DNA from: Gemmatimonadota bacterium
GTDB lineage: Bacteria; Gemmatimonadota; Gemmatimonadetes; Gemmatimonadales; GWC2-71-9
Length of the DNA stretch: 56,279 nucleotides
Assembly (NCBI GenBank): GCA_024641735.1
Contig: JAHECN010000003.1
Coordinates: forward strand, 1-56,279
Direction of reading: 5' to 3'
Shown: positions 1 through 56,279 of the stretch, in pieces
Layout of the letters: the number at the start of each line of letters is the position of its first letter
How positions within the stretch are numbered: the first letter of the stretch is position 1
Made by a program: the position numbers and the translations under genes
Notes under the pieces: model-generated
Seen by the model: the letters and a program-made list of their open reading frames with translations, nothing else
Databases searched by the model: none
What the model was told of the DNA's origin: nothing

Positions 1-193
1 CGCTGCGTCGCACATTGGCTCGGAGGGCGGCTACACGGGCCAGTCCGCCGCTCTTGCCGCCCGCGACCGGGGAGATTTCATAGACGTCGTTAAAGTGCAG
101 AAACGTCGCGGTACGGCTCCCAGCGCCCTGTGCGAGCCCAATAACGGGTGCGGCGAGGGTCAGGGCGCTGAGCAGGGCCAACAGGCGGTACAT
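1..193 (-). CDS. 5'-nucleotidase/metallophosphatase family protein, N-terminal part
   Basis: Only the first 64 or so codons lie in the window; the gene runs off the left edge. The protein starts with a hydrophobic signal peptide (MYRLLALLSALTLAAPVIGL) and a likely cleavage after AQG. It then shows FLHFNDVYEI, which matches the first metal-binding motif of the UshA/5'-nucleotidase metallophosphatases (D/H-x-N-D), followed by a GGLARVAALR stretch typical of the same family. It is probably a periplasmic nucleotidase or related phosphoesterase. I chose the ATG at 193 because a GGAAGGA ribosome site lies six bases upstream; the in-frame ATG at 199 would touch that site. The fold assignment rests on a short stretch, so the exact substrate is open. 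Confidence 0.72.
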   Translation of the reverse strand, partial: MYRLLALLSALTLAAPVIGLAQGAGSRTATFLHFNDVYEISPVAGGKSGGLARVAALRANVRRS

Positions 194-318
194 GGGCATT
201 CCTTCCAAGTGTGACCCGGAATCTGGACCCTTGGGGGCTGGCCCGCCAGCGTCAATCTGTGCATCGTTACCAAACCGGCTCGTCCCTTGGGCCGTCTACT
301 CAAACAGGAACGGAAGCT

Positions 319-1215
319 GTGATTCGAAAGATTTTCGTGGCCCTTGGGGCCGTCGTCGTGCTCGGTGGATGTGTCAGCAAGAAGCAGTTTGACGCCGTGG
401 TGCTGGAACAGCAGCAGCTCGCCGAGCAGAAGGACTCGCTGGTCGCGGACGTGCTCGCGGCCACCCAGATGGTAACCGAAATCAATACGGATCTGGCCCG
501 CGTGAAAGCGCTTGGCATCTCTCCGGTTGGCGGCGGGGAGCGCCCCGTCAGTGGTCGTGCGGAAGAGCGCGCTGTCCTGCTCGGCAAGGTCCGCGAGGTG
601 ATTGCTCGCCTCGACGCGGCCGACAAGCAGATCGAAGCGCAGAAGAAGCGCATCGGGGGGCTGACCGCGGAGCGGACGCGCCTGGTCGCGCAGCTGGAGA
701 GCTTCCAGAAGTCGATCGACGAACTTCGTGGTGCCGCCATGCAGCAGGAGGCGCTGATCAACGAGCAGAAGGAACAGATCGTCGTGCTGACGTCGAAGGT
801 GGACACCCTGACGCAGAAGACCGCGCAGCTCACCACCGAGAAGGCCGCGGTCAAGGACACGCTGAGCTTGGTGATCGACGAGAGTCACGTGGTGTACTAC
901 GCCGTGGGAACGAAGGACGAACTCCTCAAGCGCGGCATTCTCGTGAGCGAAGGGAGCAAGTTCCTCGTCTTCGGCAGCAAGACGTTGCAGCCGGCGCGTG
1001 ACTTGAAGCCGGAACTCTTCCAGCGCCTCGACCGTCGTCGGGACACCGTGCTGGTCGTGCCGGAGCCGAACAAGGAATATCGAATTGTCACGCGTCAGAG
1101 CCCGGCCTTCCTCTCTTCCACCGTGATGTCGAACGGCAAGGTGAAGGGCGACCTGCACATTTCGTCGCCGGAGTTCTGGGACGGCGGGAAGTTCTTGATT
1201 TTGGTTCGGGACTGA
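319..1215 (+). CDS. Coiled-coil lipoprotein of unknown function
   Basis: A 298-aa protein begins at a GTG (319) with an AGGA-type ribosome site at about 306. The first residues form a lipoprotein signal with lipobox LGGC (Cys at about residue 18), so it is probably anchored in the outer or inner membrane facing the periplasm. Residues of about 20-185 are rich in Glu, Gln, Lys and Leu with heptad spacing, indicating a long coiled coil. The last 110 residues form a compact domain beginning VVYYAVGTKDEL. Similar coiled-coil lipoproteins occur in Bacteroidota and relatives, but I cannot assign a role. An in-frame upstream extension to 211 exists but would hide the signal peptide. Confidence 0.8.
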   Translation: MIRKIFVALGAVVVLGGCVSKKQFDAVVLEQQQLAEQKDSLVADVLAATQMVTEINTDLARVKALGISPVGGGERPVSGRAEERAVLLGKVREVIARLDAADKQIEAQKKRIGGLTAERTRLVAQLESFQKSIDELRGAAMQQEALINEQKEQIVVLTSKVDTLTQKTAQLTTEKAAVKDTLSLVIDESHVVYYAVGTKDELLKRGILVSEGSKFLVFGSKTLQPARDLKPELFQRLDRRRDTVLVVPEPNKEYRIVTRQSPAFLSSTVMSNGKVKGDLHISSPEFWDGGKFLILVRD

Positions 1216-1223
1216 TCGATCGA

Positions 1224-1295
1224 GTCGTGAGTCGTGAGTCGTGGGTCGTGAGAGGTGTGAGGCGTCCGTCCTCTCACCACTCGCGACCCACGACT
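1224..1295. repeat. Heptanucleotide tandem repeat with hairpin
   Basis: Four head-to-tail 7-base units lie at 1224-1251 (GTCGTGA, GTCGTGA, GTCGTGG, GTCGTGA). Bases 1237-1262 pair with 1270-1295 with three mismatches over 26 bases around a 7-base loop. The hairpin sits right after the lipoprotein stop codon and could end transcription, although no strong T run follows. Related period-7 repeats occur at four other intergenic sites in this window. Confidence 0.85.
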
Positions 1296-1328
1296 AGTTT
1301 CTGATATCCATCACCGAGGTCTCGCCCC

Positions 1329-1853
1329 ATGCTCCGCCGTGTCCCCCTGCTGGTCGCCCTTGTCGTGACCACGTCCTGTTCGGCCCCGAAGGCGCAGGAC
1401 GCTGCCGTGCCCATCGTACCTGCCGAGCCAGTTGCCGCGCCGGTTGCCGAGGCCAGTGTCCCGATCATCCCGGTTGGGGATCAGATCCCTATTCGCGTGG
1501 TGAAGTCACCAACCTGTGGCTGTTGTGCGGCTTGGGTCGATTACATGAAGGAGAATGGTTTCGCGGTGACGGTCGAGGAGCGGGAAGTGTTCACCGAGCT
1601 CAAGCGCGCCAACGGAGTGACCCCGGAACTGGAGTCGTGTCACACGGCTTTTGCCGGTGACCTCGTGATCGAAGGCCATGTCCCGGCCGAGATGATCAAG
1701 AAGGTGCTGCGCGAGAAGCCGGCCGGGGTCAAGGGTCTCGCGGTACCGGGGATGCCAGTCGGCTCACCAGGGATGGAAGGTGGCACGCCGCAGCGCTACA
1801 CCGTGTTCACATTCGATGCGACCGGGAAGTCCTCGGTGTACTCGAAGCAATGA
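1329..1853 (+). CDS. DUF411 metal-binding protein (exported)
   Basis: A 174-aa protein has an N-terminal signal ending in a lipobox-like TTSC. The conserved DUF411 domain follows a Pro/Val/Ala-rich spacer. It includes KSPTCGCCAAWVDYM (a CxCC thiol cluster near residue 60), a central SCHTA motif and a C-terminal AVPGMPVGSPGME segment. DUF411 proteins are predicted periplasmic metal-binding proteins often found with copper-resistance genes, but no copper operon is visible here. The next small membrane protein starts within its stop codon (ATGA overlap), so the two are probably co-translated. Confidence 0.88.
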   Translation: MLRRVPLLVALVVTTSCSAPKAQDAAVPIVPAEPVAAPVAEASVPIIPVGDQIPIRVVKSPTCGCCAAWVDYMKENGFAVTVEEREVFTELKRANGVTPELESCHTAFAGDLVIEGHVPAEMIKKVLREKPAGVKGLAVPGMPVGSPGMEGGTPQRYTVFTFDATGKSSVYSKQ

Positions 1854-2065
1854 GTGGAGACCGCGTCGATCGGATGCGTGCGGCAGTGCTGCGGATGGTC
1901 TTTGGAGTAGTGGCAGTCGACACGGTCGCGCTGACCATTTGGTTCATGGCCGGCGTGGGCTCGCGCCCCGAGTGGCGCACGCCGATGGTCGTGGTGTGGT
2001 TGCTGGCGACGCTCGCCGTGGTGCTGCCAGGATTGCGGGCCATTCGGATGGCCCGCCGCGGCTGA
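1850..2065 (+). CDS. Small two-helix membrane protein
   Basis: A 71-aa protein has two predicted transmembrane helices, at about residues 14-34 and 46-63, and ends in a basic RMARRG tail. Its start codon overlaps the stop of the DUF411 gene by four bases, which supports it as a real gene in the same transcript. No family is recognised. The close coupling suggests it may help place or anchor the DUF411 protein, but this is inference. Confidence 0.6.
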   Translation: MSGDRVDRMRAAVLRMVFGVVAVDTVALTIWFMAGVGSRPEWRTPMVVVWLLATLAVVLPGLRAIRMARRG

Positions 2066-2833
2066 TCAGTCCGTCCCCTCGCGCGCGAGCTCGTCGCGCA
2101 GCTGATCGCGCGCCACACGAATCTTCTCTCGGACCCGATCCCGCAACGCGGGAAGGTCGTCCATCGTGAGCCCAGCCGTGGGCTCCGGAGCCAACACCTC
2201 GACAATTGCGTGGGCCGGGTTGATGCGCCAATCGTGCTTGGCGATCGCGTCGCGCGTGCCGTAGAGCGCGAGGGGCAGGATCGGGACTCCCGCCTCGATC
2301 GCGAGACGAAAGGCCCCGTCCTTGAAGGGCAGCATCTCCGCCGTCGGCGAGCGGGTGCCCTCCGGAAAGATCATCACGGACATCTTGCCATCAAGGCGTT
2401 CACGGCAGGCGATCATAGCGTCCCGCGCACTCGAGCCACGTCCCCGCTTGAAGCCGATGTCCCCCGCCGCCCAGTTGTCCCAGCCGAGGACCGGGATCCG
2501 GAAGATCTCGATCTTGCTGAGCCACTTCATCTCCCACGGCAGGTGGGTGATGAGGAGCATGTCCGCGAACGACTCGTGATTGGACACCACGACGTACGGA
2601 TTCCGGATATTGATGCTGGCGATGGGGCCGCGCGCTTCGAAGCGCCAGCGCGGCGTGACCAGGGCGCTCCACGGGCCGACCCGGCGAAACCAGCGGCCTC
2701 CGTAGTAGTTCCAGCGGTCCCAGGGGCGGCCCAGATAGCGGTGGAGGAGGATCAACGGAAAGACCACCACCAGCGCCACGCCGATCATGGACCACGTCCA
2801 AATGGACGCCAAGGTGGTGCGGAATCGGGACAT
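2066..2833 (-). CDS. plsC: 1-acyl-sn-glycerol-3-phosphate acyltransferase
   Basis: A 255-aa membrane-associated acyltransferase transfers an acyl group to lysophosphatidic acid in phospholipid synthesis. The diagnostic NHESFADM block (NHx4D catalytic motif) and the FPEGTRS block (substrate binding) are both intact. An N-terminal hydrophobic helix (TWSMIGVALVVVFPLILL) anchors it in the inner membrane. The start is uncertain: ATG at 2833 is used here, and an in-frame GTG at 2851 would add six residues. It is divergent from the M42 peptidase gene with only about 40 bases between them. Confidence 0.92.
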   Translation of the reverse strand: MSRFRTTLASIWTWSMIGVALVVVFPLILLHRYLGRPWDRWNYYGGRWFRRVGPWSALVTPRWRFEARGPIASINIRNPYVVVSNHESFADMLLITHLPWEMKWLSKIEIFRIPVLGWDNWAAGDIGFKRGRGSSARDAMIACRERLDGKMSVMIFPEGTRSPTAEMLPFKDGAFRLAIEAGVPILPLALYGTRDAIAKHDWRINPAHAIVEVLAPEPTAGLTMDDLPALRDRVREKIRVARDQLRDELAREGTD

Positions 2834-2871
2834 GGCAGGGAAAGTAGACACTTTCTGCCTATTTTCTATTC

Positions 2872-3948
2872 ATGACCTCAGACTCCCTGCCTCTCCTGTC
2901 CCAACTCCTCGATGCTCCCGGCCCTTCCGGATTCGAACGCCACCCGGCGCGTCTCTGGCGTGAAGCCGCGGCATTTGCCGACGAAGTGCATGCCGATGTG
3001 GGCGGCAACTCGTTCGCCACCGTCCATCCGGCGACCGGTCCATCCGACGGCCCCCGCGTGATGTTCGCCGGGCACATCGATGAAATCGGCGTGATGGTGA
3101 TTCATGTCGACGAGCACGGCTTCTGCTTCTTCGAGCCGATCGGCGGGTGGGACACCCAGGTCTTTGTCGGACAACGCGTCCTCCTCCTCGGCCGCGACGG
3201 CCCGGTGCACGGTGTCATCGGGAAACAGGCAATCCACATGATGGATCAAAAGGAGCGGGACAAGCTCTCGAAGCCCCACGATCTCTGGATCGATATCGGT
3301 GCCTCCACGCGTGACGAGGCGCTGGCGCGGATCCGCGTGGGGGACGCTGGCGTCCTTGGCTCAACCGTCACACGGCTTCCCAACGATCGCATCGTCTCCC
3401 GGTCGCTCGACAACCGCATCGGTGCGTATGTCGTGCTCGAAGCGCTCCGGCAGTTGGCGGCACACCGTCCCGCGCTTTCGGTGACCGCAGTCGCCACCAC
3501 GCAGGAAGAAATCGCCTATTCCGGGGGTGGAGCGCGGACCTCCGCGACGACCCTCACGGCGCACGCGGCCTTCGTCGTGGATGTGACCCACGCGACCGAC
3601 TTCCCGGGCGCAGAAAAGAAGCGCCACGGGGAAGTGGCGCTCGGTGGCGGCCCGGTGCTCTCGCGCGGGTCGGCGGTGAATCCGGTGCTCTTCGATCTGT
3701 TGGTGGAAACGGCCAACGCGGAAGGAATTCCCTACACCGTCCAGGGTGCCGCGCGCTACACCGGAACGGATGCGGATGCGATCTTCACGGCCCACCACGG
3801 CGTGGCGACCGCACTGGTCTCGGTACCACTTCGCTACATGCACTCTCCGAACGAACTCGCCGCCCTGAGTGACATCGCGCACGCCGCCACGTTGCTGGCG
3901 GCGACGGCGCGACGCCTTGAGACCACCACCGACCTGGTGCCGCGCTGA
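2872..3948 (+). CDS. M42 family aminopeptidase
   Basis: A 358-aa cytoplasmic dinuclear-metal aminopeptidase of the M42 (glutamyl aminopeptidase/endoglucanase M) family. Visible family marks are the N-terminal LDAPGPSGFE motif, the FAGHIDEIG metal site (H and D), the TTQEEI pair of catalytic and metal-binding glutamates, and VDVTHATDFPG with its metal-binding Asp. The C-terminal PLRYMHSPNE motif carries the last His ligand. Length and order fit the family. The role is probably to trim peptides released by the many proteases encoded nearby. No signal peptide is present. Confidence 0.93.
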   Translation: MTSDSLPLLSQLLDAPGPSGFERHPARLWREAAAFADEVHADVGGNSFATVHPATGPSDGPRVMFAGHIDEIGVMVIHVDEHGFCFFEPIGGWDTQVFVGQRVLLLGRDGPVHGVIGKQAIHMMDQKERDKLSKPHDLWIDIGASTRDEALARIRVGDAGVLGSTVTRLPNDRIVSRSLDNRIGAYVVLEALRQLAAHRPALSVTAVATTQEEIAYSGGGARTSATTLTAHAAFVVDVTHATDFPGAEKKRHGEVALGGGPVLSRGSAVNPVLFDLLVETANAEGIPYTVQGAARYTGTDADAIFTAHHGVATALVSVPLRYMHSPNELAALSDIAHAATLLAATARRLETTTDLVPR

Positions 3949-3954
3949 CGGCAC

Positions 3955-4515
3955 TCAGCTGTTGAGGATCGCCATCGCGGTGGGAGTTCCGATCTGCTCG
4001 AGTGCACGGTACGCCGCCGCGCGAACACCCTCATCCTCGTGGCGCAGCAGTACTTCCAAGGCGGGGATGGCCAACTCGAGGGCGCGCAGCCCGGACACCT
4101 CGGCTGCGGCGGCAAGCCGCCTGGGGTCGCGCCCCTTGAGTGCGTGCAGCACTGGCCCAGTCGCCTCCGGGTGTTCCGTGAGGGCCTCGAGATAGACCCG
4201 CCGTGTGACGCGGTCCGGTGCCAGTGCCAGTTGTTGCAGGAGTGCCTCGGCTCCGACAATGCCGAGCGCGAAGAGTGCCTCCCGGACGACAGCCGGTGTG
4301 TCGTGGTCCCGGAGTCGGCGAGCCATGATGGCGAGGGCGTGCGGGGCCGAGAGGTCCTCGCGTTGGGCGGCAAAGACCTGTGCCGTGAGCAGGCTCTCGT
4401 GCCGCTCAAGCTTGAGCAACTCGAGCAGAACCACGGCAAGGCCTGCGGCATCCTCCTGCTCGATGGCACGTTCCCCTCGCACAACGAGGGGTTTTCCTCG
4501 CTCACCGTCGTTCAT
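3955..4515 (-). CDS. HEAT-repeat protein
   Basis: A 186-aa protein is built of repeated Ala/Leu-rich helical pairs; for example PAVVREALFALGIVG and EGVRAAAYRALEQIG each fit the HEAT/PBS-lyase repeat pattern. HEAT repeats are protein-binding scaffolds, and no catalytic motif is seen. It lies between the convergent M42 gene and the ECF transporter operon and points the same way as the latter, 32 bases from its end. Whether it is transcribed with another gene is unclear because it is upstream of nothing on its strand except plsC. Confidence 0.72.
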   Translation of the reverse strand: MNDGERGKPLVVRGERAIEQEDAAGLAVVLLELLKLERHESLLTAQVFAAQREDLSAPHALAIMARRLRDHDTPAVVREALFALGIVGAEALLQQLALAPDRVTRRVYLEALTEHPEATGPVLHALKGRDPRRLAAAAEVSGLRALELAIPALEVLLRHEDEGVRAAAYRALEQIGTPTAMAILNS

Positions 4516-4547
4516 CGCATCCTCCGCAGAAGCACCGTCTCCACAAC

Positions 4548-6209
4548 TTAGCCGATCAGTCTGGGCGTCAGGAATCGCGCCACATCCGCACGCCGATCAC
4601 CACCCGCCGGTAGGGCATGCGCCAGAGCGACGCCAAGACTCGCGGGTGGTGGCGCCGACCCCGACGTCAACATGTCCCGCATTGGAGTCCGGACGCTCGC
4701 GCGGCCCCCTTCCAGGCGAACGCCAAGATCGAGTGCCTCATGGGCGAAGATCATGTCATGCGTGATGGCGACCACGGCATGACCCCGGTCGACGCGCGCA
4801 CGCACGGCGGCGATCACACGGTCACGCGACGCTCCGTCGAGGGCAGCGGTCGGCTCATCCAAGAGCAATAGTTTCGGGTCGGTGACGAGGATGGCGGCGA
4901 GCGCCACCAAGCGGCGTCTCGGCAGTGGGAGATCGTAGGGATGCTCATCGATCGCATCGCGCAGGCCGAGCTCGTCGAGCACGGATTCCACGGCCTCCGC
5001 AATGGCGGCGGAGTGCCATCCCGCGAGCCGAGGCCCCATGCCGCACTCGCTGCGGACCGAAGACGCAAAGAGCTGCCGTTCCGGTTGCTGGAAGAGGAAG
5101 CCGACCGCGGGAGCAAAGTCTTCGGGATGGAGCCCGGCGGTCGCGCGACCGAGCACGGACAACGTGCCACCGCTTGGATGGTCAAGCGCCATGGCGAGGC
5201 GGAGCAACGTCGATTTTCCTGCGCCGTTCGCCCCGAAGAGTCCGATCGCGTCGCCAGCGTGGACCATGAGTGAGACGCCACGAAGCACTGGTGCCCCATC
5301 CCGATAACTGAACTCGACCAAATCACAGGAGAGCACCGGTGCGTCGTGCGCTCGGGGTGGCTCAGCGAGAAGCGGTGCAGAGGATCTTGGGATCGCGGCA
5401 GTCTTGGCGAGCAAGTCAGCCGTCGTGATGGGCCGTGGCACGGGCATCCCTGCGGCACCGGCGAGCGTGGCAGCGTCGGTCGTGCTCGCCCCTGCGGTGA
5501 TGAACGCGTCTCCGGCGAGGAGCGTCGTGGGGTTACCGTCGACGGCGACCACACCATGATCGAGTACGACAACGCGATCGGCGATCGGTGCCATGACGTC
5601 GGCGTCATCCGACGCAATCACGACCGTCGCACCGTCCTGCGCGAGGGATTGAATCCAGGCTGCCACGGAGAGGCGGCTGGCATGATCGAGTGCCGCAAAG
5701 GGCTCGTCGAGCAGCCAGACGCGCGGGGCAGTTGCCGCGAGTGCCGCCAACAGGACGCGCTGCTGCTCACCGCCCGAGAGTTGTTCTGGTCTCCGCTCCG
5801 CCAAGTGACTCACGTTGAGCCGTGCCAGTGCCGTGTCGGTGGCGTCCCGGAGACGCTCGAGTGTCCAGCAGAGATTCATCGGACCGACTGCGACTTCGTC
5901 CCACACGGTGCGGGCAATGCCGCTGAGTTGCAGCGCGGGAGTCGGCCCGAGATAGGCGACGCCATGTTGGAGCGGCGTCACGTCAGAGGGGTCCTCGCCC
6001 AGGCAACGGACTTCCCCGGAGCGCTCGCCGCCGGTGATGCGCGGCGCGAGTCCCGCCAAAGCCAGCAGCAGCGTGCTGGTGCCGCTCCCGAGCGCGCCGG
6101 TGAGCCAGGTCACCTCCCCCGCTTCGACCGTGAGCGAAATGCCATCGAGCGCGAAGCCCGTCTGGGCCGGGTAGCGAAAGCGCAGCGTCTGGGTCGTCAG
6201 CGAGGTCAC
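4548..6209 (-). CDS. ECF transporter fused ATPase (EcfA-EcfA'), asymmetric
   Basis: Two ABC ATPase domains are joined in one 553-aa chain, and the gene follows the T-component gene with a GTGA overlap (GTG start at 6209; an in-frame TTG at 6224 is less likely). Domain 1 has an intact signature (LSGGEQQ, about 144-150) and Walker B (WLLDEP). Its Walker A reads GALGSGTST, with Thr44 where the catalytic Lys belongs, and its switch His is Asp201. Domain 2 has an intact Walker A (GANGAGKST, Lys332), Walker B (LLLLDEP) and switch His484. Its signature is replaced by DLPLPRRR near 426-433. Only one composite ATP site, domain 2 Walker A with domain 1 signature, looks able to hydrolyse ATP. Confidence 0.93.
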   Translation of the reverse strand: MTSLTTQTLRFRYPAQTGFALDGISLTVEAGEVTWLTGALGSGTSTLLLALAGLAPRITGGERSGEVRCLGEDPSDVTPLQHGVAYLGPTPALQLSGIARTVWDEVAVGPMNLCWTLERLRDATDTALARLNVSHLAERRPEQLSGGEQQRVLLAALAATAPRVWLLDEPFAALDHASRLSVAAWIQSLAQDGATVVIASDDADVMAPIADRVVVLDHGVVAVDGNPTTLLAGDAFITAGASTTDAATLAGAAGMPVPRPITTADLLAKTAAIPRSSAPLLAEPPRAHDAPVLSCDLVEFSYRDGAPVLRGVSLMVHAGDAIGLFGANGAGKSTLLRLAMALDHPSGGTLSVLGRATAGLHPEDFAPAVGFLFQQPERQLFASSVRSECGMGPRLAGWHSAAIAEAVESVLDELGLRDAIDEHPYDLPLPRRRLVALAAILVTDPKLLLLDEPTAALDGASRDRVIAAVRARVDRGHAVVAITHDMIFAHEALDLGVRLEGGRASVRTPMRDMLTSGSAPPPASLGVALAHALPAGGDRRADVARFLTPRLIG

Positions 6210-6943
6210 GCGCGCACCCGCCAAATGATGATTGCCAGAAGGGCAGTGACGGCCATCCAGCGTACCACGCGTTCCAGTAGGTGGTCTGCTGGCGGGTCGA
6301 TCGCGGTGCGCGGTCCGGTGGCCGTCAGGCCTCGGGTTTCCAGCGCGAGGGCGCGTTCGTCCGCCTCAGTGAGTGACGCCAGAAGGAGCGGGAAGACGAG
6401 CGCGGGGATGGCCCGTGCTCGCGTGGCGAGCGAGCCACGGACCTTGAGTCCCCGGGTGCGCTGTGCTTCCCGAAGCCGGGTGGCCTGCTGCCCGAACCGA
6501 CTCATGGCATCGAGTGTCGCCACGATCAAGAACGCCGCCGAGAATGGCCACTTGCGTGCGATCGCGGCTTGGAGGAAGCGGTGCGGATCGAACGCGCGCG
6601 CAAAGGCGAGTGACGCGGTGACGATCGCCGCCAGCCGACTCCCCTGCTCCACACCCCACGCCATCCCTGCCACAGAGAGCGTGCCGCCCCACGGTGCCGT
6701 CAGGTAGGGTGCCTCACCGAGAATGCCGTGCATGATGAAGAGGAGGACCCAGAGCGGGACCACGACGACCAGCGCGTGCAGCACGGCACGTCCCACTCCC
6801 GTTACGATCGCGAGAAGGCAGACCGCGGCATAGAGGAGGGGAGGCCCGCTCGGCGCGGGAGCGAGGACGCCGAGGAAGATGAGCACCAGCGTCACGGTCC
6901 CGGCCGTGAAGGGATGCACGCGGCCCGCAAACGAGGTGGTCAT
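6206..6943 (-). CDS. ECF transporter transmembrane component (EcfT)
   Basis: A 245-aa membrane protein with about five hydrophobic segments, followed by a cytoplasmic coupling region. It contains the family's two Ala-Arg-Gly-like helices (REAQRTRGLK and ALALETRGL), which dock on the ATPases. The ATG at 6943 overlaps the S-component stop by four bases, and its own stop overlaps the ATPase start. It links substrate capture by the S-component to ATP use. A long upstream reading frame in the same phase is not part of the gene. Confidence 0.9.
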   Translation of the reverse strand: MTTSFAGRVHPFTAGTVTLVLIFLGVLAPAPSGPPLLYAAVCLLAIVTGVGRAVLHALVVVVPLWVLLFIMHGILGEAPYLTAPWGGTLSVAGMAWGVEQGSRLAAIVTASLAFARAFDPHRFLQAAIARKWPFSAAFLIVATLDAMSRFGQQATRLREAQRTRGLKVRGSLATRARAIPALVFPLLLASLTEADERALALETRGLTATGPRTAIDPPADHLLERVVRWMAVTALLAIIIWRVRA

Positions 6944-7509
6944 CGGTCGACGGCGCGAGCAGCGAGCGGGAAGCGACCGAGGATCCGTCGCGGCAAGGCG
7001 CGGAGCAGGAACCCGACCAAGACGAAGGCAGCGGTCTTGTCGAGGAGGTCCGTGGAGATGGACGCCGCGGTGACCGCCACCGGGAGGGAGGCCCCCAAGG
7101 AACGGAGGAGCGCGCCGACCGCCGTGACGCCTCCGGCGGTGACGCCCCGGAAGAGGAGATAGGAAATGGCAGCGGAGCAGGCGCCACAGAGCAGCCCGCA
7201 GAGGGCCCCCCATGCCCCGCTCCGCCACGCCCCGGCAAAGCCCTTCCCCTGCGCCGCTCCCCCCGCGAGCAGGGCGATCAGCCACTGAATCGGCATGAAG
7301 GCGATCCACTGGTAGCCGGAGAGCATCCCCGCCAGCAGCTGACTGATGCTGCCCACCAGCAGTCCGCCCCGCCACCCGGCCAAGATGGCCACCAGCATGG
7401 TACCGAGCGTGTCGAGGTAGACCGGCAGCGCCAACTCGGCCACGATCCGTCCGATGACGAGATTGATGGCCACGGCAGCAGGAATCAGCGCGAAGAGGCG
7501 TGGGGACAA
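6940..7509 (-). CDS. ECF transporter substrate-capture (S) component
   Basis: A 189-aa, very hydrophobic protein with about six membrane helices. It includes the LPVYLDTLGTMLVAILAGWR segment typical of the riboflavin/ECF S-component superfamily. The gene is first in an S-T-A operon. The substrate cannot be read from sequence: no vitamin-biosynthesis gene or riboswitch is nearby. A TTG at 7509 appears to be the start, because an in-frame stop lies about 12 codons upstream and no ATG or GTG is available between them. Confidence 0.85.
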   Translation of the reverse strand: MSPRLFALIPAAVAINLVIGRIVAELALPVYLDTLGTMLVAILAGWRGGLLVGSISQLLAGMLSGYQWIAFMPIQWLIALLAGGAAQGKGFAGAWRSGAWGALCGLLCGACSAAISYLLFRGVTAGGVTAVGALLRSLGASLPVAVTAASISTDLLDKTAAFVLVGFLLRALPRRILGRFPLAARAVDR

Positions 7510-7542
7510 TGGACCCGGCGTGGTCTGGAGTGAGGTGGACCA

Positions 7543-7553
7543 CTAGAATCTAG
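7543..7553. promoter_or_regulatory. Short palindrome between divergent genes
   Basis: CTAGA-A-TCTAG is a perfect 5+5 inverted repeat midway between the ECF S-component gene and the GAF gene. It is placed where an operator for either divergent unit would be, but the function is only a guess. Confidence 0.25.
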
Positions 7554-7598
7554 GGGTACTTCAACCTGGAAGGACCTATCCTCGATGCCGATCGGATC

Positions 7599-8027
7599 GT
7601 GACCCGGCTGCGCGCCGGCTTTAATCACGACATGCCGCGGAAGGAATTGCTGACGCTGGCCTGCGAGTTGATGCGGGAAAGCGGTGCGCCCTACACGTCG
7701 GTCTATATGTACATGCTGCACGGCGACATGCTCGTGCTGGAGGCGTATAGTGGGCGCGACACCGACCACGACCGCATCCCGGTCGGGAAGGGTGTCTGCG
7801 GGACGGCCGTGGCGACGGGAGAGGATCAGAATGTTGGCGATGTGCAGGGACGCGAGAACTATATCGCCTGCAATCTGTTCACCAAGTCGGAATTGGTCGT
7901 CCTGATCCGCCGCGGGACCCAGATCCTTGGACAGATCGACGTCGACTCCGATGTGCTGGACCCCTTCACCCCGGACGAGGAGCGCGCCGTGCGGCAAGTG
8001 GCGGAGGCGCTCGCGGTGCTGCTGTGA
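7599..8027 (+). CDS. GAF-domain protein resembling free methionine-(R)-sulfoxide reductase
   Basis: A single GAF domain of about 142 aa. The blocks GKGVCGTAVATGE, NYIACNLFTKSELVVLI and GQIDVDSDVLDPFTPDEE match the fRMsr group that reduces free Met-R-sulfoxide. Two of the usual conserved cysteines are present (in GVCG and YIAC). The upstream Cys of the typical PxC region is absent, so the redox cycle may differ or the protein may only sense a ligand. GTG 7599 is the first usual start codon. A good GGAAGGA site lies 23 bases further upstream and the frame stays open there, so translation may begin earlier at a rare codon. Confidence 0.72.
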   Translation: MTRLRAGFNHDMPRKELLTLACELMRESGAPYTSVYMYMLHGDMLVLEAYSGRDTDHDRIPVGKGVCGTAVATGEDQNVGDVQGRENYIACNLFTKSELVVLIRRGTQILGQIDVDSDVLDPFTPDEERAVRQVAEALAVLL

Positions 8028-8863
8028 CGGTGCGCACCATGACGCGTGAGGTCCGCGGCGTCACGCTTTTTGAACGGCGCATCGGCGAGGGGCCGGAGGT
8101 CGTGGTCTTGCACGGGGGTCCCGGCGCACACCATGACTACCTGCTCCCCGGGTTCGACGCGCTGGGCAGCGGACGCACACTGATCTACTACGATCAGCGT
8201 GGTGGCGGACAATCGGCCGTGGGCCGCGACATTCCTGTCGGCTGGCAGGAGCAGGTGGCGGACCTCGAAGCACTCCGTGTGCTCTGGGGGCTGGAGCGCC
8301 TGGATTTGCTTGGATACTCGTGGGGCGCGTTGTTGGCGATGCTGTACGCCGTCACGCACCCGGACCGGGTCGGGTCGCTTGCACTCGTCTCTCCCGCCCC
8401 TGCCGCCAAGCAGGAGCGATTGGTGTATGAGACGGCGCTCGCGGCGCGGAACGCCACGCCGGAACTCCTCGCCGCGCGCCGCGCGCTGCAGGAGAGCGGG
8501 CTGCGGAGCAGCGATATCCCCGCGTACAATCAGCGCCTCTTCGAACTCGCGGTGTCGGGATATTTCCACGATCCGGCGCGGGCGCGAGATCTCACCCCGT
8601 TCCGCGTGACTGGACGCACGCAACAGGAAGTGTGGAGCTCGCTCGGCGAGAATTTCGATCTTCGCCCCGAACTCGCGAAGCTCGACCTCCCAGCGATCGT
8701 GGTCCACGGCGATGATGATCCGATTCCCCTCGCCACGGCCGAGGCGACGGCGCGGGCACTCAAAGCGCCGTGCGTGGTACTGCCGCATTGCGGGCATGTC
8801 CCGTACGTGGAAGCGCTGCCCGAGATGATCGCCGCCCTCGATCCCTTCCTTCCCCGCGCATGA
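8024..8863 (+). CDS. α/β-hydrolase, proline iminopeptidase-like (S33)
   Basis: A 279-aa α/β-hydrolase. HGGPGAHHDY forms the oxyanion hole, GYSWGALLAML carries the nucleophile Ser, VVHGDDDPIP the Asp, and PHCGHVPYVE the His. The HGGPG motif is typical of prolyl aminopeptidases and related hydrolases, which remove N-terminal Pro from peptides. No signal peptide is seen. Its GTG start overlaps the stop of the GAF gene; ATG 8039 is a plausible alternative. The gene is in a tight run with polX and nth. Confidence 0.85.
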   Translation: MTVRTMTREVRGVTLFERRIGEGPEVVVLHGGPGAHHDYLLPGFDALGSGRTLIYYDQRGGGQSAVGRDIPVGWQEQVADLEALRVLWGLERLDLLGYSWGALLAMLYAVTHPDRVGSLALVSPAPAAKQERLVYETALAARNATPELLAARRALQESGLRSSDIPAYNQRLFELAVSGYFHDPARARDLTPFRVTGRTQQEVWSSLGENFDLRPELAKLDLPAIVVHGDDDPIPLATAEATARALKAPCVVLPHCGHVPYVEALPEMIAALDPFLPRA

Positions 8864-9498
8864 CACCCCGACCGCACCCTTTCACGCTGGTCTTCGGCGA
8901 GCTCGCCGAGGCACGTTTTCCGGCGATTCGGGAGGCGGTGGGAGACGCGCCGTCCGTCGATCAGTTCCTCCTTGCCGAGGCCGTGGTCGAATTGCTGCAG
9001 GAACTCCGCCCAGATGAAGGCATTGGCGAGGCAATCGACGATTTCGTCGCCTTTACCCATGCTGCGTTCTGTTTCTGGGCGGCTGGCTCGGTCACCCGAG
9101 ATCTCGATCTCGCCACGACCCGCGCGCTCTGTGCAGAGGCGGGGGGCGGCACGCACGCGGAGCCTGCCACCACGACGTACATTCAGGTCTCCCCACGTCT
9201 CATCTGGGGCCAGCTCGGCGAGGAGACCCTGCACGAGCCGCTCGATGGCTGGTTTGCACTGCCAGAGGCGTCCGCCGTCCGGATGGTCGCCTGTTTCGGG
9301 GTCCACGCCGAGCGGCCGGGGCTCTCGGTGGTCTCGATCGTCGGGACAGCATCGGAGTCGTTCGTTCGAGAGGATGGGACGCCGCGCTTTGCGCCGACCA
9401 TGGAGGGCGGGGAGTTGGCAGGGTTGTTTGCCGTGGCATCGCCAGAGGAGCTCCTTCTCTTGGCAGCGCGCGCGGGTCAGTTCGAGGGAGGACGATAG
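8860..9498 (+). CDS. Conserved hypothetical protein
   Basis: A 212-aa soluble protein with no signal or membrane segment and no motif I recognise. It has a helical N-terminal half (FLLAEAVVELLQEL) and a mixed C-terminal half (TYIQVSPRLIWGQLGEE and VVSIVGTASESF). Its ATG overlaps the previous stop by four bases, and the polX ATG follows its stop immediately, so it is clearly part of the operon. Functional assignment is not possible from sequence alone. Confidence 0.7.
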   Translation: MTPRPHPFTLVFGELAEARFPAIREAVGDAPSVDQFLLAEAVVELLQELRPDEGIGEAIDDFVAFTHAAFCFWAAGSVTRDLDLATTRALCAEAGGGTHAEPATTTYIQVSPRLIWGQLGEETLHEPLDGWFALPEASAVRMVACFGVHAERPGLSVVSIVGTASESFVREDGTPRFAPTMEGGELAGLFAVASPEELLLLAARAGQFEGGR

Positions 9499-11217
9499 AT
9501 GCCTGTGATCGAACGGACGGGGGTCGCCCGCGCGCTGGAACAAATTGCCTCCTATCTCGACTTGAAGGGGGAGAACTCCTTCCGCGTGCGCGCCTTCACC
9601 ACTGCGGCGCGGACAGTTGAGGGGGTTTCGGGTCCGCTCGCTGAGGCCCTCGCGGACGGCTCCTTGGCCAAGGCGAAGGGAATCGGTCCTGCGATCCTGG
9701 AAGTCATCACCGAGTTGGTCGAGAGCGGGCGCGCGACACTGCTGGATGAACTTCGGGCCGACGTGCCGCCAGGGCTGATCGAGATGCTCGACATCTCCGG
9801 CCTCGGTGTCGCCAAGGTGCGCACGATCCACCAGACGCTGGGCATCACGACGCTGGCAGAACTTGAGGTCGCCGCAGGTGACGGACGCCTGGCGGCCTTG
9901 CCGCGATTCGGTGAGCGCACCGCGCAGAACGTCCTCAAGGGGATCGCCTTCCTCCGTGAAGCGAGTCAGTGGCGCCTGGTGCACCACGCCACCGATGAAG
10001 CCACCGCACTCGCCGAAGCGCTGGGCCGCGTGCCGCACGTGGTGGCAGTGCATATCGCCGGAGAGGTTCGGCGTCGGATGGAAACGGTGCGTGAAGTGAT
10101 CATTGTGTTGGTCGCCGACGTTCCCCCGGAAGAGATTTTTCGACATCTCGCTTCGCTCCCGGGTGCGCGCGGGATCGCGGGACAGGACGAACGCCGCGCC
10201 ACGCTCCGCCTCGCCGCCGGGACCGCGGCGCAGATCATCGTCACCCCGCCGCAGAATCTCGGGACCGTGCTGGCGCAGGCCACCGGGAGTGATGCGCACC
10301 TGAATGCGCTCGCGGCGCACGCGACAAGCCGTGGATTCACGCTGGCCGGCACGGCGCTCTGGGAAGGAAGCCGCTTCGTGCCGACGCCAACCGAGGAGTC
10401 GCTCTACCACGCGCTGGGACTCCCCTGGATCCCGCCCGAACTGCGGGAAAGTGGCGCCGAAGTTGGGATGCCGGTGCCGCGGCTCTTGGAGCGTGGGGAC
10501 CTCCGCGGTTTTCTCCATTGCCACACCACCTATTCGGACGGCAACAACAGCGTGGCCGAACTCGCGGCGGTCTGTCGCGCGGATGGCTATTCCTATCTCG
10601 GCATTACCGATCATTCCCGCGCGGCGGCCTACGCGGGAGGGATGCAGCCCGATGACATCCGGCGGCAGTGGGACGAAATCGATGCCGTGAACGCCTCGAA
10701 CCCCGGGATCCGTGTGCTGAAGGGGATCGAGAGCGACATCCTGGTGGATGGATCGCTCGACTATCCGGATGACATTCTGGCGGGCTTCGATTTCATCATC
10801 GGGTCGGTGCACTCGCGTTTCACGCTGTCGCGTGACGAGATGACGGATCGCGTCTGTCGGGCGATGACCTCGCCGTACTTCACGATCCTCGGCCACCCCA
10901 CCGGCCGATTGCTGCTGAGTCGTGAGGCGTATCCGATCGACCTCGATCGCGTCTTCGAGGTGGCGGCCAGAGAAAAGGTCGCGATCGAGATCAACGCCGA
11001 CCCGCATCGCCTCGATCTCGATTGGCGCGTCCTCGCCGCGGCACGCGCCGCCGGCGTGATGATCAGCCTCGGATGCGACGCGCACAATCTTGCCGGCGTC
11101 AGCAACATGACGTGGGGTGTCGGGGTCGCACGGAAAGGCGGACTCACACGCGATGCCGTGCTGAATTGCCGCGACGCGGAAGGGTTTCTCCGCTTCGCGC
11201 GCGCACGTCGCCCCTGA
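9499..11217 (+). CDS. polX: PolX-family protein with degenerate polymerase site and intact PHP domain
   Basis: A 572-aa homolog of bacterial PolX (X-family DNA polymerase plus PHP 3'-5' exonuclease). Helix-hairpin-helix motifs lie at about 60-70, 100-110 and 135-148. The polymerase palm motif, normally AGSxRR..ETxGDxD, reads AGEVRRRMETVREVII at 187-202. Both catalytic Asp are gone (Glu199 and Ile201), and the third Asp near 245 is also missing (AAQIIVTPP). The PHP domain from 337 keeps its metal ligands: HCHTTYSDG, ITDHS, GIESD, GSVHS, GHP, EINADPH and GCDAHN. It likely acts as a nuclease or phosphoesterase with a non-catalytic, DNA-binding N-terminal part. The ATG follows the previous stop directly, and nth follows directly after. 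Confidence 0.92.
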   Translation: MPVIERTGVARALEQIASYLDLKGENSFRVRAFTTAARTVEGVSGPLAEALADGSLAKAKGIGPAILEVITELVESGRATLLDELRADVPPGLIEMLDISGLGVAKVRTIHQTLGITTLAELEVAAGDGRLAALPRFGERTAQNVLKGIAFLREASQWRLVHHATDEATALAEALGRVPHVVAVHIAGEVRRRMETVREVIIVLVADVPPEEIFRHLASLPGARGIAGQDERRATLRLAAGTAAQIIVTPPQNLGTVLAQATGSDAHLNALAAHATSRGFTLAGTALWEGSRFVPTPTEESLYHALGLPWIPPELRESGAEVGMPVPRLLERGDLRGFLHCHTTYSDGNNSVAELAAVCRADGYSYLGITDHSRAAAYAGGMQPDDIRRQWDEIDAVNASNPGIRVLKGIESDILVDGSLDYPDDILAGFDFIIGSVHSRFTLSRDEMTDRVCRAMTSPYFTILGHPTGRLLLSREAYPIDLDRVFEVAAREKVAIEINADPHRLDLDWRVLAAARAAGVMISLGCDAHNLAGVSNMTWGVGVARKGGLTRDAVLNCRDAEGFLRFARARRP

Positions 11218-11874
11218 ATGGCTCGCGAAGGTAAGGCCGCGCGCGCCGAGCGCGTGCTCGAGATTCTCTCGCGCTTGAAGCGTGAGTATCCGGACGCCCA
11301 CTGCGAGTTGGACTACCGCAACGCCTTCGAGTTGCTGGCTGCCACGATCCTCTCCGCCCAGTGCACCGATGTGCGCGTCAACATGGTGACGCCCGCGCTC
11401 TTTGCACGCTATCCGGATCCGCACGCCCTCGCGGCGGCTCGGCAGGAAGATGTCGAGGCGTTGATTCGCTCCACCGGCTTCTTCCGCAACAAGGCGCGCT
11501 CACTGATTGGCATGGCCCAGGGGTTGGTGGCCGACTTCGATGGTGAGGTCCCCCGGACCATGGCCGAGCTCAACCCGCTGCCCGGGGTCGGACGGAAGAC
11601 GGCCAATGTCGTGCTCGGCAACGCGTACGGACTCAGCGAGGGGATCACCGTCGACACCCACGTGATTCGGCTCGCCAATTTGCTCCAGTGGAGCCGCGTC
11701 CGGGACGCCGTCAAACTCGAACGGGAGCTGATGCCCCTGATTCCGCGGGATGACTGGACCTTGGTCAGTCACCTGCTGATCTGGCATGGGCGGCGGGTCT
11801 GCATCGCGAATCGGCCGAGGTGTGGGGAGTGCGTGCTGGCGGAACTCTGTCCTTCGAGAGTGGATAGTCGATAG
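11218..11874 (+). CDS. nth: Endonuclease III
   Basis: A 218-aa DNA glycosylase/AP lyase that removes oxidised pyrimidines in base excision repair. It has the helix-hairpin-helix [10 protein letters not shown] with the catalytic Lys, the VDTHV motif with the catalytic Asp, and a [4Fe-4S] loop with spacing C-x6-C-x2-C-x5-C at the C-terminus. The start ATG immediately follows the polX stop, pairing two repair genes. Its last codons (…VDSR-stop) are encoded by an invading GATAGTC heptanucleotide repeat. Confidence 0.96.
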
Positions 11875-11938
11875 TCGTGAGTCGCGAGAAGGATGCCACG
11901 ATTCGCAGGCGCACCCTCACGACTCACGACCCACGACT
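11863..11938. repeat. Heptanucleotide tandem repeats with inverted arms
   Basis: The left block 11863-11883 reads GATAGTC, GATAGTC, GTGAGTC. The right block 11918-11938 reads CACGACT, CACGACC, CACGACT. The GTCGTGAGTCGCGAG stretch in the left part pairs with CTCACGACTCACGAC on the right. The left block overlaps the last codons and stop of nth. The structure may act as a transcription barrier between nth and the cyclophilin gene. Confidence 0.8.
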
Positions 11939-11977
11939 CCCCCCTATATTTCCCCCTTACCCTTTGAGGATCCCTGC

Positions 11978-12427
11978 ATGTCCAAAATCGCCACTCTCGT
12001 CACCGAACGCGGCACCATTGTCGCTGACCTCTTTCCGGACGCTGCCCCCGAGACCGTCGCCAACTTCGAGAAGCTCGCCAACAGCGAGTTCTATGATGGC
12101 GTGCGCTTTCACCGGGTGATCGCCAACTTTGTGATTCAGGGTGGTGACCCGCTCTCGAAGGACCCGAAGAACCCGCGCATCGGGACCGGCGGCCCGGGAT
12201 GGACCATCAAGTGTGAGACTGCGGGGAACCCACACAAGCATGCCGCGGGCTCGCTCTCGATGGCGCACGCCGGGAAGAACACCGGCGGCTCCCAGTTCTT
12301 CATCGCGCATTCGCCGCAGCCGCACCTCGACGGCGTGCACACCGTCTTCGGGCAGGTGACCGAAGGGATGGACATCGTGAACGCCATTCGACAGAACGAC
12401 ATCATCACCTCCATTCGGGTGAGCTGA
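11978..12427 (+). CDS. Peptidyl-prolyl cis-trans isomerase, cyclophilin type
   Basis: A 149-aa single-domain cyclophilin. [15 protein letters not shown] carries the catalytic Arg, and [17 protein letters not shown] is the second family block. No signal peptide is present, so it acts in the cytoplasm as a proline isomerase or folding aid. ATG 11978 was chosen because the family's β-strand ([16 protein letters not shown]) begins directly after it and a TTGAGGA site lies upstream. A longer in-frame extension crosses the repeat and is not credible. Confidence 0.94.
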
Positions 12428-12429
12428 CC

Positions 12430-12846
12430 CTGCACGCCGAACTCGCACTCCTCGCCGACTATGCCCTGGTCGACCAGTACGGCAAGCTCTCCGTATTGGG
12501 GATCTGGCGACACCTGATGGTCGGGCAGTTCCCGGGAGTGCACCCCCGGGCGCATCTCGTGGTGCACCTGCGGGGGCGCCGGACCGAGATCGGGACGCAT
12601 CAGGTGATCGTCCGTCTGGTGGATCCGAATGGTGGCACGTTGCTCGAGCAGAACGGAATGATGGAAGTCAACGAACCTCCTGCCGGCGTGACGGAGCTCG
12701 ACGCACCACTGGTGCTGATCTTCGACGTTCCGCTCTCGGTGCCGGGCGAGTATGCCTTCGTGGTGGTCGTGGACGAGGAGGAAGTCGCGCGCGTCCCCTT
12801 CGCGGCGTCCGCCCCGGTAGCCCCGACCGGCGGGACGATCCACTGA
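12430..12846 (+). CDS. DUF6941-like protein with probable CTG start
   Basis: A 138-aa protein. The N-terminal LHAELALLADYALVDQYGKLSVLGIW matches the start of DUF6941-type proteins, so translation must begin before the first conventional codon (TTG 12496). CTG at 12430 has GGGTGAG seven bases upstream and is the best start; CTG 12424 overlapping the cyclophilin stop is the alternative. The rest is β-rich with a PGEYAFVVVVDEEEVARVPF end, like a small β-sandwich. Function is unknown. Its stop overlaps the HD gene start (TGATG). Confidence 0.72.
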   Translation: MHAELALLADYALVDQYGKLSVLGIWRHLMVGQFPGVHPRAHLVVHLRGRRTEIGTHQVIVRLVDPNGGTLLEQNGMMEVNEPPAGVTELDAPLVLIFDVPLSVPGEYAFVVVVDEEEVARVPFAASAPVAPTGGTIH

Positions 12847-13436
12847 TGGACGGCGCTCCCTGGCCGCGGGAGCGGGCGTGGCAGTTGATGACGGAGTGGA
12901 CGGCCTCGCCTGCGCTCCGCGTGCACATGCATGCGGTCGAGCTCGCCATGCGACACTTTGCACCGCAGCATGGCGCCGACCCGGAGTGGTGGGGTGTCGT
13001 GGGCTTGCTCCACGATTTCGACTACGAGCGCTACCCCAACAACGACCAGGCCGCCGACGCCGAGCACCCGAGCGAAGGGGTACGCCACCTCCGGAGCCTC
13101 GGATTTCCGGAGGAGGGGTGTGACGCCATTCTCGGCCACGCCGCCTTCACTGGCGTCCCGCGGCACTCGCCCCTCGCGAAGGTGCTTTTTGCGGTGGATG
13201 AGCTCGCGGGATTCCTGGTGGCCTGTGCATTGGTGCGCCCCTCGAAGTCGCTGGCGGACCTCGAAGCGCCATCAGTCCTGAAGAAGTTGAAGGACAAGGG
13301 ATTCGCGCGTGGCGTGTCGCGGGATGATGTGCGGCTCGGTGCCGAGGAGCTCGGCGTCCCGCTCGACGCGTTGATCCGTGAGATGTTGAGCGCCTTGCGC
13401 CCCCACGAACACGCCCTCGGACTCGGCACCCCATGA
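12846..13436 (+). CDS. HD-domain metal-dependent phosphohydrolase
   Basis: A 196-aa HD-superfamily protein. Metal ligands are seen as HMHAVELAMR, GLLHDFDYE (the HD pair), and HAAFTG with HSPLAK further on. Relatives hydrolyse nucleotides or act as tRNA or signalling phosphohydrolases; the substrate is not clear here. The start ATG shares a base with the preceding stop, and its own stop overlaps the PLD gene by four bases, so it is translated as part of a chain. Confidence 0.85.
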   Translation: MDGAPWPRERAWQLMTEWTASPALRVHMHAVELAMRHFAPQHGADPEWWGVVGLLHDFDYERYPNNDQAADAEHPSEGVRHLRSLGFPEEGCDAILGHAAFTGVPRHSPLAKVLFAVDELAGFLVACALVRPSKSLADLEAPSVLKKLKDKGFARGVSRDDVRLGAEELGVPLDALIREMLSALRPHEHALGLGTP

Positions 13437-14845
13437 CCGCGCCGACGGCCCGCCTTCGACCGAGTGTCGGCGGGTTGTCGCGAGCCCTCGACCGTGCCGC
13501 CGGGAGTCAGGCGATTCCCGGCAACGCGGTCACGCTGCTGATTGATGGACCCGAGACGTACGCCGCGATGCACGCACAGATTGCCGCGGCAACCCGTCGG
13601 ATTCATCTCGAGAATTACATCATCCATGACGACGTCGTGGGAGAACGGTTCGCCGAGGCCTTGATCGCCAAGGCGCGCGCTGGCGTGCGCGTCCGCGTGC
13701 TCTACGACTGGGTCGGTTCGTTCAGTACGTCGCGGCGGTTCTGGAAGAAGCTCCGTGACGCCGGCGCGGAGGTCCGCGCCTTCGGTCCGCCCCGGCTCTC
13801 CGATCCGCTCCTCATCTTTGCGCGCGACCACCGCAAGTTGTTGGTGGTCGATGGCGAGTGCGGCGTCACCGGCGGATTGTGCCTCGGGGTCGAGTGGACG
13901 GGGGATGCCAGCAAGTCCCGATTGCCCTGGCGCGACACCGCGGTCGGGATCCAAGGCCCCGCGGCCCGAGCACTCGACGGTGCCTTTGCCCGGGCGTGGG
14001 TCTTCTCGGGGGGGCGGGCGCCGGATGACGGCGTCGAAGTGGCTCCAGATGTCACGGTGGCTGGGGAAACGGTCGTCCGGGTGGTCGCGACAGAACCGGG
14101 TCGGGAGCGGGCCTACCGGACAATCGACCTCCTCTTGGGCATGAGCGCCGAACGGATCTGGATCACCGAGGCCTACCTCGCTGCCCCACAACGGATGTAT
14201 CAGGCGATCCAGGATGCCGCACGGGATGGGGCCGATGTTCGGATGCTGGTTCCCGGATCCAGCGACCTTCCGACGGTCCGAAACCTCGCCCGGGTGGGGT
14301 ATCGGCCCTTGCTCCGGGCCGGGGTGCGGATCTGGGAATGGAATGGTCCGATGCTCCATGCCAAATCGATTGTAGCGGACGGACGCTGGTGCAGGGTAGG
14401 ATCCAGCAACTTGAATGTGTCGAGTCTCCTCGCTAATTGGGAACTCGATATCTTTATTGACGATGAGGCCCTTGGCGAAGAGATGGAGCACCAATTTCGC
14501 ACCGACGCGGCCGCCGCCCGAGAAGTCTTGCTCCGTCCGCGAAAGCTCCCCGCCATTATGGGCCGGAAGTTTCCGCCGAAGTTGGCGTTGGCAGCGGCTT
14601 CCGGGGATGCCTGGGGCCACGTCGCTGGCCCCTGGGAGCGGATCCGGGTGGCGGCGGTGATCGCCGGAGGGCTGGCCTACGGTGCCCGCGCGGCCCTCTT
14701 CGGGCCGATCGCGCTCGTCCTGCTGGTGCTCTCGATCGCGTTCGCCCTTGCTCCAGGGGCGATGGCACTGGTGGCCGCCGTGGTCTCAGGGATCGGAGCC
14801 GTCGCTCTCGGAGTCCGGGCCCTCTCGCATCGGGAGCGGGGTTGA
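13433..14845 (+). CDS. Phospholipase D/cardiolipin synthase-like protein
   Basis: A 470-aa protein with two HKD catalytic motifs: DHRKLLVVDG near residue 135 and HAKSIVADG near 308. These are typical of cardiolipin synthases and PLD phosphatidyltransferases. The usual N-terminal membrane helices are absent. Instead two hydrophobic helices lie at the C-terminus (after residue 405), which probably tether it to the inner membrane. It likely joins two phosphatidylglycerols into cardiolipin. It is the last member of the HD/PLD pair before the sigma-factor operon 28 bases downstream. Confidence 0.88.
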   Translation: MTAPTARLRPSVGGLSRALDRAAGSQAIPGNAVTLLIDGPETYAAMHAQIAAATRRIHLENYIIHDDVVGERFAEALIAKARAGVRVRVLYDWVGSFSTSRRFWKKLRDAGAEVRAFGPPRLSDPLLIFARDHRKLLVVDGECGVTGGLCLGVEWTGDASKSRLPWRDTAVGIQGPAARALDGAFARAWVFSGGRAPDDGVEVAPDVTVAGETVVRVVATEPGRERAYRTIDLLLGMSAERIWITEAYLAAPQRMYQAIQDAARDGADVRMLVPGSSDLPTVRNLARVGYRPLLRAGVRIWEWNGPMLHAKSIVADGRWCRVGSSNLNVSSLLANWELDIFIDDEALGEEMEHQFRTDAAAAREVLLRPRKLPAIMGRKFPPKLALAAASGDAWGHVAGPWERIRVAAVIAGGLAYGARAALFGPIALVLLVLSIAFALAPGAMALVAAVVSGIGAVALGVRALSHRERG

Positions 14846-14873
14846 TGATCAACCTCCCCGCGCGCCGACGCGT

Positions 14874-15428
14874 ATGACCTCCGTGGACGAGAGCGCTCTC
14901 GCGGCTCGCGCAGCCAAGGGGGACGCCGACGCCTTCGGGGTGTTGGTGGAGCTGCATGCCCCGATGGCCCGACGAGTGGCCTACACGATCCTGGAGGACC
15001 GGGAAGACGCCGATGATGCGGCCCAGGAGGGGTTTCTCTCCGCGTGGCAGGCGATTCATCGGTACGATGCCCGGCGGGCCTTCCGGCCTTGGCTGATGCA
15101 AATCGTGGTGAACGCGGCCCGGGATCTCCGCCGCCGCCGCCGGGTTCGGACGACGGAATCTTTGGACTTCGTCGCTGCCGCCTCCCGGGATGACCCGGCC
15201 AAGGATGCTGGGTCGATGGATCTGGGGGATCGCCTGCGCGAGGCGTTGGCGACGCTCCCGGAACGGCAGCGACTGGCCGTCGTGATGTTTGATGCAGAGG
15301 GCTATCCTCAGGCAGAAATCGCCGAGATGTTGGGGATTCCCGAGGGGACTGTCAAGTCGGATGTGTTCCATGGACGCCGTGCGCTTCGGAAGGTGCTCGG
15401 TTCAGTGAAGGAGGAGTGGGATGAGTGA
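14874..15428 (+). CDS. ECF-type RNA polymerase sigma factor
   Basis: A 184-aa σ70-family factor of the extracytoplasmic-function type. Region 2 is visible as DREDADDAAQEGFLSAW with FRPWLMQIVVNAARDLRRR, and region 4 as LPERQRLAVVMFDAEGYPQAEIAEMLGIPEGTVKS. It heads a run of six genes that ends in a MacB permease, all overlapping or spaced by one base. The operon probably responds to envelope stress, and many ECF factors activate their own operon. ATG 14874 fits the usual short N-terminus. Confidence 0.94.
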   Translation: MTSVDESALAARAAKGDADAFGVLVELHAPMARRVAYTILEDREDADDAAQEGFLSAWQAIHRYDARRAFRPWLMQIVVNAARDLRRRRRVRTTESLDFVAAASRDDPAKDAGSMDLGDRLREALATLPERQRLAVVMFDAEGYPQAEIAEMLGIPEGTVKSDVFHGRRALRKVLGSVKEEWDE

Positions 15429-15750
15429 CATTTCGCCGTTCGATGCATCGCCCGACACCGAGCTTGGCTCGGCGTTGCGCGACGCACTCGAGGCACCGCA
15501 CCCTGCGGCATTCGTGACCCGAGTGCGTGCGCGCATGGGCGTGCAGGGCCGTGCTTGGGAAGACGAGCTTGCCGGATGGTTCTGGCAGGGGCTCGCGGCC
15601 GCATCACTTGCCACGCTCTTGGCAGGATGGAGCTGGAAGCAAGGTGCGACGGTTCCGACGGTCGAGACTTCGGTCGCCAGTGAGCTGATGAACGGCGACC
15701 GGACCGGAACGGAAGTCCTTCTCGTCGCGATGACCGAGGGGCGCCGGTGA
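15421..15750 (+). CDS. Putative anti-sigma or sigma-associated membrane protein
   Basis: A 109-aa protein begins inside the sigma-factor gene (8-base overlap). Residues 1-50 are cytoplasmic and mostly helical, a single membrane helix lies at about 53-68 (GLAAASLATLLAGW), and a short periplasmic tail follows. This layout and position fit an anti-sigma factor that holds the ECF factor at the membrane, but no anti-sigma zinc motif (HxxxCxxC) is present. The assignment is inferred from context. Confidence 0.6.
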   Translation: MSDISPFDASPDTELGSALRDALEAPHPAAFVTRVRARMGVQGRAWEDELAGWFWQGLAAASLATLLAGWSWKQGATVPTVETSVASELMNGDRTGTEVLLVAMTEGRR

Positions 15751-16244
15751 GCACCAGGTCGCGGACTCAGGCGGTGGCGCTGCTGTTGACAGCGTTCGGT
15801 GTTGGCGCGGTGGCTGGTGGTGCGGCACTCACCTCGGCGATTCGCAACGGGAAGGCGGATTTCGTCTTTCCTGAAGGGCGAGCGCCGGTTGCTGGAAATC
15901 AGGGCCGCCAGGACTGGACGAGGCGCATCGGGCTCGAAGGCGAGTTGCGCGACACCGTAATGGCGATTTCCCGGCGCGGGGAACGCGGCATCGACTCGAT
16001 CGTCCGAGGGGCAATGGGGAGCACCATGGATTCGCTCTGGGAATCGGTGCGGCCAGCAGTCGAGGCCCGGCGCTCCGAGACACGAGCACAGATTCGCGGG
16101 TTGTTGTCGCCGGAATTGCAGGTCCGATACGACTCACTCACGAAAGCCAACGACGAAAACCGCCGACGGATGCGGGAACAGGGCCGCAGTGGCCCGGGCG
16201 GGCAGGACGGACGAGGAGGAGGGGGAACACGTGGTTCGCGCTAA
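15747..16244 (+). CDS. Spy/CpxP-like periplasmic protein
   Basis: A 165-aa protein starts at a GTG that overlaps the previous stop. An N-terminal hydrophobic helix (about 9-30) exports or anchors it. The periplasmic part is helical and charged, with LLSPELQVRYDSL resembling the LTxxQ-type repeats of Spy/CpxP/ZraP proteins. It ends in a Gly/Arg-rich tail. Such proteins often act as envelope-stress sensors or chaperones. Here it may modulate the sigma/anti-sigma pair. Confidence 0.6.
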   Translation: MSTRSRTQAVALLLTAFGVGAVAGGAALTSAIRNGKADFVFPEGRAPVAGNQGRQDWTRRIGLEGELRDTVMAISRRGERGIDSIVRGAMGSTMDSLWESVRPAVEARRSETRAQIRGLLSPELQVRYDSLTKANDENRRRMREQGRSGPGGQDGRGGGGTRGSR

Positions 16245-17544
16245 GCACATGACCTGCGCCGCGATTGCGGCGCTTTTGTTGACGACCCAAGCCGCCGCGC
16301 AGGCGCCGGCTTCCATTACGCTGAACGATGCACTGCGCCTGACCGAGGAGGTCACCCCATCGGTGGTGTCTTCGCGTGGCTCCATGCGGAGCGCTGAGCT
16401 GGCCGTGCGGCAGGCCAAGTGGGCGTTCCTGCCCCAGATCACGGCGCGGCCCCAGGCCAACTTGCAGATGAACTCGGGCCAATCACGGGTGAACCCGATC
16501 ACGGGTGCCGTGGAGAGTGGCAACACGACCAACCCGAGTTATGGCATGAACGTCGGCGTGACACTGCCGATCTTCGACGGCTTCTCGCGCAATCATTCGC
16601 TCAAGGCAGCGCGGGCGCAGGAAAATGCGGCGGACGCGAACTACACATCGAGCCGTTTCGCTGCGGCGCTCTCGGTGACGAACGCGTTCTTCGACGCGCT
16701 CGCCAACCGGGAGCTGTTGCAGGTCAGCGAAGCGGCGGGGCTGCGCGCCGAGGAGCAATTGAAGGTCGCGACCGCGCGCCTTCGCTCCGGGGCTGGGCAG
16801 CGCACCGATTCCTTGACGGCATTGGTTACCCTGGGACAGGCGCGGCAGAACCGGCTCCAGGCGCTGGCCAACTTGGCCAATGCCGAGGCAACGCTCGGCC
16901 GGTTGGTCGGATTCGAGCAGCGCGTTGCTGCCACCGCGGACTCGGCGTTTTATCAGACCCCGCCCGCCCTCGACACGACAGCGCTGCGGAGCGAGGCGTT
17001 CGCCATGGCACCGGCGATTCGGAGTGCTGAGGCCAATCTGGTTGCGGCGAAGGCGCGGCTGAGTCAGCAACGGTCGGCCTACTATCCGAGTGTCGACCTC
17101 TCTGCGTCGTCCAATTGGAACGCCAGCAAGACCAACGACTACACGCTCGAAGGGCGTCGGCAGTTGCTGATCGGGTTGAGCATCACGCCCTGGACCAATT
17201 ACCAGCGCGAGACGCAGGTGGAGAATCAGTCGATCGCGGTCGACAACAGTGAAGCCTCGCTCGCCGATCAACGACGTCAGCTCAGCGCCCAGCTGACGCA
17301 GTCCTTCGCCGCGCTCGCCAATGCAAGCGAAGCCATCGAACTCGCCAAGTCGTCGGTGCAGGCGAGCCAGGAAAACGTTCGGGTCGCCGATCAGCGGTAC
17401 AAGCTGGGCGTCATGACGATCGTGGAACTGATGCAGATCCAGGAGCAATTGACGCAGGCCGAGGTGAACGAGATTCAGGCCCGCTTCACCTATCTCCGAG
17501 CGAAAGCATCGCTCGAGGCACTCGTTGGCCGGAGGCTACCGTAA
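16231..17544 (+). CDS. TolC-family outer-membrane efflux protein
   Basis: A 437-aa TolC-type channel. After a signal peptide (…[13 protein letters not shown]) it shows two repeats of long coiled-coil helices, with [10 protein letters not shown] at the start and the matching [20 protein letters not shown] in the second half. GTG 16231 was chosen because a strong GGAGGAGGGGG site precedes it. It overlaps the Spy-like gene by 14 bases. It forms the outer-membrane exit duct for the MacAB-type pump encoded just downstream. Confidence 0.93.
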
Positions 17545-18302
17545 TGGGCAAGGATATCCGCGACACCGGCGAACGGATGGCCATGCTGCCAGCTGACGTG
17601 CCGCGCGACGCCATCATCGTCACGCGCAATCTGAAGCGCGAATACACGATGGGTTCGGAGGTTGTGCACGCGCTGCAGGGCGTCGACCTCACGATCCGGA
17701 AGAATGAGTTCGTTGCCATCATGGGCCCTTCGGGCTCTGGCAAGTCGACGCTGATGAACATGATCGGCTGCCTCGACTCGCCCTCCGATGGTGAATACTG
17801 GCTGAATGGCTATCGCGTCAGCGAACTCAACGACGACGAACTGGCACGGATCCGGAACAAGGAAATCGGCTTCGTCTTCCAGACGTTCAACCTGCTGGCG
17901 CGCGCCTCCGCGCTCGCCAACGTGGAACTGCCGATGGTCTATGCCGGCGTCTCCACGAAAGAGCGGCGCGAGCGGGCCAGGCAGGCGCTCGATCAGGTCG
18001 GGCTGGGCGACCGGATGGATCACCGCCCGAACGAATTGTCGGGTGGTCAGCGGCAGCGCGTGGCAGTTGCCCGTGCGCTGGTGAATCGGCCGTCCATCAT
18101 TCTTGCCGACGAACCGACCGGCAACCTCGACTCGGCCACCTCGGTCGAAATCATGGCGCTTTTTGAGTCCCTGCATGCGCAGGGACAGACGATCATCATT
18201 GTCACCCACGAACCCGATATCGCAGCACACACCAAGCGTCAGATCATCCTGCGGGATGGTTTGATTGCGAGCGACGTGAGCAGCATGGAGAACCGCACGT
18301 GA
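17544..18302 (+). CDS. ABC transporter ATP-binding protein (MacB/LolD type)
   Basis: A 252-aa ATPase with intact Walker A (GPSGSGKST), Q-loop (VFQTFNLL), signature (LSGGQRQR), Walker B (IILADEP) and switch His (VTHE). It has the [16 protein letters not shown] stretch typical of MacB/LolD ATPases. The start ATG shares a base with the tolC stop. It powers the separate permease at 19758; in E. coli MacB the two are fused. About 25 extra residues precede the domain. Confidence 0.95.
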
Positions 18303-19756
18303 AGTCCTACATCCGAGTCTTGTCCCTTGTCGCCCTCGTTGCTGCCTGCAGCAAGCCTGAGCCGTTGCCGGTATATGAGGCTGTCACGATCGGGAAGCGT
18401 GACATCGTGGTCACCGCCGAGGCGGTTGGCGCGATCAACCCCGACACCATCGTCGAGGTGAAGTCGCGCGCGTCCGGCGAAATCATCGAGTTGGCGGTGG
18501 AAACCGGACAGCTGGTGCGTCGCGGCGAACTGCTGGCCCGGGTGGACCGTCGCGTCCCGACCAACCGCGTGTCGCAGGCACAGGCTGCGGCCGATGTGGC
18601 CCAGGCGCGTCTCCGCAATGCCGAGGCGCAGTTGCGTCGGGCACAGGAACTCTTCGCGGCACGGGCGATCACCGAGCAGGAACTGGAGTCGTCCACCCTC
18701 GATGTGGCCAACTCCAAGGCGGCGGTGATCAGTTCGACGATCGATCTCGAGAACGCCAAGATCGCCCTCGATGACACGGAAGTGCGTGCTCCGATGAGTG
18801 GCGTCATCCTCGCGAAGAACATCTCGCGCGGTACAGTCATTTCTTCCCCGACGAGTGATGTTGGCGGCGGTACCGTCCTGCTCAAGATGGCAGACCTCAG
18901 CCTGGTCCAAGTGAAGACCTTCGTTGACGAGACGGACATCGGCAAGATCAGCGTGGGGCTCAAGACCGCCGTGACGATCGACGCGTTCCCGACGCGGTCG
19001 TTCCAAGGCTCCATTCTCAAGATCGAGCCGCAGGCCGACACCATCCAGAACGTCACCATGTTCCCAGTCCTGGTGCGGATCGACAACAAGGACGGGCTCC
19101 TCAAGCCAGGGATGAGCGCGAGCGTCAAGGTGAGTGTCAATCAGAGCCTGGACGTCGTGGCCGTGCCCAATTCGGCCCTGCGGACAGAGCGCGATGTGGC
19201 GAGTGCCGCGGGAGTCCTCGGGATCTCCGAAGCGGATCTGGCGCCGATGATGGAAGCGGCGAAGGCCGCCAACGCGCCGCCTGCGGGCACTCCGAGCCCG
19301 GACGGTGGTCAGGCGCTCGAAGGCAAGGCGCCTAGCGCCGCCGCACCAGCTGGCGGTGGAATGCCCCCGGCGAACGCGATGGCTGCTGGTGGCGCCGCAG
19401 GTGGCCGTGGCAATGGCGGTGGTGGTGGCGGTCGTGGCAATGGCGGCGGCGGGCGTGGTGGGTACTCACCCGGGGGACAGTATGTGGTCTTCGTCCTGCG
19501 TGACGGCAAGCCGACTCCCGTCTACGTCCGAACCGGCCTCACCGATCTCGATTTCACCGAGGTCAAGTCCGGACTCGTCGAAGGAGATCAGGTGCTGATG
19601 CTGCCGAGCGCGTCGCTCTTGCAGAGCCAGAAGGACTTGCAAGAGCGCATCAGCCAGCGGAGCAGCGGGCTGCCTGGACAGGGCAACGCGACGACGACGC
19701 AAACCAAGACCGCGGCGCCGGCTGGGGCCGGTGGTGCGCGTCCCGGAGGGAGGTAA
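18299..19756 (+). CDS. Periplasmic adaptor (MacA-like, RND/HlyD superfamily)
   Basis: A 485-aa membrane-fusion protein that bridges the inner-membrane pump and TolC. The N-terminus is lipoprotein-like (LVALVAACS). It is followed by a barrel-sandwich domain split by a helical hairpin (about 95-150) and the [17 protein letters not shown] lipoyl block. A Gly/Asn/Arg-rich low-complexity insert at about 360-390 (bases 19386-19466) separates the β-barrel from the membrane-proximal domain, which is unusual. A Gln/Thr/Ala-rich tail follows. GTG start overlaps the ATPase stop. Confidence 0.93.
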
Positions 19757-19757
19757 G

Positions 19758-20969
19758 ATGCTCATCGGTGAGACGATCCGAGTCGCCTTGGCATCGATTC
19801 GCGCCAACAAGTTGCGCGCCCTCCTCACCATGCTCGGTGTGATCATCGGCGTCGCGGCCGTGATCACGGTCGTCGCGATGGGAACGGGCGCCCAGAAGGC
19901 CGTGGAAGATCGCATCAACTCCCTCGGCGCCAACCTGGTGCTGGTCACGGGTGGACAGTCGATGAGTCGTGGCGTGGCCGGCCAAAACCGCTCCGCACTC
20001 TACGTGTCGGACTACGAGGCCGTGCGTCGCGAAGTCGCGTCCGTGTCCGAAGTTGTTCCTGAGCTGGAGAGTGGCCAACAGGTTCAACTCGGCAACACCA
20101 ACATCCGCTCCAGCATTGTTGGGACCACGGCGAACTATATCGTGGCACGGAATTACACGCTCACCCACGGACGGATGTTCACCGATGGCGAGGATGCCGC
20201 TCGGAAGCTCTATGCCGTGGTTGGAGCGGACGTCCCGAAGATGTTGGGGGTCAACGACGCCGCCTTGGTCGGACAGGAGATTCTGATCCGCAAACTGCGC
20301 TTCGAGGTCATCGGGGTGCTCAGCCCCAAAGGCGCACAGGGATGGCAGAACCCTGATGAACAGATCCTGATTCCGCTCGCGTCGGCACGCTACCGTGTCT
20401 TTGGGACCGACCGCCTCCGCACCATCGCCTTGGTGGTCCGCGATGGCGTCCCGATGGAACGTGGCATTGTCGAGATTGAGCGGGTGATGCGACGGGAGCA
20501 CAAGATGCGTGTCGGCGCCAGTAATGACTTCTCGATCGTCACACCGAAGGAGTTTCTGGCCACGCAGCAGCAGACGTCCGAGACATTCTCCCTGCTCCTG
20601 CTCTCGATCGCTGGTGTTTCCCTGCTCGTCGGCGGCATCGGCATCATGAATATCATGCTGGTCTCGGTGACAGAGCGAACCAAGGAAATCGGTATCCGGA
20701 AGTCGCTCGGCGCGACCAAGGCGACCATCATGGGCCAGTTCCTGATCGAGGCGCTGGTGCTCTGCCTTGCGGGTGGCCTGATCGGCATCGTGCTCGGCTG
20801 GGGCGCCTCGTCCCTCGTGGCACAGAAGCTCGGCTGGAACACGGTGATTTCGCCAGTTGCCGTCGGCGTGGCATTCGCCTTCTCGGCGCTGGTGGGGCTC
20901 TTCTTCGGTCTCTGGCCGGCCCGGCGGGCTGCGCGGTTGGATCCGATTCAGGCGCTGCGCTACGAGTGA
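19758..20969 (+). CDS. MacB-type ABC transporter permease
   Basis: A 403-aa permease with one N-terminal membrane helix (LRALLTMLGVIIGVAAVITVVA), a large periplasmic MacB_PCD domain and three C-terminal FtsX helices. It includes the family block VTERTKEIGIRKSLGATK. ATG 19758 follows a strong GGAGGGAGG site. With the ATPase, adaptor and TolC genes it completes a tripartite exporter. MacB relatives expel macrolides, lipopeptides or enterotoxins; the substrate here is unknown. Confidence 0.95.
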   Translation: MLIGETIRVALASIRANKLRALLTMLGVIIGVAAVITVVAMGTGAQKAVEDRINSLGANLVLVTGGQSMSRGVAGQNRSALYVSDYEAVRREVASVSEVVPELESGQQVQLGNTNIRSSIVGTTANYIVARNYTLTHGRMFTDGEDAARKLYAVVGADVPKMLGVNDAALVGQEILIRKLRFEVIGVLSPKGAQGWQNPDEQILIPLASARYRVFGTDRLRTIALVVRDGVPMERGIVEIERVMRREHKMRVGASNDFSIVTPKEFLATQQQTSETFSLLLLSIAGVSLLVGGIGIMNIMLVSVTERTKEIGIRKSLGATKATIMGQFLIEALVLCLAGGLIGIVLGWGASSLVAQKLGWNTVISPVAVGVAFAFSALVGLFFGLWPARRAARLDPIQALRYE

Positions 20970-20972
20970 AGA

Positions 20973-21061
20973 GAAAGGAGAAAGGAGAAAGGAGAAAGGA
21001 GAGAAGAGGGCCCGCAGTGTGGCTTCCTCCTCTCTCCTTCCTCTTTTCTCCTCTCTCCTTC
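20973..21061. repeat. GAAAGGA heptanucleotide repeat with pyrimidine counter-arm
   Basis: Four exact GAAAGGA units lie at 20973-21000, directly after the permease stop. A TC-rich stretch at about 21023-21061 is an imperfect reverse complement, so RNA could fold into a long A/G:C/U stem. This may mark the end of the sigma/MacB operon. The same 7-base period appears at four other sites. Confidence 0.8.
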
Positions 21062-21076
21062 TACTATCTTCTCCGG

Positions 21077-23368
21077 ATGACGAAACCCCTCTTCGCCCTG
21101 CTGCTCGCCCCCGTCCTCCTCGCCGCCCAGACCCCACAGTCCGTCGTCCCTCCCCGGGTCGAGGCGACGGTCGTGATCGATGGCCGGTTGGATGAGGCCG
21201 TCTGGCGCCAGGCCGCGCGGCTGGATGGGTTCCGGCAGTATCAACCGGTCGACAGCCGGCCCGCCGAGGATTCGACGGTGGTGTTGGTCTGGTATTCCCC
21301 CAACGCGATCCACTTTGGAATCACGGCGTATGACCGGGTGCCGGAGGCGGTGCGCGCGACAGTGTCGGACCGTGACAATGTCAGCAATGACGACCTCGTC
21401 ACCATTTTTCTCGACACCTTCAATGACCGGCGACGGGCGTACTTCTTCGGGGTGAATCCCTATGGGGTTCAGGACGACGGGGTCCGCAGCGAGGGTGGCT
21501 TCTCAGTCGGCAGCGGCATGTCGGGAAGCATCGACCGGAGCCCCGACTTCCTCTGGGAGAGCAAGGGGATGAAGACGAGCTTCGGATGGGTGGCAGAAAT
21601 CCGGATTCCCTTCAAATCGCTCCGCTGGGGCGGGGGCAACGACCTGACGTGGGGGATGAACGTCTCCCGGACGACACGGCGGACCGGATACGAGGACACC
21701 TGGACCGATGTGCGCCGGGCGAATGCGTCCTTTCTGGGACAGGCCGGGACGATCACCGGCATTCATGACATTCATCGCGGCGTGGTCACCGAGCTGCAGC
21801 CCACGCTGACCGCCGCGTTGCCAGGCACCCGTCTCCCGGACGGCTCCTTCGATCGCGGGGACCCGAAGTTTGAAGTGGGTGGCAATGTCCGGCTGGGGTT
21901 CACGCAGCTCACCCTGGACGGCACGATCAATCCGGACTTCTCACAGGTGGAGTCGGACGCCGGGCTGGTCACCATCAACGAACGCTTTGCGCTGCAGTTT
22001 CCAGAACGGCGCCCCTTCTTTCTGGAAGGGATTGACCTCTTCGCGTCACCGAACAATCTGGTGTACACACGCTCCATCGCGAACCCGCTTGCCGGCGCCA
22101 AGGTGACAGGCAAGTTCGGCTCGTGGAGTGTGGCCCATCTCACGGCGCTTGACGAATTCGGTCAGGCACGCGATGGCGGCGTGACCAGCGACACGCGAGG
22201 CATCGCCAACATGACCCGGGTCCGGCGTGACATCGGGAGCAATTCCGTGGCCGGATTGACGTTCACGAACCGTGATGAAGACGGGGACTTCAACCGTGTC
22301 CTGTCAGCGGACACGCGCGTGGTTTTCTCCAAGCTCTACTACTTCCAGGCGCAAGTTGGGGCGTCGATCACGCGCGATGGACGGGATGACGACTGGCGGA
22401 CCGACCCCATTTGGGAAATGGAAGTGGATCGCACCGGCCGTGCGCTCGGGTTCAACTACAAGCTGACCGGAATCGGCGACGATTTCGAAACGTGGAGCGG
22501 CTTCGTCAATCGGACCGGCATCGTGACGGCACGGGGATTCAACCGCTACCGCACCTATGGGAGCAGGGGCGCGTTGATCGAAGAGGCGACGATTTTTGGG
22601 GGCGGTTCACGGATCTACAAGTACGGCGAGGTCGGCGGACGGGCACTCGAGGGAACCAACGAGCTCAACCTCTCCACCAAGCTGCGCGGTGGATGGAGCG
22701 TCAGCGGGCAGCTCGGATTGGGGTTCGTACGATTCGATCCCGCGTTCTATGGCAACTACACCACGGGCAGCACGACCCAGCCCGCCCCCTTCGCGTTGGC
22801 GTCGGGAGTCTTCGATGCGACGTCGGGCAACGTGAGCGTGACGACGCCAACATGGAGACTCTGGCAGGGAACGTTCAAGGTGACCCGGGGGGCTGCGACG
22901 ATCTTCCCTGAGGCCGCTGAGGGTGTCTCGACGTCGGTCACCGGATCGGTGACGCTGCGACCGTCGCCTGCCGTGCGCGTCTTCGGGACCGTGGCCGTCC
23001 AGAAACTCGACCGCGCGCGCGATGGCAGCGAGTTCGGGAGAACGATGCTGCCGCGCCTGAAGGTGGAGTATCAGCCGAACCGCTCGCTCTTCTTCCGGTT
23101 GGTGAGCGAGTATCGGAGCGAACGTCGCTCCGCCCTGACGGATCCGACAAGTGGGCTGGCCATTCTGGTGAATGGCGCAGCCGTACCGGCGCGCCAGACG
23201 GACCAGCTCCGCGTCGACTGGCTCGCGTCCTATGAGCCGACGCCGGGCACGGTCGCCTTTCTGGGGTACGGTTCAACGTTGCGTGGGGAACGGCCATTGA
23301 CCTTCCGAGCCCTGGAGCGGACAACGGATGGCTTCTTCGTGAAGCTGGCCTACTTGTTCCGGAAGTAA
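21077..23368 (+). CDS. DUF5916 / CBM9-like domain outer-membrane protein
   Basis: A 763-aa exported protein. After the signal peptide (FALLLAPVLLAAQ) a CBM9-type β-sandwich covers about 20-210 (VIDGRLDEAVWRQA at its start and WVAEIRIPFKSLRW near its end). The rest, about 220-763, is the DUF5916 region: alternating strands with many aromatic residues, like an outer-membrane β-barrel. It ends …FFVKLAYLFRK, close to a barrel-end signature. The INERFALQFPERRPFFLEG block is a family hallmark. The role is unknown; such proteins are abundant beside exported peptidases in this type of organism. Confidence 0.88.
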   Translation: MTKPLFALLLAPVLLAAQTPQSVVPPRVEATVVIDGRLDEAVWRQAARLDGFRQYQPVDSRPAEDSTVVLVWYSPNAIHFGITAYDRVPEAVRATVSDRDNVSNDDLVTIFLDTFNDRRRAYFFGVNPYGVQDDGVRSEGGFSVGSGMSGSIDRSPDFLWESKGMKTSFGWVAEIRIPFKSLRWGGGNDLTWGMNVSRTTRRTGYEDTWTDVRRANASFLGQAGTITGIHDIHRGVVTELQPTLTAALPGTRLPDGSFDRGDPKFEVGGNVRLGFTQLTLDGTINPDFSQVESDAGLVTINERFALQFPERRPFFLEGIDLFASPNNLVYTRSIANPLAGAKVTGKFGSWSVAHLTALDEFGQARDGGVTSDTRGIANMTRVRRDIGSNSVAGLTFTNRDEDGDFNRVLSADTRVVFSKLYYFQAQVGASITRDGRDDDWRTDPIWEMEVDRTGRALGFNYKLTGIGDDFETWSGFVNRTGIVTARGFNRYRTYGSRGALIEEATIFGGGSRIYKYGEVGGRALEGTNELNLSTKLRGGWSVSGQLGLGFVRFDPAFYGNYTTGSTTQPAPFALASGVFDATSGNVSVTTPTWRLWQGTFKVTRGAATIFPEAAEGVSTSVTGSVTLRPSPAVRVFGTVAVQKLDRARDGSEFGRTMLPRLKVEYQPNRSLFFRLVSEYRSERRSALTDPTSGLAILVNGAAVPARQTDQLRVDWLASYEPTPGTVAFLGYGSTLRGERPLTFRALERTTDGFFVKLAYLFRK

Positions 23369-23402
23369 TCTGGTCTGACGTGGACGTTCGGACGTGACGC
23401 CG

Positions 23403-23807
23403 TCAGTTGGCCTGTGCGGCAAGCTGTGAGCCACGCAAGCGGACATCGATCCGGCAGATATGACTGACCAACCAATTGTCGATCGTGTTCACCAGTCGGC
23501 GTGCCTGCGATTCGTGGTAGCCATGCTCGGCAAAATGTTCCCGAAAGGTCGCCAGGAGTGACATGAAGCCGACGTGGGCTTCCTTGTTCTCGGTCGCCAC
23601 GGGACAGTTTGCACGGTGCATGCACCCCTCCTCGACGGAGAAGTGCATCCGGACGTAAAGGTCCAGCGAGTCGAGCAGCGAGCCGAACACCGCCACGCCA
23701 CGCCCCTCATCGAGCGCCGACCGGAAATCGTCCGCCAACTGAAAGATCAGTTTGTGCTGGGTGTCGATTTGCTCATTGCCAGTGCTGAAACGGTCGGACC
23801 ATTCCAT
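23403..23807 (-). CDS. Bacteriohemerythrin
   Basis: A 134-aa single-domain hemerythrin, a four-helix protein that binds O2 at a di-iron centre. Iron ligands are visible in IDTQHKLIF, MHFSVEEGCM (HxxxE) and HVGFM. The final ligand region is less typical: DNWLVSHICRIDVRLRG has H and D near the end. ATG 23807 begins the conserved MEWSDRFSTGN N-terminus; the in-frame extension upstream looks like junk. It could store or sense oxygen, which fits an organism that also uses oxygen-sensitive ferredoxin enzymes. Confidence 0.9.
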   Translation of the reverse strand: MEWSDRFSTGNEQIDTQHKLIFQLADDFRSALDEGRGVAVFGSLLDSLDLYVRMHFSVEEGCMHRANCPVATENKEAHVGFMSLLATFREHFAEHGYHESQARRLVNTIDNWLVSHICRIDVRLRGSQLAAQAN

Positions 23808-23959
23808 TGGGGCGCTCGTGCGGTGAGGGTCAGGAATAATACCCTGAAGGGGTGACTTCGCGGTCCCCCCTCCTTCCGCTTTCCCTCGCCTCCGCACACC
23901 TTCGATGGAGCCATTGGCTCCTGCCATCCTTCGCCCCGCCATTCCTCAGGACCATCTGC

Positions 23960-25504
23960 ATGAGAAATCCAATCCGCCGTGCCCTGCTCGCCATGACCCT
24001 CCTCGGCACGATGGCGATGTCTGGACTTCCCGACCCGGTCGATTGGGTCATGGTCGCCAAGATCCGCGAGGAAGGATTGCAGCGCTCCCAGGTCATGGAG
24101 TTCGAGAGTCACATGGCCGACGTCCTCGGTGCCCGGTTGACGCTCTCCCAAGACATGAAGCGGGCACAGGGCTGGGCCACGGCCGTGATGGCGAAGATCG
24201 GCCTGGTGAATGTGGTGTCCGAGCCCTTCATGGAGTACGGGACCACCTGGGACAACGAGTATGTCTCCGTCCACCTGCTCGAACCCGACTACACCCCGAT
24301 GGTTGGCTACCCGCTGAGTCACACGCCGGGGAGTGCGGGGAAGCAGGTCGCCGAGGCGGTGATCGTCGACCTTCAGGTGAAGGGAGATCTGGATCGCTTC
24401 CGCGGCAAGTTGGCCGGGAAGGCGATCCTGAGCACGCCGCCAGCCGTGATTGACATGACGCCGTTGGTCAACGGATCGCAGCGTCGCACCGACGCGGAGC
24501 TGGAAGCGTTGGAGCGCATCGTGATTGTGCCGACGCGGCCCGCGGCGCCACGGACGCCGCGCAACCCCGAGGTGCTCTCTGCCGTCGAGAAGATGAACTT
24601 CTTCAAGGCCGAGGGCGTGGCGGCGGTGCTGCAATCGGAGAGCGGCTGGCTCGGCGCGGTACGCGGCTTCGCGCGGCCCGGTGCCACGGCCGATCGGTGG
24701 TCGCGCGCGGGAACCCTCGCGGCGCCAGTGATGATCGCGATCACCCCAGAGCACTACAATCGGATGTACCGCATCGCATCGCACGGGATTCCCGTGAAGG
24801 TGGAGTTTGAAGTGCGCAACCGAATCGGCGAGCAGGTCGAACAGGCCGTCAACATTCTTGGTGAAATTCCGGGGAGCGATCTCAAGGGCGAGGTCGTGAT
24901 GATCGGCGCCCATTTCGACAGCTGGCACGCTTCACCGAATGCGACGGACAACGCTTCGGGCGTCGCGGTAATGCTCGAGGCGATGCGGATCCTGAAGGCG
25001 GTGGATGCCAAGCCGCGCCGGACCATTCGGATTGCCCTCTGGAGCGGCGAGGAACAGGGCCTCTGGGGCTCCCGCAGCTATGTCCGGAAGCACTTCGGTG
25101 ACCCGCGGGATCCGAAGGTCGGCGTGACGAAGGACTACGAGAAACTCTCCGCCTATTTCAACCAGGACTATGGCCCCGGTCAATATCGCGGCATCTACTT
25201 GCAGGGGAACGAGTTCGCGCGGGCGAGGCTGACGTCCTGGATGGCACCATTCAAGGACTTCGGCATGACGATGGTCTCCAACCAGAGCCTCGGCAGTACC
25301 GATCACGTGGCCTTCGATGAAGTCGGGCTACCCGGCTTTCAATTCCTGCAGGACCGGATTCCCGGGGGCGGCGGGCACACCAATCTCGACTTCCTCGACA
25401 CGGTCGTGCCGGAAGATCTGATGAAGAACGCCGTCGTGGTGGCCTCCTATGCCTGGCACGCGGCCATGAGCGACGAACGGATTCCCCGGAAAACTCTCAA
25501 GTAA
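23960..25504 (+). CDS. M28-family zinc peptidase, exported
   Basis: A 514-aa aminopeptidase-like protein. It has a signal sequence, an inserted PA-like domain in the middle (about 110-290) and a C-terminal M28 catalytic domain. Di-zinc ligands and catalytic residues are seen in IGAHFDSWHASPNATDNASG, LWSGEEQGLWGS and GSTDHVAFDE. It probably releases amino acids from peptides in the periplasm. The Tat-exported PLP enzyme starts 13 bases downstream, likely in one operon. Confidence 0.93.
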   Translation: MRNPIRRALLAMTLLGTMAMSGLPDPVDWVMVAKIREEGLQRSQVMEFESHMADVLGARLTLSQDMKRAQGWATAVMAKIGLVNVVSEPFMEYGTTWDNEYVSVHLLEPDYTPMVGYPLSHTPGSAGKQVAEAVIVDLQVKGDLDRFRGKLAGKAILSTPPAVIDMTPLVNGSQRRTDAELEALERIVIVPTRPAAPRTPRNPEVLSAVEKMNFFKAEGVAAVLQSESGWLGAVRGFARPGATADRWSRAGTLAAPVMIAITPEHYNRMYRIASHGIPVKVEFEVRNRIGEQVEQAVNILGEIPGSDLKGEVVMIGAHFDSWHASPNATDNASGVAVMLEAMRILKAVDAKPRRTIRIALWSGEEQGLWGSRSYVRKHFGDPRDPKVGVTKDYEKLSAYFNQDYGPGQYRGIYLQGNEFARARLTSWMAPFKDFGMTMVSNQSLGSTDHVAFDEVGLPGFQFLQDRIPGGGGHTNLDFLDTVVPEDLMKNAVVVASYAWHAAMSDERIPRKTLK

Positions 25505-25517
25505 CCTGGAGCTGACC

Positions 25518-26810
25518 ATGTCGTCACGGCGTCATTTTGTTCGCAACATGATCGGGGTTGGGGCGGCATTGCCCGTGTTCCGCCACGATGCCATGCGTCA
25601 GGTCGTGCGCGCCACCGATCGATTGACGAGCGCCGACCCGCTCCGCGCCGCTGAGGACGAGGCCTACTGGACCGAGATCCAGCGCGCCTTCGATGCGGAT
25701 CGCACGATGGTCAACCTCAACAACGGTGGCGTCTGTCCATCGCCGACGCACGTGCTGGAGGCGATGATCCGCGATCTCCGCTTCAGCAACGAATTGCCGG
25801 TGGTGCACATGTGGTCGGTGCTGGAGCCGCGCATCGAAAGCGTGCGGCGGGATCTGGCGCACGACTTTGGATGCGACCCAGAGGAGATGGCGATCACCCG
25901 CAACGCCTCCGAGGCACTCGAGACGTTGATCCTCGGCAAAGACCTGAAGCCCGGCGACGAGGTGCTGGTCACCAATCAGAATTACGGTCGGATGCTGACG
26001 ACATGGGAACAGCGGGTGCGGCGCGAGGGGATCGTGCTGAAGCAGGTCTCGTTTGACGTCAAGAATCCGTCCGTGGACTATCTCGTCAATGTCTTCCGCA
26101 AGGCGATCACGCCGAAGACCAAGATCCTCGAGGTCACCCACATCACCAATCTCACCGGACAGATCTTCCCGGTGCGTCAGGTGGTGGAGATGGCACACGA
26201 GCACGGCGTGGAAGTCTTCGTGGATGGGGCGCACGCCTACGCGCACTTCCCTTTCATGCGAGACGACTTGAAGGTCGACTACTATGGCACGTCGCTCCAC
26301 AAGTGGCTCCTCGCGCCGATTGGCACGGGATTCCTCTATGTGCGGAAGGAGAAGATCGGCGGGCTCTGGCCGATGATGGCCGCGCCGGAGAAGATGAACG
26401 ACAACATTCGGAAGTATGAGGAGATCGGCACGCACCCCGCCGCCAATCACAACGCCATTTCGGCGGCGCTCGCCTTCCATCGTGGTATCGGCAGCGAGCG
26501 GAAGATCGAGCGGCTGCGCTATCTCCGGAATCGGTGGGCCAAGCGACTGCTGGCGGAGAGTTCACGCGTGCACGTGCCAACCCCGCTGGAGGGGACCACG
26601 TCGGGCGCGATTGCCCTGCTGAGTGTCGATGGGATCGAGGCGAGCAAGCTCTCGGCCTGGTTGCTCGAGAAGCACCGCGTGGTGACCGTGGCGATCAACC
26701 ACGCGGAGTTCTCCGGGATTCGGGTGACCCCGAACGTCTATACGACGCCCGATGAGATCGACGTGTTCGCCGATCTCATCGGGAAGGCGATCAAGTACGG
26801 GATCGCCTGA
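25518..26810 (+). CDS. Tat-exported class V aminotransferase-fold PLP enzyme
   Basis: A 430-aa fold-type I PLP protein of the isopenicillin-N-epimerase/cysteine-desulfurase group. The N-terminus (SRRHFVRNMIGVGAALPVF) is a twin-arginine signal, so the enzyme should fold with its cofactor and then be exported. PLP-binding features include NASEAL, VDGAHAYAHF with the ring-contacting Asp and His, and the Schiff-base Lys in TSLHKWLLAP. No Cys-containing active loop is seen, so cysteine desulfuration is unlikely. A periplasmic PLP enzyme is unusual. The neighbours are an M28 and an S9 peptidase, suggesting amino-acid or peptide processing. Confidence 0.88.
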   Translation: MSSRRHFVRNMIGVGAALPVFRHDAMRQVVRATDRLTSADPLRAAEDEAYWTEIQRAFDADRTMVNLNNGGVCPSPTHVLEAMIRDLRFSNELPVVHMWSVLEPRIESVRRDLAHDFGCDPEEMAITRNASEALETLILGKDLKPGDEVLVTNQNYGRMLTTWEQRVRREGIVLKQVSFDVKNPSVDYLVNVFRKAITPKTKILEVTHITNLTGQIFPVRQVVEMAHEHGVEVFVDGAHAYAHFPFMRDDLKVDYYGTSLHKWLLAPIGTGFLYVRKEKIGGLWPMMAAPEKMNDNIRKYEEIGTHPAANHNAISAALAFHRGIGSERKIERLRYLRNRWAKRLLAESSRVHVPTPLEGTTSGAIALLSVDGIEASKLSAWLLEKHRVVTVAINHAEFSGIRVTPNVYTTPDEIDVFADLIGKAIKYGIA

Positions 26811-29726
26811 TTACTTCGGCTCCCGCATCGTCTCCTTGGCGATGAAGGGCACGCCATCGGTCATCCATTTCGGAGCGGGCACACCCTTCAGGTAGTGATC
26901 GAAGAACTGGAAGTAGCGAATCGTGAGATCCTTCCGGTTTGCCAGGCCACGCAGGCCATGCCCCTCGCCGGGGTAGGCGAGCATGATGGCGTTCTTCCCG
27001 TTGAACCGAAGGGCGTTGTAGAAGTTCATCCCTTCTGTGAAGGAGACGGTCGGGTCGGCGGTGCCGTGCATGATCAGGAACGGGACCGTCACGTCCGGCA
27101 CGTGCGTCAGTGCTGATTCGTAGTGGTACACCTCGGGCTTCTCCCAGGGTGAGAAGCCCCAACGACCCTGACCATACATGTAGTAGCCGTTGCCGTTGGC
27201 GCCGCTCCCACCGCTCACCTGATAGGTCCAGCCCCAGCTCTGCGAGAAGTCCGAGTAGAGGTCGGTCACGCCGGCCCCCATGCCCACCGCGGCAAAGAGC
27301 TTGGAGCGGGTGCCGATGAACGCCGCCCCCTCGCCGCCGTAGCTATGGCCATGCACGCCGATGTGCTTCGGGTCGGCGTACCCCATCGCAATCACCTTCT
27401 CGGTCGCCGCTTCGACGGCGTCGAGCATGTCCGAGTGCGACGAGCCGGTGTGGAAGAAGACATCCGGGAGCATGGTGATGTAGCCGCGGCTAGTGGCCTC
27501 GATCGGGATCGATCCCATCCCGGTGATGAAGGAGGGCATCGGATACCGATTCGCCGTCTGCGAATTCTTCTCATAGAAGGTGACGATCATCGGACGCTTC
27601 TCCCCCGCCTTGTAGTCGTCCGGCAACGCGAGGATCCCCTGCAGCGAGTCGCCGCGACGGGTCACGTAGTCGAATACCACGCGGCGTCCCCACTGGTACT
27701 CGGCGCGCTGGGGGTTGATGTCGGTGATCTGCGTCGCGTCGGCGAAATTGCGACCCGAGATGCGCAGGTCCGGGAAGTCCACGAAGCTCTGGCGAGTGAA
27801 GAGGAAACGGTCACTCTTGTCCGCACGGCTCGGCGTGCTGTAGGCCGCGTCATCAAGAACGAGCTGGGTCATCTGCCCGTTGGCCAGTCGATAGAAGCCG
27901 CCCTTCTTGGAAAACTCGCCGTACGCCGAGAGCGTGATTGGCTTGGCCAGGTCGATCTCGGCGCGGAGCCGCGCACCGCTCCGGACGGTGGAGTCCATCT
28001 GTTCCGTGCGGATCTGGCGCAGGACGATCTTCTCCCGCGCACCGACTCCCAGTGTCACGTTGCGGGCAGGCGCGCCGTCGAGCGGCAGTGCCCAGAGGTC
28101 AAACCGACTCTGCGCGATCACCGCACTGCCATCGCTGCTCCACCCGGCGATGCCATAAGACGGGCGCGGTCCCGGGTTGTCGAATTCCTGATTCGCGAAG
28201 ATGGATCCACTCCCTGGCGCGAGCGCACGCGAGGTCATGGCGGCGAGGGTGTAGGCCTGCCACGCCCCGTCCTTCCAGTAGAGGAACGTCCGGCCATCCG
28301 GAGAGATCCCTTCGATGAAGCGCCCCGTGAGCATTTCCTTGAACATCAGCGTGCGTTCGCCGGTCAGGAGATTGACGCGGTAGATATCTGCAGTGGCCGG
28401 CTTGTAGTCGGAGATGTACGGCATCGGATTCTGGCCAACCGCCCAGGTGCCGGTCAACGGCAACTCGATTTCCCGCATCCCGGAATCGGTCAGGGTGATG
28501 TATTTCCGCCCGGCCACGTCGAAGGCCTGGCGGAACGTGCGATTGCGTTCGCCTTCGATGCCAATCATCTGGGCGGATTGAATCCGCTCGTCCTGCGTCC
28601 GCCAGACATCGACGTCCGCGATGGAGTCGGTGCTCTTCTTCTTGGCCGTGTCGGGTGCCGCGGTCTGCGGCATGATGCCGAGGAAGAGGAGCCTGCCGTC
28701 ATCACTCCAGGAGAGGGAGCTCCGCTCGCTGATCACGAATCCTTTCGGGAAGCCGGAGGCCGTAGGATCCAGGAGTGTTGGCGCGCGCGTCGGGGCGGCC
28801 AGCGCCGTGGCGATGTCGGCAAAGACGATCAGCGTGTTGTCACGGTCGCGCATCTTCTCGACCGCGTGCCCCTTCAGGATCGCGAGCCCGGTGCCGCGCG
28901 CATTCCACGCCAGACTGGCGTAGCGGAGCGAATCGTTGTCGAGCACATCCGATCGACCGTTGCGAAGATTGATCAAGAAGAGGCCGTTGCCGTCACGAAC
29001 CGCGGCGTCCACGGTGTAGGCGAGGAGGTCGCCGGCGCGATTGAACTCGGCGTCACCCATACTTCCCAAGAACTGACTGCGTCCGGTCGCGAGTTCGTGC
29101 AGGACGGCATCGACACCACGTGCGGCATTTGGCCCGGCCGGTGCGCTGGCTGCTCCACCACTCCCTCCACTGCTCGCCCCACTCCCCGCAGGATTACGCC
29201 GCAGCAGCAGGTGGCTCGACGTCGGCGAGAAGCGCGCCGATTGCACGTTCTGCCACACCCGAAGTTTGCCGGTCGCGAGTTCACGCAATTCCCAGCGCTT
29301 CGGTTCCTGCTTGGGAGCGGCGGCCGCGCCGCGCCCATTCGCTGGGGCCGCCGCGATGCCGGGCGCGGCAGGCGCTGCCGTGCTGTCCGCCGCCGCACCT
29401 CGACCGCCTTTCGCGGGCGGTGGCGGCTCCACCTGATAGGCCACCCACCGGGAGTCCGGCGAGAAAATCGCCGTCGTCACGTGCGGGACCTCGACCTCTT
29501 GGTTGGTGGTGAGGTTCCGCAGGTGCAGCACTGGCTTCGCGTCCGGCGTCAGCGTGTTGGCGAAGCGCACGATGTAGCTGGCCCAATTGCCATCTGGCGA
29601 CAGGTCCGCGCCGCCGATCGTCCGCCATTTGGTGTAGTCGTCGGTGGACAGGACTTTCTTGGTCTGTGCGGCCGCAGGGGCGACGGCCAGGAGCACGAGC
29701 AGGGCGAGGGAACGGAGACGGAGCAT
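26811..29726 (-). CDS. S9-family (prolyl-oligopeptidase-type) serine peptidase, exported
   Basis: A 971-aa peptidase with a signal peptide (LALLVLLAVAPAAAQ). A seven-bladed β-propeller-like region covers about 40-690, with repeated SPDG/SPDSRW strands and a Pro/Ala/Gly-rich insert near 120-160. The C-terminal α/β-hydrolase holds the triad: Ser in GVHGHSYGGEG, Asp in MHGTADPTVS, His in PGEGHGLRG. ATG 29726 is the start. Its stop codon abuts the stop of the convergent PLP gene with no base between. Upstream lies a heptanucleotide repeat. Confidence 0.93.
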   Translation of the reverse strand: MLRLRSLALLVLLAVAPAAAQTKKVLSTDDYTKWRTIGGADLSPDGNWASYIVRFANTLTPDAKPVLHLRNLTTNQEVEVPHVTTAIFSPDSRWVAYQVEPPPPAKGGRGAAADSTAAPAAPGIAAAPANGRGAAAAPKQEPKRWELRELATGKLRVWQNVQSARFSPTSSHLLLRRNPAGSGASSGGSGGAASAPAGPNAARGVDAVLHELATGRSQFLGSMGDAEFNRAGDLLAYTVDAAVRDGNGLFLINLRNGRSDVLDNDSLRYASLAWNARGTGLAILKGHAVEKMRDRDNTLIVFADIATALAAPTRAPTLLDPTASGFPKGFVISERSSLSWSDDGRLLFLGIMPQTAAPDTAKKKSTDSIADVDVWRTQDERIQSAQMIGIEGERNRTFRQAFDVAGRKYITLTDSGMREIELPLTGTWAVGQNPMPYISDYKPATADIYRVNLLTGERTLMFKEMLTGRFIEGISPDGRTFLYWKDGAWQAYTLAAMTSRALAPGSGSIFANQEFDNPGPRPSYGIAGWSSDGSAVIAQSRFDLWALPLDGAPARNVTLGVGAREKIVLRQIRTEQMDSTVRSGARLRAEIDLAKPITLSAYGEFSKKGGFYRLANGQMTQLVLDDAAYSTPSRADKSDRFLFTRQSFVDFPDLRISGRNFADATQITDINPQRAEYQWGRRVVFDYVTRRGDSLQGILALPDDYKAGEKRPMIVTFYEKNSQTANRYPMPSFITGMGSIPIEATSRGYITMLPDVFFHTGSSHSDMLDAVEAATEKVIAMGYADPKHIGVHGHSYGGEGAAFIGTRSKLFAAVGMGAGVTDLYSDFSQSWGWTYQVSGGSGANGNGYYMYGQGRWGFSPWEKPEVYHYESALTHVPDVTVPFLIMHGTADPTVSFTEGMNFYNALRFNGKNAIMLAYPGEGHGLRGLANRKDLTIRYFQFFDHYLKGVPAPKWMTDGVPFIAKETMREPK

Positions 29727-29743
29727 GGCGGGCCTGACGGAGA

Positions 29744-29802
29744 GTCGTGAGTGGGGAGTCGTGAGTCGTGAGTGGTCGTAGGTTGTAGGTCGTAGGTCGT
29801 AA
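29744..29802. repeat. Heptanucleotide repeats upstream of the S9 peptidase gene
   Basis: GTCGTGA units lie at 29744, 29758 and 29765. A block of four units follows at 29775-29802 (GTCGTAG, GTTGTAG, GTCGTAG, GTCGTAA). No inverted arm is seen. The block lies within 80 bases of the S9 start codon, in its leader or promoter region; the 29727-29944 gap otherwise shows no recognisable feature. Confidence 0.8.
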
Positions 29803-29944
29803 GAATCTACCCTGCGAATCGGGTTGGGGGACGGATCGAGCAATGCTGACCGTGCCCCGACCTGGGGAGGGATCCAGTGGGTACGAGCACGGTCGACGCG
29901 TTGCGAGAACAACCCCCGACTCGATTCGCTGACGCAAGATCAGG

Positions 29945-30778
29945 TCAATTGAATACTCGAACAAATGCGCCAGGGACGGCTGCCCGGAAGATCGTGCTGT
30001 GCTCCAAATCCGGCCTCGGCTCGAAATACCAGCGCATCCCCTCCGGAGCGTGCGTCTTGAGAATTTCGGCGAGTCGGGCTGTGCCGGGAACGATATCGGT
30101 TTCGTTGGCCGAGGTAAGGTAGAGGGATCGCGGGAAATCGGCCGGGGTGGCGAGGCGTTCCGCCGCGATCCGCACCACCGCCTCGTTGTTCCACCAGACA
30201 CTCGGGCTCAGCGCGATGGCATGATGGAAGAGTGTCGGCTCCAGGAGGAACGTCTCCACGATGAAGAGCCCTGCGAGTGATTCCCCCACGGCGCCTGTCT
30301 CTTCGGTCGTCCGGTAGCGCTCCCGAATCTCCGGCATCAATTCGTCTCGGATGAAATTGCGGAACGCCGCCGACCCGCCGACGTGCTCGGCAACCGCACT
30401 GTCACTCCCGACGGTCGTTGGGCCGGTCAGGTCACGCCGCCGCTCGGTATTCTCGATTCCGACGACCAGCATCGGCGGGACCAAGTCAAGTCGCATCAGG
30501 GAGTCGATCGTATTGACGATGTGTGGAAAGTCTTCCGCAAGCCCACCATCCGGCATGTAGAGGACGGGGTAGAGCGTGAGGGGGGAGGAGGCGTAGTCGG
30601 GCGGCGCGTAGACGTTGATCGTGCGTGTTTCACCGACCGCGCGCGAGCGAATCGTGAAGCTGTCGTGCGGCGGGATCTGGTCGACGGATGTGACTGGCTT
30701 CTGCCGGGCGGAGTAGAGCACACCGCCTGCGACGAGGATGGCGACCCCGAGGGCGATGCGGCGGATCGGGCGGTGCAT
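29945..30778 (-). CDS. Putative esterase (PF00756-type α/β-hydrolase), exported
   Basis: A 277-aa protein with an N-terminal membrane or signal helix (RIALGVAILVAGGVLY). It is followed by a fold like enterochelin esterase/esterase D: YPVLYMPDGG near the start, the nucleophile in GAVGESLAGLF, and a His in DLEHSTIF near the end. A carboxylic ester in the periplasm is the likely substrate. It is a stand-alone gene between the S9 peptidase and the SRPBCC/CarH pair, reading the same way as both. Confidence 0.83.
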   Translation of the reverse strand: MHRPIRRIALGVAILVAGGVLYSARQKPVTSVDQIPPHDSFTIRSRAVGETRTINVYAPPDYASSPLTLYPVLYMPDGGLAEDFPHIVNTIDSLMRLDLVPPMLVVGIENTERRRDLTGPTTVGSDSAVAEHVGGSAAFRNFIRDELMPEIRERYRTTEETGAVGESLAGLFIVETFLLEPTLFHHAIALSPSVWWNNEAVVRIAAERLATPADFPRSLYLTSANETDIVPGTARLAEILKTHAPEGMRWYFEPRPDLEHSTIFRAAVPGAFVRVFN

Positions 30779-30809
30779 GAAACCTCCGGGGGATCGCGGG
30801 AACTGCGTG

Positions 30810-31274
30810 CTATTCCGCGGAGGTCACTCCGAAGCATTCGGTAATGGCCCGGGTGCGGAAGTCAAAGATCGCGCGCAGTTGATGGCGGACGACGAGCCAG
30901 TGTGCCAGCCGACCGAGTGCACCGAACGGGAGGCGATACTGGACCGTGTCGGTCATCTCCACCCCACCCACGACACTCCGGAAGCTATGTGTGTGGTACC
31001 ACTCGGCGTAGGGACCCGCGAGCTGCTCATCCGCGAAGTGCGAATTCTCAACGTACTCCGTGATCCGCGAGCGCCAGCGCATCGGGATGCCGAGCAGCCC
31101 AATGCGATACTGAATTTCGGTGCCTTCCCGGACTTCGGTGTCGGTCGTCCCGAGAATCTTGAAGCCCAGCCATGGTGGGGTCAGCCTGGCCAGGTTCGAC
31201 GGATTCTTGAAGAAGGCGAAGACCTCCGGGAGCTCCCCGCGGAGCACCGTGGTGCGACGAAGTTCGTAGATCAT
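30810..31274 (-). CDS. SRPBCC-family ligand-binding protein
   Basis: A 154-aa START/SRPBCC-like protein with the start YELRRTTVLRGELPEVFAFF, followed by NPSNLARLTPPWLGF. These are typical of the helix-grip fold that binds hydrophobic ligands. Its ATG overlaps the stop of the CarH-like regulator by four bases, so the two form one transcript. In many organisms similar proteins sit beside light-responsive LitR/CarH genes. The ligand is unknown. Confidence 0.82.
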   Translation of the reverse strand: MIYELRRTTVLRGELPEVFAFFKNPSNLARLTPPWLGFKILGTTDTEVREGTEIQYRIGLLGIPMRWRSRITEYVENSHFADEQLAGPYAEWYHTHSFRSVVGGVEMTDTVQYRLPFGALGRLAHWLVVRHQLRAIFDFRTRAITECFGVTSAE

Positions 31275-32218
31275 CGACGTTCCACCTGGGCCAACACGCG
31301 TCGGAGTTCGGCCAACGAACCGCAGACGGAAATGCCCGGCCGGTGCAAGAGATCAGAGCTTTTCGGGATCCCGGCACCACCGAGGATGATGGCGAGAGAG
31401 GCCGGGAGCGCGGTGCGGAGGGAGAGCACATCCTTGGTCACGTGCCCCATATCTCCTGGTGCGACCACGCTCAGCGCGACCGCGCGCGCACCGACGCTTT
31501 GGGCCGCCTCGACCAAGTCGTGCGCAGGGACGTCTGCTCCCAGATAGGTCACGGCCCAGCCATCCAGTGCCGCGATTCCAGCGACGAGGGCCGCACCGAC
31601 GCTGTGGAGTTCGCTGGACGGGGTTGCCACGAGCACACGTGGCGCGCCGGACGACGGACGGAGGGAGCGAGCGGCGTCAAGAACCACGCCGATGACGATG
31701 GCCGAGGCGAGGTGCTCCTGCGCGATCGTCATCTTGCCGCCAACCCATTGCTCGCCGACCTGATGCATCAGGTGGGGGATGAAGTCTTCCAGGCACTCCG
31801 CCGTCCCGAGCCGGGCGAAGGCGCGGCGGAGGAGTGCTTCGAATGCGACGCCATCAAGGGCGCGTATACTCGCGAGCGCCTCCTCGGTCCAGCCGTCTGC
31901 CGCGAGCGGTAGCGGAGCGGGTGCGGGGATGGCCGCGTCGTCCTCCGCCACCAAGCGGAGCAACTCCTCCATGGAACAGCCTGCCACCAGACTGATGTTC
32001 CGGCCATGCTGGGTCGCTGCCGCGAGGAGCCGAAATCGCTCGATGTCCTCGTCGCTGTAGAGCCGCTGTCCCCCTTCGCTTCGTGAAGGCGCCACCGCGT
32101 TATAGCGCCGCTCCCAGGCTCGCAGGACGTCTCGGGAGAGACCCGTACGCTCGGCGACAATCGCGATGGGGTGCCCCGGGAGGGGGGTGGCGTGCTGGTG
32201 CCCTGAAGGGTTCGACAT
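31271..32218 (-). CDS. carH: B12-dependent photoreceptor/MerR-type repressor (CarH/LitR)
   Basis: A 315-aa regulator. Residues 17-85 form a MerR helix-turn-helix (AIVAERTGLSRDVLRAWERRY). Residues of about 110-185 are a four-helix bundle and 190-310 a Rossmann cobalamin-binding domain. Key CarH residues are present: Trp158, then Glu168-His169 ten residues later (the light-sensing cap), and ExHxxG at 203-208 with His205 as the lower cobalt ligand. In known CarH proteins adenosylcobalamin drives tetramer formation and DNA binding in the dark, and light breaks it. It is divergent from the fasciclin gene, with candidate operators between them. ATG 32218 is used; nine residues could precede it. Confidence 0.92.
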   Translation of the reverse strand: MSNPSGHQHATPLPGHPIAIVAERTGLSRDVLRAWERRYNAVAPSRSEGGQRLYSDEDIERFRLLAAATQHGRNISLVAGCSMEELLRLVAEDDAAIPAPAPLPLAADGWTEEALASIRALDGVAFEALLRRAFARLGTAECLEDFIPHLMHQVGEQWVGGKMTIAQEHLASAIVIGVVLDAARSLRPSSGAPRVLVATPSSELHSVGAALVAGIAALDGWAVTYLGADVPAHDLVEAAQSVGARAVALSVVAPGDMGHVTKDVLSLRTALPASLAIILGGAGIPKSSDLLHRPGISVCGSLAELRRVLAQVERR

Positions 32219-32262
32219 GAGACGAAGATAGTTGTCGTCCAAGTTTCGTCAAGGCAGGTACT

Positions 32263-32284
32263 TAGACAAAGGCTTGACAAAGGA
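32263..32284 (+). promoter_or_regulatory. Candidate CarH operator: 11-bp direct repeat pair, upstream
   Basis: TAGACAAAGGC (32263-32273) is followed at once by TTGACAAAGGA (32274-32284). The second copy includes the -35 hexamer of the fasciclin promoter. CarH from Thermus binds tandem 11-bp repeats, so the spacing fits. Binding here is inferred. Confidence 0.6.
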
Positions 32285-32302
32285 CCCATTGTGTCGTAGA
32301 AT
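32274..32302 (+). promoter_or_regulatory. σ70-type promoter for the fasciclin gene
   Basis: A perfect -35 box TTGACA (32274-32279) and a -10 box TAGAAT (32297-32302) are separated by 17 bases. Transcription would begin near 32309, giving a leader of about 43 bases before the fasciclin ATG. The -35 box lies inside a candidate operator repeat. Confidence 0.75.
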
Positions 32303-32314
32303 ACTCGCTCGAGC

Positions 32315-32336
32315 TGGACAAACTCTAGACAACGAA
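32315..32336 (+). promoter_or_regulatory. Candidate CarH operator: 11-bp direct repeat pair, downstream
   Basis: TGGACAAACTC (32315-32325) is followed by TAGACAACGAA (32326-32336). Both share TnGACAA with the upstream pair and the same 11-base period. The pair lies just after the expected transcription start, so a bound repressor could block promoter escape. Confidence 0.55.
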
Positions 32337-32351
32337 CCCACAGGTGCTCCG

Positions 32352-32870
32352 ATGATCAACGTTTCCAAGGCTCTTCTCCCCGTGGCGGCCCTCCTCATTG
32401 CCGCCGCTCCTGCCACGGCGCAGATGGCGGACCACGGCGCGGCCAAGCACACCAACACGATCGTCGACGTGGCCGTCGGCGCGGGCACGTTCAAGACCCT
32501 GGTCGCCGCCTTGCAGGCTGCTGACCTGGTGACCGCCCTGCAGGGCACGGGCCCGTTCACCGTCTTTGCGCCGTCGGATGCGGCCTTCGCCAAGTTGCCG
32601 GCTGGCACGGTCGAGGCCCTCTTGAAGGATCCGAAGGCGTTGGCCGCGATCCTGACCTACCACGTCATCCCGGGCAAGGTGATGGCGGCGGATGTCATCA
32701 AGGCGGGCACGGTCAAGCCGACCACCTTGAACGGCGCGGCGCTGGATATCCAGGTGAAGGGTGGCAAGGTGTACGTGAACGGCGCGATGGTCACCGCAGC
32801 CGATGTGGCGGCCTCCAACGGCGTGATCCACGTGATCGATGCCGTCGTCCTGCCGCCGACGAAGAAGTAA
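32352..32870 (+). CDS. Exported fasciclin-domain protein
   Basis: A 172-aa protein with a signal peptide ([17 protein letters not shown]) and one complete fasciclin (FAS1) domain. The family blocks [27 protein letters not shown] and [14 protein letters not shown] are all visible. FAS1 proteins act in adhesion or bind hydrophobic pigments such as carotenoids in some lineages. The strong promoter and adjacent 11-bp repeats suggest control by the divergent CarH-like regulator. Confidence 0.93.
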
Positions 32871-32899
32871 GCTGGTTCAGGAGCCCCTCTGCGCCTGCC

Positions 32900-33364
32900 T
32901 CAACCGCGATTCAGTTTCCAGATCGCAAAGTTGAGGCAGGTCGCGAAGGAGACCCACGCGAGATAGGGGAGCAGCAGCATCCCCGCGCGCCGATCGATCC
33001 CCCAGAAAGCCCAGATCGTCGCCCCGATGGCGAGCCACAGGACCACGATATCCATCAAGGCGAGATCCGGGCGCTCCAACCCAAAGAAGAGCCAAGACCA
33101 CGCCGCGTTCAGCGCGAGCTGCACCAGGAAGAGCGTCAGCGCGTGCCGGACTCCGGTGGCCCCGGTGGACTTCCAGATCATCCAGGCCGACACCGCCATC
33201 ATGACGTAGAGCGCCGTCCAGACCGGCCCGAAGATCCAGTTCGGCGGGTTCCAACTCGGCTTCGTGAGACCGGCATACCACGCGCCGGGCATGAACTGCG
33301 CGCCGATTGCAGCCGCGAGAAAGGTCACGGCAAGCCACCCCACCAATCCGAGCCACGTCTTCAT
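32900..33364 (-). CDS. tspO: TspO/MBR-family membrane protein
   Basis: A 154-aa protein with five membrane helices. The signatures WYAGLTKPSWNPPNWIFGPVW and the C-terminal WVSFATCLNFAIWKLN match TspO (tryptophan-rich sensory protein), which binds porphyrins and is linked to light and oxidative stress. It starts at ATG 33364, sharing a base with the stop of the DUF1003 gene. It converges on the fasciclin gene 29 bases away, and its place in a CarH neighbourhood fits a photo-stress role. Confidence 0.94.
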   Translation of the reverse strand: MKTWLGLVGWLAVTFLAAAIGAQFMPGAWYAGLTKPSWNPPNWIFGPVWTALYVMMAVSAWMIWKSTGATGVRHALTLFLVQLALNAAWSWLFFGLERPDLALMDIVVLWLAIGATIWAFWGIDRRAGMLLLPYLAWVSFATCLNFAIWKLNRG

Positions 33365-33921
33365 CACGACATTCCTCCCGGGTGCTTCGCCACCAAGAGC
33401 TCGAGCATCTTGGCCTGGGTTTCCTGCATCTCCACAATTCGTGTCAACTCTTGGGTGCGCAAGAGGTCGATCTTCTCGTGGATCTGCATGATTTCGATTT
33501 CAGCCTTCAAGTTGACCTCATAGTCATGCGTCGCCTGTTGCCGATCGGTATCCGCTTGACGACTCTGGCTCATGAGAATGATGGGAGCCTGCACCGATGC
33601 GAGGCAGGAGAGGACCAGGTTGAGGAGGATGAAGGGGTACGGGTCATAGGGGTGTTGCAGGGCATAGCTGTTGAGTCCCATCCACCCGATGAGGATGGTG
33701 AAGAAGATCCCCATGAAGGCCCAGCTCCCCCCGAAGCGCGCGACGCGATCGGCGACCCGTTGGCCGAGGGTCAACTCGGCATCGATCTCTCCCTGAATTG
33801 GGCGGCTGACGTGCATGCGCGAGATGACCGAGCGGAGGATCTCCTGCTCGCGTTCGGTGAGTTTTTCCCAAGTCCTGCGGAAGTGTTTGGTTGCAAGCGC
33901 GGCGGCTTCCTTCGAGTTCAC
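33364..33921 (-). CDS. DUF1003 membrane protein
   Basis: A 185-aa protein with a cytoplasmic N-terminal part. The DUF1003 core has two membrane helices: GGSWAFMGIFFTILIGWMGL, then DPYPFILLNLVLSCLASVQAP. A C-terminal coiled coil follows. Function is unknown for the family. It lies between NUDIX and tspO in a leftward run, translationally coupled to tspO. Confidence 0.9.
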   Translation of the reverse strand: MNSKEAAALATKHFRRTWEKLTEREQEILRSVISRMHVSRPIQGEIDAELTLGQRVADRVARFGGSWAFMGIFFTILIGWMGLNSYALQHPYDPYPFILLNLVLSCLASVQAPIILMSQSRQADTDRQQATHDYEVNLKAEIEIMQIHEKIDLLRTQELTRIVEMQETQAKMLELLVAKHPGGMS

Positions 33922-33957
33922 GGGAACTCTCCAGCAAATGGTGGTGCCGCGGCGCAG

Positions 33958-34374
33958 TCAGACGCCGGGCGGGCGGTACCCTTGGGCGAGCAGGTGTTGA
34001 ATCGGCAGGAAGAGTGGCTCCGGCAATGCGTCCCACGCGCACCAGCGCCACTCGGCACATTTGGTCGGTTCGCGGAGCTCAGGCTCACCGACGGGCGCAT
34101 CGGCCACGACAAAGAGCGTCACGTAGTGACGCTCTTCGATGGTGAAGCAATCGTTGGTGAAGGGACCGCGTTGCAGATTGTGGACTGCGAGGCCGGTTTC
34201 CTCTTCGACTTCGCGCATGGCGCAGGCTTCGGGTTCCTCGAACCATTCGAGGTGCCCGCCGGGAAATTGCCAGGTCTCGTCGCCGTGCGAGTCGGACAGC
34301 CTTCGGCCAACGAGGACTCGGCCGTCGCGGACCACAATGGCGGCAACTCCGATACGGGGACTGGGCAGCTCCAT
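33958..34374 (-). CDS. NUDIX hydrolase
   Basis: A 138-aa hydrolase with a nudix box beginning GGHLEWFEEPE and ending REVEEETGL (Gx5Ex7REUxEExGU, all catalytic glutamates present). The IGVAAIVVRDGRVLVGRR start and WQFPGGHLEW resemble the NUDT15/MutT-type group that cleans oxidised or unusual NTPs. ATG 34374 shares a base with the stop of the AHSA1-like gene, so both are co-translated. Confidence 0.92.
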   Translation of the reverse strand: MELPSPRIGVAAIVVRDGRVLVGRRLSDSHGDETWQFPGGHLEWFEEPEACAMREVEEETGLAVHNLQRGPFTNDCFTIEERHYVTLFVVADAPVGEPELREPTKCAEWRWCAWDALPEPLFLPIQHLLAQGYRPPGV

Positions 34375-34853
34375 CAACGCGCCAGCAACGCCGCCAGTCG
34401 GTCGTATGCCGCTTCCACGCCGTCCACCATCGGGGAGGCGAGTACGGCGTTGCGGACGTCTTGCGAGATGTACCGGACCGTCTGAATCAGCGTGGTGTGA
34501 CCCTCGTGCTCCACGAAGAACACCATGCCGGTGGCGTCGCCTTCAAACCACGGGTTGTCGAACACCTCCGTCTGCACAATGCGCTCCGGCACCACGACCT
34601 CGAGAAACGTCCCACCCATGCCAATCATGCCACCCTCGGGACTCCGCCACACGTGTCGGTAGCTACCGCCCTCGCGGAGGTCGATGATGGACTCGGCCAA
34701 TTCCCAGCGTGGCGGCGTCGAAAACCACTGCTTGAGAAGTTCGGGTTGCGTGAAGGCGGCAAAGAGATCGCTGCGGGACGCTTCGAAAATCCGCGTCATC
34801 ATGATCTCGCGTTCCGAAGGGGTCGTGACATTGAGGTTGGTGAGGTGGGACAT
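34374..34853 (-). CDS. AHSA1-type SRPBCC protein
   Basis: A 159-aa helix-grip protein with the family marks MTRIFEASRSDLFAAFTQPELLKQWF and TFLEVVVPERIVQTEVF. Such proteins bind hydrophobic ligands or act as regulator partners; no specific role is clear. ATG 34853 was preferred to upstream extensions, which lack conserved sequence. It starts the leftward AHSA1-NUDIX-DUF1003-tspO run. The upstream gap of 189 bases to 35043 shows no clear promoter. Confidence 0.88.
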   Translation of the reverse strand: MSHLTNLNVTTPSEREIMMTRIFEASRSDLFAAFTQPELLKQWFSTPPRWELAESIIDLREGGSYRHVWRSPEGGMIGMGGTFLEVVVPERIVQTEVFDNPWFEGDATGMVFFVEHEGHTTLIQTVRYISQDVRNAVLASPMVDGVEAAYDRLAALLAR

Positions 34854-35042
34854 GGCGTGCTCCGGCAATCGGGAAGTCTGAGTCGAGAGGGTCTCGTGGT
34901 TCAGAGGAGGAGTGTGCGCCGGGCCGGGATCAACGATCACGGGCGCGGCGTGGGTGCGGGGGCACCCTTACGAAGAGTAACAGAGTGCGCGAAGGGCGAC
35001 CCAGAATGGAACACACGCGGGGCCCGCGGGGGAGCGCTCGCG

Positions 35043-35450
35043 CTACTCCATTCCGTGACGCCGAAGGTCAGTTTGGAACGGACCCTTGAACACCAGGGCA
35101 CCGTAGCCGCCAGCCAGAAGTGTCACGACGATCGCGACCGCAGTTAGTGTGGTGGATGCCTCGGGGCCACGGGCTGGCGAGAAGAGCGCTGAGGCCGCCA
35201 CAAACCAGTGCACAAAATTCGCAAAGACGATTGGGCGTCCGTAGATCCCACCAAGCAATTGCGTGCGACTGTACCAATTGAGGGCAGCAAAGCCGAGCCA
35301 CGCCGCGCCCAGCAGCTGGCCGACCCAGATGCCGGACTCGGGGAACCCTGGGATCATCTGCGGCAACACCAGGTCCGCGGCAAAGAGGAGCAGCGTGCCG
35401 GCCACCCCAAGAATGAACGCGCTCGCGCGACTCAGCAGCGCCGAGCTCAT
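35043..35450 (-). CDS. Four-helix membrane protein of unknown function
   Basis: A 135-aa protein with about four hydrophobic helices (AFILGVAGTLLLFAADLVLP, VGQLLGAAWLGFAALNWY, FANFVHWFVAASALF and LTAVAIVVTLLAGGYGALVF). No family is recognised with confidence. Its ATG overlaps the stop of the upstream small membrane gene by four bases, so the pair is co-translated. Confidence 0.7.
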   Translation of the reverse strand: MSSALLSRASAFILGVAGTLLLFAADLVLPQMIPGFPESGIWVGQLLGAAWLGFAALNWYSRTQLLGGIYGRPIVFANFVHWFVAASALFSPARGPEASTTLTAVAIVVTLLAGGYGALVFKGPFQTDLRRHGME

Positions 35451-35716
35451 GCAGGACCTCCGGGAGCAGCGTCTCGCTTTCGATCTTGCCAGAAGAGCCA
35501 GTTGCCCAGCAGCATCACTGCGAGACCACCCCACGACAGGGTCTCCGCATATGTTGCCCCACGCTGCTCGGCCAGTTTCGAGATTCCCAAGAGGAGCACC
35601 CCAATTCCGAAAACAGCCAGGCTGCGCCAGTTCTCCTTGCCTGTCAGACGGGAATGGGCAGCCCCGGCAAGTGCGGCGATGGCGGCCGTGAAGGCGAGGG
35701 TGGTTGTGAAGGTCAT
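35447..35716 (-). CDS. Small three-helix membrane protein
   Basis: An 89-aa hydrophobic protein with about three helices (LAFTAAIAALAGAAHS, SLAVFGIGVLLLGISKL and SWGGLAVMLLGNWLFW) and a basic, Pro-rich tail. ATG 35716 is used; a GTG at 35725 is possible. It is paired with the four-helix protein that follows by an ATGA overlap. Function is unknown. Confidence 0.65.
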   Translation of the reverse strand: MTFTTTLAFTAAIAALAGAAHSRLTGKENWRSLAVFGIGVLLLGISKLAEQRGATYAETLSWGGLAVMLLGNWLFWQDRKRDAAPGGPA

Positions 35717-35777
35717 GGCATGCACTCACGGACTGGGGTGGCGTCGCCCCAATGATACGTGCTGGCCTCAGCTCCCG

Positions 35778-36134
35778 TCAGGCGGTCGGTTCAATATGGT
35801 CCACAACCCAGCGCGCTTCCGTGGCGCAGAGGGTACAGGCGGCCTTCCCGGAACCATAGAGCACCATCTCTGCATCTACCCCACAGGCGGGACAGAGCGC
35901 CGTCACTGTCCGCAGGCCATCGGTCGGCAGGCCGTTGCGTGCGATGCGGGCAACCATCTCGCGCGGTGCCACAGCCCCGATCGGGCACATGTTGCCGTTG
36001 CAGTGACCGCCCAATTCGAGACAGACGACTTCTTCATCGTGCAGGATCGCCTGGCCGTCGTGGGCGAGCGCCTCCGAAATCATCACGCGAACCTGCCGAT
36101 CGCATGCTGAGCAGAAGAGTTGTGCGCTTTTCAT
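35778..36134 (-). CDS. Cys-rich zinc-ribbon-like protein
   Basis: A 118-aa soluble protein with two metal-binding knuckle pairs. The N-terminal pair is CSAC with HCNGNMCP, and the C-terminal pair is CPAC with CTLC. ATG 36134 was chosen; the upstream in-frame extension looks random. The gene lies 29 bases after apbE in the same direction and may be the last member of the rnf operon. It could bind zinc or iron; no enzyme motif is seen. Confidence 0.7.
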   Translation of the reverse strand: MKSAQLFCSACDRQVRVMISEALAHDGQAILHDEEVVCLELGGHCNGNMCPIGAVAPREMVARIARNGLPTDGLRTVTALCPACGVDAEMVLYGSGKAACTLCATEARWVVDHIEPTA

Positions 36135-36163
36135 GAGACACCTCCAATCGAGTCGAGTAACAC

Positions 36164-37159
36164 TCAGGTGAGTACGGTCACCTGAGCCGAGCGAGCCAAG
36201 TGACGGACCATCTGCTCCGCCGCGAGTTGATCCATTCCGAAGGAAGCCGTGGCCGCCGCATCCGCGTCGATACACCGATCGGTCTGCACGGTCACGCTGT
36301 GCCACGGTCCCGTCCGCGGGACCGCCGTGGCCGGATCCATCAAGTGATGGAACCGCCGCCCCTGCCAGTCAAAGAACTGGGCATAGTCGCCTGACGTGGC
36401 CACCGCCTGATCGGAGACTTCCAACGTCAGCGCGACGGTCTCTTCCGTGTGGGGGGAGCGAATGCCGACACGCCAGGGTTCGCCGTCGGGCGCATGCCCG
36501 AGGGCGTAGAGATCGCCGCCGACATTGACGATCGCGTGCGCCACCCCACGGTCGCGCAGACGCTGCACCGCAACGTCCACCCCGTATCCCTTGGCGATGC
36601 CACCGAGATCGAGTCGCACATCGCGCTCGGTGAACCGGACCATGTTGCCGCGACTGGTGGGCGCCACATCGACATGACGCCAGAAGCCGCGCCCCGCGAG
36701 TGGGCGCACTAGCGCCTCGGCCGGTGGCGCATGGTGGTGCGCGACATCCCAAAGCTCTACTACCGAACCGATCCCCGGGTCGAACCGTCCGTCGGTGGCC
36801 TCGGCCCACCGCAACGCAGTGGCGATCACGCTCGCCGTGGCCGCCGAGATCGGCACACCATCACGTGCAGCAGCTGCGTTGGCCCGGCCAATGTCGGAGG
36901 TGGTACGGAACCGGGTCATCGACCATTCGACGCGGCGCAACGCATCCATCGCGGCGTCAAGCGCATCCTGCGCAGCACGTTCATCGTGATGGACCACGGT
37001 CAGGTCCGCGATCGTCCCCATCACGGGCATGCTGCGCCGAGCAACAACCTGATGCCGACGCAACGCGAGGGGGAGCGATGCCACGACGAAGGCACCCACG
37101 CCAAGTCCCAGAAAATGTCGACGGGTGAGCCGTCCGGTGTCGCGCCTGTCATTGGTCAT
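36164..37159 (-). CDS. apbE: FAD:protein FMN transferase, Tat-exported
   Basis: A 331-aa ApbE that attaches FMN by a phosphoester bond to Thr in RnfG and RnfD. A twin-arginine signal (TRRHFLGLGVGAFVVASLP) precedes the domain. Family blocks RSMPVMGT, LDLGGIAKGYGVD, VNVGGDLYALG and HHLMDPATA are present, as is the metal-binding Asp near the C-terminus. It starts 11 bases inside the small Cys-rich gene at the end of the rnf cluster, which fits maturation of that complex in the periplasm. Confidence 0.95.
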   Translation of the reverse strand: MTNDRRDTGRLTRRHFLGLGVGAFVVASLPLALRRHQVVARRSMPVMGTIADLTVVHHDERAAQDALDAAMDALRRVEWSMTRFRTTSDIGRANAAAARDGVPISAATASVIATALRWAEATDGRFDPGIGSVVELWDVAHHHAPPAEALVRPLAGRGFWRHVDVAPTSRGNMVRFTERDVRLDLGGIAKGYGVDVAVQRLRDRGVAHAIVNVGGDLYALGHAPDGEPWRVGIRSPHTEETVALTLEVSDQAVATSGDYAQFFDWQGRRFHHLMDPATAVPRTGPWHSVTVQTDRCIDADAAATASFGMDQLAAEQMVRHLARSAQVTVLT

Positions 37160-37295
37160 CGTGATGCTCCCCCGTGTAGTGCGAACAACTGTTGCTGCAT
37201 CCCCCGCAGTGGCCGCCGCATCCTCGTTGTCGGACCAGCCCAAAGAGCGCGAAGAGCAGCGCCGTCGTCCCGATCGCCAGAATGGTCGACATCAT
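37149..37295 (-). CDS. 48-aa Cys-rich membrane protein, possible Rnf maturation factor
   Basis: One hydrophobic helix (ILAIGTTALLFALFGLV) is followed by a basic patch and the cluster C26-x3-C30-x2-C33-x3-C37, then a His/Asp-rich tail. Its ATG overlaps the rnfA stop by four bases, and it overlaps apbE by 11, so it is translated with the Rnf genes. The layout resembles NqrM, the small Cys-rich protein needed to place iron in the NqrD/NqrE centre, and also FeoB-associated Cys-rich proteins. A role in building the RnfA/RnfE [2Fe-2S] site is a reasoned guess. Confidence 0.7.
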   Translation of the reverse strand: MMSTILAIGTTALLFALFGLVRQRGCGGHCGGCSNSCSHYTGEHHDDQ

Positions 37296-37867
37296 CCCGC
37301 TCCCAGGCCGGCGAAGCCCATGAACGCCAGGGCGAGGCACGACGCGATGATCAGCGAGAGGCCGAAGCCTTGCGCGGCAGATGGAACATCCGCCAGATCG
37401 AGCCGCTCGCGGATCGATGCCATCAAGGCGAGTGCGAGCGTCAGGCCGAGGCCGGCGCCCACAGCAAACGCGAGACCCTGCCACAAGTCATAGCCACGAT
37501 TGGTCTGGAAAATGGCCAGCCCGAAGATCGCGCAGTTGGTGGTGATCAATGGCAGGTAGATGCCCAATGCCCGGAAGAGCGTCGGACTGAGCTTCTTGAT
37601 GGCCATTTCTACGATCTGGACCAGCGACGCGATCACGATGATGAACGAGATGATCCGCAAGTACGGTGCGTTGGCGAGAATGAACCGATTGAGGAACCAG
37701 ACCGATGTCGAGGTGATGACCATCACGAAGACATTCGCCGTACCGAGTCGGAGCGCAGTCTCCGTCTTGCTCGTGACCCCGAAGAAGGGGCAGAGCCCAA
37801 GGAATAGCGTCAACGTGAAGTTGTTGATCAGCAGCGCGGAGAGGAGAATCCAAGTCAGATCGCTCAC
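37292..37867 (-). CDS. rnfA: Rnf complex subunit RnfA
   Basis: A 191-aa protein with six membrane helices. FLGLCPFFGV near the start and LITTNCAIFG in the middle hold the two Cys that, with those of RnfE, bind the intramembrane [2Fe-2S] cluster. This passes electrons across the membrane between the flavins. GTG 37867 overlaps the rnfE stop (GTGA). Confidence 0.96.
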   Translation of the reverse strand: MSDLTWILLSALLINNFTLTLFLGLCPFFGVTSKTETALRLGTANVFVMVITSTSVWFLNRFILANAPYLRIISFIIVIASLVQIVEMAIKKLSPTLFRALGIYLPLITTNCAIFGLAIFQTNRGYDLWQGLAFAVGAGLGLTLALALMASIRERLDLADVPSAAQGFGLSLIIASCLALAFMGFAGLGAG

Positions 37868-38499
37868 GCGGCACCTTCCCCGTTCGCTCGGCCCGTGGAG
37901 CGCTTGGCATGCCATCCGAGCACCAGCATCACCACGCCGAGCGTCAGAAAGCCCCCCGGCGGGAGCACCATGATCACCCACGGTTCGAATCGCGGCCCGA
38001 GAAGATCGATCCCGAGGAGGGCGCCCGTCCCGAGCAGTTCCCGCACGGCACTCAAGAGCACCAAGACCAGCGTGAATCCCGCGGCCGTCCCGAGCGCGTC
38101 CAACAGCGAACGCTTCACCGATTGGCGTGACGCGAACGCCTCAGCGCGGCCAAGAATGATGCAGTTCACCACGATGAGGGCCACAAACGGGCCAAGCTGC
38201 TTGTGGACGACCGGCACCGCGGCTTCCAGCAGCATGTCGGCGATCGTGACGAAGGTGGCAATGATCAGCACGTAGGAGGTGATCCGCACCTCGTGCGGAA
38301 TCCATTTCTTGAGGGAGGAGACCAGCAGGTTGGATCCCAGCAACACAAAGGCCGTGGCCATCGCCATGGCCAAGCCGTTCGCCACCGAATTGGTCACGGC
38401 CAATGTCGGGCAGAGCCCGAGCATCTGGACCACGACTGGATTCTCCCGCCACACACCGCGCAAGAAGTCGTCGAACGTTGCCGGCACTTGATCGCTCAC
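37864..38499 (-). CDS. rnfE: Rnf complex subunit RnfE
   Basis: A 211-aa membrane protein paralogous to RnfA with inverted topology. The Cys ligands appear in MLGLCPTLAV and VVNCIILGRAEAFA. The GTG at 38499 overlaps the rnfG stop. A longer in-frame reading upstream lies over rnfG and is not real. It contributes two ligands to the shared [2Fe-2S] site. Confidence 0.96.
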   Translation of the reverse strand: MSDQVPATFDDFLRGVWRENPVVVQMLGLCPTLAVTNSVANGLAMAMATAFVLLGSNLLVSSLKKWIPHEVRITSYVLIIATFVTIADMLLEAAVPVVHKQLGPFVALIVVNCIILGRAEAFASRQSVKRSLLDALGTAAGFTLVLVLLSAVRELLGTGALLGIDLLGPRFEPWVIMVLPPGGFLTLGVVMLVLGWHAKRSTGRANGEGAA

Positions 38500-39161
38500 G
38501 GGGTCCCTCCCCGCAGGTACGCCTGCAGGAGCGGCTGCCATCGGCTCGTGGCGTTGTTGATGATGTTCACCACGGTGCGCGACGAAATGGTGGCGCCGGT
38601 GATGGTCTGCAGGTCGTTCGGTGTACTTGGGGCACTCTTCACACCGCGCAACGGAGTCGCCGGGCCGTCGAAGCGCGAGGTGAATGGCGTCTTCTCGATC
38701 TTGTCGCCGAGGCCCGGTGTTTCCTTGTGCGCGAGGACCTTCATGCCCAGCAATGTGCCGCGGGTCGGTTCGAGGCCGAAGATGAGGCTGATCACGTCGG
38801 AGAACCCTGGTTCTCCAGCGGTGACTGCGGCGCCGATCACGCTGTCCGAGGCCGTGTAGCCGAGGAAGACGCGCTCCAACTGACGCCGATCGGCTCCTGC
38901 CGACGGCGTCTTGGTGAGCACACCACCTTCCAAGTAGAGCGTGTCCCATCGTGCGGGCGCCTTCAGAACTTCGCGTACCGCACTTTCGACCAGTTCCGCG
39001 CGATGCGCCTCAATGCGTGGCAACGTCGCGCTGTACACCGTCACGATCAGTCCACCGGCGAGCGCGCCCGCAAATCCGAGCGTCGCCAACAGCCGCCAAG
39101 ACGGGACGGCGGGTGCGGGTTCCATCTCGGGAGGTGCGCCGTGCGCGTGACCTGCACTCAT
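38496..39161 (-). CDS. rnfG: Rnf complex subunit RnfG (FMN-binding)
   Basis: A 221-aa subunit with one N-terminal membrane helix (about 24-46) and a periplasmic FMN-binding domain. The attachment motif is at 185-191 (QTITGAT) with Thr191 as the expected phosphoester-FMN site; the position usually taken by Asp is Gln185. KETPGLGDKIE is another conserved block. ATG 39161 overlaps the rnfD stop by four bases. Confidence 0.95.
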   Translation of the reverse strand: MSAGHAHGAPPEMEPAPAVPSWRLLATLGFAGALAGGLIVTVYSATLPRIEAHRAELVESAVREVLKAPARWDTLYLEGGVLTKTPSAGADRRQLERVFLGYTASDSVIGAAVTAGEPGFSDVISLIFGLEPTRGTLLGMKVLAHKETPGLGDKIEKTPFTSRFDGPATPLRGVKSAPSTPNDLQTITGATISSRTVVNIINNATSRWQPLLQAYLRGGTP

Positions 39162-40150
39162 CCGGGCACCCTCCGGCGCGTCCCGAAGACGCGCGGTTGG
39201 GTCATTCGGTTGATGAAGGGCACCAGTGCATTCATCAAGAGGATCGCATACATCACGCCTTCCGGGAGTCCGCCCCAGAGTCGGATCACCACGACAAGTA
39301 CACCGATCCCGGCACCGAAGATCCATCGTCCCGTGTTGGTGACTGGTGAGGTCACCATGTCCGTTGCCATGTAGACCGCGCCGAGCATCAGGCCACCGGA
39401 GAAGAGCATGAACCAGGCGTCAGGATGCGTCGGGTCGACCGTGTGCATCACGGTGGCGAGGAGGGCGGTGCTCAACAGGACACTCACCGGAATGCGCCAG
39501 TTGAGATAGCCGCGCCACGCCAGGTACGCTCCACCCGCAAGGATGACCAACGCCGCCGTTTCGCCGAGCGAGCCACCGGTGGTGCCGAGGATCAATTCCC
39601 GGAGTGGGGTGAGGGTGCCCTCAAATTTGTGCAGCCCCAGCGGGGTTGCCTCGGTGAGCGCGTCCGTCTGGGCGCTGGTGAATGGGAACGCGAAGGTGTC
39701 GCCGCGGAGGGTCCAGAAACTCTGACCGGCTGCGGGCCATGTCGTGATGGCAACCGGGAAGGCCGCCTGCAAGAAGGCCCGCCCGATCAATGCCGGGTTG
39801 AAGACATTCTGCCCGAGGCCGCCAAAGACCAGTTTGCCGAAGCCGACGCCGAAGATCCCGCCCAGCACGGCCATCCAGAGTGGCAGCCCCGCCGGTAGGC
39901 AGAGCCCGAGGAGGATGCCCGTGATCACCGCAGAACCGTCGCCGAGGGTGTCGCCCCGCCCGAAGCCGCGTTCCGTCACCAGGGCACCGATCGTGGTGGC
40001 CGCAATGACCAGCAGGGCGCTGATGCCGAAACTGAAGCCCGCGACGGCGATCACCGGGAGCAGGCTCAGCACGACATGCCACATGATCCGCGGGGTGGAG
40101 TCGCGATCCTTGAGGTGCGGCGAGGCCGTGACGACGAGTGGAGTACTCAT
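39158..40150 (-). CDS. rnfD: Rnf complex subunit RnfD
   Basis: A 330-aa membrane protein with about nine helices. It carries a covalent FMN site in DALTEATPL (163-171, Thr169) and probably riboflavin. Conserved blocks include VFNPALIGRAFL and YMATDMVTSPVT. It forms part of the ion pathway of the complex. The ATG is at 40150, overlapping the rnfC stop (ATGA). Confidence 0.96.
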   Translation of the reverse strand: MSTPLVVTASPHLKDRDSTPRIMWHVVLSLLPVIAVAGFSFGISALLVIAATTIGALVTERGFGRGDTLGDGSAVITGILLGLCLPAGLPLWMAVLGGIFGVGFGKLVFGGLGQNVFNPALIGRAFLQAAFPVAITTWPAAGQSFWTLRGDTFAFPFTSAQTDALTEATPLGLHKFEGTLTPLRELILGTTGGSLGETAALVILAGGAYLAWRGYLNWRIPVSVLLSTALLATVMHTVDPTHPDAWFMLFSGGLMLGAVYMATDMVTSPVTNTGRWIFGAGIGVLVVVIRLWGGLPEGVMYAILLMNALVPFINRMTQPRVFGTRRRVPG

Positions 40151-41475
40151 GGGGCGCTCGCCTGTGCGCGGCGCAATCCGGCCTTGCTGACCTGGAAGAG
40201 CTGCGACAACGGGATATTGGAAGGACAGACATAGGAGCAGGATCCGCAGAGCATGCAATCCGAAAGATGGGCGTCGGTCATCTCGTCATAGCGGCCGACC
40301 CGCGCGAGGTCTCCGAGGAGTGACGGGTTCAGGAAGACCGGGCAGGCATCGAGGCAGCGGCCGCAATGGATGCACGGATACACACGTTCCGTGCGCGTTT
40401 CCTGGCGGGCGAGGACCACGATGCCGGTGGTGCCCTTGGTGATCGGGGCGTCGAGGTTGGCCTGGGCGAGGCCCATCATCGGGCCACCGGCAATCACTTG
40501 GGCCGCATCGGCCGTGAGGCCGCCGCACTGATCAAGCAGGTCACGCAGCTTGGTGCCAACCGGCACGATCAGGTTGGCCGGACGGGTCAGCCCATGTCCC
40601 GTGACGGTGACGATCCGCTCAATCAGGGGAAGCCCGGTCTCGAACACTTCCGCAATTGCCGCGGCCGATCCGACATTCTGTACGACCACGCCAGCAGAGA
40701 CCGGAAGTTTTCCGGACGCGACCTCGTGGCCCGTCACCGCGTGGATCAGCATCTTCTCTGCGCCCTGCGGATACTTGACCGTGAGCGGCAGGATCGTGAT
40801 GTCGAGATCGGTCGGGATGGTCCGGGTCAGGGCCTCGATGGCGTCAGGCTTGTTCCGCTCTACGCCGATCACCGCTTTGGAAACGCCGAGCGTCTGCATC
40901 ATCACGCGAATGCCGAAATGCACCCGCTTGGGGTATTCCGCCATCGTGCGGTGATCGGAGGTGAGGTACGGCTCGCATTCCGCCCCATTGATGATCAGCG
41001 TATGGATCGGAAAATCCTTGGGTGGCGCCAGTTTGACGTGGGTCGGGAAGCCGGCCCCACCGAGGCCAACGACGCCGGCATCTTGCACCGCCTGGACCAC
41101 CTCATCCACCGAGAGGCCTTCCCAGTGCGGAACCATCCGGGGGCGCGGGATCTGTGGTGCATAGGGGTCCACGAGAATCCGGACCGCCATTGCCATCGTG
41201 CCATCAGGATGCGGCCACCAGTCGACGTCCACGACCTTGCCGGCGGCGGAGGAGTGAATCGGCACGGAGATGTAGCCGTCGGCCTCTCCCACCTTGTCGC
41301 CGCGCTCGACCCGGTCGCCCACCTTGACGCAGAGTGTCGCCGGCTTCCCGGCGTGTTGCCGGAGCGGGAGGACGATCTCCTTGGGGTACGCCATCCGCCG
41401 GATCGGAAGCTGTGCCGTCAGCTCCTTCGATTCCGGCGGATGCACGCCGTGCGCGAACCCGGAAGTGAACCACAT
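40147..41475 (-). CDS. rnfC: Rnf complex subunit RnfC (NADH-binding)
   Basis: A 442-aa peripheral subunit that holds the NAD site and FMN. VGLGGAGFPTHVKL and LIINGAECEPYLTSDH are the family FMN/NADH-binding blocks. Two [4Fe-4S] motifs follow: CIHCGRCLDACP and CMLCGSCSYVCP. The N-terminal barrel (GVHPPESKELT) is present, and there is no long C-terminal repeat extension. ATG 41475 is shared with the nifJ stop (TGATG), showing that nifJ and rnfC are translated as a pair. Confidence 0.96.
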   Translation of the reverse strand: MWFTSGFAHGVHPPESKELTAQLPIRRMAYPKEIVLPLRQHAGKPATLCVKVGDRVERGDKVGEADGYISVPIHSSAAGKVVDVDWWPHPDGTMAMAVRILVDPYAPQIPRPRMVPHWEGLSVDEVVQAVQDAGVVGLGGAGFPTHVKLAPPKDFPIHTLIINGAECEPYLTSDHRTMAEYPKRVHFGIRVMMQTLGVSKAVIGVERNKPDAIEALTRTIPTDLDITILPLTVKYPQGAEKMLIHAVTGHEVASGKLPVSAGVVVQNVGSAAAIAEVFETGLPLIERIVTVTGHGLTRPANLIVPVGTKLRDLLDQCGGLTADAAQVIAGGPMMGLAQANLDAPITKGTTGIVVLARQETRTERVYPCIHCGRCLDACPVFLNPSLLGDLARVGRYDEMTDAHLSDCMLCGSCSYVCPSNIPLSQLFQVSKAGLRRAQASAP

Positions 41476-44400
41476 CAGTTGAACTTCTCCGCCCGCGCGA
41501 CCCACTTTGCCAGGTCCTTCTCCTTCGGATTCAACGGCGTGCCGGGATGGATCAGCGCCACCGGGCAGCGTTCTGCCGCCAGCACCAACTGCTGGAAGGT
41601 GCCGGCCGTTGCATCCTTGATGTAGGCCTGCTTCACGTCGTTGTAGGCGAACATCCGGCTGTTGAGGTTGGTGCACTCGTTGCACGTGGTGCAGTTGGCG
41701 GAATCGATGTACGCCTCAAGGGTGAGGGGTGCGTCGTCCCCGGCCTCAGGCGCAACCGGAGCGGCCGTCGGTGTGGCAACGGGAGCCGATGCCGCCGGTT
41801 CTGGGGCGCTGGGTGGTGTGGCGGCCACGGGTGTCGGAGCAACTGCAGCCTCTGCTATGCCGTGGCCATTGCCAGAGGATGCCGTGGCCGCCGAGGCCGG
41901 CAATGTTGCCAGGAGGTCGGCGATCACGGCACCACCGCCTTGCTTCATCAATCCTTCGACGAGTCGCTTGGCGATTTCCCGTGGATAGTTGGCGCGCATC
42001 GCTGCGAGTGACGCATCGAACTCGGCGCGCAACGTGGCCTCGCGCTGGGCGTACGCGGTGTCCAGATCTCGTGCGACGAGATCGCGAACACTCTCCGACA
42101 CTTCGACGCCCGCGAGCTGCCGCAACTGCGACCAGTACTCGAGTCGCTCCTGCGCCAGAGTTGCCATCGCTGGTGCCACACGCATCCGGCGCAACCGGCG
42201 TTCCCGGGTCACCCCATGAATGAATGCCACCTTCCCCTCACGTTCGTCGAACGGGATGGTGATGTACTCATGGAATGGCACCATCGCATCGTCCCACTGT
42301 TCGGGCGGTACTTCCGTGAAGTGCTGCTTGAATCGCGTCTCAGTGGCCGCCCAATCCGCGATGGTCAGCGGTAACGTCATGGTCTGTTCGGCGCCGTCTT
42401 CGTCGACATACGCGAGGGAGTACTCGGGCCAATCGGTGTCGACTGACGGGTTGCCATCCAGGCTCATGCAGTCGGCGAAGGACGGGCCCCCATCGGGGTC
42501 ATAGCTGAAGAACGGGAAGGCCCGGCTCTCCAACGAGAGGCGCGCCGCGTGCTGTGCCCAGTCGTCGGCGAGGCCGTGCTCCACCGGGCATGGCGTGTAG
42601 ATGTTGAAGATCGCCGGGCGCCGCTTCTGAAGGCCCTTGAGCACGCCGCTGAGCAGGTGGGACGCCGCTGCCTGCGAGGATTGGTGGACGAAGACCCCGC
42701 GGTGTGCGATCGCCAGCAGGCCGAGTTCCTTGCGCACTTCGGTCTTGCCGGACTGCGCCTTGCCGAAGGCCGACATGTCGGCGACCTGTCCCGTGAACCC
42801 GCTGGTGCACGCCTGTCCACCGGTATTGGAATAGACCTGTGTGTCGAGGACGACGACCCGGATCGGCTTTCCGGAGGCGAGGAGTCGTGAGAGGTTCTGG
42901 AAGCCGATGTCGAGCATCGCCCCGTCGCCGCCCATCGCGACAATCGGAGGGCAGAGATGGAATTCGTCATCCGTGAGCTGCTGCCAATCGAGGCGATTGA
43001 GCTCCGGTTCCATCGTGGCCGCGTCATAGCTCCCCTCGGCCAACGCGCGTGCGCGCCGAATGGCGATGAAGCCGTCGGTCATCTTCCGCATGTGCGCTTC
43101 GAAGAGGCCGATCGCGATCGATGGCGAATCCTGGAAGAGGTGGTTCACCCATGGGAAGGGGTACGGGTTGTACGGGTACGTGCTTCCCCAGACGGAGGAA
43201 CAGCCCGTCGAGTTGGCCATACCCAGCGACGCGCGTCCCTTGCCACTCGGTCCCTTGACGTAACGCCACTGCAGGTCCGTGATGGCGCGAAGCGATTCGT
43301 TGAGCAGTGCCAGTTCGGCGCGCTTGGCGTCCGCCATCGGGACTGCGACGGAATCTTTCGAGGCCTCCGCCGCAGCCAGGTCCACACCTGAGGCCACCAG
43401 CGCGCGGGCCTTGGCGTCGAGTGTGGCAATCAGGTCGTCGAGTTCACGAACCTGCGCGGCGACGCGCGGGGCCATCATCGCGTGAATCGCCGACACAATC
43501 AGGTGGACGGTCGTCTTCTCACCGCACCCCATGCAGGCGCCGTCGCCGCCGACCATCGAGCGGTAGGTCTCCTTCTTGAGCAACATCGAGGAGAGAACGC
43601 CAATCCCCTCGCTCATGTCGGCAATGTTGATGAATCGATCATTGGTGTCCGGAAGGTGCTGCCAGACGGCCCAGTTGCGACGCAGTTCCGCGAGGTTGGC
43701 GTCGTCCTGCTTGACGGTGATCAGCGCACCATCCGGGCAGACCTCCACACAGAGGTTGCATCCTTTGCACGCTTCCGGATTGACCGTGATCGACAGCAGG
43801 CCACCACCACCCTTGGACTTCGACTCGTGGGTGTCGAAGAAGGGCCGGGTCCGTGCCAGCGGGAACTCGGCCAATTGGCTCTGAATCACGGCGTGTTCCA
43901 CATCCGTGGCGGCACGACGCTCTGCGTCCCACGACATCTTGGCGGCCACCGCCTGATATCCCTGCGCGAAGGCGTCGGAGACGCTCAGGCTGGAATCCTT
44001 GCCGAGGAGGGTGTGGGTTTCACGCGCCCAGTGCTTGACGATCGGTCGCACCTTCCCGAACGTTGCGCCGTTCGTGGTGCTCCGAATCACCGCGTCGATG
44101 ACTTCTTCGGCGCTGTTCACGACGCCGGGGATCGCCGAGTCGGGACACTGGACCCAGCACTGCGAGCAGCCGGTGCACTTGTCGGCGATGAACGCCGGGA
44201 CCTCAAGGCGCACACCGCTCATGTCTCGCACGCTGCTGGTCACCGCGGGAATGGCGCTGATCGCAGCAAAGGGGTCGGCGATCCCGTCCTCGCCGAGGGT
44301 GCACATGGAGCAGACCTGCTCCCAAAAACGCCCCTCATGCCCGATGCCCTCAGCGGCATCATTGGCGGACATCAGGACCGGCATCTGGGGGACTTCCCCG

Positions 44401-46529
44401 CGCTCGTCGGGGATCTCCGTGCTGGACCCGATCACTTCGTGGAGCTCGTCGTAGCCGCGACGGATGACGCGCAGGTTGTCCTGGACCACCTGGTCGCCAC
44501 GATGCCCGAACTTCTTGGTGAGCTGCTTGGTAATGCCCTTGAAGAGCGCTTCTTCCGACACGCCTTCCTTTTCGCGCAGCGGTGAGGTGCGGAAGAAGGC
44601 GCCCATGAAGGCGGCACCCTGCATCCGGTACCGCAGCTCAGCGTCCGAGGCCTCGCTCATCGCGATCGCGAACGCGTCCAGCACATAGAGGCGGATCTTG
44701 CGATCGATGATCGTGCGGCGCGCCTTGGCCGGCAGCGTCTGCCAGAATTCGTCCGGCGGAAGATCGGACTGGATGACAAAGACGCCATGGTCCGCGAGCC
44801 CGGCGAGCGGGTCACTGTGCCGGAACACATTGGGGTCGGGCGACAGCACGACATCCACGTACTTGAGCTCACAGTTGAGCCGAAGCGGTTCGTGCGCGAG
44901 CACGGCGTAGAAGGTCGTCGGCTGCCCCTTCTTCTCGGAGCCGTACTTCGGATTGGCCTTCACCTGGAGGCCGAAGAGCTCGAACGCCGTCATCGCAACA
45001 TTCTTGCCCATGGTGATGGCACCCCAGCCACCGACCGAATGGATGCGCAGCGCGGTTGAACTTGCCGGAAGCATGTTGACCGGTGCCGCCGGTGTGAGCG
45101 ACAGCTCCGTCAGATGCGGGTAATGATCCACCAACTCTTCTTGCCAGATCTGGAGCTTCGGTGCCCGGGTCGCCTGACGGACGAAGTCGATGCCGAGATA
45201 GAACTGCCGCTGACGTCCGCCGTCCGGCAGCATGTTCTCGACGGCAGCGACGATGTCCCCCGGCTGCAAGTCACGACTGCCAAGGCCGAAGCAACCGCTG
45301 AAGAAGTCGGGCACCTGTTCCGGTCGGAGCGGGCGAACGCCAGCGTGGGCATCCGGAGAGCGGGAATTCTCCACGCCCTGTGCCATCGCCGCGCGAATCT
45401 CCCGAAGCAACGGCGCGTCCACGGCGAGCGGTTGATCGACGCGCTCCAACACGGTGACGCCCTTCTTGCCGGCAAGGAGCGCCGTGAGGACGTCCGCCGG
45501 GAAGGGGCGGAACATGGTCAGGTGGACGACGCCGACTTTCAGCCCGCGAGTCGCCCGGAGATGGTCGGCCACGACTTCCGCGTTGGAGCAGACCGACCCC
45601 TGGCCGAGGATGACATACTCGGCGTCATCGAGGCGATACCCCATCGCTCGGGCGTAGCGCCGACCGGTCAACGCGGCGTACTCTGCAAAGGCGCGTTCCG
45701 ACAGCTCACGAATGTGATCGAAGTAGAAAGGCCGTTGCGCCGCCACGCCCTGTGCGTAGCTGTCCTGATTCTGCACCGTCCCCAGCATGGCCGGGTAGTC
45801 GAGGTCAAACATCTCCGGGATCCGCCGACGCGTGGCACCGAACACCATGCGTTGGGCGGGAGTCGGGGAGTCGATCAGGTCGCTCGGATCCCCGAGGTAC
45901 TCCTTGATCAAGGCAGGCTCGGGAAGGCGCAGCGACTCGATGACGTGACTGGTGAGAAAGCCATCCTGGGCCACCAGCCCGGGATTCAGCGACAACTCAG
46001 CGATGCGGTGTGCGATCAACGTGAGATCCGCGGTCTCCTGCACATCCTTGGCAAAGAGCTGGAAGAATCCGGTATCGTCGACGGCGTGATAGTCATCGTG
46101 CCCGGCGTGCACGTTCAGCGCGTGCTTGGTCATGGCGCGCGCGGCGACGTTGAGCACGTAGGTCAGGCGCTTGCCGACCGCCGCGTAGAGCGACTCGTGC
46201 ATGTACGCGATACCCTGACCGCTCGAGAAGTTGGTCGAACGGAGCCCTGCCATGCTCATGCCCGCGGTGACCGCGGCGGCAGCATGTTCGCCTTCCGGCT
46301 CGAAGAAGAGCAGGCGTCGGCCGAACACGTTTGGGGTGCCCTCGGCGACAGCCGCCGCCCATCCCTCACCCATCTGCGTGGATGGCGTGATCGGATAGGC
46401 GCCGGCGGCTTCGCTGGCGCCGGTCTCCATCGCGACGACCGCGGAACTGCCGTCGAGCGCCACCAGTTTGCCGGGGTACTTCACGGTGGCCGCCTGGGGG
46501 ACCGCGGCTTCCTTCGTCTTGAAAAACAT
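41475..46529 (-). CDS. nifJ: Pyruvate:ferredoxin oxidoreductase, very long, with C-terminal ferredoxin-like domain
   Basis: A 1684-aa homodimeric-type PFOR; usual length is about 1200. It oxidises pyruvate with CoA to acetyl-CoA and CO2 and reduces ferredoxin. In order, it has a pyrimidine-binding domain (AYPITPSTQMGEGWA), a γ domain (GGWGAITMGKNVA), two [4Fe-4S] motifs (CTGCSQCWVQCP and CKGCNLCVEVCP) and a TPP domain (GDGACMGCGEKT, MGGDGAMLDIG). After the core comes a helical stretch, a Pro/Ala-rich linker (about 1544-1605) and a cluster motif Cys1613-x2-Cys-x2-Cys-x35-Cys1655-Pro. The gene shares single bases with rnfB and rnfC, so it is an integral part of the rnf operon. Confidence 0.95.
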   Translation of the reverse strand: MFFKTKEAAVPQAATVKYPGKLVALDGSSAVVAMETGASEAAGAYPITPSTQMGEGWAAAVAEGTPNVFGRRLLFFEPEGEHAAAAVTAGMSMAGLRSTNFSSGQGIAYMHESLYAAVGKRLTYVLNVAARAMTKHALNVHAGHDDYHAVDDTGFFQLFAKDVQETADLTLIAHRIAELSLNPGLVAQDGFLTSHVIESLRLPEPALIKEYLGDPSDLIDSPTPAQRMVFGATRRRIPEMFDLDYPAMLGTVQNQDSYAQGVAAQRPFYFDHIRELSERAFAEYAALTGRRYARAMGYRLDDAEYVILGQGSVCSNAEVVADHLRATRGLKVGVVHLTMFRPFPADVLTALLAGKKGVTVLERVDQPLAVDAPLLREIRAAMAQGVENSRSPDAHAGVRPLRPEQVPDFFSGCFGLGSRDLQPGDIVAAVENMLPDGGRQRQFYLGIDFVRQATRAPKLQIWQEELVDHYPHLTELSLTPAAPVNMLPASSTALRIHSVGGWGAITMGKNVAMTAFELFGLQVKANPKYGSEKKGQPTTFYAVLAHEPLRLNCELKYVDVVLSPDPNVFRHSDPLAGLADHGVFVIQSDLPPDEFWQTLPAKARRTIIDRKIRLYVLDAFAIAMSEASDAELRYRMQGAAFMGAFFRTSPLREKEGVSEEALFKGITKQLTKKFGHRGDQVVQDNLRVIRRGYDELHEVIGSSTEIPDERGEVPQMPVLMSANDAAEGIGHEGRFWEQVCSMCTLGEDGIADPFAAISAIPAVTSSVRDMSGVRLEVPAFIADKCTGCSQCWVQCPDSAIPGVVNSAEEVIDAVIRSTTNGATFGKVRPIVKHWARETHTLLGKDSSLSVSDAFAQGYQAVAAKMSWDAERRAATDVEHAVIQSQLAEFPLARTRPFFDTHESKSKGGGGLLSITVNPEACKGCNLCVEVCPDGALITVKQDDANLAELRRNWAVWQHLPDTNDRFINIADMSEGIGVLSSMLLKKETYRSMVGGDGACMGCGEKTTVHLIVSAIHAMMAPRVAAQVRELDDLIATLDAKARALVASGVDLAAAEASKDSVAVPMADAKRAELALLNESLRAITDLQWRYVKGPSGKGRASLGMANSTGCSSVWGSTYPYNPYPFPWVNHLFQDSPSIAIGLFEAHMRKMTDGFIAIRRARALAEGSYDAATMEPELNRLDWQQLTDDEFHLCPPIVAMGGDGAMLDIGFQNLSRLLASGKPIRVVVLDTQVYSNTGGQACTSGFTGQVADMSAFGKAQSGKTEVRKELGLLAIAHRGVFVHQSSQAAASHLLSGVLKGLQKRRPAIFNIYTPCPVEHGLADDWAQHAARLSLESRAFPFFSYDPDGGPSFADCMSLDGNPSVDTDWPEYSLAYVDEDGAEQTMTLPLTIADWAATETRFKQHFTEVPPEQWDDAMVPFHEYITIPFDEREGKVAFIHGVTRERRLRRMRVAPAMATLAQERLEYWSQLRQLAGVEVSESVRDLVARDLDTAYAQREATLRAEFDASLAAMRANYPREIAKRLVEGLMKQGGGAVIADLLATLPASAATASSGNGHGIAEAAVAPTPVAATPPSAPEPAASAPVATPTAAPVAPEAGDDAPLTLEAYIDSANCTTCNECTNLNSRMFAYNDVKQAYIKDATAGTFQQLVLAAERCPVALIHPGTPLNPKEKDLAKWVARAEKFN

Positions 46530-47359
46530 TATGCTGCCTCCGAGACCGGTGCACGGGTGAACTGTGCGCCGGAGAGCCAAACGATTGCGTTGGTTGGACA
46601 TCGGGCGACGGCGCGGGCATCCGCGAGCGCCGCCAGTTCCTGATTCACGACTGCCACTCCGCTGGCGATGCTGATCAATCCCGGCTCCGCGTCCTGCACG
46701 CACTTGCCGCATGCGGTGCACGCGACCTCGCACTGGGAGAGGATGTCGTCACCGACCATCAGGTTCTTGCACTGCACCAGGAGTGGCTGATCGACGGGGA
46801 GAATGGTGAACAACGTCTTGGGGCATGCCTCCACGCAGTCGCCGCACGCGGTACAGGCCACGGGGTCGACAACCGGGATGCCGTGGGCATTCATGTGGAT
46901 CGCGCCGAAGTCGCAACTGCGCTCGCAGTCGGCGAGACCGAGGCAGCCCCAGGTGCAGCCCTTGCCGCCCCCAGCGACCGCGGCGGCGGCTCCACAGGTC
47001 GCCACGCCACGGTATTCCGCGCGTTGGATCGCCACGTCGGTGCCGCCGGCACAGAGCAGGCGGGCCACCCGTTTCACGGCGACGCCGGCGTCCACCCCGA
47101 GGTAGCCCGCGATCTGGTCGCGCGAGGCCTCGGTGGCCACCGAACATTGGGAGACTTGGATGGTCCCTGCGACTGCCGCCTCCGCGAACGAACGACAGCC
47201 GGGGAGGCCGCATGCACCGCAGTTCGCGCCGGGAAGAATCGACGTGACGACGCCGATGCGGGGGTCCTCCCACACGGTGAGATTGGCGTTGGCGAGTGCG
47301 ATCAGGATGCCGAACGCCAGCCCTACACCACCAAGAATCAGGATCGCGTCGAGCACCAT
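46529..47359 (-). CDS. rnfB: Rnf complex subunit RnfB (ferredoxin-oxidising)
   Basis: A 276-aa polyferredoxin anchored by one N-terminal helix. An N-terminal [4Fe-4S] motif Cys47-x2-Cys50-x4-Cys55-x16-Cys72 is intact. Further sets are 135/139/145/149 and 169/172/175/179, plus 214/217/220 paired with 254. The last set has VQDAEPG where a fourth Cys is normal, and the final motif keeps only one Cys, so one cluster seems to have been lost. RnfB receives electrons from ferredoxin, here probably from the adjacent PFOR. The nifJ ATG lies in its TAA stop. Confidence 0.94.
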   Translation of the reverse strand: MVLDAILILGGVGLAFGILIALANANLTVWEDPRIGVVTSILPGANCGACGLPGCRSFAEAAVAGTIQVSQCSVATEASRDQIAGYLGVDAGVAVKRVARLLCAGGTDVAIQRAEYRGVATCGAAAAVAGGGKGCTWGCLGLADCERSCDFGAIHMNAHGIPVVDPVACTACGDCVEACPKTLFTILPVDQPLLVQCKNLMVGDDILSQCEVACTACGKCVQDAEPGLISIASGVAVVNQELAALADARAVARCPTNAIVWLSGAQFTRAPVSEAA

Positions 47360-47381
47360 GCTCCGCTCCGGTGTTGGCGCG

Positions 47382-48386
47382 TCAGGCGCCGTCCTGAAGC
47401 CCGGTCTGGCCGAGCAACCACTGCGTGACGCGATCGACGGCGTCCTCTGCCCCGATCGCAGGTGTGCCCGTACCGTCGCGTGCCGGGACCGAGAACGGGG
47501 TCCGCGCGAGATCGGTGAGCAGTCGAACATCCTCTGCCATCTGCCACACGCTGATGCCGTCGATCGGCGCCTTGGGTGCCACGGCGTTCGTGCCAATCGA
47601 CAGACGCTGCCACCCTTCGGCGCCGCCACGCGGATCGTGGGTGAAAGTCGTGCACCCTTCCGGCACCATCGCCACGATCGCGGGTCCGTCGAAGGAGGCC
47701 ACCTGATCCAATCCGGCGCCGTCGACGGTCTGCATCACGAAGGTCCCCGGCGTGATGCACCGGGCGAGCGGGGCGGGCGCACAGGGCCCGCTGACGACCA
47801 ACACCAGCTTGGCGCGACCATCGGCGAAGTCGGTGAGGGCACCAGAGTGGAGATCCGCCCCACGCAGGACGATCACGAGCGGCGGGGCAAAGCGTCGTTC
47901 CGCGCGATTCCAGGTGCGGAACTCCGCTGGATCCAGCAGCCGATCGTGGGTCGCGGCGTCGTAGCGTCCGGCGCGAATCAATTCCGCCAACACGATCGCG
48001 CCAAACGCCTGTCCCGCACGCGCCAGTGCCGCGTCGATCGTGGCACCGAGTTTCCGCCCTTCGGTGACTTCGGTGACAAAGAGGTCCGAGGCCTCGCCGT
48101 TGACTGCCTCCAGCGTCTGCACGGCACGATCGAGCATCGCGAGCGATGCCGGATCGCCGGATCCGAGCGGCGGAAAGAGTGTGGCGAAGCGCCCGGCATC
48201 GATGCGACCCGTCGCGAACTCGCCCAGCTCAAACGCCGCACGCGATGCGCGAATGGCGGGGCTGGCATGGTGTGCGTCAAGGAAGCCACTCGCCTGCGTG
48301 AGTGCGCCCTCCACAGCCGCACGAAACTCGGCAATCGGTTGGGCCAGCGCGTCGAGCGCGACGGCGACCCGAGGATCAGACAGCAT
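47382..48386 (-). CDS. Unknown 334-aa protein between korB and rnfB
   Basis: A soluble, Ala-rich protein with no signal peptide, no membrane helix and no cluster-binding motif (Cys only in SGPCAPAPLARC and EGCTTF). The first half is helical; the second half alternates β-strands and loops (PPLVIVLRGADLHSGALTD, KLVLVVSGP, GPAIVAMVPEG). The ATG lies 11 bases inside korB, and rnfB starts 22 bases after its stop, so it is embedded in the electron-transfer operon. It could be a scaffold or assembly factor linking the oxidoreductases with Rnf. No family is recognised. Confidence 0.78.
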   Translation of the reverse strand: MLSDPRVAVALDALAQPIAEFRAAVEGALTQASGFLDAHHASPAIRASRAAFELGEFATGRIDAGRFATLFPPLGSGDPASLAMLDRAVQTLEAVNGEASDLFVTEVTEGRKLGATIDAALARAGQAFGAIVLAELIRAGRYDAATHDRLLDPAEFRTWNRAERRFAPPLVIVLRGADLHSGALTDFADGRAKLVLVVSGPCAPAPLARCITPGTFVMQTVDGAGLDQVASFDGPAIVAMVPEGCTTFTHDPRGGAEGWQRLSIGTNAVAPKAPIDGISVWQMAEDVRLLTDLARTPFSVPARDGTGTPAIGAEDAVDRVTQWLLGQTGLQDGA

Positions 48387-49332
48387 ACTTGTCGAACTCC
48401 TCTTCGAGGCGCGTATTGCGCTCCGTCGGCGTGCGCGGGGTGGTGCGCCGGGTTTCCTCGTATCTCGGCCGGGACGGATCGCGGAAGAAGACGCCGAGAT
48501 GAATTCGGTCGTCGGACTCTGCGTAGTGCCGCGCCGCCGCGAGATCACGGGGGTCGTGATGAATTTGAGTCTTGTAGATCTTCTCGATCTCCGGCACGAT
48601 GACGCCGTCATCGTGCACCAGCAGCGCGATCTGTGAGGGATCGCGCACAGCAGAGGCAAAGATCTCGGGTGTAAACACCGGGCAGCGCTGGAGAATCCGG
48701 ACGAAGCTGGTTCCCTTGTGCTGGTAGGCCGCCCGGAGGGTGGCATACAAGTGTGCCGGGACCCACTCCGCGGTCTGCGCCACAAACGACGCATTGGTCA
48801 CCCCGAGGGAGACCGACAACGGATTCATCGCCGGGAGGTAGCTCCCGCGGGGCTGGGTGTTGCTCACCGTGCCCTGCGGAGTCGTCGGCGACGTCTGCTT
48901 CTTGGTCAATCCGTAGATGGCGTTGTCGAGCATCATCACCGTGAGGTCGACATTGTATCGCAGCGCGTGAATCCAGTGCGCGGCGCCGATCGAGGTGCAG
49001 TCGCCATCACCCATGACCGTGAACACGCTCAGTTCCGGCCGATGCAACTTGATGCCGGTGGACACCGGCAACGCCCGGCCGTGAATGCCGTGGAAGCCAT
49101 AAGTCTTCAGATAGTGCGGGAACCGGCTGGAACAGCCGATGCCGGAGACGAAGACGGTCTGTTCCGGTACCAGTTGTTCGGCGGCGAGGAGCCGCTGCAC
49201 CGCCGTCAGGATGCCGTGGTCACCACAGCCGGCACACCACCGGGCCCGCGCGCCTTCGTAACTGTCCATCCCGTAGGGCTCGTCGCTCCCTTTCCGCTGG
49301 ATGACATGGAGCAGTTCGCAGGAGAGACTCAT
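48376..49332 (-). CDS. korB: 2-oxoacid:ferredoxin oxidoreductase β subunit
   Basis: A 318-aa TPP-binding subunit. RWCAGCGDHGILTAV and the TPP/Mg motif GDGDCTSIGAAHWIHALRYN identify it, with YGLTKKQTSPTTP following. No separate δ-ferredoxin subunit is encoded. It pairs with the fused γ/α subunit just upstream (four-base overlap). It probably oxidises 2-oxoglutarate or another 2-oxoacid to the CoA ester with reduction of ferredoxin; the substrate cannot be fixed from sequence. Confidence 0.93.
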   Translation of the reverse strand: MSLSCELLHVIQRKGSDEPYGMDSYEGARARWCAGCGDHGILTAVQRLLAAEQLVPEQTVFVSGIGCSSRFPHYLKTYGFHGIHGRALPVSTGIKLHRPELSVFTVMGDGDCTSIGAAHWIHALRYNVDLTVMMLDNAIYGLTKKQTSPTTPQGTVSNTQPRGSYLPAMNPLSVSLGVTNASFVAQTAEWVPAHLYATLRAAYQHKGTSFVRILQRCPVFTPEIFASAVRDPSQIALLVHDDGVIVPEIEKIYKTQIHHDPRDLAAARHYAESDDRIHLGVFFRDPSRPRYEETRRTTPRTPTERNTRLEEEFDKYAV

Positions 49333-51239
49333 GCTGCACCTCCAGAGAGCACGCGTTCGCGGATGGCGGTGACAATCGAACCAGGGCGCAGGGGCTCACC
49401 TGGCACTCGGGTCCAGCTGTCGACATCGACCAGCGTGGAGGAGCGCAGCAGCATCGCCATCTGGCCACGCCGGCGGTTCTCCTCAGTGATGTAGGGTGCG
49501 TCAGGGTCATCGGAATAGTTGATCTCGACGGCGACCACCTTGGTGAAGCGCTGCAGGATCGCCTTGATCCCAGGCTCCAATGGCGAGAGGAAGCGCAGGT
49601 GGAGTGACGAGACCTTCAACCCATCGGCCCGCACCCGATCCACGGCCTCCTCAATGGCACCCTTGGTGCTTCCCCAACCGACGACCAGCAGATCCCCGCC
49701 CTCCTCGTCGCCATAGACCACGGGTGGGGTGAGCACGCTCTGCAGCACCGCCAGCTTGCGGCTCCGCATGGCGGAGGAGTGCTGATGAATGCCGGAACTG
49801 TAGGCGACTTTGCTGCGCTCGTCGTGCGAGAGCCCGGTCAACGTGAACATGCCACCGGGTTGGCCCGGGACGATGCGCCGTGAAAGCCCGGTCTCCTCCT
49901 CCCAGGCGTACGGGAGGTCGGAGTCGCCCACGGGGGCGAGGTCGATCGGCGCAGCCTGCCACTGGGAGTCGAGCGTGGGACGCGGGTACGGCGCCACACC
50001 GGTGGCGAGATTCGCGTCGGTCAGCACCATCACCACTGCGCGGAAGGTCTCGGCGATGCGTCGCGCCGTGATCATCACGTGGAAGCACTCTTCGATCGTC
50101 GCGGGGGCGACAATCACGTGCGGTGCATCTCCCGGCTGTCCGAAGAGCGCGGCCAGCAAATCCGACTGCTCCACCTTGGTCGGGAGTCCGGTGCTCGGTC
50201 CGCCGCGTTGGACATCGACCACCACGAGTGGCGTTTCCGTCATGATCGCGAGGCCGAGGAACTCCGTCTTCAGCGCGAGCCCTGGTCCGGAGGTGATCGT
50301 GAGGGCGACTTTTCCGGCGTACGAGGCGCCAATCGCCACGCCGGCGGCTGCGATTTCGTCTTCCGCCTGGTGGACCACGCCACCGAAGCGTTCGAAGACC
50401 TCACTCAGGTAGTGCGACACCGAGGTGGCCGGGGTGATCGGGTACATCGCGCAGAGCTCGAAGCCCGCCGCGATGGCTCCCATTCCGATGGCCTCGTTGC
50501 CGTTCATCACCACCAGCGGTGTGTCGATCGGTGCAGGCGGCACATCAATCCGAAAACCGATGTGTTCCTGAGCCCACTGGTAGCCGAGATTGACGAGCGA
50601 CACGTTGGAGTCATAGACGGCTTCGCTCTTTTTGCGAAACGCGGTCGCGATTTGATCGCGGATCCGCTCCATGTCGCGGTCATAGATGTAGGCGAGCATC
50701 CCGAGTGCGAACATGTTCTTCCCCTTTCGGGGATTCTCCACCAGGGTCAGGCACTGCTCCTGCATCGGCACCGGGATAATGCGATACTCTCGCGTCGACA
50801 GCTCCTCCATCGCCGCCTCCCATGCCGCCACGATGGCGGGGTCTTGGGAGGTCGCCCACATCTCTTCGATGAGCAGGATCGCGTCCGGCGCGAGGGCGCC
50901 GACACGGTGCCGCGCCAGCAAGGCCTGTTCGTTGAAGGCCACGACCAGGTCGGTTTGGTCGCCCCAGTTGGTCACCGGACCGGCGCCGACACGAATGCGA
51001 TTGCCGCTGGCACCCTCCGGAACGCGTGGAGGTGGCTGCACTTCGGCCGGAATGATCTCGACGGTCCAGATCCCGTTTCCCATTTTGGCGGAAACGGCGG
51101 CGAAGATCTGCCCGCACTTCTGTGCGCCCTCGCCAGAATCCGAGACGATTTCGATCGTGTGTTCGCGAACGCGCAAATGTGCCGGAGGCGCCCCGGTCTG
51201 GGGGGCCACGGCACTCGTGGTTCCTGCGGAAATAGTCAC
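49329..51239 (-). CDS. korA: 2-oxoacid:ferredoxin oxidoreductase, fused γ-α subunit
   Basis: A 636-aa protein. The γ domain covers about 20-200 (SGEGAQKCGQIFAAVSAKMG), and the α domain about 225-600, with AMYPITPATSVSHYL, the Glu in AEDEIAAAG, and VDVQRGGPSTGLPTKVEQSD. It forms the oxoacid enzyme with KorB. The GTG at 51239 is preceded by a GAGG-containing stretch. It is the first gene of the KorAB-Rnf-PFOR operon, so the operon promoter should lie in 51240-51506. Confidence 0.94.
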   Translation of the reverse strand: MTISAGTTSAVAPQTGAPPAHLRVREHTIEIVSDSGEGAQKCGQIFAAVSAKMGNGIWTVEIIPAEVQPPPRVPEGASGNRIRVGAGPVTNWGDQTDLVVAFNEQALLARHRVGALAPDAILLIEEMWATSQDPAIVAAWEAAMEELSTREYRIIPVPMQEQCLTLVENPRKGKNMFALGMLAYIYDRDMERIRDQIATAFRKKSEAVYDSNVSLVNLGYQWAQEHIGFRIDVPPAPIDTPLVVMNGNEAIGMGAIAAGFELCAMYPITPATSVSHYLSEVFERFGGVVHQAEDEIAAAGVAIGASYAGKVALTITSGPGLALKTEFLGLAIMTETPLVVVDVQRGGPSTGLPTKVEQSDLLAALFGQPGDAPHVIVAPATIEECFHVMITARRIAETFRAVVMVLTDANLATGVAPYPRPTLDSQWQAAPIDLAPVGDSDLPYAWEEETGLSRRIVPGQPGGMFTLTGLSHDERSKVAYSSGIHQHSSAMRSRKLAVLQSVLTPPVVYGDEEGGDLLVVGWGSTKGAIEEAVDRVRADGLKVSSLHLRFLSPLEPGIKAILQRFTKVVAVEINYSDDPDAPYITEENRRRGQMAMLLRSSTLVDVDSWTRVPGEPLRPGSIVTAIRERVLSGGAA

Positions 51240-51338
51240 CTCAAACCTCGAGCGAGCGCGCGGACGGCAAACGGAAAGGTGACTCTTTCCCTAATGTTTG
51301 TCGCACGCACGACGTGTGACGTCAGCCTCTTGAAATCG

Positions 51339-51352
51339 CCGAGTCATCTCGG
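51339..51352. promoter_or_regulatory. Perfect hairpin/palindrome in the korA upstream region
   Basis: CCGAG-TCAT-CTCGG lies about 100 bases before the korA start, in the 267-base gap between korA and the PLP gene. It could be an operator for the operon. A weak -35/-10 pair (TTTCAG, 17 bases, TATTGT on the minus strand) lies further upstream. Both are uncertain. Confidence 0.3.
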
Positions 51353-51506
51353 TCGACATGTCACTGTGTAGACAATACTCGCGCCCATGGTACCCTGAAA
51401 AGCATGAGCAAAAGAGTCGCAATTCCACACCGGAATGCCGAGCAAAGGAGTCGTAAATTATTGGGACGAAATGGCCGGAAATGGCCGGTAGGCGTGGCGT
51501 TTGAGG

Positions 51507-52586
51507 TCAGCGTCCGCGCGCGTCGATTGGCCACCGTTCGATGACGTCGTGACGCCGGACGCCGACCGCTTCATCAAAGAGGTGCGTGACGATGCAGACA
51601 TGGTTCGGAATGATGCGGACCTGCTCACCAATGGTCGGCCGCCAGCTGCTCTGCGAAAGCTCGAGGGTGCCGTGTTCCTCCGACATCGCACGGACGTAGA
51701 CCTCCGGTCGATCGAGCAGCACCCCAAAGCCTGGCACGTCCGCGCCGCGAATCGGCTCGCGTCCGAGCGCCTTGGTGCCAGCGTCCACAATGGCCTGACC
51801 AGGCACCGCCGTGCTCACCACGGTTGCGAGGACGGTGAGCGCGCAATCGTCCCAGCCGCACGCCCCGATCTCGGCGGTGGTCCGGTCGTTGTAGACCGAC
51901 GTGCCAGGCCGAATCTCGGTGAGTCCGGTGATCCGATGCGAATCCCAGAGGGTCGGCGTGGAACCGCCACTGACCACTATCGGCGGCATTCCGGCTCGCG
52001 TCAGCGCGTCAATGGTAGATCCGAGATCGCGATTCAATACCGCGAGCGCATCATCAACACCCGGTCCACGGATATGTCTCGGATAGAACGCCACCCCGAG
52101 GTATTCGAGACCAGGTTGCTCGGCGACATGGCGGGCCAGCGTGACTGCCTCTGCCGGGGTGCCAACTCCCACCCGACCCATGCCGAGATCGAGTTCCACC
52201 AACACCCCGATGGGACCCCCACCACCGGCGGCGGCAGCGATCAGGGCGTTCACCGCCTCTCGAGAATCGAGCATCACCCGGAGCCTGGTGTGGCGAGCGA
52301 GTTCCGCCACGCGTGCGGCCCGCGCATGCCCAACTGGGGGGTATGCCAGGAGGATGTCGTCAGTGAGCGTGCGCATCACTTCGGCTTCGCGCGGGGTGGC
52401 GCAGGTGAAGCCCGTCGCGCCGGCATCGAGTTGCGCGCGACCGATGCGGAGGGACTTATGGGTCTTCACGTGCGGACGGAGCGTCAGCGCATGCGCCGCG
52501 GCATAGTCAGCCACGCGGGTGATGTTGGCGTCCAGTCGATCGAGGTCGACCAGCGGGATGGGAGTCGGGAGGGAGTCAGTCTGCAT
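51507..52586 (-). CDS. D-threonine aldolase-like PLP enzyme
   Basis: A 359-aa fold-type III (alanine-racemase-like) enzyme. The Schiff-base Lys lies in LRPHVKTHKS, and other family blocks are LVELDLGMGRVGV and VSGGSTPTLW. The C-terminal PNHVCIVTHLFDE carries the His-x-Cys metal site of D-threonine aldolase/D-serine dehydratase relatives. It likely cleaves or dehydrates a β-hydroxy-D-amino acid. ATG 52586 is the start; an in-frame upstream reading overlaps the next gene and is not credible. Confidence 0.9.
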   Translation of the reverse strand: MQTDSLPTPIPLVDLDRLDANITRVADYAAAHALTLRPHVKTHKSLRIGRAQLDAGATGFTCATPREAEVMRTLTDDILLAYPPVGHARAARVAELARHTRLRVMLDSREAVNALIAAAAGGGGPIGVLVELDLGMGRVGVGTPAEAVTLARHVAEQPGLEYLGVAFYPRHIRGPGVDDALAVLNRDLGSTIDALTRAGMPPIVVSGGSTPTLWDSHRITGLTEIRPGTSVYNDRTTAEIGACGWDDCALTVLATVVSTAVPGQAIVDAGTKALGREPIRGADVPGFGVLLDRPEVYVRAMSEEHGTLELSQSSWRPTIGEQVRIIPNHVCIVTHLFDEAVGVRRHDVIERWPIDARGR

Positions 52587-52618
52587 CAGGGCGCATCGGA
52601 GGAGAGTGATCGGCGAGG

Positions 52619-52900
52619 CTACGTCGTGAGCACCTTCCACGGCTGTACGCCTGCCTCGAACGCCATCGGTCCCCCGTAGCAGGTGCAGCGGGAGAGGCCG
52701 GGGGCGAGCGCGTCGTTCCACGCGGTCACCATGAAGCCCTTCTTGTCGCCGCGCACATCGACATGCCCGGAATAGCGCAGTTCCGGGAATCGCTCGCGCA
52801 GGTCCGCCATGCACTCGGCGTAGTGCCCATGTTCCCGGAGATACGCCTCCTGGGCAGTGATGAGATGATTGACGTCGTCGCGCAGCGAATCCAGATCCAC
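52619..52900 (-). CDS. Small protein resembling a type IV pilin soluble domain
   Basis: A 93-aa protein starts at GTG 52900. LITAQEAYLREHGHYAECMADL resembles the region just after the N-terminal helix of minor pilins and related proteins. The Cys residues in AECMADL and SRCTCYGG could form a disulfide. The hydrophobic N-terminal helix of true pilins is absent, so it is either a cytoplasmic relative or a truncated one. It lies 32 bases upstream of the D-threonine-aldolase-like gene. Confidence 0.55.
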   Translation of the reverse strand: MDLDSLRDDVNHLITAQEAYLREHGHYAECMADLRERFPELRYSGHVDVRGDKKGFMVTAWNDALAPGLSRCTCYGGPMAFEAGVQPWKVLTT

Positions 52901-53061
52901 AGGGCACTCGTGTCGGGGGATGCCATCAAATATATCCCATGACGACGCGCGGCCTCGAAATCCGACCGCAGCGCTTCCGATTCGGGCCGATCAATTCCGC
53001 AACTTTTCCGGGCGTGGCCGAGTATATCTCCTTGCGGGAATCACCCCGCCCCGGAGGTGCC

Positions 53062-55065
53062 ATGCGTTCCTCAACACCGCTCCGCTCCTGCGCCTTGGCG
53101 ATCGCGATGGCCGCGTTCCCGGCGCTGCTGATCGCTCAAGCCACGCCTCGCCCGATCCACCGCGAGATTCCCCTCACCAACATGATTCGGCGTGCATTTT
53201 CCGCCGGAACACGCGATTCCACCGGCCGTCCAGGCCGGAACTACTGGCAACCGCACACGGCGTACGTCATTGCCGCACGGCTCGATCCTGCCACGGCGAT
53301 GGTGACCGGTCGGGAAACGGTGGTCTTCAAGAACACCAGCCCGGATCCGCTCCGACTGCTGACCTTGCGACTCGATCAGAACTTGTACGCAGCCAACGTC
53401 CCGCGCGCCGAGCAGGTGCCGGACATCACCGACGGAATGAAGATCACGCGCCTCACGGTCAATGGCGCAGCGGTCAATCTGGCGGCAACGCGTGGCGGCG
53501 GTGGTCGCGGGGCCGCCGCAGCGCCAGCGCAGCTTTCGGCAACCGGGCTCGACCAGACCGTGGCGCGAATCCTCCTGCCGACAGCGATCGCCGCAGGGGA
53601 GTCGGTCACCCTTGAAGCAGAGTGGAATTTCCGCGTGCCCAACGTCGCCGGTGGGCGGGGACTCCGCATGGGTGCCTGGGGAGACTCGCTCTTCCAAGTG
53701 GCACAGTGGTATCCGCGCTTTGCCGCGTATGATGACCTGCGCGGCTGGGATCCCGATCCGTACCTCGGCCCATCCGAGTTCTACAACAACTTCGGCAGCT
53801 TTGACGTCACGCTCGACGTGCCGGCAGGATGGCTGGTCGGCGCGACCGGCGTGCTGCAGAATCCGGAGCAGGTGCTGACACCGACTGCTCGTGAGCGGCT
53901 CTCGCATGTCCTGGAGTCCGATTCGACGCGGATCATTGTCGGTCCCGCGGAGTTCGGTCCCGGCAAGGCGACGGCCTCGGGCGACCGGTTGCTGTGGCGC
54001 TTCGTCGCGGACTCGGTCTCCGACTTCGCGTGGGGCACGTCGAACCAGTTCGTCTGGGACGCGACGCGCGCCACCATCCCCGGCAAGGGACCGATCCCGG
54101 TGTACGGCATGTATCTCCCCGGTCACGCGACGCAGTACGCCCGGGGCGGGGCCATCAACCGCCATGCGCTGGAGTTCTACTCCAAGCTGTGGATGCCCTA
54201 TGCCTTCCCGATCCTGACCATGCTCGACGGTCCTGACGGCGGGATGGAATATCCGATGACGATCTTCTCTGGCGTCGGTGCCGCGGACCACGAAACCGGA
54301 CACCAGTGGTGGCCAATGATGGTCGGCAACAATGAGACCTGGTACGGCTTCATGGATGAGGGGTTCAACCAGTACATGAACAACCTCTCGAGTGCGGATT
54401 CTCGCGGTCTGCCCGCGCGCATCGACGGAGCCGGTCAGTCCTATGGCCGCACCAGCGGTGACGAGCGTGAGGCGCCGCTGATGTGGGATGCCAACTACGG
54501 CGGCCCGATGTACTCGTTCCAGGCGTACGGCAAGGCGCCGCTGATGCTCTCCATGCTGGGCGGCATCGTCGGGGACAGCGCGGTGCAGCGCGCCATGAGC
54601 GAGTACGCCAAGGCGTGGCGCTTCAAGCACCCCTCGCCCTGGGACTATGCCTTCTTCATGAGCAATGCGCTCAAGAATCGGGCACCCGATCTCGGCTGGT
54701 TCTGGTACTCGTGGCTCTTCACCACCGACGCCGTGCACGGCTCGATCCAGAACGTCGCGGCGAAGGGCAACGTGACCACGGTCACCGTGCGCCAGGAGGG
54801 CGGCATGCCCTCTCCGGTGGTGCTGAAGGTCGAGTTCGCACCGACCGGCAAGGCAATCAAGCCGATGGCCGGGAGCACGATGGTCGATAGCGTAACCGCG
54901 ATCGTCAGCTATCCAGTCAATGTCTGGTTCGATGGCCGCTGGAATTTTGACGCAGCACTCGACTTCGGTGGCCGCGCGATCACCAAGATCACGCTCGATC
55001 CGTTCGGACGCTTTCCGGATCGGGATGCGAGTGACAATGTGTGGCCGAGAGCGGTGAAGCCATAA
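53062..55065 (+). CDS. M1-family zinc metallopeptidase, exported
   Basis: A 667-aa aminopeptidase-like protein with a signal peptide (CALAIAMAAFPALLIAQ), an N-terminal β-sandwich and the thermolysin-like catalytic domain. The substrate motif is GGMEYPM (GxMEN type), and the zinc site is HETGHQWW with the third ligand Glu 19 residues later (MDEGFNQY). An Ala/Gly/Arg-rich insert lies near residue 150. ATG 53062 follows a GGAGGTGCC site. It probably removes N-terminal residues from peptides in the periplasm. Confidence 0.93.
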   Translation: MRSSTPLRSCALAIAMAAFPALLIAQATPRPIHREIPLTNMIRRAFSAGTRDSTGRPGRNYWQPHTAYVIAARLDPATAMVTGRETVVFKNTSPDPLRLLTLRLDQNLYAANVPRAEQVPDITDGMKITRLTVNGAAVNLAATRGGGGRGAAAAPAQLSATGLDQTVARILLPTAIAAGESVTLEAEWNFRVPNVAGGRGLRMGAWGDSLFQVAQWYPRFAAYDDLRGWDPDPYLGPSEFYNNFGSFDVTLDVPAGWLVGATGVLQNPEQVLTPTARERLSHVLESDSTRIIVGPAEFGPGKATASGDRLLWRFVADSVSDFAWGTSNQFVWDATRATIPGKGPIPVYGMYLPGHATQYARGGAINRHALEFYSKLWMPYAFPILTMLDGPDGGMEYPMTIFSGVGAADHETGHQWWPMMVGNNETWYGFMDEGFNQYMNNLSSADSRGLPARIDGAGQSYGRTSGDEREAPLMWDANYGGPMYSFQAYGKAPLMLSMLGGIVGDSAVQRAMSEYAKAWRFKHPSPWDYAFFMSNALKNRAPDLGWFWYSWLFTTDAVHGSIQNVAAKGNVTTVTVRQEGGMPSPVVLKVEFAPTGKAIKPMAGSTMVDSVTAIVSYPVNVWFDGRWNFDAALDFGGRAITKITLDPFGRFPDRDASDNVWPRAVKP

Positions 55066-55069
55066 CATC

Positions 55070-55090
55070 GGAGAACGGAGAACGGAGGAC
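55070..55090. repeat. GGAGAAC heptanucleotide repeat
   Basis: Three 7-base units (GGAGAAC, GGAGAAC, GGAGGAC) start four bases after the M1 stop. They belong to the same period-7 class seen at four other intergenic sites. Confidence 0.75.
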
Positions 55091-55094
55091 AGAG

Positions 55095-55138
55095 AGGGTG
55101 AGGGGTGAGGGGGAGTTGTTTCCCTTGCTCCTCACCCT
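55095..55138 (+). terminator. Probable transcription terminator after the M1 gene
   Basis: AGGGTGAGG (55095-55103) pairs perfectly with CCTCACCCT (55130-55138) around a 26-base loop. A T-rich stretch follows (TTTCCTTTT). The hairpin lies between the M1 peptidase and the fucosidase, both rightward. Confidence 0.5.
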
Positions 55139-55174
55139 TTCCTTTTGAGTCATCCTCGTCCATCTGGAGTGCTC

Positions 55175-56279
55175 ATGTCCCGCACCCGTCAGGCGTTGCT
55201 GGCCCTCTTGCCCGCCTTTCTCCTTGCCGTGCCTGCTGTGGGGCAGCATGCCCAGGCGTACTTCCCCGATCCCGATCCGGTGGCACGGCAGAAGATTGCT
55301 GAGTGGCAGGACCTGAAGCTTGGCCTGCTGATGCACTGGGGGACCTATTCGCAGTGGGGGATCGTGGAGTCGTGGTCGCTCTGCTCCGAGGATGAGGGGT
55401 GGTGCCGCAGCCCGCAGCGCGATTCGATCGGCGAGTACGGCGCGTACAAGACCGCCTACGAAGGATTGCAGCGGACGTTCAATCCCCAACAGTTCGATCC
55501 CACGCGCTGGGCCAAGGCGGCCAAGGACGCCGGCATGCGCTACGTCGTCTTCACGACCAAGCATCATGACGGCTTCTCGATGTGGGATACCAAGCAGACG
55601 GATTATCGCATCACCTCTGCGAAGACACCGTTCTCGCTCAATCCCCAGGCCGACATCACACGTGCCGTCTTCGATGCCTTCCGCGATCAGGGGTTGTGGA
55701 TTGGGGCGTACTTCTCGAAGCCCGACTGGCATTCTCCCGACTATTGGTGGCCGTACTACGCCACCCCCGATCGGAATCCCAACTACGACCTGAAGAAATA
55801 TCCGGAGCGCTGGAATCGATTCGTGGAGTTCACGCACGCCCAAGTCCACGAGCTGATGTCCGACTACGGTCGCGTGGACATCCTCTGGCTGGACGGCGGT
55901 TGGGTGCGGCCGCTGACGGACTCCACCATTCACGCCAGGATCAACGCACCGGGGTACAAGTACGAGCGTCTGCAGAATCAGGACATCGACATTCCGCGTC
56001 TCGTCGCCGAGTCACGTGCGTTGCAGCCGGGGTTGATTGTGGTGGATCGCGATGTGCCGAGTCCGTACCAGAACTACCTGACGCCGGAGGCGCGCGTCCC
56101 GGCGACGGCACTGCCGTATCCGTGGGAAGTCCCAATGCCGATGGCGAACAGTTGGTCTTTCGTGCCCAATGATCGCTACAAGTCGTCGCACGTGTTGATT
56201 CAGATGTTGGTGGATGTCGTGGCGAAGGGCGGCAATCTGTTGCTGAACATCGGCCCCGGTCCGGATGGCCGCTGGCACG
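55175..56279 (+). CDS. GH29 α-L-fucosidase, N-terminal part
   Basis: The gene runs off the right edge; about 368 codons are present. A signal peptide (LLALLPAFLLAVPAVGQ) is followed by the GH29 TIM barrel: KLGLLMHWGTYSQWG, YVVFTTKHHDGFSMWD, and VDILWLDGGW with the likely catalytic nucleophile Asp. KGGNLLLNIGPGPDG near the edge is a late family block. It removes terminal fucose from glycans outside the cytoplasm. Confidence 0.93.
   Translation, partial: MSRTRQALLALLPAFLLAVPAVGQHAQAYFPDPDPVARQKIAEWQDLKLGLLMHWGTYSQWGIVESWSLCSEDEGWCRSPQRDSIGEYGAYKTAYEGLQRTFNPQQFDPTRWAKAAKDAGMRYVVFTTKHHDGFSMWDTKQTDYRITSAKTPFSLNPQADITRAVFDAFRDQGLWIGAYFSKPDWHSPDYWWPYYATPDRNPNYDLKKYPERWNRFVEFTHAQVHELMSDYGRVDILWLDGGWVRPLTDSTIHARINAPGYKYERLQNQDIDIPRLVAESRALQPGLIVVDRDVPSPYQNYLTPEARVPATALPYPWEVPMPMANSWSFVPNDRYKSSHVLIQMLVDVVAKGGNLLLNIGPGPDGRWH

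What the first reader, a model, noticed from the sequence alone, without database searches (positions are those of the whole stretch)
32263..32336. Two pairs of 11-bp direct repeats on a strong promoter beside a CarH-type photoreceptor
Four TnGACAA copies occur in two tandem pairs with exact 11-bp spacing. One pair contains the -35 box (TTGACA, 17 bp, TAGAAT) and the other lies just after the transcription start. CarH is known to bind tandem 11-bp repeats, and the divergent gene encodes all cobalamin and light-sensing residues of CarH. This predicts light-induced fasciclin expression.
Basis: partly seen in the sequence, partly recalled or inferred. Interest (0 to 1): 0.75.

Follow-up and report, generated by a model that had tools for sequence, protein, structure and literature searches.

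The report
B12 light-sensor operator controlling a fasciclin
In a group of uncultured soil and water bacteria, a vitamin-B12-based light sensor appears to hold shut the gene for a secreted fasciclin protein in the dark, using six short DNA boxes laid out in a fixed pattern that also marks other light-protection genes; the bacterium studied here has no recognisable carotenoid pathway, which is what such sensors usually control.

Summary
The four repeats are real. TnGACAAnnnnTnGACAA occurs twice in the whole 2.75-Mb assembly, both times here, against 0 for the reversed control. The divergent gene encodes a class I CarH/LitR-type regulator carrying both defining cobalamin motifs.

A third pair, pointing at carH (32236-32252), completes a 44-bp dyad-symmetric unit: two inverted 11-bp direct-repeat pairs. 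The pair past the fasciclin start lies 52 bp on, about five helical turns.

Across 79 Gemmatimonadota and other carH upstream regions the same geometry recurs far above chance (same-strand spacings 11 and 42/43; divergent spacing 27). The core pattern was found in 26 of 34 genomes of the family with CarH and in 0 of 68 without. It also marks unlinked genes: fasciclins, fatty-acid desaturase, an outer-membrane barrel and photolyase. A second copy in this genome lies between a desaturase and a barrel gene. This genome has no detectable phytoene synthase.

Best reading: dark AdoCbl-CarH represses carH and fasciclin, and light releases both. DNA binding and light response are inferred, not measured. 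The fasciclin linkage and this operator layout seem undescribed: a new variant of a known kind.

The parts
31271..32218 (-). carH-like gene, 315 aa from ATG 32218: MerR-type DNA-binding domain, B12-binding four-helix bundle and B12-binding Rossmann domain
   Evidence: Pfam MerR_1, B12-binding_2, B12-binding; best PDB sequence hits T. thermophilus CarH 5c8d and LitR 3whp; predicted fold matches 5c8d at rank 1, E 9e-17
30810..31274 (-). SRPBCC (polyketide cyclase/dehydrase-like) gene whose start overlaps the carH stop by 4 bp; probable same operon; conserved downstream of carH in close relatives
   Evidence: Pfam PF03364; same place in L035-L038 and L059
32352..32870 (+). fasciclin (FAS1) gene, 172 aa with an N-terminal stretch that looks like a Sec signal peptide (by eye); divergent to carH
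   Evidence: Pfam PF02469, 1.9e-40; PDB hits include FAS1 domains and AstaP 8c18
32236..32241 (-). operator box M1 (TGGACG), near carH
   Evidence: 11 bp from M2, 27 bp from P1; geometry conserved
32247..32252 (-). operator box M2 (TTGACG); also the -35 of the carH promoter
32263..32268 (+). operator box P1 (TAGACA)
32274..32279 (+). operator box P2 (TTGACA); also the -35 of the fasciclin promoter
32315..32320 (+). operator box P3 (TGGACA), just past the inferred fasciclin start; 52 bp (about 5.0 turns) from P1
32326..32331 (+). operator box P4 (TAGACA), 11 bp after P3
32297..32302 (+). -10 of the fasciclin promoter (TAGAAT, spacer 17)
32225..32230 (-). -10 of the carH promoter (TATCTT, spacer 16), 6 bp before the carH ATG, so the mRNA is probably leaderless
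   Evidence: same layout in most of the other aligned loci
32236..32279 (.). 44-bp dyad-symmetric operator core: two inverted pairs of 11-bp direct repeats (M1, M2 and P1, P2)

Best explanation
The intergenic region is a bidirectional CarH operator. [quoted passage not shown] One dimer sits on the M pair and covers the carH -35; the other sits on the P1/P2 pair and covers the fasciclin -35. A further pair (P3/P4) on the same helical face, just past the fasciclin start, tightens repression of fasciclin. Light breaks the cobalt-carbon bond, CarH falls off, and carH with its SRPBCC partner and the secreted fasciclin protein are expressed as part of a photoprotection regulon. Shown by sequence: the boxes, promoters, conserved spacing, association with carH and recurrence at other genes. 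Inferred: protein-DNA binding, oligomeric state, repression, light release and the role of fasciclin.
For: The tight repeat occurs only here in the genome. In 79 carH upstream regions, same-strand TnnACA spacings of 11 (93 observed, 0.6 in shuffles) and 42/43 (52 against 1.0) and a divergent spacing of 27 (42 against 0.3) stand far above shuffles. In 31 loci with the full array the spacings are quantised: 26/27, 37 or 47 bp, and 32, 42-44 or 52-54 bp. The core pattern is in 26 of 34 genomes with CarH and 0 of 68 without, with no reversed-control hit. Unlinked sites lie at fasciclins (L135, L171), fatty-acid desaturases (own C182, L166, L169, L172), outer-membrane barrels (own C182, L166, L176), class II photolyase (L178, L179), a photolyase-related fragment (L175) and SDR-DUF2867 genes (L173, L176). 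The box matches the published CarH repeat nAnnTnnACAn (PMC8156234), including the A three bases before the T. CarH motifs are present. A PduO-type adenosyltransferase gene is present, so AdoCbl can be made from a corrinoid.
Against: No experiment. The light state of T. thermophilus CarH uses His132, which is Val159 here, and PMC10442372 reports that its H132A variant largely stays tetrameric in light; CtMerR with Arg there still monomerises (PMC11796333). Ser202 replaces the Gly of the GxxH signature. Both M boxes in the window are imperfect (ACG for ACA). Eight CarH-bearing genomes show no core match at 3 mismatches. Loci share ancestry, so the Fisher value overstates independence. The NCBIfam CarH equivalog model scores 125 bits, below its cut-off of 400.
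Confidence: 0.8

Rival explanations
1. The protein binds this operator but senses AdoCbl supply or redox/oxygen state rather than light; the regulon responds to cobalamin status.
For: The His132 position is Val159 and Gly is Ser202. CarH action depends on AdoCbl in any case, and the genome has an adenosyltransferase.
Against: Trp158, Glu168, His169 and His205 are invariant in 22 aligned homologues. Photolyase and photolyase-related genes in relatives carry the same operator, which points to light. CtMerR without that His still responds to light (PMC11796333).
Confidence: 0.12
2. The minus pair is only for carH autoregulation, and the P1-P4 pairs are a separate fasciclin operator; the 27-bp dyad is incidental to divergent promoters.
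For: M2 coincides with the carH -35.
Against: Unlinked fasciclin sites keep the inverted pair at the same distance although that side has TGGACA instead of TTGACA, no -10 and no clear gene (L135, L171).
Confidence: 0.15
3. CarH activates rather than represses, as classical MerR proteins do, by remodelling the promoter.
For: The DNA-binding domain is of the MerR family.
Against: The boxes cover the -35 and start region, promoter spacers are the normal 16-17 bp and not 19-20, and characterised CarH proteins repress by occlusion (PMC8156234).
Confidence: 0.04
4. The repeats are chance or duplicated -35 hexamers unrelated to CarH.
For: Two of the boxes are also -35 hexamers.
Against: Conserved spacing, carH association and zero control hits.
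Confidence: 0.01

Closest known systems
CarH of Thermus thermophilus (PDB 5c8d/5c8e) and Bacillus megaterium; class I LitR
   Same: Domain order, both cobalamin motifs, 11-bp boxes of type TnnACA with one covering the -35
   Different: Published operators are contiguous same-direction repeats (three for T. thermophilus, four for B. megaterium) at carotenoid genes (PMC9304148, PMC8156234). Here the core is two inverted pairs with a 10-bp gap plus a third pair 4-5 turns on, and the target is a fasciclin.
CarH/CarA operators of Myxococcales (PMC9304148)
   Same: Pairs or runs of 11-bp repeats at the promoter, and B12-dependent light control
   Different: Contiguous repeats and pseudorepeats at crt operons; no divergent fasciclin reported.
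Class II LitR of Pseudomonas (PmlR2, PMC9758184)
   Same: The light regulon includes photolyase, cryptochrome-like and short-chain dehydrogenase genes; multiple sites span the promoter and start
   Different: Class II retains only the four-helix bundle, is thought unable to bind B12 and works with a LOV protein; its sites are TGTACA-N12-TGTACA.
Light- or stress-induced FAS1 proteins: algal AstaP, Synechocystis P74615 (PMC10147662), Azospirillum fasciclin (Dubey 2021, cited in PMC10949492)
   Same: Secreted FAS1 proteins linked to photooxidative stress or high light
   Different: None is reported there under CarH control; carotenoid binding of the window protein is untested and the host lacks detectable phytoene synthase.

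Membership tests
CarH / class I LitR photoreceptor | MerR-type DNA-binding domain followed by four-helix bundle and B12-binding Rossmann domain | tested here: met
   Pfam MerR_1, B12-binding_2, B12-binding; predicted fold best match 5c8d
CarH / class I LitR photoreceptor | Wx9EH motif capping the adenosyl group | tested here: met
   W158-x9-E168-H169; invariant in 22 homologues
CarH / class I LitR photoreceptor | ExHx2Gx41SxV/Tx22-27GG with lower axial His | tested here: met
   E203-L-H205-S-V-G208, S250-V-V252, G280 G281 (motif from PMC8156234)
CarH / class I LitR photoreceptor | Four-element light signature GxxW, EH, GxxH, GxxxP (PMC11796333) | tested here: inconclusive
   Three of four exact; GxxH reads SELH (Ser202), and the position varies in relatives
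CarH / class I LitR photoreceptor | Light-state upper His ligand (TtCarH His132); not a defining feature of the family, listed because it bears on light release | tested here: not met
   Val159 here; variable among relatives (7 of 22 have His). Also absent in CtMerR, which still responds to light (PMC11796333)
CarH / class I LitR photoreceptor | AdoCbl-dependent, light-sensitive oligomerisation and DNA binding | not testable with these tools
   needs purified protein
NCBIfam equivalog NF052513 (HTH-type transcriptional repressor CarH) | score above the curated cut-off | tested here: not met
   125 bits against cut-off 400, still the best model hit; a CarH-type homologue, not a member of this narrow curated equivalog
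CarH operator of published type | 11-bp direct repeats with TnnACA overlapping the promoter | tested here: met
   P1-P4 all TnnACA; the M boxes are TnnACG pseudorepeats
CarH operator of published type | Three or more contiguous same-direction repeats | tested here: not met
   Pairs only; pair-to-pair distance 52 (42/43 in most relatives) is not a multiple of 11, and one pair is inverted
FAS1 / fasciclin | FAS1 domain | tested here: met
   PF02469, 1.9e-40, residues 46-168

The most novel reading that the evidence does not exclude
A CarH lineage centred on Gemmatimonadota binds as a tetramer to a dyad-symmetric operator made of two inverted pairs of direct repeats, with a third pair held on the same helical face 4 or 5 turns away for tighter repression of fasciclin. 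In organisms such as this one without carotenoid synthesis, it runs a membrane- and envelope-centred photoprotection regulon in which a secreted FAS1 protein is the main light-induced product.
Probability: 0.45. Interest if true: 0.75.

Novelty: new variant of a known kind. Interest (0 to 1): 0.62.

Why it matters
It extends B12-based light sensing to a phylum where searches of the open literature found no report of it. It links CarH to fasciclin and lipid/envelope genes instead of carotenoids, and it offers an operator geometry that would explain how a dimer-of-dimers CarH could use all four DNA-binding domains, whereas only three bind in the T. thermophilus complex. The quantised spacing makes direct phasing tests possible and suggests a natural bidirectional green-light switch.

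Tried and rejected
A single-sequence scan of genome contigs found no relatives; an alignment query did. Reading P1-P4 as one contiguous repeat array was rejected because 42/52 is not a multiple of 11. A B12 riboswitch in the leader was not found. A link to carotenoid genes in this genome was rejected: no phytoene synthase, and 11 of the 34 CarH-bearing genomes lack a PF00494 hit. A class II photolyase in this genome was not found. Treating the M pair as autoregulation only is disfavoured by the unlinked fasciclin sites. The helical period could not be fixed to one value from the spacings, because the extra-turn variants are few and come mostly from one clade. Papers linking CarH or LitR to fasciclin were not found in the held library.

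Full report
Observation. In the window the tight double motif occurs twice against 0.01 in shuffles. In the whole 2.75-Mb, 96% complete assembly it again occurs twice, only here, with no hit for the reversed control. The promoter TTGACA-17-TAGAAT is the best in the region. A second promoter, TTGACG-16-TATCTT, faces carH, with the carH ATG six bases after its -10. A carH mRNA starting at or near its own ATG would be leaderless; most of the 31 aligned loci share the layout.

The proteins. The divergent gene (31271-32218) has MerR, B12-binding_2 and B12-binding domains, and its nearest solved relatives are T. thermophilus CarH and LitR. Its predicted fold (mean pLDDT 88.9) matches 5c8d first. Both motifs said to define CarH homologues (PMC8156234) are present. 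Two details differ from TtCarH: Val159 stands where His132 is, and Ser202 replaces Gly in the GxxH signature of PMC11796333; both positions vary among the relatives. His132 matters for tetramer disassembly in TtCarH (PMC10442372), but CtMerR, with Arg there, still monomerises in light (PMC11796333). Light sensing is therefore likely but not certain. The target gene is a single FAS1 domain protein whose N-terminus looks like a signal peptide (read by eye). An SRPBCC gene overlaps the carH stop by 4 bp.

A third pair. On the minus strand, TGGACG (32241-32236) and TTGACG (32252-32247) form another 11-bp pair. Together with P1/P2 it makes a 44-bp unit with exact two-fold layout: box starts at 0 and 11 (minus strand) and 27 and 38 (plus strand).

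Conservation. An alignment query gave 80 named carH loci, mostly Gemmatimonadota metagenome assemblies. Counting the window, 44 of 78 loci with enough upstream sequence have a divergent adjacent fasciclin. In 79 nonredundant upstream regions the TnnACA boxes show same-strand spacings of 11 (93 observed, 0.6 in shuffles), 42 (32 against 0.5) and 43 (20 against 0.5), and a divergent spacing of 27 (42 against 0.3). Scoring all six boxes gave 31 loci with a full or near-full array. The M-to-P1 distance was 27 in 23, 26 in 6, 37 in 1 and 47 in 1. The P1-to-P3 distance was 42 in 16, 43 in 8, 44 in 1, 52-54 in 5 and 32 in 1. The five long ones are the window and four of its closest homologues, so this is probably one event. 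Differences of about one helical turn suggest that the face of the helix is kept; the data do not fix the period. The derived box, with A three bases before the T, matches the published nAnnTnnACAn (PMC8156234). Selection maximised a score over spacings, so the unselected histogram is the primary evidence.

Genome-wide specificity. The core pattern with up to 3 mismatches was found in 26 of 102 genomes of the family. All 26 are among the 34 with a strong CarH homologue; none of the 68 others has one; and the reversed control found nothing. Fisher p is 1.4e-17, overstated because genomes are related and many hits are carH loci themselves. The unlinked hits are therefore the stronger test. In this genome a second site (C182:15220-15262, spacing 26) lies between a fatty-acid desaturase with the same start layout as carH and an outer-membrane barrel gene; the same desaturase/barrel pair carries it in a congener (L166). 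Elsewhere it precedes unlinked fasciclins (L135, L171), desaturases (L169, L172), a barrel and an SDR-DUF2867 gene (L176), an SDR and an SRPBCC gene (L173), a class II photolyase (L178, L179) and a photolyase-related fragment (L175). For some two-sided sites which gene is controlled is not settled.

Two architectural points. The P3/P4 pair appears at fasciclin promoters, linked and unlinked, and at DUF378 promoters beside carH (for example L125), but not at the desaturase, barrel, SDR or photolyase sites examined. The unlinked fasciclin sites keep the inverted M pair although that side has no TTGACA, no -10 and no clear gene, so the inverted pair looks like part of the operator and not merely a carH promoter element.

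Mechanism. Characterised CarH proteins form AdoCbl tetramers, dimers of head-to-tail dimers, that occlude promoters in the dark and fall apart in light (PMC8156234; PMC8221060). The simplest fit here is one tetramer on the 44-bp core, each dimer on one pair, covering both -35 elements, with extra CarH on P3/P4 at the fasciclin start. This step is inference. Release by light would induce carH-SRPBCC and fasciclin. The genome has a PduO-type adenosyltransferase. It has no PF00494 phytoene/squalene synthase, nor do 10 other CarH-bearing family genomes, so carotenoids are not the common target. FAS1 proteins are tied to high light or photooxidative stress in Synechocystis and algae (PMC10147662) and in Azospirillum (Dubey 2021, cited in PMC10949492), which makes the target plausible.

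Known or new. Published CarH operators are contiguous same-direction repeats at carotenoid genes (PMC9304148). No paper joining CarH or LitR to fasciclin was found in the held open-access library, which lacks most subscription journals. I rate it a new variant of a known kind. Limits: metagenome assemblies, shared ancestry, no wet data, and possible missing genes.

Noticed in passing
window 32225-32218 and the carH loci: The carH start codon lies about 6 bp after the -10 in most loci, suggesting a conserved leaderless carH mRNA; the desaturase gene at the second site in this genome has the same layout.
   Followed up: partly
G000 contig C182, locus L131 1427-1562: A second operator copy in this genome, between a fatty-acid desaturase and an outer-membrane beta-barrel gene; the same gene pair carries it in a congener (L166).
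   Followed up: yes
window 32900-33367 (-): A TspO/MBR gene converges on fasciclin; in the related locus L038 a TspO homologue lies downstream of carH instead.
   Followed up: no
L035 6421-6819, L038 6415-6816, L172 2128-2661: DUF2177 membrane proteins sit in carH operons or beside unlinked operators; L053, L050 and L089 have DUF378 genes divergent to carH.
   Followed up: partly
L175 2091-2342: A photolyase-related (DPRP) reading frame under an operator is cut short after 83 aa; possibly a frameshift in the assembly.
   Followed up: no
window 36164-41685 and 41475-46733 (-): Reading frames that look, by eye, like an ApbE-type gene, an Rnf electron-transport cluster and a 1752-aa pyruvate:ferredoxin oxidoreductase-like protein with extra ferredoxin-like cysteines near its C-terminus.
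   Followed up: no
L109, L112 (Verrucomicrobia loci): Divergent fasciclin with paired boxes but different spacings (29 and 34 bp), so the exact geometry may be lineage-specific.
   Followed up: no

Follow-up and report, generated by a model that had tools for sequence, protein, structure and literature searches.

Rnf complexes are reversible and are, in the usual view, supplied from one common pool of soluble ferredoxin. PFOR and KOR are the two ferredoxin-dependent carboxylases of the reductive TCA (rTCA) cycle, and a PFOR with an electron acceptor fused at its C-terminus is known from Euglena and Cryptosporidium (pyruvate:NADP+ oxidoreductase, PNO). Three types of rnf operon have been described, including the rnf(B)CDGEA type of Chlorobi and Bacteroidetes (PMC5736913). 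The rnf operon of Melioribacter includes a lipoprotein gene and an unknown gene (PMC3534657), and Endoriftia has a cluster of rTCA genes together with Rnf (PMC11636981). The original prediction thus goes too far in limiting known rnf operons to genes for the six subunits and for maturation. A search of the open-access literature, in which absence is weak evidence, returned no nifJ in an rnf operon, no Rnf of Gemmatimonadota and no PFOR-ferredoxin fusion.

Gene content and layout of the operon

The window is the whole analysed stretch of 56,279 nucleotides from a Gemmatimonadota bacterium. The predicted gene order korA-korB-unknown-rnfB-nifJ-rnfC-D-G-E-A-Cys-rich-apbE was recovered in full, as 12/12 genes are present in one operon on the minus strand, to which all coordinates below refer. 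The placement of the nifJ and rnfC start codons within the preceding stop codons is right in the sense of a 1-base overlap: the nifJ start shares exactly one base with the rnfB stop (...GCA TAATG TTT...) and the rnfC start exactly one base with the nifJ stop (...AAC TGATG TGG...). For rnfB and nifJ, the longer GTG frames of the ORF list extend upstream of the actual genes.

The six Rnf subunits A, B, C, D, E and G are encoded together (Pfam, NCBIfam), and Rnf is complete. RnfB (46529..47359, 276 aa; PF04060, Fer4 and NCBIfam RnfB models) has 20 conserved Cys, 19 of which are invariant in 45 relatives. RnfC (40147..41475, 442 aa; PF01512, PF13375) scores 515.7 bits against TIGR01945, over the cutoff of 245.95, and combines a Nuo51-type FMN domain with two 4Fe-4S motifs (CxxCxxCxxxCP, found twice). 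Flavinylation motifs are present in RnfD (39158..40150, 330 aa; PF03116; TEAT) and RnfG (38496..39161, 221 aa; PF04205; TGAT), while RnfE (37864..38499, 211 aa) and RnfA (37292..37867, 191 aa), both matching PF02508, carry the GLCP and NC Cys motifs. The operon ends with the gene of a 47-aa Cys-rich membrane protein (37149..37292), which is kept in place in many relatives, and with apbE (36164..37159), encoding an FAD:protein FMN transferase (PF02424, E 2.6e-74) with a twin-arginine-like N-terminus. The 47-aa protein matches FeoB_associated below threshold (19.9 vs 27 bits) and, by analogy with NqrM, possibly acts in cluster maturation.

KorA (49329..51239, 636 aa) is the alpha subunit of a 2-oxoacid:acceptor oxidoreductase in the form of a gamma-alpha fusion (PF01855, PF01558), with 529.9 bits against TIGR03710 (cutoff 482.75). 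The beta subunit KorB (48376..49332, 318 aa; PF02775, PF12367) stays under the TIGR02177 cutoff (235.7 vs 261.9 bits), yet its TPP/PFO_beta match is clear. The host assembly has no POR_N genes other than korA and nifJ.

The locus thus shares with the rnf(B)CDGEA type of Chlorobi and Bacteroidetes (PMC5736913) the six subunits with their flavin, Fe-S and intramembrane Cys motifs, the position of B ahead of CDGEA and a nearby apbE. It differs in the 1684-aa oxoacid oxidoreductase encoded between rnfB and rnfC, and in the genes that precede rnfB, namely korAB and a third one. KOR genes in an Rnf-associated cluster are a feature in common with Endoriftia; there, the part of the report used describes KorABCD with ACL and Hdr-Flx, thought to be reductive, and describes no NifJ within the rnf genes (PMC11636981).

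The NifJ-like enzyme and its C-terminal tail

The nifJ gene (41475..46529) encodes a NifJ-like 2-oxoacid:ferredoxin oxidoreductase of 1684 aa with a C-terminal extension. Its domains follow the order of the single-chain PFOR superfamily (POR_N, PFOR_II, POR, Fer4, TPP), and its PDB matches, the PFORs 6cin and 1b0p, are the closest solved structures and pyruvate enzymes. The positions aligned with Thr31, Glu64, Arg114 and Asn996 (D. africanus numbering) and the proximal and ferredoxin-domain Cys show no variation across 41 linked and 8 unlinked NifJ copies. The strict label of canonical NifJ was rejected, because the protein scores 418.7 bits against the canonical PFOR equivalog TIGR02176, below the NCBI cutoff of 911.35. 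Judged from its sequence, it is a divergent PFOR-type enzyme that retains every catalytic and cluster residue. The domain order, the TPP and CoA domains, the three 4Fe-4S clusters and the catalytic residues are shared with the NifJ-type PFORs of Desulfovibrio africanus and Moorella, whereas the operon NifJ falls below the equivalog cutoff, is ~450 residues longer and ends in a linker and a ferredoxin. PNO is fused to a flavodoxin/CPR-type reductase domain leading to NADP+; Pfam found no such domain in the operon NifJ, of which the ferredoxin would be tied to a membrane ion pump.

In its make-up the tail resembles a tether: a variable Ala/Pro linker is followed by a conserved ferredoxin and C-terminus. 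The linker (residues 1543-1604; 41718..41903) ranges from 42 to 88 residues among relatives, with an A+P fraction of 0.45, a mean pairwise identity of 0.30 and low pLDDT in the model. The single-cluster ferredoxin domain (residues 1605-1661; 41547..41717; C-x2-C-x2-C...C) matches PF13370 (Fer4_13) with E 6.2e-6 and 27.3 bits over a threshold of 24.5; its identity among relatives is 0.70 and it is modeled with moderate confidence (pLDDT ~73). The four Cys ligands occur in 38, 38, 38 and 37 of 41 rows, the remaining rows being gapped there. Foldseek with the tail gave weak ferredoxin matches only, and the only PDB sequence match of the domain is D. africanus ferredoxin I (1dax, E 0.0039), which shares the single-cluster family and Cys pattern but is a separate protein, whereas the domain is covalently tethered to the enzyme in the operon NifJ. 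D. africanus is also the source of the PFOR whose structure is known best. Within the tail, conservation is highest in the C-terminal peptide (residues 1662-1684; 41478..41546), with a mean pairwise identity of 0.76, and we infer that this peptide is a candidate docking motif.

Among NifJ copies with a complete C-terminus, the ferredoxin tail is present in 43/43 that are linked to Rnf and in 0/11 that are unlinked. Two genomes (G160, G135) each contain two NifJ paralogues, with a tail on the linked copy only. One unlinked, tail-less NifJ (L028), from a genome without rnfC, branches within the linked clade (SH-aLRT 100%). The tail tracks linkage to the operon and not the mere presence of Rnf, since one genome (G148) has a tail-less NifJ in addition to an ordinary Rnf at another locus. 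On the tree, this association reflects few independent transitions (3 changes, at least 2 of them forced).

Conservation of the arrangement and the 334-aa protein

All 26 of the 26 Gemmatimonadales relatives with a clear rnfC, out of 101 genomes examined, contain nifJ; relatives lacking the insertion, which the original prediction had named as evidence against itself, were thus not found among them. The conserved rnfB-nifJ-rnfC order proposed for checking is kept with the complete operon in Gemmatimonadota and Planctomycetota (the latter as MAGs). Persicobacter (Bacteroidota) has a differing arrangement, nifJ-rnfCDGEA-rnfB, and most Rnf loci in Planctomycetota occur without nifJ. The NifJ-linked RnfC sequences form one clade. 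Adjacency and order are conserved among relatives, with a spacing of 0 to a few hundred bases between matched stretches; translational coupling was rejected as a conserved feature, as the gaps vary and the 1-base overlaps are not kept.

The third gene (47382..48386) encodes a 334-aa protein without Pfam or NCBIfam match, which is present in 26/26 rnfC genomes and tracks the operon. Its AlphaFold model (pLDDT 86) retrieved only PFOR or oxalate oxidoreductase structures in rows 1-10 of VIA-align (best Z 8.4); Foldseek gave nothing under E 0.001, so that VIA-align was the only structural search pointing to PFOR. At the profile level, comparison with NifJ scored 41.3, where 100 column shuffles reached 22.9 at most, and an hmmsearch with the profile of the protein reached a best E of 2e-10 in 49 NifJ. 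A copy of KorB was rejected because this profile finds NifJ and not KorB. Among the invariant columns of the family, neither the GDG...N cofactor motif nor a conserved Cys is present. Apparently, the protein is a paralogue of the TPP domain of NifJ that has degenerated and lacks the cofactor.

A proposed oxoacid-to-Rnf route and its alternatives

The operon is probably one catabolic module leading from a 2-oxoacid via a tethered ferredoxin and RnfB to NAD+ with ion pumping, a reading based on which genes are present and in what order, on their conservation across phyla, on intact cofactor motifs and on the strict co-occurrence of tail and Rnf linkage. In a reaction with CoA, the NifJ-like enzyme would oxidize a 2-oxoacid, of which pyruvate is the likeliest, and its three internal 4Fe-4S clusters would carry the electrons to the ferredoxin domain, which would swing on its flexible linker to RnfB. 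From there they would follow RnfA/E, RnfG, RnfD and RnfC to NAD+, with export of Na+ or H+. KorAB may feed 2-oxoglutarate-type electrons into the same route, and the apparently dead NifJ-domain copy may serve as a structural or docking subunit. In a bolder version that we entertain only tentatively, NifJ, KorAB, this paralogue and Rnf would be stably joined in one membrane supercomplex that pumps ions as a 2-oxoacid:NAD+ oxidoreductase, with pyruvate and 2-oxoglutarate as direct substrates and the ferredoxin as a swinging arm that never leaves. The module is not the only oxoacid route, because all 101 genomes hold E2-type 2-oxoacid dehydrogenase components.

Of the dedicated route originally predicted, the 2-oxoacid link to Rnf with a built-in ferredoxin domain is supported; physical association, direction of flow and ion pumping are predictions, as is, in view of the NifJ score, pyruvate as the substrate. 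That the substrate is another 2-oxoacid, within an otherwise identical architecture and hence compatible with the catabolic module, is somewhat unlikely: the sub-cutoff score, a length far beyond that of the solved PFORs and the parallel E2-type dehydrogenases speak for it, but the nearest structures are pyruvate enzymes and the four aligned catalytic positions are invariant. The whole could also run in reverse, with NADH and the ion gradient driving electrons through Rnf and the tethered ferredoxin into the NifJ-like enzyme and KorAB, which would carboxylate reductively as pyruvate and 2-oxoglutarate synthases. PFOR and KOR are exactly the two ferredoxin-dependent carboxylases of the rTCA cycle, Rnf is reversible and clustered with rTCA genes in Endoriftia, and E2-type components could cover the oxidative direction; we nevertheless consider this unlikely, as no autotrophic pathway was seen in the examined part of the window. 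A domain search for ATP-citrate lyase gave no match, but neither did its controls, so that it carries no information.

Mere co-regulation, in which NifJ and KorAB reduce a soluble ferredoxin pool that Rnf oxidizes while the C-terminal ferredoxin serves other partners, agrees with the diffusible ferredoxin of classical Rnf physiology and with KorAB, which is untethered and depends on either a soluble carrier or the domain on NifJ. Yet the tail follows operon linkage even where a separate Rnf is present, and the gene order is kept across phyla, which makes this explanation quite improbable. The chance that the arrangement is an assembly artefact or fortuitous juxtaposition is negligible. Many relatives are MAGs, and two assigned to Vicinamibacteria (L066) and Solirubrobacteraceae (L061) may be mis-binned Gemmatimonadota contigs, but the arrangement occurs on isolate replicons (Gemmatirosa plasmid NZ_CP007129, Persicobacter pPP1) and in dozens of assemblies, and chance is excluded because it is conserved in every close-relative locus long enough to judge.

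A nifJ within rnf genes with a tethered ferredoxin, and a role for Rnf in Gemmatimonadota, are subjects on which we found no published account in the open-access literature; the catabolic module offers such a role in testable form. The unlinked copies, which are without ferredoxin arm, provide a natural experiment. In some soil and water bacteria, the Rnf genes are inherited as a block with two oxoacid-oxidizing enzymes, and the ferredoxin arm, found only on Rnf-adjacent copies, suggests a built-in wire from a pyruvate-type fuel to the pump. If true, a heritable module equipped with both oxoacid oxidases and a covalently tethered ferredoxin would connect fuel directly to pump, and would recover the energy difference between the oxoacid couple and NADH, which is lost in the pyruvate dehydrogenase reaction.

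Organization and conservation of the operon

The operon is located on the minus strand of the window (36164-51239) and encodes, in the order originally predicted, KorA, KorB, a 334-aa protein, RnfB, a NifJ-like protein (1684 aa), RnfC, RnfD, RnfG, RnfE, RnfA, a Cys-rich membrane protein (47 aa) and ApbE. As had also been predicted, the start codons of nifJ and rnfC each overlap the preceding stop codon, in both cases by one base (TAATG at the rnfB/nifJ and TGATG at the nifJ/rnfC junction). RnfD and RnfG have flavin-attachment motifs, RnfA and RnfE have the GLCP and NC Cys motifs, RnfC has two 4Fe-4S motifs and RnfB has twenty conserved Cys, nineteen of which are invariant across 45 relatives; judged by these motifs, the subunits are consistent with a working complex. 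On the same strand, a gene upstream of korA (51507-52907) encodes a protein that combines alanine racemase N-terminal and D-serine dehydratase-like domains.

Three types of rnf operon have been described (PMC5736913). The operon belongs to the rnfB-CDGEA type, but with NifJ between B and C. Rnf operons with extra genes have been published (PMC3534657), which corrects the earlier statement that known rnf operons encode only the six subunits and maturation genes. In Endoriftia, rTCA genes have been described in a cluster with Rnf (PMC11636981). A 2025 Rnf review (PMC12174285) mentions neither Gemmatimonadota nor Planctomycetota, and the passages searched describe no rnf operon with a gene for an oxoacid oxidoreductase. 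A published account of the NifJ-in-rnf architecture was not found in the open-access literature.

Among 101 Gemmatimonadales relatives, 29 encode NifJ and 26 have a strong rnfC match, all 26 within these 29, so that no rnfC-bearing relative lacks NifJ. The NifJ copies of the remaining three genomes (G082, G086 and G095) are unlinked, i.e. without rnf neighbours. Comparison of longer flanks shows that the order korA-korB-334-aa gene-rnfB-NifJ-rnfC-D-G-E-A, mostly with apbE next, is retained in Gemmatimonadota as well as in several Planctomycetota MAGs, including the rnfB-nifJ-rnfC order whose conservation the original prediction had proposed to check. Of 149 sampled Planctomycetota genomes, about 41 match rnfC strongly and 8 encode a close linked-type NifJ; ordinary Rnf without NifJ is therefore the rule there. 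The NifJ-linked-type RnfC proteins form one clade (ultrafast bootstrap 96, SH-aLRT 91) in a tree whose outgroup sampling is limited and whose Persicobacter branch is long.

In the isolate Gemmatirosa kalamazoonensis the block is carried by a 1.1-Mb plasmid, with apbE relocated between rnfG and rnfE. On a megaplasmid of Persicobacter psychrovividus (Bacteroidota), NifJ lies immediately 5' of rnfCDGEA and rnfB farther downstream; korAB was not found. Both isolate records found (L098, NZ_CP007129; L097, NZ_AP025293, pPP1) thus place the block on a ~1.1-Mb megaplasmid, hinting at horizontal spread, in a view biased by the searched collection being one of plasmids. Locus L060 has a second, divergent korA-korB pair (144-2658; 32% and 51% identical) directly upstream of the operon. 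RnfC of L066 (labelled Vicinamibacteria) and L061 (labelled Solirubrobacteraceae) is 77-81% identical to that of the window, and these may be mis-binned Gemmatimonadota contigs.

The NifJ-like enzyme and its ferredoxin tail

NifJ displays the single-chain PFOR domain order and can be aligned with the enzymes of Moorella and Desulfovibrio africanus; the positions corresponding to their catalytic and cluster ligands are invariant in 41 linked copies. It is nevertheless divergent, scoring 418.7 bits on the canonical PFOR model (cutoff 911.35), which makes its substrate a prediction. The catalytic part is followed by a folded region, a long helix, a linker (42-88 residues, 45% Ala plus Pro, 30% identity between relatives), a ferredoxin domain (57 residues, 70% identity) and a C-terminal peptide (76% identity). 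The linker is modeled with low confidence, as would fit a disordered tether. For the last 71 residues, D. africanus ferredoxin I was the only PDB sequence match (E 0.0039).

Counting only copies with a C-terminus complete on the contig, and leaving out one more unlinked tail-less copy with little flank, the tail is present in 43/43 Rnf-linked and 0/11 unlinked copies (Fisher p 1e-11, a value that ignores ancestry). The NifJ tree requires three linkage changes, at least two of them forced by strongly supported branches. The most telling case is the unlinked copy L028, which is nested beside linked L021 with 100% support and stops directly after the long helix; rnfC was not found in its 99%-complete genome. 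The NifJ of L139/L116 (53% identical) also stops early, with no clear rnfC found. In G160 and G135, each with a linked and an unlinked copy, solely the linked copy bears the tail. G148 encodes ordinary Rnf on a separate contig from a tail-less NifJ, so what the tail tracks is linkage to the operon and not simply the presence of Rnf.

In G082, a Gemmatimonadales genome without rnfC, a linked-clade NifJ (L129, 7111-11613) stops just before the linker, the ferredoxin arm apparently having been lost along with Rnf. In two MAGs from permafrost (palsa), NifJ is split over two or three frames (L055, 8001-12922, G063; L050, 3-4688), by sequencing error, frameshift or as a split enzyme. In two Planctomycetota loci (L140, 7363-10895; L142, 6054-9559), a NifJ-like protein is divided among several individually encoded pieces, of which the first has ~660-710 aa, and Rnf was not found nearby.

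The 334-aa protein

This gene (47382-48386, minus strand), two genes before nifJ, is present in 28/101 relatives, namely all 26 rnfC-bearing genomes and, in addition, G020 and G050, whose contigs break off within korA-korB-334-aa gene-rnfB. The protein has no match in Pfam or NCBIfam, and a Foldseek search with its AlphaFold model (pLDDT 86) gave no significant match. VIA-align ranked PFOR and oxalate oxidoreductase TPP domains at the top (Z 8.4 over 181 residues), a Z of ~8 being middling alone. Independent support for this link appears to come from profile comparisons: the protein's profile and the NifJ TPP domain align colinearly, with a score of 41.3 against at most 22.9 for 100 controls with shuffled columns, and hmmsearch with this profile recovers NifJ copies (best E 2e-10, 49-sequence set) but not KorB. 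With neither conserved Cys nor a TPP motif, the protein appears to be a paralogue of the NifJ TPP domain that has degenerated and lacks the cofactor, and it is predicted to be catalytically dead. As a dead-enzyme partner it merits study in itself.

Proposed electron route

Oxoacid and CoA would react on the NifJ TPP, and electrons would reach the tethered ferredoxin by way of the enzyme's three internal clusters and then, we infer, RnfB. The path within Rnf is established: from RnfB via the RnfA/E cluster and the RnfG and RnfD flavins to RnfC and NAD+, with ion export. KorAB would supply the same route. The module could possibly work in reverse, in the ferredoxin-consuming direction. The restriction of the tail to linked copies and the conserved order partly support the original prediction of a dedicated oxoacid-to-Rnf link, whose partners may be physically joined; the genetic evidence is stronger than the single sequence had offered. 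KorA and NifJ are the only POR_N proteins in the host assembly. Since this assembly keeps E2 components of dehydrogenase complexes, the module may be used when oxygen is low or as a means of saving energy.

Follow-up and report, generated by a model that had tools for sequence, protein, structure and literature searches.

A nifJ gene within an rnf operon

The window, a stretch of 56,279 nucleotides from a Gemmatimonadota bacterium, contains a complete set of genes for the RNF complex (rnfB, C, D, G, E and A) together with apbE and, between rnfB and rnfC, a long nifJ gene (Table 1). The start codon of nifJ (ATG at 46529) overlaps the rnfB stop codon by one base (TAATG), and that of rnfC (ATG at 41475) overlaps the nifJ stop codon in the same manner (TGATG). 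The names rnfE and rnfA are putative assignments that follow the order of the operon.

Table 1. Features of the nifJ-rnf region, with positions numbered from the first letter of the window
Feature	Coordinates	Strand	Basis
apbE flavin transferase	36164..37243	minus	PF02424
rnfA (Rnf-Nqr)	37292..37981	minus	PF02508
rnfE (Rnf-Nqr), ORF bounds as listed, gene probably begins inside them	37864..38949	minus	PF02508
rnfG (FMN_bind)	38496..39326	minus	PF04205
rnfD	39158..40258	minus	PF03116
rnfC	40147..41475	minus	Profile matches
nifJ, long single-chain pyruvate:ferredoxin oxidoreductase, 1684 aa	41475..46529	minus	ORF and domain content
Fer4_13 single [4Fe-4S] ferredoxin domain with C-terminal helix, residues 1607-1684 (C1613, C1616, C1619, C1655)	41478..41711	minus	Pfam, phmmer, profile, model
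Disordered linker rich in Ala and Pro (22 and 12 of 66), residues 1541-1606	41712..41909	minus	Lengths in relatives, pLDDT
Helical hairpin joining the TPP domain to the linker, residues 1453-1540	41910..42173	minus	Predicted model
rnfB, ~277 aa if read from the likely ATG, with one FeS motif plus additional 4Fe-4S motifs	46529..47362	minus	Profile matches
X, 334-aa protein, no Pfam family, PFOR TPP-domain relative without GDG motif	47382..48386	minus	hhalign, VIA-align, Foldseek
korB-type 2-oxoacid:acceptor oxidoreductase beta subunit	48376..49332	minus	TIGR02177, 235.7 bits, below cut-off 261.9
korA-type 2-oxoacid:acceptor oxidoreductase alpha subunit	49329..51239	minus	TIGR03710, 529.9 bits, cut-off 482.75

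NifJ is built from POR_N, PFOR_II and POR domains, two CxxCxxCxxxC motifs and a TPP domain, followed by the C-terminal ferredoxin. The Pfam scores all lie above cut-off (POR_N 156.6, PFOR_II 57.8, POR 95.8, Fer4 34 and TPP_enzyme_C 25.5 bits). The motifs are found at residues 45 (YPITPS), 785 and 921 (the four-cysteine motifs, whose cluster roles we take to be those of PFOR structures), 1201/1234 (ThDP, GDG...NTGG) and 1314 (CPxxHG), and pyruvate is the predicted substrate. Against the NCBIfam equivalog TIGR02176 the protein scores 418.7 bits, below the cut-off of 911.35, and judged by its sequence the long NifJ is a distinct, divergent family, a relative of TIGR02176 and not that equivalog.

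The protein had been described in advance as some 450 residues longer than a typical NifJ. The size holds, with 1684 aa against 1171-1232 aa in solved PFORs, but alignment with these places only about half of the extra length at the C-terminus, the remainder being spread over internal insertions that fall within the first half, between one four-cysteine motif and the other, and ahead of the TPP domain. The neighbouring protein X is apparently a dead PFOR relative, or pseudo-PFOR. Its kinship to PFOR is drawn from hhalign together with VIA-align (Z 8.2, middling by the tool's own scale) and Foldseek (E 0.011, not significant by itself), and not from any single score.

The C-terminal ferredoxin domain and its tether

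The interval 41475-41865 encodes residues ~1555-1684 and the stop codon. The open reading frame, its coordinates and the Cys1613 motif given in the preliminary description were reproduced from the sequence, the motif reading C1613-x2-C1616-x2-C1619-x35-C1655-P1656 in a protein that ends at residue 1684. Fer4_13 matches residues 1608-1661 with 27.5 bits against a gathering cut-off of 24.5, phmmer aligns ferredoxin I of D. africanus to residues 1606-1661 (E 2.6e-4) and the same ferredoxin is retrieved by a 24-row profile of the tail (E 3.3e-9). Structure prediction of the tail, which had been named beforehand as a check, gave a ferredoxin fold. In the AlphaFold model of residues 1440-1684 the pLDDT is mostly 92-97 in the tail and 43-63 in the linker, the hairpin helices span positions 14-33, 40-90 and 96-103 in model numbering, and the top Foldseek match of the tail is 1fxr (TMt 0.84, rmsd 0.9 Å over 58 residues). 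A chance cysteine motif is ruled out by the Fer4_13, phmmer, profile and fold matches.

Among relatives the four tail cysteines are invariant (61 of 61 aligned tails), the frequency of the top residue is 0.76 in the tail as against 0.38 in the linker, and linker length ranges from 25 to 107 residues. The proposal of a single-cluster ferredoxin on a flexible linker is thus upheld by the domain match, the 1fxr-like model, the low linker pLDDT and the range of linker lengths. As far as sequence and model can tell, the C-terminus of NifJ is a single [4Fe-4S] domain of the D. africanus ferredoxin I type on a disordered tether, and it would be expected to bind such a cluster. A search of viral contigs found no relative.

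The PFOR of D. africanus is shielded by a C-terminal extension, and the tail described here, which likewise lies at the C-terminus, after the TPP domain in the sequence, could be regarded as a structural cap that transfers no electrons. We think this highly improbable, given that the four cysteines are kept in every aligned tail, that the closest match is an electron-transfer ferredoxin and that the linker is long, variable and disordered; the module has, moreover, moved to another carrier protein in some bacteria (see below) and one locus carries it as a triple repeat.

Association of the tail with Rnf and with 2-oxoacid oxidoreductases

Gene order was compared across several phyla in 80 named loci, with counts covering those loci where the flank is visible. 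The gene directly upstream of nifJ is rnfB in 73 of 74 loci, and rnfC lies directly downstream in 53 of 56. The automatic tally was 72/74 and 50/56; one locus for rnfB (L123) and three for rnfC (L096, L112 and L114) were reclassified manually as present because the gene is adjacent and the alignment pieces are broken or of low identity. The downstream count omits the 18 loci (of 80) that lack a complete tail, 17 of which run past the contig end and one of which (L129) is frame-broken; apart from L129, the tail is present wherever the contig extends to the end of NifJ. Two loci (L061 and L108) keep the order rnfB-nifJ-tail, but rnfC is not directly next. Of the 55 loci with sufficient upstream sequence, 52 have korB within 4 kb. 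Oxidoreductases and Rnf are usually regarded as exchanging electrons through free ferredoxin as a common currency. The position of the tailed NifJ, in its bacterial order only beside rnf genes, suggests that both machines are wired together instead of sharing a free carrier.

Within the bacterial order of the host (151 genomes), strong matches to the tail occur in 34 genomes and to RnfC in 33, with an overlap of 33, such that no RnfC-bearing genome is without a tail. RnfC lies within ~180 bp of the tail in all 33 genomes carrying both, a count that takes no account of kinship and that is due in part to one operon being inherited as a unit. Weak matches to the tail profile on other ORFs cover at most the first 64 of its 83 positions. 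A close but tail-less long NifJ (80% identical over a TPP fragment) is found in a genome, G058, with neither RnfC nor RnfA/E, and in three further genomes (G116, G084 and G069) NifJs of 1593-1620 aa end without a ferredoxin and RnfA/E is absent. As a within-genome control, three genomes that encode the tailed NifJ contain in addition a canonical rnf cluster without nifJ or tail. The correlation search proposed in the preliminary description therefore returned a tail that is not equally common far from rnf, and tail-less long NifJs that sit in Rnf-free genomes.

The suggested link to an adjacent rnf operon is strongly supported by these counts but is not absolute, as three genomes without Rnf-Nqr matches keep the ferredoxin module. 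One of these (L081/G159) has the order korB-X-nifJ-tail and lacks RnfC and RnfA/E; in the other two (G042 and G381) X-type carriers of the module adjoin korAB and NfnAB. A module confined to Rnf genomes was accordingly dropped as an explanation. In one further genome (L181/G204) a tailed NifJ has no rnf gene in the surrounding 12 kb and Rnf-Nqr genes are located elsewhere. In the type-2 clusters, which have the gammaproteobacterial-type operon, the module is on X or directly after it in six of six cases and on NifJ in none, and the NifJ of this swapped operon has lost its catalytic motifs. The idea of a module confined to NifJ was dropped after this sample. The best reading of these arrangements is that the module is a movable part of a 2-oxoacid oxidoreductase assembly rather than of NifJ, and where NfnAB replaces Rnf the tethered module probably feeds NfnAB.

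The same observations lend something to the view that the tail serves as a device for docking or local concentration, which reduces free ferredoxins or flavodoxins or ties NifJ to KorAB and X, with the proximity of rnf being due only to a shared regulon and joint inheritance. The module is present in Rnf-free genomes, it has been relocated to X beside KorAB, and korB is nearby in most loci. Against this, rnf genes adjoin 14 of the 15 NifJ-carried modules of the gammaproteobacterial-type sample, with korAB not found near these 15 in the stretches read; within the order, every RnfC genome has the tail and the sole close tail-less NifJ belongs to an Rnf-free genome. We regard such a device as unlikely.

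A probable tethered electron carrier and its relation to known systems

The tail is probably a ferredoxin that is tethered to, and dedicated to, a 2-oxoacid oxidoreductase assembly wired to Rnf and sometimes to Nfn. Electrons from pyruvate oxidation would pass through three NifJ clusters to the tail ferredoxin, whose Ala/Pro tether would let it swing across to the clusters in the cytoplasmic part of RnfB, and Rnf would then reduce NAD+ and pump ions. In bacteria with the swapped operon the module would act from X, the neighbour of KorAB, while NifJ is without it. The cytoplasmic domain of RnfB takes electrons from ferredoxin (PMC12174285), and CX2CX2CXnCP ferredoxins of Aquifex are named as likely partners of PFOR and OGOR (PMC10052474). 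Transfer from NifJ via the tail to RnfB is what we infer, and a physical complex of NifJ and Rnf may accompany it, gene order alone being no proof of contact. A more ambitious version, which we hold only tentatively, envisages a stable supercomplex of NifJ, KorAB, X and Rnf in which one movable tethered ferredoxin acts as a swinging arm, coupling oxidation (or carboxylation) of pyruvate and 2-oxoglutarate to ion pumping without a diffusible ferredoxin; in some lineages NifJ would have decayed to a non-catalytic electron wire, with the ferredoxin on X.

The route would in principle be reversible, with NADH and the ion gradient equally able to drive reductive carboxylation. An assembly running mainly in this direction, with Rnf reducing the tethered ferredoxin and NifJ and KorAB acting as carboxylases, appears rather unlikely. 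In the reverse TCA cycle two steps fix CO2 with ferredoxin as donor, those of NifJ and KorAB, and nifJ and korAB are found in a single operon with Rnf; one type-2 cluster (L186) adds sucCD-like, NuoF-like and FAD_binding_2 genes. All 151 genomes of the order have E1_dh (PF00676) matches; pyruvate therefore probably has routes other than NifJ and oxidation need not rely on it, but the family is too broad to tell PDH from OGDH. Oxidation through Rnf would pay too, conserving the energy that PDH loses, and we lean slightly towards oxidation coupled to pumping. The question of direction is compatible with a tethered carrier in either case. NifJ as a simple replacement of the E1-type enzyme (PDH) was dropped in view of the ubiquity of PF00676.

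If correct, the tethered ferredoxin would channel low-potential electrons and add a further site of energy coupling at pyruvate, and perhaps at 2-oxoglutarate, in bacteria that possess E1-type dehydrogenases as well. The tie between tether and Rnf rests on gene order and shared absence across several phyla, and the tailed NifJ makes electron channelling directly testable, with natural controls on hand in the tail-less Rnf-less relative, the swapped-tail operon and the Nfn-linked versions. A literature search, in which most sources were represented by the beginnings of their abstracts, found no published account of a tailed NifJ within an rnf operon, and no papers linking Gemmatimonadota, PFOR and Rnf.

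The single-chain PFORs of D. africanus (1b0p) and Moorella (6cin) share with this NifJ the POR_N, PFOR_II, POR and TPP domains, both CxxCxxCxxxC motifs, YPITPS and GDG...NTGG. The protein differs from them in being ~450-510 aa longer, in its internal insertions, in a score far under the TIGR02176 cut-off and in its C-terminal tethered ferredoxin. The module has the same CX2CX2CXnCP pattern as the D. africanus ferredoxin I type (1fxr/1dax), with a closely superimposable predicted fold, but is covalently joined to NifJ (or X) and continues at its C-terminus into an additional conserved segment and helix. PFOR is likewise fused to an acceptor module in the PNO of Euglena, Cryptosporidium and ciliates (PMC6993867). 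The PNO module is, however, an NADPH-cytochrome P450 reductase domain, whereas that of NifJ is a one-cluster ferredoxin whose gene lies inside an rnf operon; a Pfam search of NifJ at E 0.01 returned no flavin (cytochrome P450 reductase) domain. In the RNF complex (RnfABCDGE), RnfB itself carries a ferredoxin-like domain on a flexible tether (PMC12174285). The genes for all six subunits of the complex, with apbE, flank nifJ here, and unlike the known RNF operon this one holds a 2-oxoacid oxidoreductase with a built-in ferredoxin between rnfB and rnfC.

A ferredoxin tail on NifJ

The window carries nifJ within a series of genes that are transcribed from one strand in the order korA, korB, X, rnfB, nifJ, rnfC, rnfD, rnfG, rnfE, rnfA and apbE. 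One base is common to the rnfB stop and nifJ start codons (TAATG) and likewise to the nifJ stop and rnfC start codons (TGATG), so that nifJ is embedded in the rnf operon. Upstream of korA is a relative of the 3-hydroxy-D-aspartate aldolase BhcC (168.7 bits, below the cut-off of 690).

Coordinates of the features in the window and in related loci
Feature	Location	Position	Strand	Length
nifJ ORF	window	41475-46529	minus	1684 aa from ATG at 46529
X, between korB and rnfB	window	47382-48386	minus	334 aa
BhcC relative	window	51507-52907	minus	
Tail-less NifJ	genome G058, locus L044	7113-11579		1489 aa from chosen Met
Second rnfB-C-D-G run	locus L067	21436-25130		
NfnA-NfnB-korA-korB-X (with ferredoxin tail) cluster	genome G042, locus L047 (G042:C74)	591-8255		
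Triple-module protein	genome G381, locus L190 (G381:C65)	7900-10566		

NifJ is composed of the Pfam domains POR_N, PFOR_II, POR, Fer4 motifs, TPP_enzyme_C and finally Fer4_13, which covers residues 1608-1661 with 27.5 bits against a cut-off of 24.5. The catalytic motifs are intact (YPITPS at 45, GDG at 1201, NTGG at 1234 and CPVEHG at 1314), as are both four-Cys motifs at 785 and 921, and TIGR02176 gives 418.7 bits against a cut-off of 911.35; judged by its sequence, the protein is a divergent PFOR. Alignment places about half of the extra length internally and about half at the C-terminus. The motif C1613-x2-C-x2-C-x35-C1655-P is present exactly as the preliminary description had read it. When searched against solved structures with phmmer, residues 1606-1661 aligned with D. 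africanus ferredoxin I (E 2.6e-4), which is also retrieved by a profile of 24 tails (E 3.3e-9), the four next matches being small ferredoxins too.

An AlphaFold model of residues 1440-1684, built from 48 sequences, has a helical hairpin, then a low-confidence stretch (pLDDT 43-63) and then a compact tail, mostly at 92-97, which has a short additional helix at its C-terminus. The solved structure nearest to the modelled tail is again D. africanus ferredoxin I (1fxr; TM 0.84 by target length, 0.9 Å over 58 residues). Across 61 aligned C-termini all four tail cysteines are invariant and the last is followed by Pro (48), Thr (10) or Lys (3), whilst the length of the linker ranges between 25 and 107 residues, with a median of 66; the linker contains 29% Ala and 14% Pro and is less conserved than the tail (0.38 versus 0.76).

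Association of the tail with Rnf

With strong-match thresholds of E < 1e-30 for the tail profile and E < 1e-20 for RnfC_N, 34 of the 151 genomes of the order have the tail and 33 have RnfC_N. The correlation with an adjacent rnf operon, which the preliminary description proposed as a check, is borne out: both occur together in 33 genomes, a count drawn from related genomes and not a probability, and in all 33 RnfC shares a contig with the tail and lies no more than about 180 bases downstream of it. The 34th genome, G042, has its tail on a protein other than NifJ. The NifJ TPP fragment, at 68% identity or above, finds the same 33 genomes plus G058, whose NifJ ends ahead of the linker and whose genome gave no match to RnfC or RnfA/E. 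This long, tail-less NifJ is solitary in a single-contig genome of 4,716,552 bases. A second long NifJ type (1593-1620 aa, 34-35% identical) is found in G116, G084 and G069; its C-termini are without ferredoxin and RnfA/E had no match in these genomes.

Among 84,980 species genomes scanned, 148 relatives were found, the best 80 of which were kept; all are titled as MAGs, from Gemmatimonadota, Planctomycetota, Rokubacteria, Gammaproteobacteria and a few others. The tail is complete in 62 of these 80 loci, the other 18 comprising 17 cut by contig ends and one frame break (L129). Counting four loci assigned by hand, rnfB is immediately upstream of nifJ in 73 of 74 loci with at least 500 bases visible, and rnfC immediately follows nifJ in 53 of the 56 loci where a tail and at least 400 bases can be seen. 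At L081 neither gene adjoins nifJ, and RnfC and RnfA/E were not matched in that genome; L061 and L108 have rnfB adjacent but not rnfC. Three genomes (L150, L151 and L152) combine a tailed NifJ with a separate canonical rnf cluster that has no nifJ. At L067, a second rnfB-C-D-G run, apparently without nifJ, lies directly 3' of the nifJ-bearing cluster.

Protein X and other carriers of the module

X, for which Pfam returned no family, is flanked by korB and rnfB in loci of the korAB type, from which 60 ORFs were extracted. Its model (pLDDT 91.8) is similar to the PFOR TPP domain with the GDG motif absent, and X is probably a pseudo-enzyme subunit of KorAB.

In a second sample, 274 genomes of the class to which the L113 genome belongs (title: Pseudomonadales), the tail matches at 24 places in 20 genomes. 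The carrier is NifJ at 15 places, 14 of which adjoin rnf genes; the exception, L181, has Rnf-Nqr genes elsewhere in its genome. At six type-2 loci (L186, L191, L192, L198, L200 and L201) the carrier is the protein between korB and rnfB, with the module of L201 in a separate frame immediately after X. This carrier is homologous to the X of the window (hhalign 97.7%, E 1.6e-12, 260 columns). The type-2 NifJ has no tail and is without YPITP, GDG...NTGG and CPxxHG, and keeps both four-Cys motifs; in that of L186, the only one domain-searched, POR and TPP_enzyme_C were not found. The remaining three places are tandem copies on one protein of G381. That protein is of the X type and lies beside korAB and NfnAB-like genes. 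In G042 the tail is on X, which follows NfnA, NfnB, korA and korB. RnfA/E had no match in the G042 and G381 genomes. The ferredoxin module moves between carriers. The central idea of the preliminary description, a tethered ferredoxin, is supported and extends beyond NifJ and Rnf, to X and to Nfn-linked cases.

Electron transfer and comparison with known enzymes

The simplest account is that the module would be a dedicated ferredoxin belonging to the oxidoreductase assembly, passing electrons to a ferredoxin:NAD(P) machine, mostly Rnf and in a few cases Nfn. The known ferredoxin acceptor of Rnf is the cytoplasmic domain of RnfB (available text of PMC12174285), and in Aquifex both PFOR and OGOR are likely to be partnered by ferredoxins of the CX2CX2CXnCP type (available text of PMC10052474). 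We infer a contact of the tail with RnfB, use of the same tail by X and KorAB, and the direction in which the electrons would travel.

As E1_dh matches in all 151 genomes of the order, it is suggested that the NifJ route supplements E1-type dehydrogenases. The gain may lie in a further ion-pumping step when pyruvate is oxidised or, somewhat less probably, in Rnf-driven carboxylation. The type-2 locus L186 also holds sucCD-like, NuoF-like, 2Fe-2S/4Fe-4S and FAD_binding_2 genes, and its sucCD-, NuoF- and FAD_binding_2-type neighbours suit carboxylation at least equally well.

A literature search, with most subscription journals outside its reach, returned no recognisable ferredoxin-tailed NifJ or nifJ within an rnf operon, which is not proof of novelty. 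The ferredoxin-tailed NifJ is real, widespread and functionally coherent, and is a variant of a known enzyme. The closest published fusion found is PNO, where PFOR is fused to a cytochrome P450 reductase domain (available text of PMC6993867), whereas the partner in the NifJ of the window is a ferredoxin.
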